Source: Tepidanaerobacteraceae bacterium
Lineage (GTDB): Bacteria > Bacillota > Thermosediminibacteria > Thermosediminibacterales > Tepidanaerobacteraceae
Direction: 5' to 3'
Assembly: GCA_029982615.1 (NCBI GenBank)
Contig: JARRBK010000019.1
Location: forward strand, 1 to 34,158
Length of the DNA stretch: 34,158 nucleotides
The position numbers were made by a program, and so were the translations under genes. Shown piece by piece: positions 1-34,158 of the stretch. A model generated the notes under the pieces. That model did no database searches. It was not told the DNA's origin and saw only the letters and a program-made list of their open reading frames with translations. The stretch's first letter is position 1. Each line of letters starts with the position of its first letter.

Positions 1-168
1 CTTTTTCCACCACATGCGCTTCACATTTTGCTTGAGTTCTGCTCCGAGGGGGCCGTAATCCCAGGTATTGGCAAGACCCCCATATATCTCGGAACCCTGA
101 AATACGAATCCCCGGCGCTTGCATAGGGATATGATCTTGTTCATAAGTTTTTCGCCATTTTCTGCCAC
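1..168 (-). CDS. glyQS: Glycyl-tRNA synthetase, N-terminal part (cut by window edge)
   Basis: The 56 visible codons encode the start of the dimeric, class II (alpha2-type) glycyl-tRNA synthetase, which charges tRNA-Gly in the cytoplasm. The diagnostic stretch is [20 protein letters not shown] at residues 21-40, near-identical to motif 1 of bacterial and archaeal GlyRS. Translation starts at a GTG at 166-168, preceded by an AGGAAAGGGG ribosome site about 7 bases upstream. The rest of the gene lies beyond base 1. A glycine T-box leader directly upstream supports the call. Identity is secure; only the full length is unseen. Confidence 0.93.
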
Positions 169-257
169 AAAAATTCCCCTTTCCTATTATTTTTTAATTG
201 CGCCTGAAGGGCCGAATGTCGGCCGGCGTCTTTTCTAAAATTTGATGAAACATTATT

Positions 258-557
258 AAAACCCCCAGGCCAAATTTACGGCCTAGGGGTCCAATTTGCA
301 CGGACGGTTCCACCCTAGTTGCAGGCAAATAAAAAATTGTTTAAAGGGATTTACTGCCTGCCGCTTTTAAAAACGATTTTTTACGATTTTTCATTTTTTA
401 GCATTTTTCCGCTCCGAAGCTGTAACCGGTCATTTCGCCAATGTTTCACAGCATTCAGAAGCGAAAATTATATTCCGCTGCCACGCCTTTTTTATGCTGC
501 GGAGCTTCCACCATCCTCCGCTCGCTTTATGCAGTGAAAAAAGACTTCTGCGGAATA
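258..557 (-). ncRNA. T-box riboswitch, glycine-specific, upstream of glyQS
   Basis: Read on the minus strand, the leader contains the conserved T-box sequence AGGGTGGAACCG (305-316). It is followed by a terminator hairpin (261-290, arms ACCCC-TAGGCC / GGCC-TGGGGGT) and a short T run. Stem I is bounded by the complementary arms 550-557 and 471-478 (TATTCCGC/GCGGAATA). It contains the distal GGATGGTG-type element flanked by GCGGAG/CTCCGC. On the 3' side of the internal loop lies GGC (485-487), a glycine codon followed by a purine, which is the expected specifier. Uncharged tRNA-Gly would pair here and favour the antiterminator. The exact fold was drawn by eye. Confidence 0.88.
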
Positions 558-578
558 CTTTTTTTCAATCTATAAAGA

Positions 579-607
579 ATAATATACTATCCACAATGGC
601 AAGTCAA
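579..607 (-). promoter_or_regulatory. Vegetative promoter of the glyQS T-box transcript
   Basis: On the minus strand TTGACT (602-607) and TATTAT (579-584) are separated by exactly 17 bases, a near-consensus sigma-A promoter. Transcription would begin around 572, shortly before the base of T-box stem I at 557. Confidence 0.8.
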
Positions 608-667
608 GTTTTTCTACAATCGTTTCACTGGAAAAACTTTAATTAAAAAGCCTCATTTATGGAATAT

Positions 668-673
668 TATAAT
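668..673 (+). promoter_or_regulatory. Possible -10 element of the ldh-family gene
   Basis: TATAAT lies 28 bases upstream of the GTG start of the dehydrogenase gene. I see no good -35 hexamer at the usual spacing, so this is a weak call. The rest of 608-701 is AT-rich with no recognisable operator. Confidence 0.35.
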
Positions 674-701
674 AACAATATATCAGAAAGGATGGTTCAA
701 T

Positions 702-1643
702 GTGAAAATCGGACTGGTCGGAACAGGTTATGTAGGTGCCACTACAGCCTATGCATTATTGCTTCAGGGAATAGCTTCGGAGATGGTATTAATTGATGCA
801 AACATGGACAAGGCAGAAGGTGAAGCACTGGACCTTACGCACTCCACTTCGTTCGTCCATCCCGTACAAATATACGCTGGTGATTACTGCGATCTAGCAG
901 GGACCGAAATCGTTATAATATCCGCAGGGCCTAGCATTGGGAAAAATGAAACAAGGCTTGATCTGGCAGGCAAGAATTATGAAATATTTAAAGAGATAAT
1001 ACCGAAGATAATAAAATACAACGATAGATGTATTTTGCTCATCGTCACAAACCCGGTGGATGTGCTATCCTATGCTGCCTTCAGGCTTTCGGGCTTTCCC
1101 AAAAACCGGGTAATCGGTTCCGGGACGGTTCTCGACAGCTGCCGGTTCAGGGCGGCACTTTCCGCAAAGCTGGGGGTGGATGCACGAAATATTCACGGCT
1201 ACATCCTGGGTGAACACGGCGATTCTCAGGTTGCCGCCTGGAGCCTCACCAACGTCATGGGAATTAATTTTGATGAATTCTGTCATAGTTACATCCCCGG
1301 TTGCAGGGCTGACATTAAAAAACAAATTGAAAATGAAGTCCGCAGCTCGGCATATACCGTCATAGAGAAAAAAGGCGCCACAAATTATGCCATAGCCCTT
1401 GCTGTTGCCAAGATAGTGAAGAGCATCCTGAGAGATGAGAATTCCATTCTCACCGTATCCACATATGTCGAGGACCTGGACGGGGTCCTGGATGTGTACC
1501 TCAGCCTGCCGTGCGTGGTAAATAAACGTGGAGCTGATAGAGTTTTGATACCAAGGCTTTCCAACAGCGAAAAAGCGGACCTTAAAAAATCCGCTAAGAT
1601 AATTAAAGAATATATAGAAGATGTAATGGGAGCAGTTGTATAG
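702..1643 (+). CDS. ldh: L-lactate/malate dehydrogenase family 2-hydroxyacid dehydrogenase
   Basis: The 313-residue product is a cytoplasmic NAD-dependent 2-hydroxyacid dehydrogenase of the LDH/MDH family. Visible features are the GTGYVG nucleotide loop (residues 7-12), Asp32 at the end of strand beta-2 (NAD rather than NADP), NPVDVLSYAA, and the catalytic set Arg85, Asp145, Arg148 and His172 (in GEHGDS). The position that sets substrate choice, Gln in lactate and Arg in malate dehydrogenases, aligns with Ile79 here. Pyruvate/lactate is therefore only the default guess; a bulkier 2-oxoacid, as in hydroxyisocaproate dehydrogenases, is possible. The GTG start at 702 has AAAGGATGG six bases upstream. 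The gene ends two bases before a convergent gene, with no terminator between. Confidence 0.87.
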   Translation: MKIGLVGTGYVGATTAYALLLQGIASEMVLIDANMDKAEGEALDLTHSTSFVHPVQIYAGDYCDLAGTEIVIISAGPSIGKNETRLDLAGKNYEIFKEIIPKIIKYNDRCILLIVTNPVDVLSYAAFRLSGFPKNRVIGSGTVLDSCRFRAALSAKLGVDARNIHGYILGEHGDSQVAAWSLTNVMGINFDEFCHSYIPGCRADIKKQIENEVRSSAYTVIEKKGATNYAIALAVAKIVKSILRDENSILTVSTYVEDLDGVLDVYLSLPCVVNKRGADRVLIPRLSNSEKADLKKSAKIIKEYIEDVMGAVV

Positions 1644-1645
1644 GA

Positions 1646-2341
1646 TTACGGTTTTGCTGCTATCCATGTTATTAACCATCCTACGGCAGCAATAAATATT
1701 GCCACTACTGTTCCTATTGACCACAGGCGGAGGCTTGCAATTTCTGCCTGTATGGTGTTTATATACGTTTTCATTTCTGACCTCAATTCATTTATTTCAC
1801 TTTTTATCCCTGATATATCCTGCTTCGTTTCTGAGCGGAAAGAATTCATTTCACGTTTTAGTTCTGTTATGTCTTGTTTTTCTTGATTGCTCAATGATTC
1901 TAATCCCTGCTTTAGTTCTGAATGGAAAGAATTTATTTCACGTTTTAGTTCTGTTATGTCTTGTTTTTCTTGATTGCTCAGTGAATCTAATCCCTGTTTT
2001 AGTTCTGAATGGAAAGAATTTATTTCCTGCTTCATTTCTGAACGGAGAGAACTAATATCTTGTTTTGTTTCAGCCCGCAAAGAGTCTATATCGTGTTTTA
2101 ATTCCGCACGCAGAGAACTCATCTCCGCACGGATAGAACTAATATCTTGCTTAGTTTCAGTCCATAAAGAATTGATATCCTGCTTCAACTCCGTGCGAAA
2201 AGAACTCATCTGCTGACTCAAAGAATTGATTTGCTGAGCCAAAAGAAAATATCCCATCTCCGGCATTTTCTGCGGCTGCTCGTCCACTCCACTCGCAGCT
2301 TCTTTTTTGGCTTTTTCCATGTCCTCCAGCGGCATACCCAT
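1646..2341 (-). CDS. Coiled-coil protein with C-terminal membrane anchor
   Basis: I do not recognise a named family. The 231-residue product is mostly heptad-like, rich in Glu, Lys, Ser and Gln, from about residue 30 to 200. One hydrophobic segment follows near residues 205-228 (LWSIGTVVAIFIAAVGWLI), so it should be a rod tethered to the membrane by its C-terminus. Two near-identical 29-residue units (containing NSFHSELKQGL and SNQEKQDITELKRE) lie in the middle, with related partial units on both sides. The start at 2341 has GGAGGG upstream. The layout superficially resembles Borrelia Bdr or DUF1640-type proteins, but no function can be assigned. Confidence 0.7.
   Translation of the reverse strand: MGMPLEDMEKAKKEAASGVDEQPQKMPEMGYFLLAQQINSLSQQMSSFRTELKQDINSLWTETKQDISSIRAEMSSLRAELKHDIDSLRAETKQDISSLRSEMKQEINSFHSELKQGLDSLSNQEKQDITELKREINSFHSELKQGLESLSNQEKQDITELKREMNSFRSETKQDISGIKSEINELRSEMKTYINTIQAEIASLRLWSIGTVVAIFIAAVGWLITWIAAKP
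1841..2014. repeat. Tandem 87-bp repeat inside the coiled-coil gene
   Basis: Two adjacent 87-bp units (1841-1927 and 1928-2014) differ at only a few positions, and a third, partial unit begins at 2015. The unit is 29 codons long, so copy-number change keeps the reading frame. Confidence 0.85.
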
Positions 2342-2431
2342 CTACTCTCCCTCCGCTTTTATTTTATCACAATTTGCCAAATAGATTCAAGTGAAAAACT
2401 ATTATGAGGTAGAAATATAAAATATATAATA

Positions 2432-3055
2432 TCAGCCATTCAATATCGCATCGAAAAGATTTAAAGGCATGAATTCTTTCTGCCCCAGGGCGAGCATATG
2501 ATAGTAAAGAAAAGCCACTTCCTCCACATAAATCAGTTTTATGAGCGCCTTTTCCAGGTCTTCGCCAACGGCAATGACTCCATGGTATTTTAACAGGCAC
2601 ACATCGGATTCTTTCATGGGTTCAACTATGGTTTGGGCAAGTTTCTTGCTCCCGGGAGGCGCAAACTCAGCCACTTTTACGGGTTTTCCGCCATAATGAA
2701 TAGCCTCTATGCTCACGGGAGGAATCTCTTTTCCCATGCATGCAAAAATGGTAGAATACCTGGAATGGGTATGGGCTACCCCTCCGGCTTCCGGCTTTAT
2801 TTTATACGCCGTAATGTGCATGGAAGTTTCTATTGATGGCTGAAGGTTCCCATCCACTATATTGCCTTCCATGTCCACTACGATTATTTTTTCAGGTGTA
2901 AGATCTTCCCGGGATATGCCCGACGGCGTTATATAAATAAGCTTTTCCTTTCGGTCTATCACGCTGAAATTGCCTGACTTGTGGCGGCACAGTTCCATTT
3001 GATCCGCCTTTTTAGCTATTTTCACCACTTCTTCTTTCATTTCGAGATTTATCAT
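2432..3055 (-). CDS. Class II aldolase/adducin family sugar-phosphate aldolase or epimerase
   Basis: The 207-residue protein belongs to the zinc-dependent class II aldolase family (L-fuculose-1-phosphate aldolase, L-ribulose-5-phosphate 4-epimerase). The phosphate-binding loop HKSGNFSV (residues 25-32), the Glu76 position, the zinc ligands His95 and His97 (AHTHSRYST) and His158 (KYHGVIAVG) are all present. The fuculose-phosphate aldolase subgroup seems likelier than the epimerase, but sequence alone does not fix the substrate. A GGAGGA site precedes the ATG. It is the last enzyme of the minus-strand carbohydrate locus and probably cleaves or epimerises the phosphorylated intermediate made by the upstream kinase or PTS. 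A perfect 18-bp palindrome (3076-3093) just upstream suggests separate control. Confidence 0.85.
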   Translation of the reverse strand: MINLEMKEEVVKIAKKADQMELCRHKSGNFSVIDRKEKLIYITPSGISREDLTPEKIIVVDMEGNIVDGNLQPSIETSMHITAYKIKPEAGGVAHTHSRYSTIFACMGKEIPPVSIEAIHYGGKPVKVAEFAPPGSKKLAQTIVEPMKESDVCLLKYHGVIAVGEDLEKALIKLIYVEEVAFLYYHMLALGQKEFMPLNLFDAILNG

Positions 3056-3075
3056 GAAAAAAATCCTCCTACTCT

Positions 3076-3093
3076 AAAATCAATCTTGATTTT
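3076..3093. promoter_or_regulatory. Perfect palindrome upstream of the aldolase gene
   Basis: AAAATCAA-tc-TTGATTTT is an 8+2+8 perfect inverted repeat ending about 20 bases before the aldolase start, just 5' of its ribosome site. It looks like a repressor operator, or a short hairpin in the leader. The binding protein is unknown. Confidence 0.4.
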
Positions 3094-3180
3094 GTGCAAT
3101 AAATCACTTTCCTGCCGTAGATGACCCGGCACCGCAGCTCTCTGCCGCTTTTTTTAAGAAGTCAGAAGTCGGAATAGAAG

Positions 3181-3201
3181 GAATTTGCGAGTCGCAAATT
3201 C
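3181..3201. repeat. Perfect 10+1+10 inverted repeat in an intergenic patchwork
   Basis: The arms GAATTTGCGA and TCGCAAATTC are exactly complementary around a single G. On either side are short repeats of the GAAGTC/CATCCGA type (3161-3177 and 3211-3230). No T run follows on either strand, so it is not a standard terminator. It may be a small dispersed intergenic element. Confidence 0.6.
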
Positions 3202-3246
3202 TAACTTAATCTGGCATCCGACATCCGATTGGTGGAGGTTTACCAT

Positions 3247-4584
3247 TTAGTCCTTGACAAGTGCCTTTATTTTTGGGACAGCCCCCATGAACTCTTCTTT
3301 TATTGAAGCGAGAGCTTCAGGGGTATCTCCTTCAAACCTCATGGTAATCATGGGCTCCGTAACCGAAATCCTGATAAGCCCCCAGCCCTTGGGGAATATC
3401 ACCCGCACTCCGTCCAGTGTATCGATGGGGTATTCTTTAAATCTTTCTTTTACGCTTTTTAAAAGTTCTCCTTTATCATCATAAGGATAAGGTATGCGAA
3501 TATCAGGGGTTATATAATAATCCGGTATCTGTGATGAAAGCAGGGACAATTTTACCCCCTTTGTATTCAATATTTCGCCCATCAGCAGGGCAGCGTAAAT
3601 CCCGTCATCGCCGGCAAGTTCCTTAAAAAAGTAATGGCCGCTGATTTCCCCCGCCATCACTGCATTCTGCATGAGAAAATTCCGCTTGATAAAGGCATGC
3701 CCGGATTTTTCCCTTATGGCGGTGCCCCCAGCTTTAAGAATTTCTTTTTCTACTATGGTGGAACATTTATGGTCATAGACTACTTTGCCGGGACCATATT
3801 TTTCAAATAAATGCTTTGCAAAAATTATTATGCCTCTTTCACTGGATAAAATATGGCCCTTTTCGTCTACAAAGGCAACTCTATCGCCATCTCCATCAAA
3901 GGCAATCCCTAGGTCCGCCTTTGTTTCAATAACCATATTTCGCAGATGTTCCAGATTTTCGGCAATGGCAGGATTGGGCTCCCGGTTTGGAAAATTTCCG
4001 TCGGGCTCGCAGAAAAGCGGTACCGTCTCGTATCCAAGTTCCGAAAATAGTCTCAAAGCAACCGGGCCGCATACCCCATTGCCTGCGTCGATTACAACTT
4101 TAAAATTACCTGAGATTGGTTTAAAGAGGCTTCTAATATATTTCCGGTATTCTTCCAGCATCGGATTATTCTCAATAGAGCCGTATCCAGGCTTGTAATC
4201 CTTACTTTTGGTCAATTTTTCAAGATACTCGATATCTTTTTCTTGCACAGGCAGTGTACCGAATGCTATCTTAAATCCGTTATAGCGGGCGGGGTTGTGG
4301 GATGCGGTCACCATGACCCCGGCGTATGTGTCAAGGCGGCGCTTTGCATAATAAAAAGCCGGTGTCGGCAGAGTACCGATATCGATTACTTTGCATCCGC
4401 TCATGGAAAGCCCCTTCATCAATTCCCGCTTCAGCGCGGGTGTGCTGAGTCTTACATCTCCGCCTACCGCCACACTTCTGCCTTCAATCATCGTGCCAAA
4501 AGCCCTGCCTATATTGAACGCATCGTCTGCTGTCAAATCCTTGCCATATGTTCCTCTAATATCACAGGCTTTAAATATGCTCAT
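3247..4584 (-). CDS. Phosphomannomutase/phosphoglucomutase
   Basis: The 445-residue enzyme is an alpha-D-phosphohexomutase that interconverts hexose-6- and hexose-1-phosphates through a phosphoserine. The active-site loop TASHNPARYNG has the phosphorylated Ser95. The magnesium loop DGDGDR is at 230-235, the sugar-binding loop is GEISGHYFF, and the C-terminal phosphate-binding part is near the end. Length is usual for the ManB/AlgC group. The ATG at 4584 follows an AGGAGG that overlaps the end of the upstream kinase gene, so the two are translationally close and co-transcribed. Its place in a polyol locus is unusual. It may feed hexose phosphates to cell-wall synthesis or act on a sugar-1-phosphate of the pathway. 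Confidence 0.9.
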   Translation of the reverse strand: MSIFKACDIRGTYGKDLTADDAFNIGRAFGTMIEGRSVAVGGDVRLSTPALKRELMKGLSMSGCKVIDIGTLPTPAFYYAKRRLDTYAGVMVTASHNPARYNGFKIAFGTLPVQEKDIEYLEKLTKSKDYKPGYGSIENNPMLEEYRKYIRSLFKPISGNFKVVIDAGNGVCGPVALRLFSELGYETVPLFCEPDGNFPNREPNPAIAENLEHLRNMVIETKADLGIAFDGDGDRVAFVDEKGHILSSERGIIIFAKHLFEKYGPGKVVYDHKCSTIVEKEILKAGGTAIREKSGHAFIKRNFLMQNAVMAGEISGHYFFKELAGDDGIYAALLMGEILNTKGVKLSLLSSQIPDYYITPDIRIPYPYDDKGELLKSVKERFKEYPIDTLDGVRVIFPKGWGLIRISVTEPMITMRFEGDTPEALASIKEEFMGAVPKIKALVKD

Positions 4585-4594
4585 AAAGACCTCC

Positions 4595-6046
4595 TCATGG
4601 GATGAAACCTTTTTGTTTCATAATGTGTTTAAATTTATTATATTTTTCTTCATAGATGCTTACAAAACATTGATCCGGCTGAATGACTTCCCCCGGCCTT
4701 ACCATATTCGAGGCAGCCTCTACAATATTGCTATAAACTGTTCTGGATGCGGCAATTACAGCGCTCCCCATGCATGGGTCGCTGATTTCCGGCTTCAGAA
4801 GGGTCTTGTTTAAAATGCCGGCTCTTATTTTCATCCAGATTTTGCTCCTGGTGCCGCCTCCAGTGACATAGACCTCATCGGATATTCTCGCTCCAAGATC
4901 TGCCAGCATGTCATAACACAGTCTTTCAAAAAGGCCAACGCCTTCAATATATCCTGCATAAAGTTCAATATCGTCTCTCGGATTCCCATCAATAAACCCT
5001 TCAGCTCCAGGATCTATGAAGGGAAATCTCTCTCCTTTCTTCACCAGAGGATACACTATCAGATTCGTAGGAAAATACTGCTCGGCTTTAATATCCCATT
5101 CTTTATAATCTATGCCGGGGAAAATTTTTTCAAGGCATTCACCGCCGGTGTTGCTGGCTCCGCCAGGCATCCAGAATCCTTCGGGGTGAAGGTGGGAATA
5201 TATCCTGCCCTGCCGGTCCTTGATCAAATCCCTTGTGATACCCTTTACCACCAGCGTAGTCCCCAGAATGGAATTCCATGTGCCTTCCTTTACAGCTCCA
5301 GAGGCCACCTGTCCCGCACACCCGTCGGTCATCCCAGCTACCACTGCTGTATCGGTGGAAAGCCCCGATTGTTCCGCAAACTCCTTATTTATATTCGCTA
5401 TCCTATACCCTGGCCTGATAACCTGCGGGAATTTTTCCATATCAAGACCCAATTTTTCGATGATAGCTTCCGGCCATTTGTAATCCACCAGGTCAAATCC
5501 TGTTTTAAGGGCATTTGAATGATCGGTAATATCGTAAACTCCGGTCATAACCCCGACAATGTAATCGGATTGATGAATAAACTTCCATGTATTGCGGTAC
5601 ACTTCCGGCAACTTCTCTTTAATCCAAAGTATTTTTGGCAGCGCAAAGGATGAGTTGAAGCTATAGCCAACTTTTTCAGAAAAATCGGCAGCCAGTCTTT
5701 GTATGTTCTTTGTCTCCTCCGTCGCCCTGGAATCATTGTACATAAGGGCATCTGTAAGGGGCTTTTTCTCCCTGTCAATGGGGATAACAGTGCCGGATGT
5801 GCCATCCACTGAGATAGCCTTGACCTCTGACAAATGGTATCCTTCTTTTTTTATTCCCTCAATTAATCTACAAAAACAAATCTTGAATTTTTTCTCCCAG
5901 TCGCCCGGATTTTGTTCCTTCCATCCGTTTTTCCTGCTAACGGATGGCTGCAGCGCCTCGTGGGCTGTAAAAATCATTTTTCCTCTTTCATCGACTGCTA
6001 TCGTGCGTATCCCCTGGGTTCCCACATCAATGCCGATGACAATCAC
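4595..6046 (-). CDS. FGGY-family carbohydrate kinase
   Basis: The 483-residue protein is an ATP-dependent sugar kinase of the FGGY family (xylulokinase, ribulokinase, gluconokinase, glycerol kinase). The N-terminal phosphate loop is GIDVGTQGIRT (residues 5-15). DGTSGT is at 81-86 and the catalytic Asp241 lies in GMTDGCAGQ. The C-terminal ATP-binding VTGGGTRSKIW and the closing DPCMGSAVIAA are clear. MYNDSRA near 102-108 recalls xylulokinases, but the substrate (xylulose, erythrulose, tagatose or another ketose) is not fixed. The GTG start at 6046 follows GGGGGAA. It lies 18 bases after the EIIB-like gene and 10 bases before the mutase, so it belongs to the operon. Confidence 0.88.
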   Translation of the reverse strand: MIVIGIDVGTQGIRTIAVDERGKMIFTAHEALQPSVSRKNGWKEQNPGDWEKKFKICFCRLIEGIKKEGYHLSEVKAISVDGTSGTVIPIDREKKPLTDALMYNDSRATEETKNIQRLAADFSEKVGYSFNSSFALPKILWIKEKLPEVYRNTWKFIHQSDYIVGVMTGVYDITDHSNALKTGFDLVDYKWPEAIIEKLGLDMEKFPQVIRPGYRIANINKEFAEQSGLSTDTAVVAGMTDGCAGQVASGAVKEGTWNSILGTTLVVKGITRDLIKDRQGRIYSHLHPEGFWMPGGASNTGGECLEKIFPGIDYKEWDIKAEQYFPTNLIVYPLVKKGERFPFIDPGAEGFIDGNPRDDIELYAGYIEGVGLFERLCYDMLADLGARISDEVYVTGGGTRSKIWMKIRAGILNKTLLKPEISDPCMGSAVIAASRTVYSNIVEAASNMVRPGEVIQPDQCFVSIYEEKYNKFKHIMKQKGFIP

Positions 6047-6064
6047 GTGAAAATTCCCCCGTCT

Positions 6065-6352
6065 TTACTTATTGTACTTCACTACTTCATCAATTACTTT
6101 TTCTGCTCCCATCCATGGATAAACAAGAGGCAGACCATTGACTACAGGAAGCGTCGTTTCCAGTTTTTTCGTGCCAACCAAAACAATCACATCGGGTTTT
6201 TCCTTTTGCTCGATTTCTTTTAAATCACTGGCAAATATATTGGCTGTTATAATCTCAACTTCCACTCCCTTTTTCTTGCATCCATCAATCAACTGCTTGG
6301 AAAGTTTGTCCGCCTTGGTGTCTGATGTCCCGCCCAGCAATAAAATTTTCAT
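6065..6352 (-). CDS. PTS EIIB (galactitol type)-like protein lacking the phospho-cysteine
   Basis: The 95-residue protein has the size and pattern of galactitol-type EIIB: MKILLLGG at the N-terminus, a hydrophobic DVIVLVG strand and the closing VVNGLPLVYPWMGAEKVIDEVV. True EIIB proteins carry CGTG after strand 1, where the Cys takes phosphate from EIIA. Here the matching residues are GGTS, with Gly7 in the Cys position. It therefore cannot pass phosphate through the usual thiol. A normal EIIB with ACGTG is encoded in the same locus at 11253-11540. This paralogue may regulate or bind a partner instead. The ATG has AAGGAG ten bases upstream. Confidence 0.7.
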   Translation of the reverse strand: MKILLLGGTSDTKADKLSKQLIDGCKKKGVEVEIITANIFASDLKEIEQKEKPDVIVLVGTKKLETTLPVVNGLPLVYPWMGAEKVIDEVVKYNK

Positions 6353-6433
6353 TTGTCATCAACTCCTTTGATTTATCATATATTTTCTTTGCCTCATATG
6401 CAATACGATTATATGATGTCGGCAAATAATCTT

Positions 6434-7246
6434 TCACGAAAGCAATTTCTGCAGAGCATATGCAACGCCGTCTTCATTATTTGTAGGGGCCACAAAATCA
6501 GCCATTTTCTTTACCTCTTCCGGAGCATTTCCCATCGCCACTCCTATCCCTGCAAATTCCAACATATCCATGTCATTAAAGTTGTCACCTATAGCCATTA
6601 TCTCATCTCTATCTATTCCCAATTTCGCAGATAATATTTTCAATGCTCTCCCTTTGGATGACTTTTTATTTATTACATCCAGATAACGTGGCCCTGATTT
6701 CAATATATTTACCTGACTGTCATACAATTTTTTCAGCGCAGCCATGAACTCATCCAGTGGCCTTTCTTCACCGGTTATTAATATTTTTGTGGGGTTTTTT
6801 TCCTCTTGTGCAACTAGCTCATTAATATCTTTTACTCTTATAGGAGTTACAAAATTGACATCGATGTTTACATGCATTGCAAAGTCATCATATCTCTCAT
6901 AATAACAGCAATCTCCATATAAGAGCGAGAGGCAAAGTCTTGGATCCCGCCTGCACATTGTGTTTATATCCTCCGCCACGCCCTTTGGCAAAGTATCGTG
7001 AAGTATCGTTTCCTTGCTAATGTTATGTTTTATATAAGCGCCGTTGTGAGATATCTGAAAACCCTCTATGCCAAGCATTTTCGCAAAATGTTCGGCCGCT
7101 ACATGGGGCCGACCGGTACAAAGTGCGACTAATATTTCTTTATCCATCACTTTTTTTATTGCTTTTACAGTTTGCTGCGATATGCTAAGATCATCTCGAA
7201 TGAGAGTCCCATCGATATCTATAGTTACAAGTTTCACGGTGGCCAC
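6434..7246 (-). CDS. HAD-superfamily Cof-type sugar phosphatase
   Basis: The 270-residue protein is a Cof/YidA-type haloacid dehalogenase-like hydrolase that removes phosphate from sugar phosphates. Motif I is DIDGTL with the nucleophile Asp9 and the acid/base Asp11. SHNGAYI follows, and the C-terminal motif is GDNFNDMDML, with KGRALKIL before it. The start is either the GTG at 7246 or the in-frame GTG at 7237; the latter has better ribosome-site spacing. It sits right after a terminator-like hairpin (7258-7290), so it should be expressed from read-through or an unseen promoter. In this locus it could drain a toxic phosphorylated intermediate. Confidence 0.88.
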   Translation of the reverse strand: MATVKLVTIDIDGTLIRDDLSISQQTVKAIKKVMDKEILVALCTGRPHVAAEHFAKMLGIEGFQISHNGAYIKHNISKETILHDTLPKGVAEDINTMCRRDPRLCLSLLYGDCCYYERYDDFAMHVNIDVNFVTPIRVKDINELVAQEEKNPTKILITGEERPLDEFMAALKKLYDSQVNILKSGPRYLDVINKKSSKGRALKILSAKLGIDRDEIMAIGDNFNDMDMLEFAGIGVAMGNAPEEVKKMADFVAPTNNEDGVAYALQKLLS

Positions 7247-7257
7247 CGCCTTTCTTT

Positions 7258-7290
7258 AAAAATCCCCGTTATTGAGGATAACGGGGATTT
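7258..7290 (-). terminator. Intra-operon terminator after the GpsA-like gene
   Basis: The arms AAATCCCCGTTAT and ATAACGGGGATTT are perfectly complementary around a 5-base loop. On the minus strand the hairpin is followed by TTT AAAG, giving a short T run. It lies between the GpsA-like stop and the HAD start, only about a dozen bases before the latter. Confidence 0.75.
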
Positions 7291-7314
7291 ATTGTCTTTT
7301 ATTAAGGTAATTTT

Positions 7315-8328
7315 TTAGTTGCTCCAGTAATCTTTTAATGCCTCGACGGCGGGTTTGCCCTCGTATAAAATCCTGTAAAGTTCTACCAGCAAAGAAACAT
7401 CGCTTAAGTTTAATTTTCCCTGTTGTTCAAGGGTTGCTGCCAGTTTATATCCCACTTTTGCCGCCGGGTATCCTTCTACGGTTTGATTTTTCATTTCTTC
7501 GACTGCTTCTTTCATGGTTTTGCCCTGCCCCAGCAGTTTCCCTAAAGTTCTATTCCTTCCCCCCTGGGATGTCACATAAAGGTCTCCGACACCGGCAAGC
7601 CCCAGAGCCGTTTCTACGTCTCCGCCTTTTGCCTTTACCAACGCAGCAAGTTCCATACATCCCCTGGCAATCAATGCTGCCTTTGGATTGTCCATATTTT
7701 CATACATTCCTTCACAAATTCCTATTGTTATAGCGTAAGAATTTTTCAAAGCTGCACAGATTTCAACCCCAATAATATCCTGAGTAACGTTCGACTTGAA
7801 GTATGGCGCTTTAAAAGCTTTTTGCAGAACTCTGGCGGCTTCAATATTTTTTGAGGCAAAAATTGCTTCGGAAAAAACTTCATTGGCAACTTCAATCGCT
7901 CTCAACGGGCCTCCGATTTTTACTACCGGAATATTTTTTTGTTGCCCGGCCAGGCAGTCTTCTATAATTTCCGACATGGTCATCAGGGATTCTTCCTCAA
8001 TACCTTTAGCAATGTTTGCTATGATAACATTCTCGTCAATATAACCTGAAATGGAATTGGTTATGTCTCGGATTCCATCGGATGTGACCGCCAGTATTAT
8101 AATACTGCTGTCCTGCAGTGCCTTTTCCAGTTCATCGGCCATAAAAAATTCCACGCTTTGAGGAATATCGGAATTTAATTTTTCACATCTTCCGGTAGCC
8201 CTGTAATTTTCAATAGTACTGGTATCCCACCTAGTACCCCATAATTTAACCTCATTTTTTTGTTTCGCCAAGTGAATTGCCAGAGCTGTTCCCATCACTC
8301 CTGCACCCAGTACAGTTACTTTGCCCAT
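7315..8328 (-). CDS. GpsA-like NAD(P)-dependent polyol-phosphate dehydrogenase
   Basis: The 337-residue protein belongs to the glycerol-3-phosphate dehydrogenase (GpsA) family. The N-terminal Rossmann loop is GAGVMGTALA (residues 8-17). The catalytic Lys lies in EICAALKNSYAI, and the C-terminal substrate region GLAGVGDLYVTSQGGRNRTLG matches GpsA. The usual GPSFAKE-type loop reads GGPLRAIE here, so substrate contacts may differ. It lies 3 bases after the RpiB-type gene inside a PTS polyol operon, not near lipid genes. I infer that it may oxidise a short-chain polyol phosphate of the pathway rather than make glycerol-3-phosphate for lipids. A housekeeping role cannot be excluded. Confidence 0.8.
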   Translation of the reverse strand: MGKVTVLGAGVMGTALAIHLAKQKNEVKLWGTRWDTSTIENYRATGRCEKLNSDIPQSVEFFMADELEKALQDSSIIILAVTSDGIRDITNSISGYIDENVIIANIAKGIEEESLMTMSEIIEDCLAGQQKNIPVVKIGGPLRAIEVANEVFSEAIFASKNIEAARVLQKAFKAPYFKSNVTQDIIGVEICAALKNSYAITIGICEGMYENMDNPKAALIARGCMELAALVKAKGGDVETALGLAGVGDLYVTSQGGRNRTLGKLLGQGKTMKEAVEEMKNQTVEGYPAAKVGYKLAATLEQQGKLNLSDVSLLVELYRILYEGKPAVEALKDYWSN

Positions 8329-8331
8329 GTC

Positions 8332-8796
8332 TTATCCCACCTTCTTTGTAGCCCTGTATTTCGCATCTATTTCATTCATTCTTTCAACCTTTGGTATAGA
8401 CCTGCCTCCAGAAAAATTGCTTTCAAGCCACACAGCCACCAGCGATTTGGCAAGTTCAGGGCCGATTACCCTCGAACCCATTGTCATTATCTGGGCATCG
8501 TTGCTTTTTCTGGCTCTTTCGGCAGAGTATACATCATGGCAGCATGCCGCACGCACACCTGGAATTTTATTTGCGGTAATCGCCATCCCTATTCCCGTTC
8601 CGCAGATTAATATTCCTCTATCATAATTACCTTCAGCCACCGCCAGTGCCACTTTCTCCGCCACATCGGGATATAGCACAGGATCTTTCGAGTAACACCC
8701 CATATCATCAAAGTCTATACCTTTTTCTTTTAAAAATTCCATTATCACCTGTTTTAGATCAAATCCGGCTTCATCGCAACCTATTGCCAGTTTCAT
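8332..8796 (-). CDS. rpiB: RpiB/LacAB-family sugar-phosphate isomerase
   Basis: The 154-residue enzyme is of the RpiB/LacA/LacB family, which interconverts aldose and ketose phosphates. Key visible parts are the N-terminal GCDEAGFDLK, the catalytic-base loop ICGTGIGMAITANK with Cys65, and HDVYSAERARKSNDAQI. Ribose-5-phosphate isomerases usually have DHAG at the start; this protein has DEAG, as I recall for LacA. That suggests a substrate other than ribose-5-phosphate, such as a tetrulose or hexulose phosphate. A GGAGAG ribosome site precedes the ATG at 8796. It is nearly fused to the following GpsA-like gene (3-base gap), so the two probably act in the same route. Confidence 0.87.
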   Translation of the reverse strand: MKLAIGCDEAGFDLKQVIMEFLKEKGIDFDDMGCYSKDPVLYPDVAEKVALAVAEGNYDRGILICGTGIGMAITANKIPGVRAACCHDVYSAERARKSNDAQIMTMGSRVIGPELAKSLVAVWLESNFSGGRSIPKVERMNEIDAKYRATKKVG

Positions 8797-8814
8797 TTGT
8801 TTTCACTCTCCTAT

Positions 8815-8860
8815 TATTAGTTTATATAAGTCAATTTTATTAGTTTATATAAGTCAATTT
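8815..8860. repeat. Exact 23-bp tandem duplication at the end of the SDR gene
   Basis: The 23-base unit TATTAGTTTATATAAGTCAA(TTT) occurs twice head-to-tail (8815-8837 and 8838-8860) without a mismatch. The copy nearest the SDR gene contains its TGA stop codon; the other is pure spacer before the RpiB-type gene. Confidence 0.9.
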
Positions 8861-9603
8861 GAAAATGTCCGGCCGCCGTCCACCAAAATAAACTGACCGG
8901 TTATAAAGCCGCTGACATCCGATGCCAGAAATACCGCCAATTCCGCCACATCCTTCGCTGTCCCCATTCTCCTCACAGGAATCTTTTTTATAATAGCCTT
9001 CTTGTATTCCTCGCCATACAGCTTATCCAGCAACGGAGTATCTATACTCCTGGGACCAATGGCATTAACCGTAATATTATAACCCGCCAGTTCGTTGGCA
9101 AGACTTCGGGTAAGCCCTATTTGGCCTGCTTTGGAAGCGGCATAATGCGGCCCGCCACCCGACCCCGTTATAGCAGAGCCTGAAGATATGATTACAATCC
9201 TCCCATAATTTTGTCTAATCATAGCCTTACTTACTGCTTTTGTAATTAGGAAGGTACCGGTCAGATTAACATTCAATATTTTATTCCACATTTCCAGGGT
9301 TACATCGGCCAGTGCACATTTTGTAGATATTCCCGCGCTATGCACAAGAATGTCTATCTTGCTATGGTTTTTTAATATTTCTTCAACGGTTTTTTCCACA
9401 TCGCTTTCAATTGTTAAATCCACATGATAAAAATAAGCTTTTCCGCCAGCAGCATTGATATCTTCCACCACTTTTTGGCCGTCTCCCTCATTAATATCCA
9501 TACAGAACACTTCACAACCTTTAGAGGCCAGGGAGATTGCCACTTCCTTCCCTATGCCGCTGCCGGAACCGGTTATCACTGCTGTATTGCCTGTAAAACT
9601 CAT
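8854..9603 (-). CDS. Short-chain dehydrogenase/reductase (polyol or ketose type)
   Basis: The 249-residue protein is a classical SDR oxidoreductase. The cofactor loop is TGSGSGIG (11-18), with Asp36 after strand beta-2, which favours NAD(H). The usual NNAG is HSAG here. The catalytic tetrad is Asn113, a serine at 140-141 (IISSGSA), Tyr154 and Lys158 (YAASK), and the C-terminus GFITGQFILVDGG is typical. Length is standard. It lies 31 bases after the zinc alcohol dehydrogenase gene in the PTS operon, so it likely oxidises or reduces a polyol, ketose or their phosphates (compare sorbitol-6-phosphate and gluconate 5-dehydrogenases). The ATG at 9603 has AAGGAGATATCC before it. Confidence 0.88.
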   Translation of the reverse strand: MSFTGNTAVITGSGSGIGKEVAISLASKGCEVFCMDINEGDGQKVVEDINAAGGKAYFYHVDLTIESDVEKTVEEILKNHSKIDILVHSAGISTKCALADVTLEMWNKILNVNLTGTFLITKAVSKAMIRQNYGRIVIISSGSAITGSGGGPHYAASKAGQIGLTRSLANELAGYNITVNAIGPRSIDTPLLDKLYGEEYKKAIIKKIPVRRMGTAKDVAELAVFLASDVSGFITGQFILVDGGRTFSN

Positions 9604-9634
9604 TTTGGATATCTCCTTAATATCTTTTATTGAT

Positions 9635-10669
9635 TTACGAATCCTCTCGAATCATTACCTTTAAGTATTTTTCTTTTGGATTGGATGCAAGATTTATGGC
9701 TTTCCCCAAATCCTTTAAATCAAAGACATGTGTGATCATTTCTCTTGCTTTTACTTTTTTGTCGTGAATCATCTTCAGAGCTTCAATATACTCAAAAGGA
9801 GTGGAAGAATAAGTTCCTATAATCGATATTTCATCTTCAAAAAATCTGCGCGAATTGATATTAATCATGGGATTCTTGTCAAAAGGCGAAAAAACTATAA
9901 TGCTTCCTCCCCTTCTCACAACTTCAACCGCTTGAGTAAGCAAGCTGGAAACCCCTGCAGAAATTATGACTAAATCGACGCCCAACCCTCCGGTAAGTTC
10001 TTTAATTTTTTCAGCCAAATCTTCTTTCGCAACATTTATTGCAAAATCCATGCCAAATTCCAGAGCCTTTTGCAGCCTGAAATCCGATATATCGCTGATA
10101 AATACTTTTCCGGCTCCCTGGGCTTTAGCCAGCTGGCCGTGGATTATTCCAATCTGACCTGCTCCCATGATCAGGACCGTATCTTCAGGCATTATTTTCA
10201 CATATTTCTGGCCGTGGATACAGCATGCCACCGGTTCAGCCATAGCAGCCTCTTCATACGTCATATCATCAGGAATTTTATGCATCGAATGCTTTACATT
10301 TAGAGCGGGTATGCGGATGTATTCCGAAAATCCTCCTGGATCTATATTAGTGGTCTTAAACTGCTGGCATAAAGTGTGGTGACCGTGGAGACAATAATGA
10401 CAGGTAAAACATGGAACGTGATGTGCAACAAATATCCTGTCGCCCACTTTAAAATCCGTCACATTTTTACCCACCTCTACAATATCACCGGAAACCTCAT
10501 GACCCAGCACGATTGGGGGAGTAACGGTTTTAGCCACAGCTTTGTGGACATCGGTTCCGCACAATCCGCATGCTCTCATTTTAATTAAAACTTCATCATC
10601 GTTGATTTTTGGAACCTGAAGGTCTTCATACCTGAAATCTCCTACATCATAAAAAACACTTGCTTTCAT
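9635..10669 (-). CDS. Zinc-dependent alcohol dehydrogenase (sorbitol/threonine dehydrogenase type)
   Basis: The 344-residue protein is a medium-chain dehydrogenase. Catalytic zinc ligands are Cys37 (CGLCGTD), His57 and Glu58 (GHE). Four structural-zinc cysteines are at 87, 90, 93 and 101, and the NAD loop is GAGQIG with an acidic residue after beta-2. It resembles galactitol-1-phosphate, sorbitol or threonine dehydrogenases. Next to a galactitol-type PTS, oxidation of the incoming polyol phosphate to a ketose phosphate is the natural role (inference). I chose the ATG at 10669 because it has AGGAG eight bases upstream and the family begins with MKA. An 18-residue upstream extension in frame has no such site. 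Confidence 0.88.
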   Translation of the reverse strand: MKASVFYDVGDFRYEDLQVPKINDDEVLIKMRACGLCGTDVHKAVAKTVTPPIVLGHEVSGDIVEVGKNVTDFKVGDRIFVAHHVPCFTCHYCLHGHHTLCQQFKTTNIDPGGFSEYIRIPALNVKHSMHKIPDDMTYEEAAMAEPVACCIHGQKYVKIMPEDTVLIMGAGQIGIIHGQLAKAQGAGKVFISDISDFRLQKALEFGMDFAINVAKEDLAEKIKELTGGLGVDLVIISAGVSSLLTQAVEVVRRGGSIIVFSPFDKNPMININSRRFFEDEISIIGTYSSTPFEYIEALKMIHDKKVKAREMITHVFDLKDLGKAINLASNPKEKYLKVMIREDS

Positions 10670-10691
10670 TATAACCACTCCTGAAGCAGAT

Positions 10692-11159
10692 TTATTTTCT
10701 TTTTTTTGTTTTTTTGCTATCATATTGCTTTTTTGTATTAAAATATTTCTCTTTTTCTTTAAAGAAAGCTAGAAGTTCATCATGCCCTAGTATATTGTTG
10801 CTGATCCAGTAGCGCCCCCTCAGAACGCTGGGTTCTCCTAACCTTACCAGATATTTGTCGCTGAAAATAAATTCGTTGACATTTATTTTCTTTATTTTAG
10901 ACAGGTCATAAGAATGTTTCATTCCAAAACTGAAAAAATGTATATTGTCGCCATCTATTATTACTTTATGAGGAGTGTTTAAGGTTATAAAAGTCGATAT
11001 AATGACTACCGGCATCACTACAATCAGCAGTCTGTACAGAATATTTTCCGGGAAATATATGCGTTGGTAGATGGACCACACAAAAACACCGATTATTAAA
11101 ATTGCAGGAATTAATTGGGATATAAGATAATAAGAATACTTATACTTATAAACCTTCAA
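10692..11159 (-). CDS. Small membrane protein with PH-like cytoplasmic domain, unknown function
   Basis: I do not recognise a named family. The 155-residue protein has two hydrophobic segments near residues 12-30 and 42-60. A soluble, beta-rich stretch follows (HKVIIDGDNIHFFSFG, then YDLSKIKKINVNEF), resembling a bacterial PH-like domain of the YdbT type. The tail is a very basic, Lys-rich end. The TTG start at 11159 has GAGGAGG seven bases upstream, which decides the start. It lies inside the PTS operon, after a strong hairpin and before the alcohol dehydrogenase, and may be an accessory membrane factor. Confidence that it is a gene is good; its role is open. Confidence 0.72.
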   Translation of the reverse strand: MKVYKYKYSYYLISQLIPAILIIGVFVWSIYQRIYFPENILYRLLIVVMPVVIISTFITLNTPHKVIIDGDNIHFFSFGMKHSYDLSKIKKINVNEFIFSDKYLVRLGEPSVLRGRYWISNNILGHDELLAFFKEKEKYFNTKKQYDSKKTKKRK

Positions 11160-11201
11160 GCGATATCCTCCTCAGTGAGGCATTTTTAAAATATGAAACC
11201 T

Positions 11202-11245
11202 AAGCAAATTCACTCTAGCTGTAATAAGCTAGAGTGAATTTGCTT
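11202..11245 (-). terminator. Strong hairpin between gatB and the downstream genes
   Basis: Perfect 19-bp arms (11202-11220 and 11227-11245) enclose a 6-base loop. On the minus strand no immediate T run follows (AGGTTTCATATTTT), so full termination is doubtful. It more likely stabilises the upstream gatACB transcript or lowers expression of the enzymes downstream. Confidence 0.6.
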
Positions 11246-11252
11246 CTTTAAA

Positions 11253-11540
11253 TTACTTATCTCCTAAAGCTGCTACGATTTTTTCAATATCTTTATCGAC
11301 GCCTACTCCGGATAAAAATGATATGCTTCTGATGACTGGTGTGGAACCACAGTTCTGCAAAGTGGTTGTGCTAACAATTAGATCATAGTTCGGAGCCTTT
11401 GCAGGAGCTTCGGCAGCCTTGCACTGTTCAACCAATACATCATAGCCCCGTGCTTTCAAAGCTTCTTCCACTTTCTTTGCGACCATGGTAGAGGTCGCAA
11501 TTCCTGTTCCACATGCGACTAAAATTCTTTTTTTAGCCAT
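11253..11540 (-). CDS. gatB: PTS galactitol-type transporter subunit EIIB
   Basis: The 95-residue EIIB takes phosphate from EIIA on a cysteine and passes it to the sugar during transport through EIIC. The motif ILVACGTGIATSTMVAKKVEE carries the phospho-Cys near residue 9. The closing GVGVDKDIEKIV is typical. I place the start at the ATG at 11540, since TTGGAGG lies a few bases upstream; an earlier in-frame TTG is part of that ribosome site itself. It lies 33 bases after gatC and completes the EIIA-EIIC-EIIB set. Confidence 0.93.
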   Translation of the reverse strand: MAKKRILVACGTGIATSTMVAKKVEEALKARGYDVLVEQCKAAEAPAKAPNYDLIVSTTTLQNCGSTPVIRSISFLSGVGVDKDIEKIVAALGDK

Positions 11541-11573
11541 GATTAGGACCTCCAAAAGTTTTAATAATTTTTA

Positions 11574-12944
11574 TTATTTGCTTGCATTAATTTCTTCTGC
11601 ATATTGCTTCCTTATATCGTTTCTTACCCACCACCACAGTGCTGCGTAAACAATGGCACAAACTATGGCTGCGACAAATATCGCAGGGCTATCGGGTTGC
11701 AATATTCTTATGATAATCCACGGTACCACATGGGATCCTAGATCTATACCGCTTATCATATTGGCTCCTTCAGGGAATTGGAAACCGACCGCTTTGCCCA
11801 TGGTGGTTGCCAATTCTGCAAAGTTTGTGGCTATGAAGAATATTATCGCCATACAAATGATCGAATTCAGAATACCTTTTACGATGTTGCCTCTTGATAC
11901 AGCGGTAGCCCAAATTACTATGAACGGCAGAACAGCCAGGTCGGCGAATGGAAGCATGCGGTTGTACGGCAGGACCACAGCCATCAAAATTGTTATCGGT
12001 ACCATTATCAGCGCAACAGCCATGCCGGCAGGATGCCCTATTACAATGGCCGCATCCAGTCCGATATAAACTTCTTTGCCAGGAAATCTCTTCTGGATGA
12101 ATTCACGGGCGCCTTCGGACAGAGGTATTAGCCCTTCCATTAAAATAGCCACCATTTTGGGCATCAGAACCAATACCGACGCCATCTGAACGCCCAGCGT
12201 CAATATTCCCTTGAGGTCGTACTTCCCTAAAACACCCATTATCAAACCGAGGATAAGACCCATCAAAAGAGGTTCGCCGAAAAGACCGAATCTCTTCTGA
12301 ACATCTTCCGGGCTGGCATGAATATTGTTCAAACCCGGTATTTTGCTTTCTATCTTTTCCAGCACATACATAAGCGGAGCCCAACCTACAGTTTCCGTAT
12401 GGGGCAGCGATACGCCTGGGAGGCCGAAGTGATGCTCCAGAACCGGTGCGGTCCAATCCGCCAGTTTGAAAATGACTATTGCCGTCAGGCAACCCACCAA
12501 AATGCCGAAGAACATATTGTGGGAAGCATAGTAAGCAATTGAACCGGCGAATATGAAATGCCAGTAATTCCACAAATCCACGTCCATTGTTTTTGTAAAA
12601 TTAATAGCCAGCAGTATAACATTTAATACGAGTACGATGGGAATCAACAATGGAGCAACAGGTGTCCCAAACGAGATGGCGGCACCAATTGGCCAGCCCA
12701 CGTCAGGAACGTCAAGATTTAAACCCAGGGATTTGACCAGGGCTTGGGCTGCGGGTCCTAAAGCGCTCGTCAGCAAACCGATTACCAGATTAATCCCTAC
12801 AAAACCAACGCCAATGGTAAGACCTGCTCTGAAAGATTTCTTAAATCCCTGTCCCAAAACCATGCCAAATATTGTTAAAATAATTGGCAACATGACCGAG
12901 GGACCCAAACCTAAAACAAAATCAACCGCTGCTTTAATGCTCAT
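11574..12944 (-). CDS. gatC: PTS galactitol-type transporter subunit EIIC
   Basis: The 456-residue integral membrane permease is of the galactitol EIIC family, with about ten or more hydrophobic segments through its length. It moves the polyol across the membrane as it is phosphorylated. Recognisable parts are the N-terminal AAVDFVLGLGPSVMLPI, TMDVDLWNYWHFIFAG, and the YIGLDAAIVIGHPAGMAVAL loop. The ATG at 12944 is chosen because AAGGAGGG stands five bases before it; an in-frame GTG at 12950 would touch that site. The gene sits between gatA and gatB under the sigma-54 promoter. Related carriers move galactitol, arabitol, ribitol or xylitol, so the substrate stays open. Confidence 0.93.
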   Translation of the reverse strand: MSIKAAVDFVLGLGPSVMLPIILTIFGMVLGQGFKKSFRAGLTIGVGFVGINLVIGLLTSALGPAAQALVKSLGLNLDVPDVGWPIGAAISFGTPVAPLLIPIVLVLNVILLAINFTKTMDVDLWNYWHFIFAGSIAYYASHNMFFGILVGCLTAIVIFKLADWTAPVLEHHFGLPGVSLPHTETVGWAPLMYVLEKIESKIPGLNNIHASPEDVQKRFGLFGEPLLMGLILGLIMGVLGKYDLKGILTLGVQMASVLVLMPKMVAILMEGLIPLSEGAREFIQKRFPGKEVYIGLDAAIVIGHPAGMAVALIMVPITILMAVVLPYNRMLPFADLAVLPFIVIWATAVSRGNIVKGILNSIICMAIIFFIATNFAELATTMGKAVGFQFPEGANMISGIDLGSHVVPWIIIRILQPDSPAIFVAAIVCAIVYAALWWWVRNDIRKQYAEEINASK

Positions 12945-13049
12945 AAACACCCTCCTTATTTTTTTGCATTATGCTTTTTATTATACTGAAATTCTTTATT
13001 CTTACTTTTATCCATCACCTCCTTAATTAAATAGTGAAGTGGATTTTAT

Positions 13050-13550
13050 TTAATAGTTTCCAGCCATATCCATTTTTTCTGCGTTGTCATCATCCTTTGC
13101 CGTCATAAGCCTTAAAACAGTATCCACATCTTTTGAAACCGATAGTTTCAATAAAAGCTCTTTGTTTTGAAATACTTCCATTAAATCCTGCAACAATTCT
13201 AATTGAACATTCGGATCTGTTATTGCCAGCATAAAAATTATTTTAACGTTTACTTTTTCCTCGGGATTCCCCATCACATTGAATTGCACAGGGTTTTTAA
13301 GTATTGCTACAGCAATAGCAGGTTTTATAACATGTTTTATATCCGCATGCGGTATTGCTACTCCAACACCTTCTGTAGGAAGGCCTGTAGGAAACACCTT
13401 TTCTCTCTCCAAAATCGCCTCTAAATAACTTTCTTTCGCATACCCTTTAGAAATCAATAAACTTGCCAGCTTTTTTATTATTTCCTCTTTTCCCTCTGCT
13501 TCTGCATCGATTTGTATGAGTTCTGGATTTAAAAAGTTTAATTGTGGCAT
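13050..13550 (-). CDS. gatA: PTS EIIA component, fructose/mannitol/galactitol type
   Basis: The 166-residue protein is a PTS EIIA type-2 domain. It accepts phosphate from HPr on the histidine in GVAIPHADIKHV (about residue 68) and hands it to EIIB. The flanking EREKVFPTGLPTEG and the helix after VKIIFMLAI fit the family. The ATG at 13550 follows GAAGGAGG. It is the first gene after the -24/-12 promoter at 13688-13703, with a leader of about 125 bases. It may also phosphorylate the PRD and EII domains of the neighbouring activator, linking transport to transcription (inference from LevR-type systems). Confidence 0.93.
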   Translation of the reverse strand: MPQLNFLNPELIQIDAEAEGKEEIIKKLASLLISKGYAKESYLEAILEREKVFPTGLPTEGVGVAIPHADIKHVIKPAIAVAILKNPVQFNVMGNPEEKVNVKIIFMLAITDPNVQLELLQDLMEVFQNKELLLKLSVSKDVDTVLRLMTAKDDDNAEKMDMAGNY

Positions 13551-13687
13551 TATTTAGCCTCCTTCAAATTGTGGAAAGTTTTAAGCTGTTTTTTGATTAG
13601 TAAAACTTAAATATTTGGAGTGTTGGGCGAAATAAATATAACTCAATGAGATTTGGCATGAAATTTCAATTTCACAAATAATAATCA

Positions 13688-13703
13688 AGCAAATACCGTA
13701 CCA
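13688..13703 (-). promoter_or_regulatory. Sigma-54 (-24/-12) promoter of the gat PTS operon
   Basis: On the minus strand TGGTACGGTATTTGCT matches the TGGCAC-N5-TTGCW consensus with one change, and the GG and GC pairs are exactly ten bases apart. It lies between the stop of the sigma-54 activator and gatA. Transcription should begin near 13677. Confidence 0.85.
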
Positions 13704-13718
13704 ATTCAAATGGCAGGT

Positions 13719-16700
13719 TTAGTTGCGACTTATTATATATTCCAATATAGCTTTCTTGACCTCATCGCCATCCTTTAATAGACTCAACTTATAAATCAAA
13801 TCTTCATCGTTTACTACATAAAATAAATCATTCAATATATCCTTCGAATCCTCTTTCAATGCCAGCATAAAAACAACGTCTGCCTCTTTATCTGCCGACC
13901 ATGCAACCGGTTCTTTCAAAAAAGCTATAGCGATGGCAGGCTTTAATACATTTTCTGAATTGCCATGCGGTATGGCTATATGGTTTCTTATGAGCGTAGG
14001 ACCCATTACTTCTCGCTTGTAAACATCAAGCAGATATTTTTCATTGACATACCCTTTTTTGAGCAACACTTCCACAAGCCCGTCTATTGCATCGTTTTTT
14101 GTAGCAAAATCAGCCTGAACCAGAATCAAATCGTTGAATAAAACTTCTGCCAGCGGCAAAACGACTGATTTTTGAATCGGATGTGAATGTGGCTTGCTTT
14201 TTAATTTCAGCACGTCTCTGAGCTTTTCTATCGCTGTGCCGCTTATCAATTCCTCAACAGAAATAAAAGGAATGTCACTTTCTTTCGGATTCACAGTCCC
14301 AACAATAGCTGCCAGGCATCTTTCAGCTTTTATTTTTTCAATTTGTTTTGAACCGTCTTCTCTGCCAATTATGCCTATGGGAATTATATCTGCACTTTCC
14401 AAAATATCAGGAATCATTTTCTCGATGAGTTTTTTCAATTTTATGGCAGTTCCTTCTCCAGTAATACACAATGTAACAATCGCCTTTTTATATTCTCTTT
14501 TATCCTCTATTTTTAAGTCTTCGACAGGGATAAACCTTCCAAGGCCCACCTTATCCTTATCAATATTTGCCACAATTTCATCCAAATCAGTATCAGGCAG
14601 TATGGCCCGCCGCACTGCTTCGAGCACCATGATGGTATCTACCCTGCCGACGGTTTTTGTCTGGATTCCGGTTTTCTGGGTGATGATTTCTCCAAAAGTT
14701 ATAAGGGAACCCATGTCTACTAATAAAAGAACTCCTTTGCCTTCATCGATCTTCCGCACAACTTCCATGGCTTTTTGAAGCGCTGATTCTGGCTTTTCAT
14801 CCAGAGACATCTCAATGCCCACCGCATGGTTTACGCCCAGCAGCCTGTTTGCAACTTCCACCATGCCTTGAGCCACATGGCCGTGGGTAAGCACCACCAC
14901 GCCTACCCGGCCTTTTTTTACATCTGTCGGATGGGTTATAGTACGAAGATACATGGCCACAAATCCGACTTCGTCTTCCGGCATTTTGTAATCAGTTATT
15001 TTTTCTACGGCTTCCACCATCTCTTTTGCCACTCTGTATTCTAGCCTGTATTCATTTTTAACCTTTTCTAGCTGCGGATTTATTATGGGTTTGTTATGCT
15101 GCAGCCGTTCCAGCGTCGCGCTCAAGTGAATGGCCAGGCAGTAGAACAGGTGGCTGTCCATCTTGCCCAGTTTTTTTTCGGCGATTTTAACCATATTCTC
15201 AGCCATGTTCACCACTTTTTCACCCACTATTCCTACCAGTTCTTGTTTTCCTAAGAGCTGCCGGTTTGTCTCAAATTGCTTTACCAGCTGCTGAAACCTT
15301 ATTTCCAGTTCGCCTCCAATTACCCTGTTTATAACCTCCTGGGTCAATCCCTGTTCTTGAAGTTCCTGATATTTCTCCTCAATATATTGATAGATTTCCT
15401 GCGGAAAAATATATAAGTCCTCTTTCGGCATGTTTTTAGTATTCATCTGTCCGGGACTTACAACAAAGTCGCCTTTCAGGTATATTTCAGTTTCGGGGCT
15501 GCGGTTCTGTATCTTGAGAAGCCCCCTCCGTGCATGTATGGGCAAATCAATAAGGTCTATTTCAATTTTCTGCTGTTGCCCGCCTACATAGGTTAAAAAA
15601 CCTCTTGCGCAGGCCACCTGTATATCGCTCCTGAGTTGCCCGATATTTCCCGGGCAATCATAGAGCAGCAAAGCTCTCATCGCCTCCTGGGTTACTTTTA
15701 TTGGTACACCTATTCTGTCTGCCTCTTTGCCAAAAAATTCCTTAATGATGTTATACCTCTCCAATATAGGCCGTGTGGAGAGCGGTGGAAGTTCAATTAT
15801 CATCGGGATTCTTCTTCTAAAGGTCAAAAGAAGCGAAGATTCTATATCTTCAGTGGTAGCGGCAATTATTAGGACGTTGGCAGATCTGACGGTCTCGGTT
15901 TCCCCCATACGGCGGAATTTGCCCTTGTCCATTAAATAATAAAGCAGTTCCTGCCCTTCAGGGGGGAGACGGTGCACTTCGTCAAGGAAAAGGATTCCTC
16001 CATCGGCTTTTTCCACCAGACCTTCTTTAGCTGCATCCGCTCCTGTGTATGCTCCTTTAACATGGCCGAAAAGCTGGGAAAGAAGAAGCTGAGGGTTTTC
16101 TGCATAATCCGCACAGTTGAATATAACAAAAGGGGCATTTTTCGGAAGCCTCCCCGATTCTATAGCAAAATTGTACATGGCTTCAGCTAAATTGCTCTTT
16201 CCAACTCCGGTAGGTCCCAGTATGAGTGTATGAAGGCCGTGTGGGGGATAAAGGATTGCAGCTTTAGCCTGCTGTATTTGCGGTTTCAAGCTTCCGTCAT
16301 AACCTATGATTCTTTCAAAGGCTTTCGACGCTATACTGTTGTTACTCATAATGCCATGAAGAGTTTCATTTTTTCCGTTATCCCGAATTTCTTTTTTCGT
16401 ACTCGTTAAAGATTTATCATCAATTCTTATAACATAATCATTTTTTTTCAGGCTTTGCCTTATCTCCTTTGCCATCTGTGAGATTATAAACCTAGAGACA
16501 TTAAACCCCTGCCTATTAATTGCTCTGGTTAGCTCTCTTTCAGAAATATTAGGGTTTTTTGTTATCAAGTCCTTCAATGCGCTCATAAGAAAAGGCTTTC
16601 TTCTTTCCCTCGAATCCGGTATGCCCAATTCACCCCGCAATACGGTTACCTCGTCTCTCCTGGCACCCAACATGCCAGCCAGTTGATCATCAGTATAAGG

Positions 16701-16751
16701 GTTCTTTTTATCCTCAGACTTTATGATTTGGACAAGGCGTTCTTTAATCAT
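13719..16751 (-). CDS. LevR-like sigma-54 activator with PRD, EIIA and EIIB domains
   Basis: The 1010-residue protein is a PTS-regulated enhancer-binding activator. In order: an N-terminal helix-turn-helix region (about 1-110); an AAA+ domain with Walker A GPTGVGKS (179-186), the sigma-54 contact loop GAYTGA (233-238) and Walker B GGILFLDE; one PRD (about 507-605, AIHLS); a mannose-type EIIA domain with LTHGH (His623); an EIIB-like domain with TLCITGEG (Cys762); and a C-terminal fructose/mannitol-type EIIA with IAIPHGNS (His929). Classical LevR ends in a second PRD, which I do not see. The ATG at 16751 has GAGGTG six bases upstream; an earlier in-frame GTG does not. Its target is surely the gat promoter just downstream. 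Confidence 0.92.
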
Positions 16752-16777
16752 AGAAATCACCTCTTTTCAACATTTTA

Positions 16778-16793
16778 TGCAATAGTCATGCCA
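16778..16793 (-). promoter_or_regulatory. Sigma-54 (-24/-12) promoter of the activator gene itself
   Basis: TGGCATGACTATTGCA on the minus strand fits TGGCAY-N5-TTGCW with the correct ten-base spacing. The predicted start near 16767 leaves a 16-base leader that contains the GAGGTG ribosome site of the ATG at 16751. The geometry is consistent. Confidence 0.75.
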
Positions 16794-16958
16794 TTACAGC
16801 GGAATGTTTTGTTGTATTTTGATTTTTCTTAATACTTGAGGAGTTTTACCTTAATATTTATAACTTATAATACCACAATATATGCCATACTCAAAATGAA
16901 ATTTCTGGAAAAGCTTAAAAAAATAAAAAAATAATACCTATTCACAGTTTATTCGATT

Positions 16959-18779
16959 TTAATTATGAAAATAATTGTATACCTCTTCCGCTACTTTACG
17001 GTTCATACCGGGTATTTTAGCAAGTTCATCAACCGAAGCCATTTTTATGCCTTCAACGCTTCCCAGAGCGCGAAGCAGCGCTGTCCTTCGGGTCTTTCCT
17101 ATGCCGGGGATATCATCCAGCACAGAACGAAGATTCCTTTTTGTTCGCAGATTTCTGTGAAATGTAACGGCAAAACGGTGGGCTTCATCCCGAATCCTTT
17201 GTATTAAATAAAGCGCTTCAGAATCCCGGGGCAGAATAATAGGGTCATCTTTGTCTTCCACAAAAATATGCTCGAATTCTTTTGCAAGGCTTATGGTGGG
17301 AATATGCTCAAGGTTTAATTCCCTGAGCGCTTCCCTTACGTATTTTAACTGCCCTTTGCCTCCATCTATGAGCAGTAAATCTGGAAGGGTTCTGAACTTT
17401 TCATCTCCTTCCAGCGCTCGTTTAAATCTGCGGGTTACGGCTTCCTTCATACTCTCGAAATCATTCGGGCCTTCCACGGTTTTTATCCTGAACTTGCGGT
17501 AATCCTGCTTTTTGGGGCTACCTTCTTCAAAAACAACCATAGAGGCCACAGATTCTGCGCCCTGGGTGTTGGATATGTCGAAGGCTTCTATGCGGTACGG
17601 AATTTCATCAAGACCCAAATATGTTTTAAGTTCCTCCAGAGCTTTTTGATTTTTCATATGCTCTCTATATTCCGCGCTTTCCCTTTGCTCAAGATAAGCC
17701 CTGGCGTTTTCCGCTACCATCTTTGCCAGCTGCTTTTTTTCGCCGCGGCTTGGAACAGTAATAGTCACCTTCGAGCCTTTTTTCCGGGTGAGCCACTCAC
17801 CAATGGCTTCTATATCTTCGAACTCTTCTTCCACTATTATTTCTTTCGGTATAAATGATGCGCTGTCGTAAAACTGTTTGATAAAAGACGAGAGAATCTC
17901 TTTGTTTTCAGCATCTTTTGTATTTTTTAGTATAAATGGTTCGCGCTCTACCAGCTTGCCCTCTCTCACGAAAAATACCTGGACGCACACTACATCAAAA
18001 CTTCTCGCCATAGCAATTACATCTTTGTCAGCCATGTCTAAAGACACAACTTTCTGTTTTTCTAGCACTTTTTCCAGCGCAAGAATCTGGTCTCTGAGCG
18101 ATGCTGCCCATTCGAAATCAAGGTTTTCAGCAGCTTTTTCCATTTTTTGTCTGAGCGTATTAATAAGCGTCTGCTGCTTTCCTTCCAGAAACATTATTAC
18201 ATTTTTTATTATTTCATTGTAGTCGTTTTCATCAATATTTGCCTGGCAAGGGCCGGGGCAGCGGTTTATGTGGAAATTCAGACATGGCCTTTCCTTCAAG
18301 GGAACTTGGCTCAAATCCTTTTTGCAGCTTCTTAAAGGGAATATTTTCCTTATCACGTCTATGGCATCTCTCATGGCTCCTGCATCGGCATAAGGCCCGA
18401 AATATCTTGCGCCATCTTTCTTAACCCTACGCACCACCAAAAGGCGCGGAAATTTTTCATTTAAAGTAATTTTAATATATGGATACTGTTTATCATCCCT
18501 GAGAAGAATATTGTATTTTGGGCGATGGAATTTTATGAGGTTGCATTCCAGAATCAATGCTTCCACTTCAGAATCTGTGACAATATACTCTATATCATCT
18601 ATCGCCTGCACCATAGAAGCCACCTTGAGGGGAAGATTTTTCGGCGACTGAAAATATGATCTTACACGGCTCTTTAAAGAAACAGCCTTGCCGACATAAA
18701 TAATTTTTCCTCTCTTATCCTTCATTATATAAACTCCAGGTTTTTCCGGAAATGACGCTATTCTCTCAGGATTAAACAT
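16959..18779 (-). CDS. uvrC: UvrABC excinuclease subunit C
   Basis: The 606-residue UvrC makes both incisions in nucleotide excision repair after UvrA and UvrB mark damage. The N-terminal GIY-YIG nuclease (PGVYIMKDKRGKIIYVGKA) comes first, then the Cys-containing central part, the UVR motif that binds UvrB (ENLDFEWAASLRDQI), and the RNase H-like nuclease (EAFDISNTQGAESVASMVVF, LLLIDGGKGQL). Tandem helix-hairpin-helix motifs (DIPGIGKTRRTALL, KIPGMNRKVAEEV) close the protein. Length is usual. The ATG at 18779 follows GGGAGGAA and matches the family start MFNPE; an in-frame extension of ten codons upstream is not supported. Confidence 0.96.
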   Translation of the reverse strand: MFNPERIASFPEKPGVYIMKDKRGKIIYVGKAVSLKSRVRSYFQSPKNLPLKVASMVQAIDDIEYIVTDSEVEALILECNLIKFHRPKYNILLRDDKQYPYIKITLNEKFPRLLVVRRVKKDGARYFGPYADAGAMRDAIDVIRKIFPLRSCKKDLSQVPLKERPCLNFHINRCPGPCQANIDENDYNEIIKNVIMFLEGKQQTLINTLRQKMEKAAENLDFEWAASLRDQILALEKVLEKQKVVSLDMADKDVIAMARSFDVVCVQVFFVREGKLVEREPFILKNTKDAENKEILSSFIKQFYDSASFIPKEIIVEEEFEDIEAIGEWLTRKKGSKVTITVPSRGEKKQLAKMVAENARAYLEQRESAEYREHMKNQKALEELKTYLGLDEIPYRIEAFDISNTQGAESVASMVVFEEGSPKKQDYRKFRIKTVEGPNDFESMKEAVTRRFKRALEGDEKFRTLPDLLLIDGGKGQLKYVREALRELNLEHIPTISLAKEFEHIFVEDKDDPIILPRDSEALYLIQRIRDEAHRFAVTFHRNLRTKRNLRSVLDDIPGIGKTRRTALLRALGSVEGIKMASVDELAKIPGMNRKVAEEVYNYFHN

Positions 18780-18927
18780 GAAATATTCCTCCCGTTTGAT
18801 TGCAGGCATTCCTGACTGTTATGCGGACCATTGTCTGCCCAGCTTCGCACAAATTTCTGATGCCAGCCCTTTCTGTGCCGCAGCCATGTTTTGCGGCTGA
18901 TTTGCTGTACTTTGTGCAAAAAGGCAC

Positions 18928-19305
18928 TCAGCCATCAGACACAGTATGGTTGACATGGTCGAATCCTTCTTTTATAATGTGTTCCACATGTTCATCGTCA
19001 AGGGTGTAGAAAACCTGTTTCCCATCCCTGCGGAATTTGACCAGGTGGGATGTCCTCAGGATTCTAAGGTGGTGAGAAACATTCGATACGGTAGTTCCCA
19101 GGATTGCTGCAATATCGCAAACGCAGAGCTCTTCCTTTGAGAGCAGATAAACTATTCTCGCCCTCGTCTCATCGGCCAGCACTTTAAAGAGCTCTGCAAG
19201 CCCTGTCATAGGCGGAACCGTACCCGCCAGTTTTTTTACCTTATCTTCATTCAGCATGAAGATGTCGCAAAAATCGTCCTTGCCTCGAATTGTTTTGGGT
19301 TTCAT
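18928..19305 (-). CDS. ArsR/SmtB-family metal-sensing repressor, CadC-like
   Basis: The 125-residue winged-helix repressor resembles CadC. ELCVCD (Cys61, Cys63) sits in the recognition region, and SNVSHHLRILR is the DNA-reading helix. The N-terminal FCDIF carries Cys13, but the second N-terminal cysteine of CadC is Met17 here. The C-terminal helix keeps DDEH and later His117/His120, compatible with an alpha-5 zinc site. Binding of a thiophilic metal should release DNA. Unusually, no efflux ATPase or other metal gene is next to it. Inverted repeats upstream (19319-19351) could be its own operator. The ATG at 19305 has CCGGAGGA before it. Confidence 0.88.
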   Translation of the reverse strand: MKPKTIRGKDDFCDIFMLNEDKVKKLAGTVPPMTGLAELFKVLADETRARIVYLLSKEELCVCDIAAILGTTVSNVSHHLRILRTSHLVKFRRDGKQVFYTLDDEHVEHIIKEGFDHVNHTVSDG

Positions 19306-19318
19306 AAAATCCTCCGGG

Positions 19319-19351
19319 TAAAATAAAATTTTATCCCAAATTCTTATTTTA
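19319..19351. promoter_or_regulatory. Possible operator and -10 box of the CadC-like gene
   Basis: TAAAATAA (19319-19326) and TTATTTTA (19344-19351) form an inverted repeat around a further perfect 12-base palindrome ATAAAATTTTAT (19323-19334). A minus-strand TATAAT lies at 19351-19356. The site overlaps promoter and leader, which would suit autorepression. AT-rich sequence makes chance palindromes likely. Confidence 0.35.
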
Positions 19352-19449
19352 TTATATCAGACAGGCAGGTTTTTTCATACAACCACAGTCTAAATAATTT
19401 CCTCACAAAAACATCACAAATTTGACAAACATTCTCCAAAATTCGAGGT

Positions 19450-19574
19450 TATAATATAATTGCAACCAGCAGGAGGAACTACCAACAGCAAGGCTAATCC
19501 TCCTAAAATCCCCCTTTATTTATAGGGCAAAAGCCCGTTTTTGTCGGCAGGTTATTTCCCTGCCGCTTTTTTTC
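19450..19574 (+). ncRNA. Candidate orphan small RNA with two terminator-like hairpins
   Basis: A plus-strand TATAAT (19450-19455) is followed by a stretch that can fold into AGGAGGA/TCCTCCT (19471-19477 with 19498-19504). Next comes GGGC-AAAA-GCCC plus GTTTTTG (19525-19543), then a strong terminator. No start codon follows the AGGAGGA, and no plus-strand gene lies within 1.6 kb. A TTGACA at 19422 is too far from the -10 for a standard promoter, so the transcript is unproven. Confidence 0.35.
19545..19573 (+). terminator. Rho-independent terminator
   Basis: CGGCAGG (19545-19551) pairs with CCTGCCG (19559-19565) and is followed by C and seven T on the plus strand. No T run follows on the minus strand, so it does not serve the symporter gene ending at 19584. 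Confidence 0.8.
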
Positions 19575-19583
19575 AAAGTTCTT

Positions 19584-20945
19584 CTATTTCACCCCCAGAA
19601 TGGACTTATCCTCTTCCAGTATATTACCCTCCCATACATATTTTCTGGTTTCAGCTACCAGAACATTGCTCAATGCCAGAAGGGAAATTAAGTTAGGAAT
19701 GGCCATCAGGCCGTTCATAATATCTGAAAAAGCCCATACAATATCAAGATTTGTTACAGCACCTATAAATGCAGCAAAAACCCATAGCCATCTATAAGGT
19801 TTAACAGCTCCTGTTCCCAACAGATATTCTACCGCTTTTTCGCAATAATATGACCAGCCAAGGATTGTGGAATACACGAAAGTCAAAAGCCCAATGGTGA
19901 GAGTGATTGGACCGATAACAGGAATTTGTTCAAATGCCGTCTTGGTGAGTTCTGCTCCCTTGAGGCCCGTTTGCCATGCGCCAGTGGTTACCAGCACCAG
20001 TCCGGTGAGCAAACATATCACCACTGTATCCCAGAATGTACCCGTCATCTGGACCAGAGCCTGTCTCGCGGCGTTGGGAGTCTGAGCTGCTGCAGCAGCT
20101 ATGGGCGCGCTACCCATGCCCGACTCGTTGGAGAAAAGGCCTCGGGCAATGCCATACCGGATTGCAGCCATCACTGTTGCGCCGGCAAACCCTCCCACCA
20201 TGGCATGGCCTGTAAAAGCGCTTCTCAGTATGATGACTACGGCTCCGGGCAAGGCAGAGATGTTCAATCCTAGAATGATAATGCATCCCAGAAAATATAT
20301 TACTGCCATAAAAGGCACCAATGCCTCGCATACTCTAGCTATACTCTTTATGCCCCCGATAATGACAATTCCTGTTAAAAACGCTATGACAAGCCCTGTT
20401 ATCCATGGAGGAATGTTAAAGGTGGCCTTCACCATATCTGCTATTGAATTGGCCTGGGTGGTGACACCTATTCCAAAACCTGCAATTGCAGTAAACAGTG
20501 CAAATATAACACCAAGCCACTTCATACCCAACCCCCTCTCTAAAACATACATGGGGCCCCCAGCCATTTGACCTATTGAATTTTTTACGCGATATTTGAC
20601 CGAAAGAAGTGCTTCCGAATACTTCGTCGCAATGCCGAAAACGCCCGTAATCCACAGCCAGAACACAGCGCCTGGACCGCCCATACCTACCGCTGTTGCC
20701 ACTCCCACTATGTTTCCTGTGCCAATAGTTGCCGCAAGAGCGGTAGTCAACGCCCCAAAGTGGCTGACGTCCCCTTCACCTTCAGAAGTCCTTGTGATAG
20801 AAAGTTTAATTGCAGGTATTATGTAGCGCTGAATTATACGAAGTTTGAAAGTTAGGTACACATGAGTGCCAACTAAAAGAATCAGCATAGGAGGGCCCCA
20901 AACCATGCTATCTACAGCAACCAAAAAATTTTTTAACACCACCAA
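19584..20945 (-). CDS. Sodium:alanine/glycine symporter (AgcS/AlsT family)
   Basis: The 453-residue membrane protein imports alanine or glycine with sodium. It has roughly eleven hydrophobic segments. Family signatures are visible as GALTTALAATIGTGNIVGVATAVGMGGPGAVFWLW in the first third, IKSIARVCEALVPFMA in the middle and ARGLFSNESGMGSAPIAAAAA. Length is typical. The TTG at 20945 has AGGGGG seven bases upstream. It is divergent from an ACT-domain sigma-54 activator that is followed by alanine dehydrogenase, so transport and breakdown of alanine look coordinated. A weak -24/-12-like element at 21067-21082 and a dyad at 21136-21162 suggest the same activator controls it. Confidence 0.93.
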   Translation of the reverse strand: MVVLKNFLVAVDSMVWGPPMLILLVGTHVYLTFKLRIIQRYIIPAIKLSITRTSEGEGDVSHFGALTTALAATIGTGNIVGVATAVGMGGPGAVFWLWITGVFGIATKYSEALLSVKYRVKNSIGQMAGGPMYVLERGLGMKWLGVIFALFTAIAGFGIGVTTQANSIADMVKATFNIPPWITGLVIAFLTGIVIIGGIKSIARVCEALVPFMAVIYFLGCIIILGLNISALPGAVVIILRSAFTGHAMVGGFAGATVMAAIRYGIARGLFSNESGMGSAPIAAAAAQTPNAARQALVQMTGTFWDTVVICLLTGLVLVTTGAWQTGLKGAELTKTAFEQIPVIGPITLTIGLLTFVYSTILGWSYYCEKAVEYLLGTGAVKPYRWLWVFAAFIGAVTNLDIVWAFSDIMNGLMAIPNLISLLALSNVLVAETRKYVWEGNILEEDKSILGVK

Positions 20946-21066
20946 CTCAATACCCCCTGTTCAAATTTTTTCAATGGGATTGTGATCGAGCTATTTTATA
21001 CTATTATTCACCTCCCCAAATTATAATAGATAACTTTGCTAATAATTATATTATACATTATATTTT

Positions 21067-21082
21067 TACAAATTACATACCA
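21067..21082 (-). promoter_or_regulatory. Weak sigma-54-like promoter for the alanine symporter
   Basis: TGGTATGTAATTTGTA on the minus strand keeps the -24 GG and the ten-base spacing, but has GT instead of GC at -12. It is supported mainly by the enhancer-like dyad about 70 bases upstream. Confidence 0.4.
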
Positions 21083-21135
21083 GTATTTTATTTTACAATT
21101 TTATTGCTGCTACATTAATTATGTTGACTTTAAAA

Positions 21136-21162
21136 TGGAACTTTTGGTTTCCAAAGTTTCCA
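21136..21162. promoter_or_regulatory. Enhancer-like dyad between the symporter and activator genes
   Basis: TGGAAC (21136-21141) and two TTTCCA half-sites (21148-21153, 21157-21162) form a long imperfect inverted repeat. The same TTTCCA/TGGAA halves make up the two palindromes upstream of ald, so this is probably a binding site of the adjacent activator. Confidence 0.5.
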
Positions 21163-21228
21163 TCAATGCAGGATATGTAAAATTTAATGTCGAATAGATA
21201 TTTATATCCTGGTCGTGGGGGTGAAGTT

Positions 21229-22773
21229 TTGAATAAATATCGATACCGCATAAGATTTAATGATAGGGTGGGAATGGTGCGCGACATCTCGGAAATAGTT
21301 GCAAAGTGCGGTGCCAATATACTTTCTCTCTCTGTGCGCCCCGGCGAAATCTATCTTCAAATGGAACCATTGCACGATGAAAAGTTGCTTTATATAATAC
21401 AGACTATTGCTTTGATAAAAGATGTTTATGAGATTACTCCCATTGAATGGATGCCCCACGAGTTGGCGCAGCAGCAGCTCGTAAACGTGATAAATTCGGT
21501 CCAGGAAGGCATCATTTCAGTAAATGGCAACTCGATCATCAATACCTGTAATTCGAGGGCAACAGAGCTTTTAGGACTGGAGCAACCGCCCGTGGGTAAA
21601 TTTCTTGCCGATGTTTTTGAGCTTCCACCAGAATTCTTAAAGCTTTTCCAGGAAGGGGTACCGCTAGAACAAAAAGAAATCAGCATTTCCACTCCGCGGG
21701 GACGGTTGAGACTTATGCTAAATTCAAAGCCTATTTTTGACGACAGAGGGAACCCGGCAGGAGCCGTGATGAGCTTTCAAAAAATGTCTGAAGTGCGCCG
21801 CCTGGCTCACACCCTCACTCAACCGGTGATGGTGACTTTCGACGACATAATATATGAAAGCAAAAAAATGAAGGATATAATAGACCTGGCCAGAACCATC
21901 GCTCACGGCGATTCCACTGTGCTTCTTCGCGGAGAAAGCGGTACTGGCAAGGAGTTGTTCGCCAGAGCCATTCACATGGCCAGTTCGCGCAAGGATAGGC
22001 CTTTCGTAGCAGTAAACTGTGCAGCAATTCCCGATACTCTTCTGGAAAGCGAACTTTTTGGCTATGCCGATGGGACTTTCACCGGAGCGAGAAAGGGAGG
22101 CCGTCAGGGGCTTTTCGAATTCGCACACCACGGCACCATTTTTCTCGATGAAATAGGTGAACTGCCCCCGTATGTGCAGGCAAAGCTTTTGAGAGTACTT
22201 CAAGAGGGCTGTGTCCGAAGGTTAGGCGAAATGGAAGAAATACATGTGGATATCAGGGTTATAGCCGCTACCAATCGCCCTCTAGAAGAAATGATTGTAA
22301 GGGGAGACTTCCGGGAAGACCTTTTTTACAGGTTAAACGTAATTCCCATCTATCTTCCGCCGCTTAGAGAGCACAAAGAGGATATTCCGGTGCTGGTGAA
22401 TCATTTTATCAATAAATTCAATCAGCGCTTAGGCAAAAAAGTCCTCGGAATATCTCCCAAAGCTCTGGAATGCTTAATGCGATACGAATGGCCTGGCAAT
22501 GTGAGGGAACTGGAAAATGTCATGGAAAGGGCTATGAATCTATCAATAGATAATATAATAAATCCTCGAGACATTATAATTAATGCCCCAAAATCTATTA
22601 CATCGCGTCCGGAAAAATATTATCATCTCAAAGATGCCGTCAGGGAAGCGGAAAAGGAAGCGCTGATAAGGGCCCTTTCACAGGGAGGAAGCGCCCGAAA
22701 AGCCGCTAAAATACTCGGTGTCTCTCACACTACGGTGATAAAGAAGATTAAAAAATATGGCCTGTCGAATTAA
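21229..22773 (+). CDS. ACT-PAS-AAA sigma-54-dependent activator (TyrR-like architecture)
   Basis: The 514-residue protein combines an N-terminal ACT domain (about 3-72, RFNDRVGMVRDISEIVAKCG), which usually binds amino acids, and a PAS-like domain (about 78-185). An AAA+ domain follows, with Walker A GESGTGKE (235-242) and Walker B GTIFLDE (302-308). A Fis-type helix-turn-helix ends it (GSARKAAKILGVSHTTVIKKI). The sigma-54 contact loop reads GTFTGA instead of GAFTGA. A TTG start at 21229 is preferred because GGGGTGA stands five bases before it; the in-frame ATG at 21187 has no usable site. Followed by ald with a -24/-12 promoter and palindromes, it is most likely an alanine-responsive activator (inference). 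Confidence 0.93.
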   Translation: MNKYRYRIRFNDRVGMVRDISEIVAKCGANILSLSVRPGEIYLQMEPLHDEKLLYIIQTIALIKDVYEITPIEWMPHELAQQQLVNVINSVQEGIISVNGNSIINTCNSRATELLGLEQPPVGKFLADVFELPPEFLKLFQEGVPLEQKEISISTPRGRLRLMLNSKPIFDDRGNPAGAVMSFQKMSEVRRLAHTLTQPVMVTFDDIIYESKKMKDIIDLARTIAHGDSTVLLRGESGTGKELFARAIHMASSRKDRPFVAVNCAAIPDTLLESELFGYADGTFTGARKGGRQGLFEFAHHGTIFLDEIGELPPYVQAKLLRVLQEGCVRRLGEMEEIHVDIRVIAATNRPLEEMIVRGDFREDLFYRLNVIPIYLPPLREHKEDIPVLVNHFINKFNQRLGKKVLGISPKALECLMRYEWPGNVRELENVMERAMNLSIDNIINPRDIIINAPKSITSRPEKYYHLKDAVREAEKEALIRALSQGGSARKAAKILGVSHTTVIKKIKKYGLSN

Positions 22774-22774
22774 A

Positions 22775-22808
22775 TTTCCATGTGGAACTTTTAATTTCCA
22801 TATGGAAA
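22775..22808. promoter_or_regulatory. Paired upstream activator palindromes of ald
   Basis: TTTCCATGTGGAAC (22775-22788) and TTTCCATATGGAAA (22795-22808) are two near-identical palindromes with centres exactly 20 bases apart, two helical turns. They lie about 110 and 130 bases upstream of the predicted ald start, the usual place for enhancer sites of a sigma-54 activator. Confidence 0.8.
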
Positions 22809-22883
22809 TTATTCTTTAAGCTTTAATTGTCATTTTTGCGCCATTGCGCGCTAAAAACCTGCTTTCTGCACGTTTTTAATCTC

Positions 22884-22899
22884 TGGCACACTTCTTGCA
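22884..22899 (+). promoter_or_regulatory. Sigma-54 (-24/-12) promoter of ald
   Basis: TGGCACACTTCTTGCA matches TGGCAC-N5-TTGCW exactly. Transcription should begin near 22911, giving a leader of about 65 bases before the ATG at 22976. Confidence 0.9.
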
Positions 22900-22975
22900 T
22901 ATATTTTTTCTACAATAAATATTGACTAAAGTTAAAGTAAAATGAACTCAACGACTTTCAGAGGAGGAAAAAACA

Positions 22976-24100
22976 ATGATTGTTGGTGTTCCCAGGGAAA
23001 TTAAGGCTCAGGAAAACCGTGTGGCCATGACCCCCGCTGGTGTTGATTCCATGGTGGCAGCTGGTCATAAAGTACTTATCGAAAAAGGCGCTGGCGAAGG
23101 CGCAGGTTTTCCCGACGAAAGTTACAGGGCAGTGGGTGCGGAAATAGTGGCCGATGCTGCTGATGTTTGGGGCCGCAGTGATATGATAATAAAAGTGAAG
23201 GAACCGATGCCCTCAGAATACAAATATTTCAGGCCAGGGCTTGTTCTTTTTACATATCTGCACCTTGCCCCTGAACCGGAACTCACAAAAGCTTTAATGG
23301 ACAAAAAAGTCGTGGCCATTGCCTATGAAACTGTGCAAAAAGCTGACAGAAGCCTGCCGCTGCTCACTCCCATGAGCGAAATCGCCGGCCGCATGGCGGT
23401 CCAGGTGGGTGCGTCATACCTTGAAAAAATAAATGGTGGAAAGGGAGTATTGCTAGATGGAGTAGCAGGCGTACCTCCCGCATCTGTGGTGGTGGTAGGT
23501 GCCGGCACTGTGGGCACCAGTGCGGTGAAGAGGGCTGTGGGCGTAGGTGCCAGAGTGACAGTAGTGGATGTAAATATCGATAGGCTGCGCTACCTGGAAG
23601 ATATTTTCAGAAACAGCATTGAGACCCTTTATTCAAACAGATTCAACCTCATGGAAGCTGTAAGCAGCGCCGATCTAGTCGTCGGCTCAGTCCTGATTCC
23701 CGGTGCAAAAGCCCCAAAACTCATTACAGAAGATATGGTAAAGAACATGAAACCGGGCAGCGTCATTGTGGACGTCGCTATTGATCAGGGAGGATGCGTT
23801 GAAACCATCGACCATCCCACCACCCATGCAGACCCGGTTTTCATAAAACACGGGGTAGTGCATTATGCGGTAGCCAACATTCCAGGTGCAGTCCCCAGGA
23901 CTTCAACTCTGGCTCTGACCAATGCTACATTGCCATACGCCCTAAATCTGGCAAACAAAGGATGGAAGCAGGCCATAGCAGATGAGCCCGCTCTGGCAAA
24001 GGGCGTAAATGTACTCGATGGAAAAGTGACATTTAAGGCTGTTGCCGAAGCCCATAATCTTCCTTATTTTTCGGTAGAAGATGTATTAAAGAACATGTAA
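22976..24100 (+). CDS. ald: Alanine dehydrogenase
   Basis: The 374-residue enzyme oxidatively deaminates L-alanine to pyruvate and ammonia with NAD (reversible). The N-terminal [23 protein letters not shown] is diagnostic. The pyruvate-binding region [14 protein letters not shown], the Rossmann loop GAGTVGT near residue 175 and the closing [28 protein letters not shown] are all present. Length is standard. AGAGGAGG precedes the ATG. With the symporter and ACT-domain activator upstream it forms an alanine uptake and catabolism module; in an anaerobe it may also run in reverse to excrete alanine. Confidence 0.97.
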
Positions 24101-24107
24101 AAAGAAT

Positions 24108-24135
24108 AAAATCCCCGGATTTTTCGGGGATTTTT
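24108..24135. terminator. Terminator between ald and the histidine kinase gene
   Basis: AAATCCCCG/CGGGGATTT arms with a short loop are followed by TTTTT on the plus strand and by TTTTA on the minus strand. It can serve both convergent genes. Confidence 0.8.
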
Positions 24136-25870
24136 AAGTTTCGTCTGGCTCAATGCCCTCCGGCAGAGAAAAGTAAAATCCAGTGCCGCCTTCTGGACAA
24201 TTCTTTGCCCATACGCGTCCGCCGTGAGCTTCTATGATGTTTTTTACAATAGCAAGTCCCAAACCAGTGCCTCCTGTTTTTCTCGCTCGGGACTTGTCTA
24301 CTTTGTAAAACCTCTCCCAGATAAAAGGCAGTTCTTCCTCGGGTATGCCCGGGCCTCTGTCCTTTACTGAAACCACAACGCCGTTTTCGCCTTTTTTAAC
24401 TTTTATCCTGATTTCCCCATTGTCTTCAGCATACCGCATGGCGTTGTCAATGAGATTTATCATAACCTGTTCTATCCTGTCTTCATCTGCTTTAATCAGC
24501 GGTATATCTTCATATTCCGTATATATATTAATTCCCTTTTTCTGCGAAAGAGGCGCCAGTTTTTTTACGACTCTTTCAATCAAATTTTTGAGGGATATTT
24601 TATCTTTTTTCAGATTCAGATGACCGCTTTCTATCTGGGATAAATCGAGAAGATCATTAACCAAGCGGCGCAATCTAAGGGTTTCTTCAAGGATTATATT
24701 CAAATATTTTTTCTTTTCCTCAGGGTCTTCCACCATTCCATCGAGAAGGGCTTCCGTATATCCCTGCAGATATGACAGCGGAGTCCGCAGCTCATGGGAA
24801 ACGTTCCCCACAAACTCCCTGCGCAGATGTTCCAGTTTTCTTTCTCTGGTCACATCCTGCAACACTGCCACAGCTCCCCAAAGATTCATGCCCTCATCCA
24901 TAAGGGGGGCCATTCTGACGCTGATGATCCGACCGCTCAGTTTCAATTCTTCATTAAGAGGCTTTTTTGTCTCTCGGATTTTGTCCAACAGCGGATAAAG
25001 CAGCCTGACCCCTTCCTTTTCGTCTTCATCCGTTCCGCACCTAAGCATTTCTATGGCCTGAGGGTTAGCCATTATCAGCCTGCCATTCGTATCAAAATTA
25101 ACCACTCCATCGGTCATGCTTAAAAGAACTTTTTTGAGCTGTTCCTTTTCTTGGGATAGGGCATTTATGTTCTTTTTCAATGCATCTGAAAGATAATTGA
25201 TGGTCTTGGCTAACGTCCCTATTTCATCTTCAGAGGGCACATCCACCTTGCCTTCAAAATTACCTTCAGCCATGCCTTCTGCCATTTTTTTCATCTCCAC
25301 CAGAGGCCTAGAGACAGTCTTGGAAAGCACAAAACTCAATGCTGTCGCCATTAAAACCGCGCCTGCCGCAGCCAGCAGTATGAAGCGGCGAATCTGCCAG
25401 ATGGAATTTTCAATGGAAGCCAAGGGTGAATAAAGGATGAGCGCTCCCATCACTCCCATCTCGGTTTTTATGGGCAGCGCTACCGTCAGCATTGCAGCCC
25501 CCAGCTGGGATATGAATCCTTTATGAATTACGATGTTGCCTTTCAATACTTCCGAAAACTCCCTGCTTTCCATCGGCATACCTTTAAACTTCAAAATGTT
25601 TGAGCTGGCCTGAATGAGGCCCTGGCGGTCTACTACCACTGCATGGGCGTTTATGAACTTACTTATATCCACGAGTTCCATGGGGTCGATCCCCTGCAAA
25701 ATCAACGTTATGAGCTGTTGACCTTCATTTATCATCTCGTTCTGTCTTATATTAAAATAAAAGTTCTCAAAAACGCTGGATAAAATCAGCCCTGAAAACA
25801 AAAGAGTGACGATGGTGAGGATAATCATATAGAGCCATAGCTTGAAAATAACGCTCTTTTTGAGGTTCAT
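24134..25870 (-). CDS. Membrane sensor histidine kinase (PhoR/ResE/WalK type)
   Basis: The 578-residue kinase has a first transmembrane helix near 7-31, an extracytoplasmic sensor of about 125 residues, and a second helix near 158-181. A HAMP linker, a PAS domain (about 245-345), the dimerisation box VSHELRTPLSYLQG with the phospho-His, and an ATPase domain (NLIDNAMRYAE, DRGPGIPEEELPFIWERFY, GGTGLGLAIVK) follow. It should phosphorylate the response regulator encoded just upstream; the two genes overlap by four bases (ATGA), which implies coupled translation. The signal is unknown. ResE/PhoR/WalK membership is by architecture only. Confidence 0.93.
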   Translation of the reverse strand: MNLKKSVIFKLWLYMIILTIVTLLFSGLILSSVFENFYFNIRQNEMINEGQQLITLILQGIDPMELVDISKFINAHAVVVDRQGLIQASSNILKFKGMPMESREFSEVLKGNIVIHKGFISQLGAAMLTVALPIKTEMGVMGALILYSPLASIENSIWQIRRFILLAAAGAVLMATALSFVLSKTVSRPLVEMKKMAEGMAEGNFEGKVDVPSEDEIGTLAKTINYLSDALKKNINALSQEKEQLKKVLLSMTDGVVNFDTNGRLIMANPQAIEMLRCGTDEDEKEGVRLLYPLLDKIRETKKPLNEELKLSGRIISVRMAPLMDEGMNLWGAVAVLQDVTRERKLEHLRREFVGNVSHELRTPLSYLQGYTEALLDGMVEDPEEKKKYLNIILEETLRLRRLVNDLLDLSQIESGHLNLKKDKISLKNLIERVVKKLAPLSQKKGINIYTEYEDIPLIKADEDRIEQVMINLIDNAMRYAEDNGEIRIKVKKGENGVVVSVKDRGPGIPEEELPFIWERFYKVDKSRARKTGGTGLGLAIVKNIIEAHGGRVWAKNCPEGGTGFYFSLPEGIEPDET

Positions 25871-26553
25871 TTAACCACCTCAAATTTATATCCGACTCCC
25901 CATACTGTATTTATATATGAAGCCGCCCTGCTACGGCCCAATTTCTCCCTCAGCTGCTTTATATGAGTATCCACGGTTCTGAGGCTTCCGAAAAAGTCAT
26001 AACCCCAGACCTCTTCCAGCAGTTTTTCTCGGGTAAACACTTTGTCTTTGTTCTTGGCCAAAAAATAAAGCAGGTCGAATTCTTTAGGGGTAAGATCCAC
26101 TTCTTTTCCATTTACTTTCACCATTCTGGCTTCCGGTTCTATTACAAGTTCTGGAAATTCTAGCGTCTCTTCCTGCTCCTCGCCTGGGCCCAGCCGTCGG
26201 AGAAGGGCTTTCACCCTGGCAGTGAGTTCCCTGGGGCTGAAAGGTTTGACCACATAATCGTCGGCACCCAGTTCGAAGCCCAGCACTTTGTCGAATTCCT
26301 CACCCCTGGCGGTCAATATAATAACAGGTATGTCGTATTTTTTACGGATTTCCCTGCACACGGTCCATCCGTCCACCACTGGCAGCATTAAATCGAGGAT
26401 AATGAGGTTATATCTCGTTTTATTTATCATATCCAGAGCCTGCTGTCCGTCATAAGCCTCCTCGACGGTGTAACCTTCCTTTTCAAGATAAAGTTTGACC
26501 AGTTCCACCATGCGCTTTTCATCGTCCACCATGAGTATCCTGATATCCGCCAT
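25867..26553 (-). CDS. OmpR/PhoB-family response regulator
   Basis: The 228-residue regulator has a receiver domain (ILMVDDEKRM; phospho-acceptor Asp in LIILDLMLPVVDG; the switch Thr in ILTARGEE; Lys in YVVKPFS). A winged-helix DNA-binding domain follows (VDLTPKEFDLLYFLAKN, TVDTHIKQLREKLG, TVWGVGYKFE). It is paired with the histidine kinase downstream. I take the ATG at 26553 (MADIRILMVDD), about ten bases after GAGGAGG; a GTG at 26559 is an alternative. A near-consensus promoter lies about 75 bases upstream. Confidence 0.94.
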   Translation of the reverse strand: MADIRILMVDDEKRMVELVKLYLEKEGYTVEEAYDGQQALDMINKTRYNLIILDLMLPVVDGWTVCREIRKKYDIPVIILTARGEEFDKVLGFELGADDYVVKPFSPRELTARVKALLRRLGPGEEQEETLEFPELVIEPEARMVKVNGKEVDLTPKEFDLLYFLAKNKDKVFTREKLLEEVWGYDFFGSLRTVDTHIKQLREKLGRSRAASYINTVWGVGYKFEVVK

Positions 26554-26595
26554 ATACACATGTCCTCCTCTCTTCCCGTCGCTATAAAAAAAGGC

Positions 26596-26609
26596 CAAGA
26601 AATTTCTTG
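26596..26609. promoter_or_regulatory. Palindrome in the leader of the two-component operon
   Basis: CAAGAAATTTCTTG is a perfect 14-base palindrome located roughly 10-25 bases after the predicted transcription start. It may be an operator; there is no other support. Confidence 0.3.
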
Positions 26610-26626
26610 ACCGCATTTCTGCTTCT

Positions 26627-26655
26627 ATTATAGTTTTTCGTACATATTAAGTCAA
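26627..26655 (-). promoter_or_regulatory. Vegetative promoter of the two-component operon
   Basis: On the minus strand TTGACT (26650-26655) and TATAAT (26627-26632) are separated by exactly 17 bases. Transcription should start near 26620. Confidence 0.85.
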
Positions 26656-26690
26656 TATTTTCTTGCAAATTGCCATTAATCTACTTTAAT

Positions 26691-27464
26691 CTACTTTGTG
26701 CTCCTCATTTCACCTGTAGATTTATCGATATAATAATCATCTTTTATTAAAAGTCTGGATACGGGAACTATCTCATACCCCCTCTTTTTCAATTCAACTA
26801 TGATGGATTCCAAAGCTTGAGCCGTATGTTTACCGTTGTTGTGGAACAGCACTATCGACCCAGGCTTTATCTGTTTCATAACTCTGTCATATATGGCGCT
26901 GACGCTTAAATCTTTCCAATCCAGGGAATCCACATCCCACTGAATTACATGGTATCCCATCTCGTTGGCTGTGGTTATTAAAGTATCGCTGTAATCCCCA
27001 AAGGGTGGCCTGAATAAACTGGCATCCTGGCCGGTAAGTTCCTTTATTTTATCGTGCGTTTCTTTCAGTTCGCTTATTATCTTTTCCCTAGAAATATGAC
27101 CCATCTTGGGATGTGTTGCCGAATGATTGCCAATTTCATGGCCTTCCTTTGCTATTAATCGCGTCATTTCCGGATATTTTTCCATCCAGAATTTCACCAG
27201 AAAGAAAGTCGTCTTTATATTGTGTTTTTTCAGTATATCCAGCAACTTAGGCGTAATGTCCGATCCCCAGGCGGCATCAAAAGAAATGGCTACTTTCTTT
27301 TCTCTGGTTTGAACTCTGTAGATGGGTACCAGGCGATCAAATTTTCCGAAAACGCTTACCGATTTGGGCAACCCTGCGTATACTAAGGAAAAAACAATTG
27401 AAAAAATAGTTGCAAGGCTCACAATCCATGTGACAGCGCGTTTGTAAAACAGCTTTTTATTCAC
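26691..27464 (-). CDS. Polysaccharide deacetylase, PdaB-like
   Basis: The 257-residue protein has an N-terminal signal anchor (about residues 8-30) and a NodB-type deacetylase domain outside the membrane. The first motif is SFDAAWG, where classical enzymes have TFDDGP. This variant matches what I recall of the sporulation deacetylase PdaB and its relatives. The metal pair is in HEIGNHSATHP, and RPPFGDYSDTL plus VLFHNNGKHT complete the fold. It probably acts on peptidoglycan, possibly in the spore. The GTG at 27464 follows GGGGGGAG. Two stop codons close the gene. Confidence 0.87.
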   Translation of the reverse strand: MNKKLFYKRAVTWIVSLATIFSIVFSLVYAGLPKSVSVFGKFDRLVPIYRVQTREKKVAISFDAAWGSDITPKLLDILKKHNIKTTFFLVKFWMEKYPEMTRLIAKEGHEIGNHSATHPKMGHISREKIISELKETHDKIKELTGQDASLFRPPFGDYSDTLITTANEMGYHVIQWDVDSLDWKDLSVSAIYDRVMKQIKPGSIVLFHNNGKHTAQALESIIVELKKRGYEIVPVSRLLIKDDYYIDKSTGEMRSTK

Positions 27465-27552
27465 TTTTTCTCCCCCCTCGCCCTTTATCTATTAATTTGT
27501 ATTCATCAAATAAATCTGTTATGATTAATCTTTTTATATTGAATATATCCCG

Positions 27553-27568
27553 TTTTATTCGAATAAAA
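27553..27568. promoter_or_regulatory. Perfect palindrome upstream of the small-membrane/GDT1 operon
   Basis: TTTTATTCGAATAAAA is a perfect 16-base palindrome about 25 bases before the start at 27593. It is a candidate operator for metal-dependent control of the transporter operon; the binding protein is unknown. Confidence 0.4.
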
Positions 27569-27592
27569 TTTAGTTAAAAAGGAGGGGTTTTT

Positions 27593-27892
27593 ATGATCTC
27601 TATTTCCCAAAAAAAAGGGGTATTATTTGGTGTAATTTGGAGTTTTATCGCCTGGGTTCCTTATTATACTGACTATTTGGGCACCATCCGGCATGTAATA
27701 GGAATACCGGCTGCCCTGGGATTGAACCTAGAGCTTTCGCTGGGCCGCGGGGATGCCTTTATTTACAGCATTCTGCTGGGAGCTGGCCTGGGCTTCATTT
27801 TTGGTAGCATTGTAGACTTCGTAAAAACCGGAGTAAAAATAGTCGGACTGTTTCCCCACAAAAAGAGAAGGCTGTTCAGAAGGGGGCTGTGA
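27593..27892 (+). CDS. Small membrane protein of unknown function
   Basis: I do not recognise a family. The 99-residue product has two or three hydrophobic stretches (FGVIWSFIAWVPYY, HVIGIPAALGLNL, AFIYSILLGAGLGFIFGSIV) and a basic tail (HKKRRLFRR) that should face the cytoplasm. The ATG has GGAGGGG upstream. Its stop overlaps the GTG start of the GDT1-type transporter gene by four bases, so the two are translated together and may form one transport unit. Confidence 0.75.
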   Translation: MISISQKKGVLFGVIWSFIAWVPYYTDYLGTIRHVIGIPAALGLNLELSLGRGDAFIYSILLGAGLGFIFGSIVDFVKTGVKIVGLFPHKKRRLFRRGL

Positions 27893-28170
27893 TTTTGCTC
27901 CTTTGGAAGACCTTCTTTGCTACCTTTTCACTGGTTTTTTTGGCAGAACTGGGGGATAAAACTCAGCTTTCCACAATGTTGATGGCCGCTCATAACGAAT
28001 CTGTCATAAGTGTTTTTCTTGGAGCTTCGCTGGCTTTGATTGCAAACACACTTATTGGTGTTTATCTGGGAACCATAATTTCAAAGGCGCTGCCATTGCA
28101 TTGCATCCATTTGGGCGCCGGCATAGTTTTTATCATCATTGGCGTACTTTTAATCACTCAGAAATTGTGA
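27889..28170 (+). CDS. GDT1/UPF0016-family cation (Mn/Ca) transporter, single-repeat form
   Basis: The 93-residue membrane protein carries the hallmark FLAELGDKTQLSTM motif (E-x-G-D-K-T) once. Family members such as TMEM165/GDT1 have two such repeats; bacteria often encode one-repeat proteins that pair up. The family exports or moves Mn2+ or Ca2+. The GTG start at 27889 overlaps the stop of the preceding membrane gene. If a second half is needed, this protein would have to homodimerise or pair with a partner, possibly the upstream product, although that one lacks the motif. Confidence 0.85.
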   Translation: MILLLWKTFFATFSLVFLAELGDKTQLSTMLMAAHNESVISVFLGASLALIANTLIGVYLGTIISKALPLHCIHLGAGIVFIIIGVLLITQKL

Positions 28171-28244
28171 AATGAACAAAAGTTGCAGTTTTATAACCCT
28201 TCCCTCGCATATTTTAAAAAATGATATCTTTTACATGCCTTATC

Positions 28245-28253
28245 TGGTATAAT
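28245..28253 (+). promoter_or_regulatory. Extended -10 promoter of the Na/Pi cotransporter gene
   Basis: TGGTATAAT is an extended -10 (TG-n-TATAAT). Transcription would begin near 28260. This supports the TTG start at 28291 over an earlier in-frame TTG at 28258, which would leave no leader. Confidence 0.65.
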
Positions 28254-28290
28254 ATAATTGAGGGAAAAAGTATTTATGGGGAGGGATATT

Positions 28291-29928
28291 TTGTCTCTAG
28301 ACTCAGCATTTACACTTTTTGGAGGCCTTGGCCTGTTTATCTATGGAATGAAGCTCATGGGCGATGGATTGGAAAAAGCTGCCGGTGACAGGCTGAAATA
28401 TCTCCTGGAACTCCTCACCAGAAACAGGTTAATGGGAGTGCTGGTGGGAGTGCTGGTTACTAGCATAATCCAAAGCAGCAGCGCCACCACGGTGATGGTG
28501 GTGGGCTTCGTAAATGCCGGCTTAATGGATCTTATGCAGGCTATAGGTGTCATCATGGGCGCCAATATTGGTACAACCATGACGGCCCAACTTATTGCAT
28601 TTAAGTTTACAAAAATTGCCTTGCCTGCCATTGGCATCGGCGTAGCAGTCCATCTTTTCGCGAAGCATAAGACCCAAAAATCTCTGGGACAGGTTATCCT
28701 GGGCTTCGGCCTCCTATTTTTCGGCATGCAGACCATGGAAGTGGCGTTAAAACCCCTGGCAAAAATGCCGGAATTCATCAGTTTCATGTCCAATTTTGGT
28801 AAAACTCCTTTGTTGGGTGTAGCGGTAGGTTTTCTGACAACAGGATTGATTCAGAGCAGCAGCGCCACCATCGGTATTCTGCAGGCGTTGGCAGACCAGG
28901 GCGTAGTAAACATTTCCATAGCACTGCCAATATTGTTTGGTGACAATATCGGCACCTGCGTCACTGCACTCCTTTCCAGCATAGGCACCAACATCACGGC
29001 AAGGAGGGCAGCTCTGCTTCATTTGATATTCAACACAGTGGGGACCATTATTTTTTTGCTTATTTTACCGCTGATTCAAATTGTAGTGATTCATACGTCT
29101 TCAGATCCGGTTCGGCAGATTGCGAATGCACACACCATCTTTAATTTAACAAACACTATAATTCAGCTGCCTTTCGCTATTCTGCTGGTAAAGCTGGTTA
29201 CTTATTTAATCCCTGGAAAATCAGATATTGTAGAAAAGGGCTCCAAATACATAGACGACAGGCTGCTGGAAACACCGCCCATAGCTATTGCTCAGGCAAA
29301 AAAAGAAATCTGTCGAATGGGTGACCTGGCTTTAGAAACCCTTGAAGACACTATAAACATATTTCTTTACTATAATGAGCAGAAAGGCAGTGTGGCCAGA
29401 GAAAAAGAATCTGCGATAGATGAACTGGCGCGGCTTACCACTAGATATCTTGCCCTGCTCTCCAGAATGCCGCTTTCTACTGATGAATCTAAGCAAGTAA
29501 CGTATATGATCAATGCCATAAATGATATGGAAAGAGTAGGAGACCATGCCATGAATATCCTGGAACTTGCCGAATACAAGGAAGAACACAGGCTTTTCTT
29601 CAGCAATGAAGCTTTCAAAGAACTGGTGCAAATGTCTTCCAAAGTAAGCGAAACCTTCCGTATGGCCATCGATGCCTTTTTAAACGGCGATAAAAATACT
29701 GCAAGAAAAGTTATTATTAAAGAAGAGGAAATTGACAGCATGGAAAGCAAGCTCAGAACTCATCATATAAAAAGATTGAATGAGGGAACATGCAATCCAT
29801 CTTCAGGCGTAATTTTTCTCGATATCGTCAACAATCTAGAACGCGTGGGAGATCATGCCTTTAATCTTGCCAGTTATATTTTGAACATTGATAAAAATTT
29901 CAAAGACTTTTACACGATAGGTAAGTAG
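28291..29928 (+). CDS. Na/Pi cotransporter family protein with PhoU-like domain
   Basis: The 545-residue protein has an N-terminal membrane half (about 1-320) with two inverted QSSSATT/QSSSATI repeats (SIIQSSSATTVMVVGF and GLIQSSSATIGILQAL), typical of the NptA/SLC34-like family. The C-terminal cytoplasmic half (about 340-545) is helical with two PhoU-like modules, each containing an ERVGDHA(M/F)N box. It should couple phosphate and sodium movement. The TTG at 28291 follows GGGGAGGGA by about five bases. The gene stands alone, with its own promoter. Confidence 0.93.
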   Translation: MSLDSAFTLFGGLGLFIYGMKLMGDGLEKAAGDRLKYLLELLTRNRLMGVLVGVLVTSIIQSSSATTVMVVGFVNAGLMDLMQAIGVIMGANIGTTMTAQLIAFKFTKIALPAIGIGVAVHLFAKHKTQKSLGQVILGFGLLFFGMQTMEVALKPLAKMPEFISFMSNFGKTPLLGVAVGFLTTGLIQSSSATIGILQALADQGVVNISIALPILFGDNIGTCVTALLSSIGTNITARRAALLHLIFNTVGTIIFLLILPLIQIVVIHTSSDPVRQIANAHTIFNLTNTIIQLPFAILLVKLVTYLIPGKSDIVEKGSKYIDDRLLETPPIAIAQAKKEICRMGDLALETLEDTINIFLYYNEQKGSVAREKESAIDELARLTTRYLALLSRMPLSTDESKQVTYMINAINDMERVGDHAMNILELAEYKEEHRLFFSNEAFKELVQMSSKVSETFRMAIDAFLNGDKNTARKVIIKEEEIDSMESKLRTHHIKRLNEGTCNPSSGVIFLDIVNNLERVGDHAFNLASYILNIDKNFKDFYTIGK

Positions 29929-30002
29929 ACCAATATATCCTAACATATTGTTTCTCCCTTCGGTATATTTTATAAAATAGAAAATGAAGGGGGGAATAAA
30001 AA

Positions 30003-30221
30003 ATGGCAGCTGGTCAGGCTAAAAAATCCCATGTGGTAAAAGGCATTCATCGCGCTATGGATAATTTTAAGTATGAAGTGGCAAGGGAACTGAATATACC
30101 CGTGTATCAGGGGTCTGAAGATTACTGGGGAAACATAGCTTCCAGAGATTGTGGAGCCGTAGGGGGCCATATGGTCCGTAAGATGATAGAAATGGCAGAA
30201 AAGCAGTTAGGTGGAAAATAA
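30003..30221 (+). CDS. Alpha/beta-type small acid-soluble spore protein
   Basis: The 72-residue protein is a SASP, which coats and protects DNA in dormant spores. The core MDNFKYEVARELNIP, the GNIASRDCGAVGGHMVRKMIEMAE region and the short length are characteristic. The usual GPR protease site should lie in the first helix around FKYEVARELN. A cysteine (RDCGAVGG) in the second conserved region is uncommon among the SASPs I know. AAGGGGGG precedes the ATG. I see no convincing sigma-G promoter. Its presence shows that the organism forms, or recently formed, endospores. Confidence 0.93.
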   Translation: MAAGQAKKSHVVKGIHRAMDNFKYEVARELNIPVYQGSEDYWGNIASRDCGAVGGHMVRKMIEMAEKQLGGK

Positions 30222-30225
30222 TTTT

Positions 30226-30263
30226 AAACGGGTAAACTTAAGGTTTACCCGTTAATTTTTTAA
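30226..30263. terminator. Shared bidirectional terminator
   Basis: The arms AACGGGTAAAC and GTTTACCCGTT form a hairpin followed by AATTTTTT on the plus strand. On the other strand it includes the last codons and stop of the UPF0182 gene and is followed by a T-rich run. It can serve both convergent genes. Confidence 0.8.
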
Positions 30264-32916
30264 GCAAATCCCCCAGTTGATTTATCTTTTGGCCATATGT
30301 TGCCCAGTCCCCCGCCCTCTGGGCCTTTATGGCTTCGTCATAAGTATCGGCAGCTCTTTTAATCAGTTCATCAGCAGTCATTTCTTCTGTGGGAATCGTC
30401 GGCGCGCTTTTTTCCACTGTAGGTTCGCCAAAAATCCTGGACAGTGCTGCTTCAAAGCTTCTTTCCATGACTACATGTTCTCCGTATGCCACCACTACCC
30501 TAGCAAGTTCTGGAAGCTGACTCTGCTCGCCCTGGATGAATATCGGCCTTACATATAATATGGAACTGTCTATGGGAATTACTAAGAGGTTGCCCCGGAT
30601 AACCCTGGACCCTCTCTGGTCCCAAAGCGTGAGCTGCTGGGATATTTGAGAATCCTGATTAATACGGGCATCAATTTGCATGGGGCCGTAAACGGTTTTA
30701 TCCTTTGGAAAGAGGTATACCACCAGTTTGCCGTAATTTTCCCCATCGGATCTCGCCGCCATCCACGCCCTCATGTTCTCGATGGTGGATGGAGTAAAGG
30801 GAAGCATCAACACCTGCTCCGGTTTTTTTTCGCCGGGCAGCTGAAGAATGGTATAGTAAGGCTCCATCTTGCTTCGCTCACTGCCGTAAATCTCGTCGGG
30901 AATTTGCCATGCATCTTCCTTGTTATAAAAAACCCTCGTATCTTCCATGTGGTAAAGGGTGTATATTCTGGCCTGGATTAAAAACATATCCTCGGGGTAT
31001 CGAATATGATCTCTTAATTCTTTTGGCATCTTGTCCAGGGGTTTAAACATGCCGGGGAAAATGGCACTATAACTTTTTATTATGGGGTCGGTATTGTCCG
31101 CAATATAAAAGTCCACCGTACCGTTGTAAGCATCAATAATCACTTTCACCGAATTTCTTATATAATTTATATCATCGATTGGTTCCGAATACGGATACCG
31201 GTCAGTTGTGGTATATCCATCCATCATCCAGTAAAGTCTGCCTTTTGCCACCACCATGTATGGGTCTTTGTCAAACCTCAAAAAAGGTGCAATTTTTGCC
31301 ACCATCGTTTTTATATCTCTATCGAACATTATTTTGCTATTGGAGTCGAAATTGCTCGACACCAGCAGCTTATAATCCCAGAACCGGATGGCAAAAAGCA
31401 GTCGCGACCAGATATTGAGAGGGATACCGCCTTTTCCCTTATATTCGTTGTACACATTGGCTTCTCCAGAAGGATAATCAAATTCAGGAGTTTTGGAATT
31501 TACCACTACGTAATCTTTGGTAAGCTCTCCAAAGTATATGCGGGGTTCATCCACTTTCAGCGCCGGATCTGTCGAAATCGGCGGAATGTCTTTTATGAAA
31601 AAATTGGGCAGCCCCTCGGCAGTGACGGTGTTGACGGGGCTCATAACCAGGCCATAGCCGTGGGTGTACTGAAGGCGTCGGTTTACCCATGTTTTAGCCC
31701 TTTCCTCAAGCCTTGCCTGATTCAGCTCTCTGGCAGCCAGCATCACCTGGCGCAATTCGCCGTTTATGGTGTATCTATCCACATCCACTTGATTGAAGTC
31801 ATAATAATACCTTATGCGCTGAAGCTGGTTATATGTCTGCTGTAGCGGCCTGTAATCCCACAGGCGCAGCGTCTTTATCGTGGGGCTGTTCATTATAACG
31901 TCTGGAGACACGGTTTCCTTTACCGGGAATTCCTTCCTTTCGACCCGATCAAGGCCGTAAGCTTTTAATGTGAACTCGATATTGGATTTAAGATACGGTT
32001 CTTCCTTCACAAACTCATTTGGTGTCACCTGAAATTGCTGGATAAAAGCGGGATATATTCCCTGGAGAAGCACAGAAGCTGCCACCAAAATCCCCAGAGT
32101 CCACAACAACATCCTGGGCCTGTTTACCGCAAGATTTATGAGCAGCATAACAGCCAGAGCAATGGATATTATCATCAATATTTTTAAACCCGGTAACACA
32201 GCGTGGACATCAGTATAACTCGCCCCAAAGGCCACTCCACGCGGTGAATAAAGCAAATTAAACATGGACAATCTGTAACCGTAAGCCTTCAATGCAAAAA
32301 ATACAGCCAGAAGTACAGCCACCTGTCTTTCCCTGGCGAGTATATAAAGCCAACGGGTGGGCCCTTCCTCAACATAAGTCAATATATATAGCAGTGCCAC
32401 GAAAAATAAGGTTATGGAAACCGCACTTACCGCCAGTTCATAAACCGCCTGCATAAATGGAAGTCTGAATATGTAATACCCTATATCTAGTTTGAATACG
32501 GGATCTACTATGCCAAAATTCTCGGCGTGCAAAAATTTTTGAGCTGTCAGCCAGTAAGAGGACGTAAAAGCAGTAAATACAAAGGCTATAACTGCGCTGA
32601 AGGCAAAGAAAAAAAGTTTCATCCACTTCCCAGATAAAGCCCGGGAAATGGCATCGTTCACTATGCCTTCCCTGTATTTTAAGCTCCACACTCTAGAAAG
32701 GCTGCGGCCTGCAAAAAGCAGATTGATGTATAGAAAGGCAAAAAAAACTGCTCCGCTGACCAGCCTTACCGCCCATTTGGAATAAAGGATAGTCCAGAAT
32801 ACGTTTAAATAGCCTTCGGAATCAAACCACATTATTTCTGTAAAAAAGCCTGCCAGCATTAAAACAGCCGCAACAACAATCAATAAAATACCAATAATTT
32901 TCAATTTATAATTCAC
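30238..32916 (-). CDS. UPF0182 family large membrane protein
   Basis: The 892-residue protein belongs to the uncharacterised UPF0182 (COG1615) family. The first 300 residues hold about seven hydrophobic helices. The rest is a large, probably extracytoplasmic domain with family-typical text such as NTVTAEGLPNFFIKDIPP, RIYFGELTKDYVVVN and NEYKGKGGIPL. An acidic, Thr/Ala-rich tail (about 830-892) ends it. The start is set at the GTG at 32916, nine bases after AAGGAGG; the GTG at 32925 directly abuts that site. Function is unknown. Confidence 0.93.
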   Translation of the reverse strand: MNYKLKIIGILLIVVAAVLMLAGFFTEIMWFDSEGYLNVFWTILYSKWAVRLVSGAVFFAFLYINLLFAGRSLSRVWSLKYREGIVNDAISRALSGKWMKLFFFAFSAVIAFVFTAFTSSYWLTAQKFLHAENFGIVDPVFKLDIGYYIFRLPFMQAVYELAVSAVSITLFFVALLYILTYVEEGPTRWLYILARERQVAVLLAVFFALKAYGYRLSMFNLLYSPRGVAFGASYTDVHAVLPGLKILMIISIALAVMLLINLAVNRPRMLLWTLGILVAASVLLQGIYPAFIQQFQVTPNEFVKEEPYLKSNIEFTLKAYGLDRVERKEFPVKETVSPDVIMNSPTIKTLRLWDYRPLQQTYNQLQRIRYYYDFNQVDVDRYTINGELRQVMLAARELNQARLEERAKTWVNRRLQYTHGYGLVMSPVNTVTAEGLPNFFIKDIPPISTDPALKVDEPRIYFGELTKDYVVVNSKTPEFDYPSGEANVYNEYKGKGGIPLNIWSRLLFAIRFWDYKLLVSSNFDSNSKIMFDRDIKTMVAKIAPFLRFDKDPYMVVAKGRLYWMMDGYTTTDRYPYSEPIDDINYIRNSVKVIIDAYNGTVDFYIADNTDPIIKSYSAIFPGMFKPLDKMPKELRDHIRYPEDMFLIQARIYTLYHMEDTRVFYNKEDAWQIPDEIYGSERSKMEPYYTILQLPGEKKPEQVLMLPFTPSTIENMRAWMAARSDGENYGKLVVYLFPKDKTVYGPMQIDARINQDSQISQQLTLWDQRGSRVIRGNLLVIPIDSSILYVRPIFIQGEQSQLPELARVVVAYGEHVVMERSFEAALSRIFGEPTVEKSAPTIPTEEMTADELIKRAADTYDEAIKAQRAGDWATYGQKINQLGDLLKKLTGKP

Positions 32917-32999
32917 CTGAATCACCCTCCTTACATCCGGTTATATTATTATTATGAATGAACATATGCTATTTTATTTTAACACATATTTGGTAAAAA

Positions 33000-33036
33000 A
33001 AACAAAGAGCAGGGCTGTTTTTCAAGCCTGCTCTTC
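33000..33036 (-). terminator. Terminator of the zinc-ribbon gene
   Basis: On the minus strand AGAGCAGG-CT and AG-CCCTGCTCT form the stem, followed by TTGTTTTTTTT. The TGA stop of the small gene lies inside the hairpin loop region. Confidence 0.8.
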
Positions 33037-33171
33037 GATAGACTCTTCTTTTTGTTTTTCTTGTTTTTTATCTTCTTCTATTTTCTTTCCGCAATATGGA
33101 CATATCCAGACTTTCAAGTCTGCAGCAGAGTACGATCGCTTATTGCAGTACGGACATGTGGTATAAGGCAC
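33022..33171 (-). CDS. Small zinc-ribbon protein (49 residues)
   Basis: This short gene encodes 49 residues with two CPYC knuckles (TTCPYCNKRSYSAADLKVWI, then CPYCGKK), a classic zinc ribbon. A highly charged Glu/Lys/Gln tail follows. The GTG at 33171 has GGGGGG six bases upstream. Codons run cleanly to a TGA that lies inside a strong terminator, so the unit is a complete monocistronic gene. It probably binds zinc and acts through protein or nucleic-acid contacts; no specific role can be given. Confidence 0.78.
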   Translation of the reverse strand: MPYTTCPYCNKRSYSAADLKVWICPYCGKKIEEDKKQEKQKEESIEEQA

Positions 33172-33315
33172 TATAGACCCCCCAAACCTTCTGTTAACCC
33201 TGATTACTCCGCTTCGCTCTTTTATTATATCTATATGTATTATAATTCCCTATTTTTTTTTCAAATCCTGCTGGTTTTATTAAATTTAACAAATATTTTT
33301 TTGAGGTGTGTCAAC

Positions 33316-34017
33316 ATGAACGTTTTTTTTAAAATATTTACATACAGCTCTATATCCGGTTTGGCTGTAATAATAGGAGGATACCTAGGTACTAAAAAAA
33401 TTCCCAGCAAGCTGCTTGCCTTTGTGCTCACCTTCGGTTCCGGCGTGCTTCTTTCGGTGCTTTCATTTTCACTCATGCACGAAGCTTATCGACAATCCGG
33501 ACCCATTTGTACGTCTTTGGCCTTCTTATTGGGTGGCATTACCTTTTTTATAATCGAGGGGCAACTGACAAAACGCGTAGCAAGAGGAACTGGCATGATA
33601 CTTGGAACTGCTCTGGATGATTTGCCGGAAGCATTAAGCATGGGTATAGGTTTTGCCACCGACAGCGGCAGATTGGGGATGGTGCTGGCTCTTTCCATTT
33701 TTCTCCACAATATCCCCGAAAGCCTGTCATCCACCAGTGACCTAGTGATGGAAACACGGCTCTCCCCAAGAGCCGCTATGGTCCTGGCATTTTTAATAGC
33801 TCTTCTGGATCCTTTTGCAGCGCTCACCGGCTATTATCTTCTAAGGAACTTGAGCCCTGTATGGCTGGGTATGATAATGGCTTTCTCAGGAGGTTCCATC
33901 CTTTTTATGACAGGCACCGATATGATTCCTAAAGCCCATAAGATAGGAACGCGCCTAGAAAACCTGGGCCTTCTGGCCGGTTTTCTGGCAGCTTTTTTGC
34001 TCAGCCGACTTATGTAA
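33316..34017 (+). CDS. ZIP-family (GufA-like) divalent metal transporter, variant motif
   Basis: The 233-residue membrane protein has about seven or eight hydrophobic helices and ZIP-like motifs. The TM4-equivalent reads LDDLPEALSMGIGFA, where GufA-type ZIPs have HNIPEGLAVGVGFG, and the next motif is FLHNIPESLSST. So the usual TM4 histidine and asparagine are both Asp here, while HNIPE is kept in the second motif. It should move zinc, manganese or a similar ion. I take the ATG at 33316, ten bases after GAGGTG; the frame is open further upstream but that part is low-complexity and overlaps the zinc-ribbon gene. Confidence 0.85.
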   Translation: MNVFFKIFTYSSISGLAVIIGGYLGTKKIPSKLLAFVLTFGSGVLLSVLSFSLMHEAYRQSGPICTSLAFLLGGITFFIIEGQLTKRVARGTGMILGTALDDLPEALSMGIGFATDSGRLGMVLALSIFLHNIPESLSSTSDLVMETRLSPRAAMVLAFLIALLDPFAALTGYYLLRNLSPVWLGMIMAFSGGSILFMTGTDMIPKAHKIGTRLENLGLLAGFLAAFLLSRLM

Positions 34018-34158
34018 TTAGGTATCACAAAAATCATCCCCACAAAATAACATATTAATATAGACCAGCTAAAAAAAGTCAAGTATAAAAGCAAAATAAT
34101 TTCAATCAAAAAAAGACAATATTAAACCGAAGCCAACAAAAAGACGAACATTGGCCTT

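Follow-up and report, generated by a model that had tools for sequence, protein, structure and literature searches.

The gene cluster at positions 2432-16760 (minus strand) of the 34,158-nucleotide stretch of DNA analysed here, referred to as the window, probably encodes a sigma-54-controlled PTS route by which an uncultured anaerobic bacterium would convert a four-carbon polyol, erythritol or a threitol, to erythrose 4-phosphate. Judging from gene sequence and context, we put the probability of this reading at about 60%. In the order of steps that we infer, EIIABC-Gat would import the tetritol and phosphorylate it to tetritol-4-phosphate in one step, an NAD(P) dehydrogenase that recognises phosphate (the GpsA-like one is the likeliest) would oxidise it to D-erythrulose-4-phosphate, an EryI/DerI-type isomerase would turn the latter into D-erythrose-4-phosphate, and transketolase would then feed this product into the pentose phosphate pathway. 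The zinc-dependent and SDR dehydrogenases may serve other stereoisomers.

Gene content and sigma-54 control

Pfam and NCBIfam profile searches recovered every gene class that an earlier note on this DNA had named, with scores far above chance level, and extended its gene list by two small open reading frames, orf155 and orf95 (all features given below are on the minus strand). The gene-neighbourhood comparison for which the note had called revealed the same gene order in the complete sister genome G005 and in G009. In both of these genomes, an operon with an L-fucose/D-arabinose-isomerase-like gene and an ABC transporter adjoins the cluster. There is no transketolase gene within the window's own cluster, and TktN-TktC genes lie inside the corresponding cluster of G005.

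EIIC-GAT, EIIA-2 and an EIIB with its cysteine place the PTS in the Gat family. It consists of an EIIA of the Gat/fructose type (13050..13550; PF00359, 134 bits), an EIIC (11574..12950; PF03611, 309 bits; 472 bits on TIGR00827, cut-off 542) that is 97% identical in G005 and G009, and an EIIB (11253..11540; PF02302, 58 bits) with the phosphorylatable Cys (VACGTGIATST), whose reading frame opens at 11555 and whose likely start is the ATG at 11540. The small protein orf155 (10692..11159) has no Pfam match, is conserved in G009 and split over two frames in G005; from its hydrophobic N-terminal half, it is likely a membrane protein. The zinc-dependent medium-chain dehydrogenase (9635..10669; PF08240 and PF00107; the frame opens at 10723, with 10669 as the likely start) scores 151 bits on the model for galactitol-1-phosphate 5-dehydrogenase (GatD), whose cut-off is 550, and the profile search of the cluster found neither a GatYZ/LacC-type aldolase nor tagatose-6-phosphate kinase. 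We therefore rejected the galactitol pathway (gatYZABCD), with which the cluster shares Gat-type EIIABC and a zinc dehydrogenase; the earlier view that this is not a galactitol set is borne out. The SDR dehydrogenase (8854..9603; PF13561, 219 bits) has its nearest named relatives, at 36-38%, among the SDRs of tetritol-type loci.

The previously suggested sigma-54 control also gained support. A LevR/DagR-type activator (13719..16760; Pfam Sigma54_activat, PRD, EIIA-man and PTS_EIIA_2) combines AAA+, PRD, EIIA-Man and EIIA-2 domains, scores 496 bits on the DagR model, under the 1400 cut-off, and is 84% and 81% identical to its orthologues in G005 and G009, respectively. One -24/-12 site, TGGTACGGTATTTGCT (13688..13703), lies upstream of IIA, between it and the activator gene, and departs from the consensus by a single mismatch; a second, TGGCATGACTATTGCA (16778..16793), immediately precedes the activator gene. 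Both sites are kept in G005 and G009 despite diverged flanking DNA, and rpoN was found in the genome. The activator would turn the operon on once its PRD/EIIA domains sense PTS traffic. Known LevR/DagR-type operons share the PRD/EIIA-domain activator beside the PTS operon and the -24/-12 promoters, whereas their PTS is of the mannose type rather than the Gat type. An intergenic hairpin with 19-bp arms follows IIB (11202..11245; stem near-identical in the three genomes), and another conserved hairpin with a short T run, a possible terminator or attenuator, follows the GpsA-like gene (7260..7290). Together they point to graded expression or to a split into two transcription units.

The isomerase and the GpsA-like dehydrogenase

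The RpiB-family isomerase (8332..8796), characterised by trees and a residue table, keeps Cys66. It joins isomerases of erythritol/erythrulose loci with 100/99 support, apart from canonical RpiB, its partners coming from the Rhizobium ery locus (a long branch) and from DhaK/DhaL, TIM and tkt/tal loci of Listeria, Pasteurella, Salmonella, Alicyclobacillus and Klebsiella. A relative is also found on a Rubrobacter plasmid, alongside FGGY kinases, G1PDHs and a GpsA-family protein. The canonical His10, His99, His134 and Arg137 (E. coli numbering) are replaced by E, S, S and K, which disfavours a ribose-5-phosphate role; a separate canonical RpiB is encoded on contig C45 of the genome. Ser at 99 and 134 is common to all 29 sequences on the same side of the tree, and Lys at 137 to 28 of them. 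On NF051858 (D-erythrulose-4-phosphate isomerase), a model named for rhizobial sequences, the enzyme fails with 185.9 bits against a cut-off of 240, and on the broad RpiB subfamily model it scores slightly higher, 193. The histidines lost at positions 99 and 134 (equivalent to His102 and His138) serve furanose ring opening in RpiB (PMC4783025), and their replacement by Ser would be tolerable because acyclic erythrose 4-phosphate needs no ring opening. We propose that the enzyme is a D-erythrulose-4-phosphate isomerase of the EryI/DerI type rather than a canonical RpiB. Checking for the S99/S134 signature is a simple way to re-annotate C4-type isomerases.

Three bases separate the isomerase gene from that of the GpsA-family NAD(P)-dependent dehydrogenase (7315..8328; PF01210/PF07479), which we propose to be a tetritol-phosphate dehydrogenase. 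The protein has the fold domains of GpsA, its catalytic Lys/Asp and its phosphate-site Arg-Asn (Lys108, Lys195, Asp249 and Arg258/Asn259 are kept), with the pocket position 143 changed from His to Arg. A housekeeping role is disfavoured: the locus copy stands apart from the housekeeping paralogues in the tree (100/100), and complete relatives keep a separate housekeeping gpsA, with two GpsA matches apiece in G005 and G009. When named genomes were scanned with the GpsA-like protein, most matches were housekeeping GpsA (Gemmiger, Eubacterium), with no PTS neighbours. The 'RpiB' and 'GpsA' labels given earlier stand as far as the families go, yet both proteins are probably special, non-housekeeping subtypes.

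The two genes are also linked across genomes. In each of the 16 intact loci, which come from two classes, the GpsA-like gene occurs together with those for LevR and Gat IIA, IIB and IIC. Among the 381 genomes of the second class, the erythrulose-type isomerase is present in all 14 with the GpsA-like gene and in 2 of the 367 without it (Fisher p ~1e-23 by genome and 1e-8 by genus, the counts resting on five genera). The neighbouring operons in this class read DeoR-(Tal)-TktN-TktC-isomerase. The window and second-class GpsA-like proteins are only ~37% identical, and their genes may be separate recruitments. The isomerase subtype and this co-occurrence narrow the 'tetritol or pentitol' of the earlier note, which was right as to a short-chain polyol, to a probable four-carbon one.

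There is a counterpoint. The catalytic geometry of GpsA would favour a ketone beside the phosphate-bearing carbon, that is, erythrulose-1-phosphate. A branch through this compound needs a TIM-type isomerase, and a second TIM (an EryH/LerI-type isomerase) was not found in G005, G009 or G196, the complete G005 genome having one TIM only; this counts against the proposed route.

Competing readings and the downstream genes

Beyond the hairpin that follows the GpsA-like gene lie a Cof-type HAD phosphatase (6434..7246; TIGR00099, 208 bits, cut-off 137), the PTS IIB-like orf95 without the active-site Cys (6065..6352; no Pfam match, hhalign probability 93.5 against Gat IIB), an FGGY carbohydrate kinase (4595..6046; PF00370, 151 bits; 233 bits on the XylB model, cut-off 380), a phosphohexomutase family protein with four PGM_PMM domains (3247..4584) and a class II aldolase (2432..3055; PF00596, 162 bits). 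At the catalytic position of such aldolases, Glu marks the FucA type and Asp the AraD type. The aldolase here has Glu (PSIET), which disfavours an AraD-type epimerase role. As far as we infer roles for the phosphatase, kinase, mutase and aldolase, the last three may constitute a second module, and the earlier note's option of two entry points may hold. The cluster might then contain two routes, with PTS, dehydrogenase and isomerase serving a tetritol and FGGY kinase, mutase and aldolase handling a separate ketose such as D-ribulose or L-fuculose, a reading to which we give a little less than even odds and which is compatible with our explanation of the first half. The hairpin parts the two blocks in all three genomes, the isomerase and GpsA-like genes sit tightly together, and in G005 and G009 the operon with the L-fucose/D-arabinose-isomerase-like gene and ABC transporter borders the cluster. 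Nonetheless, all genes are on the same strand and closely spaced, and a DhaKL locus (L237) unites an FGGY kinase, a class II aldolase and a C4-type isomerase.

A pentitol PTS route, in which pentitol phosphate would be oxidised by the zinc or SDR enzyme to pentulose-5-phosphate, passed by RpiB between ribulose- and ribose-5-phosphate and delivered to transketolase, as proposed for D-arabitol/xylitol in Listeria, appears unlikely. Sigma-54 regulons of the PRD type in clostridia have been predicted to cover pentitols (PMC6615313), and the named Gat-PTS loci nearest to ours, those of Listeria, Enterococcus and Lactobacillaceae, contain two zinc dehydrogenases, tkt, rpe or phosphoketolase. The Listeria locus (L117) shares Gat IIABC, zinc dehydrogenases and an RpiB-family gene with our cluster. 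However, it has a BglG-type regulator, two zinc dehydrogenases, Rpe and a canonical RpiB (H10, H99, H134, R137) that clusters with housekeeping enzymes, and it has neither a GpsA-like gene nor an SDR. The combination of canonical RpiB, Rpe and two zinc dehydrogenases is not found in our cluster, which has no rpe, an isomerase devoid of the ring-opening histidines and a GpsA-like gene that tracks the C4-type isomerase. We favour a tetritol over a pentitol because of the isomerase subtype, the GpsA-like linkage and the lack of a TIM-type isomerase in the sister genome.

Aldol cleavage is quite improbable. Here the GpsA-like enzyme would oxidise the erythritol-4-phosphate made by the PTS, beside its phosphate, to erythrulose-1-phosphate, the class II aldolase would split it into DHAP and formaldehyde, and the isomerase would be a side branch. 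This would suit the kept phosphate-binding and catalytic residues of GpsA, the FucA-type Glu and the lack of a TIM-type isomerase in G005; moreover, FucA-type aldolases handle erythrulose-1-phosphate, and such cleavage has been suggested for erythritol catabolism in Propionibacterium and Sinorhizobium (PMC10733421). On the other hand, the aldolase gene lies far downstream, beyond two hairpins, and did not turn up close to the GpsA-like gene in several loci of the second class; this reading also leaves the conserved isomerase link unexplained. Finally, we rejected as highly implausible a sulfosugar (sulfo-transketolase) pathway with the isomerase as SqwI and TktN/C as SqwGH: although SqwI, whose substrate is a C4 compound, shares the isomerase's Pfam family (PMC9594981), and two-subunit transketolase genes occur within the G005 cluster, a PTS and phosphate-dependent dehydrogenases would be pointless in it, and no sulfoquinovosidase, SqvD or SqwF (PF00465) is present in the cluster.

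Relation to known tetritol pathways and significance

The proposed PTS tetritol route would resemble the Brucella/Rhizobium erythritol pathway (EryA, EryB, EryC, EryH, EryI; R. johnstonii pRL12 ery locus) in its EryI-type isomerase leading to erythrose-4-phosphate and in oxidising a polyol phosphate by a glycerol-phosphate-dehydrogenase-like enzyme. It would differ in using a PTS instead of separate transport and kinase, an NAD(P)-dependent GpsA-family enzyme instead of the GlpD-family EryB, and sigma-54 control; neither an EryC epimerase nor an EryH TIM-type isomerase is found in the cluster. In Mycolicibacterium smegmatis, as cited in two reports (PMC10733421, PMC12780249), the pathways for erythritol and D/L-threitol likewise employ a set of dehydrogenases and a DerI-type isomerase to reach erythrose-4-phosphate. 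There, free tetritols are oxidised first and then phosphorylated by a kinase, whereas our cluster lacks a DhaK-type kinase and its substrate would be phosphorylated during uptake. The loci orthologous to ours are uncharacterised and do not tie the cluster to any one known polyol route.

According to a 2025 paper, neither PTSs nor sets of transporter and kinase have been reported for four-carbon sugars (PMC12780249). Our literature searches for an erythritol PTS found none, and we could not find a description of a PTS-fed route from a tetritol to erythrose 4-phosphate in the literature searched. It is tempting, if only tentatively, to regard the cluster as the first PTS-fed tetritol pathway, in which phosphorylation on uptake would leave just two enzymatic steps to erythrose-4-phosphate, by a GpsA-family tetritol-4-phosphate 2-dehydrogenase and an EryI-type isomerase, with no kinase, epimerase or TIM-type isomerase. 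In related genomes, the GpsA-type enzyme may be paired with a Gut-type PTS and with a dehydrogenase of the G1PDH type that acts on the mirror-image phosphate. If the proposed route is true, it would explain the use of erythritol or threitol by strict anaerobes at the cost of one PEP, it would provide a short series of enzymes leading to erythrose-4-phosphate, and it would give a function to GpsA paralogues and 'RpiB' genes that are currently annotated as housekeeping.

Gene cluster organization and predicted sigma-54 control

The cluster occupies the minus strand of the window (contig C30; the source assembly measures 1.82 Mb and is 68% complete). Its genes, running from 16760 down to 2432, begin with a LevR/DagR-type sigma-54 activator, followed by the PTS subunits IIA, IIC and IIB and by orf155. 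Next come a zinc dehydrogenase and an SDR, then an RpiB-family isomerase and, after a gap of 3 bases, a GpsA-family dehydrogenase. HAD, orf95, an FGGY kinase, a phosphohexomutase and a class II aldolase complete the cluster. The same order is found in a complete sister genome, G005 (a single 3.4-Mb contig), and, up to the end of its contig, in a related genome, G009 (DUMA01000033.1, 'Thermoanaerobacterales bacterium'). According to translated ORFs read by eye, two-subunit transketolase genes are present between HAD and orf95 in G005, and an operon of L-fucose-isomerase-like and ABC transporter genes lies upstream of the activator in both relatives. The product of orf155 (10692-11159, minus strand; between the PTS and dehydrogenase genes) is a probable membrane protein; in G005 the ORF is split over two frames. 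The FGGY kinase gene is preceded by one for an IIB-like protein without the phosphorylated cysteine (6065-6352, minus strand; G005 counterpart 92% identical).

Sites of the -24/-12 type before IIA (TGGTACGGTATTTGCT) and before the activator are kept in the three genomes while their flanks have diverged, and rpoN is found in the genome. Since a consensus scan of the window with two mismatches allowed was near chance (26 found versus 18 expected), our argument for sigma-54 promoters is based on site position and conservation. There are also two conserved hairpins, one with 19-bp arms after IIB and the other (CCCCGTTATT...AATAACGGGG) after the GpsA gene. The latter may terminate or attenuate a first transcription unit made up, in that case, of the PTS, dehydrogenase and isomerase genes; the genes after it, for HAD, orf95, the FGGY kinase, the phosphohexomutase and the aldolase, may form a second module.

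Elsewhere in the window (19584-24100), a likely separate sigma-54 operon for alanine use encodes a sodium:alanine symporter, alanine dehydrogenase and a PrdR/TyrR-like sigma-54 activator; its -24/-12 site at 22884-22899 matches the consensus perfectly. The same genome has three more Gat-type PTS loci, on contigs C63, C49 and C67 (L113, L114 and L115); ORFs read by eye include a PfkB kinase and class II aldolase on C63 and tagatose/amino-sugar-type genes on C67.

The RpiB-family isomerase

The window isomerase shares 49% identity with its own genome's housekeeping RpiB but 66-68% with Listeria and Pasteurella proteins, whose genes adjoin those for DhaK/DhaL and TIM-family proteins as well as tkt and tal/fsa. 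Further relatives come from the erythritol locus of R. johnstonii, a PdxA/four-carbon-acid-kinase locus of Klebsiella, DhaKL loci of Salmonella, Alicyclobacillus and Pseudalkalibacillus, and loci of Pantoea, K. variicola, Gemmobacter and Rubrobacter. In two trees, a branch with 100/99 support sets all of these, together with the window isomerase, apart from housekeeping RpiBs and from that of a Listeria Gat-PTS locus, which we take to be the D-arabitol/xylitol locus. The window isomerase scores below the cut-off of the rhizobial isomerase model.

On the window side, Ser99 and Ser134 (E. coli numbering) are present in 29/29 sequences and Lys137 in 28/29, versus His99 (7/7), His134 (6/7) and Arg at 137 among the seven sequences on the opposite side. 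Work on RpiB from Leishmania and other organisms links the counterparts of residues 99 and 134 to furanose ring opening, and the counterparts of 10, 133 and 137 to the phosphate (PMC4783025). Because erythrose-4-phosphate cannot form a furanose, the loss of ring-opening residues would fit a C4 substrate. A C4 sugar has also been proposed as the substrate of SqwI, a member of the same Pfam family from the sulfo-transketolase pathway (PMC9594981).

A Rubrobacter plasmid (L138) joins a C4-type (EryI/DerI-type) isomerase to FGGY kinase and G1PDH-like genes, two of each, and to a GpsA-family gene, a probable tetritol cluster in Actinomycetota. At eight loci (L238, L242, L243, L246-L248, L250 and L112), a C4-type RpiB recurs with a two-subunit transketolase, a protein of about 395 aa and a probable PHP-domain protein, often with class II FBA; this recurring cluster is perhaps another C4 pathway.

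The GpsA-like dehydrogenase and its association with the isomerase

The window GpsA-like protein retains the catalytic and phosphate-site residues. It has close relatives in G005 and G009; in a second bacterial class, 14 genomes encode more distant ones. Position 143, beside the active site, is Arg/Lys in 16/16 PTS-linked proteins and His in 26/27 housekeeping ones; Met12, Cys191, Ala192, Tyr198 and Gly257 likewise distinguish the two. The housekeeping set split off at 100/100 in the GpsA tree, which does not establish the window trio and second-class proteins as a single clade.

The GpsA-like gene has a LevR-type activator together with Gat IIA, IIB and IIC as neighbours wherever the locus is intact (16/16: 3 near the window and 13 from the second class). 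A profile search of 381 second-class genomes, with a clean gap between 239.6 and 203.8 bits, found the C4-type isomerase in 16: in 14/14 genomes with the GpsA-like gene versus 2/367 without it (Fisher test). Five genera carry most of this co-occurrence, and both exceptions belong to the same genera as the carriers. The second-class isomerase gene is usually inside a DeoR-(Tal)-TktN-TktC operon, often near a Gut-type PTS and a G1PDH-like gene.

Five loci (L206, L207, L041, L089 and L090) have a Gut-type PTS, accompanied by a G1PDH(AraM)-like dehydrogenase, close to the isomerase operon, the Gat-PTS/GpsA unit or both. This could be a second entry point for the mirror-image tetritol phosphate. 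In one genus, a DXR-like (DRL) oxidoreductase gene (L098:12364-13656; also L097, L099 and L205) adjoins both the Gat-PTS/GpsA and Gut-PTS/G1PDH units, which hints at a branched tetritol substrate there, e.g. of the 2-C-methylerythritol type.

A candidate route for tetritol use

Judged from sequence, the simplest reading is that the PTS would deliver a tetritol-4-phosphate, which would be converted to D-erythrulose-4-phosphate and then D-erythrose-4-phosphate, the latter passing to transketolase. In known routes, erythrulose-1-phosphate is converted to D-erythrulose-4-phosphate by the TIM-type isomerase LerI/EryH (PMC10733421). Since G005, G009 and a further genome, G196, each have one TIM only, oxidation should yield the 2-keto-4-phosphate directly. 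Of the three dehydrogenases, linkage favours the GpsA-like one as the oxidizing enzyme; a polyol-phosphate-type Zn enzyme would be compatible too. Alternatively, if the GpsA-like enzyme formed erythrulose-1-phosphate, this could be cleaved by the class II aldolase into DHAP and formaldehyde.

Similar loci may be covered by prior art beyond the open-access literature, among it the 'pentitol' sigma-54 regulons of clostridia that PMC6615313 cites. As for the genes of the possible second module after the GpsA hairpin, an FGGY kinase, a class II aldolase and a C4-type isomerase occur together in a DhaKL locus (L237), so all of these genes could serve tetritol use too.
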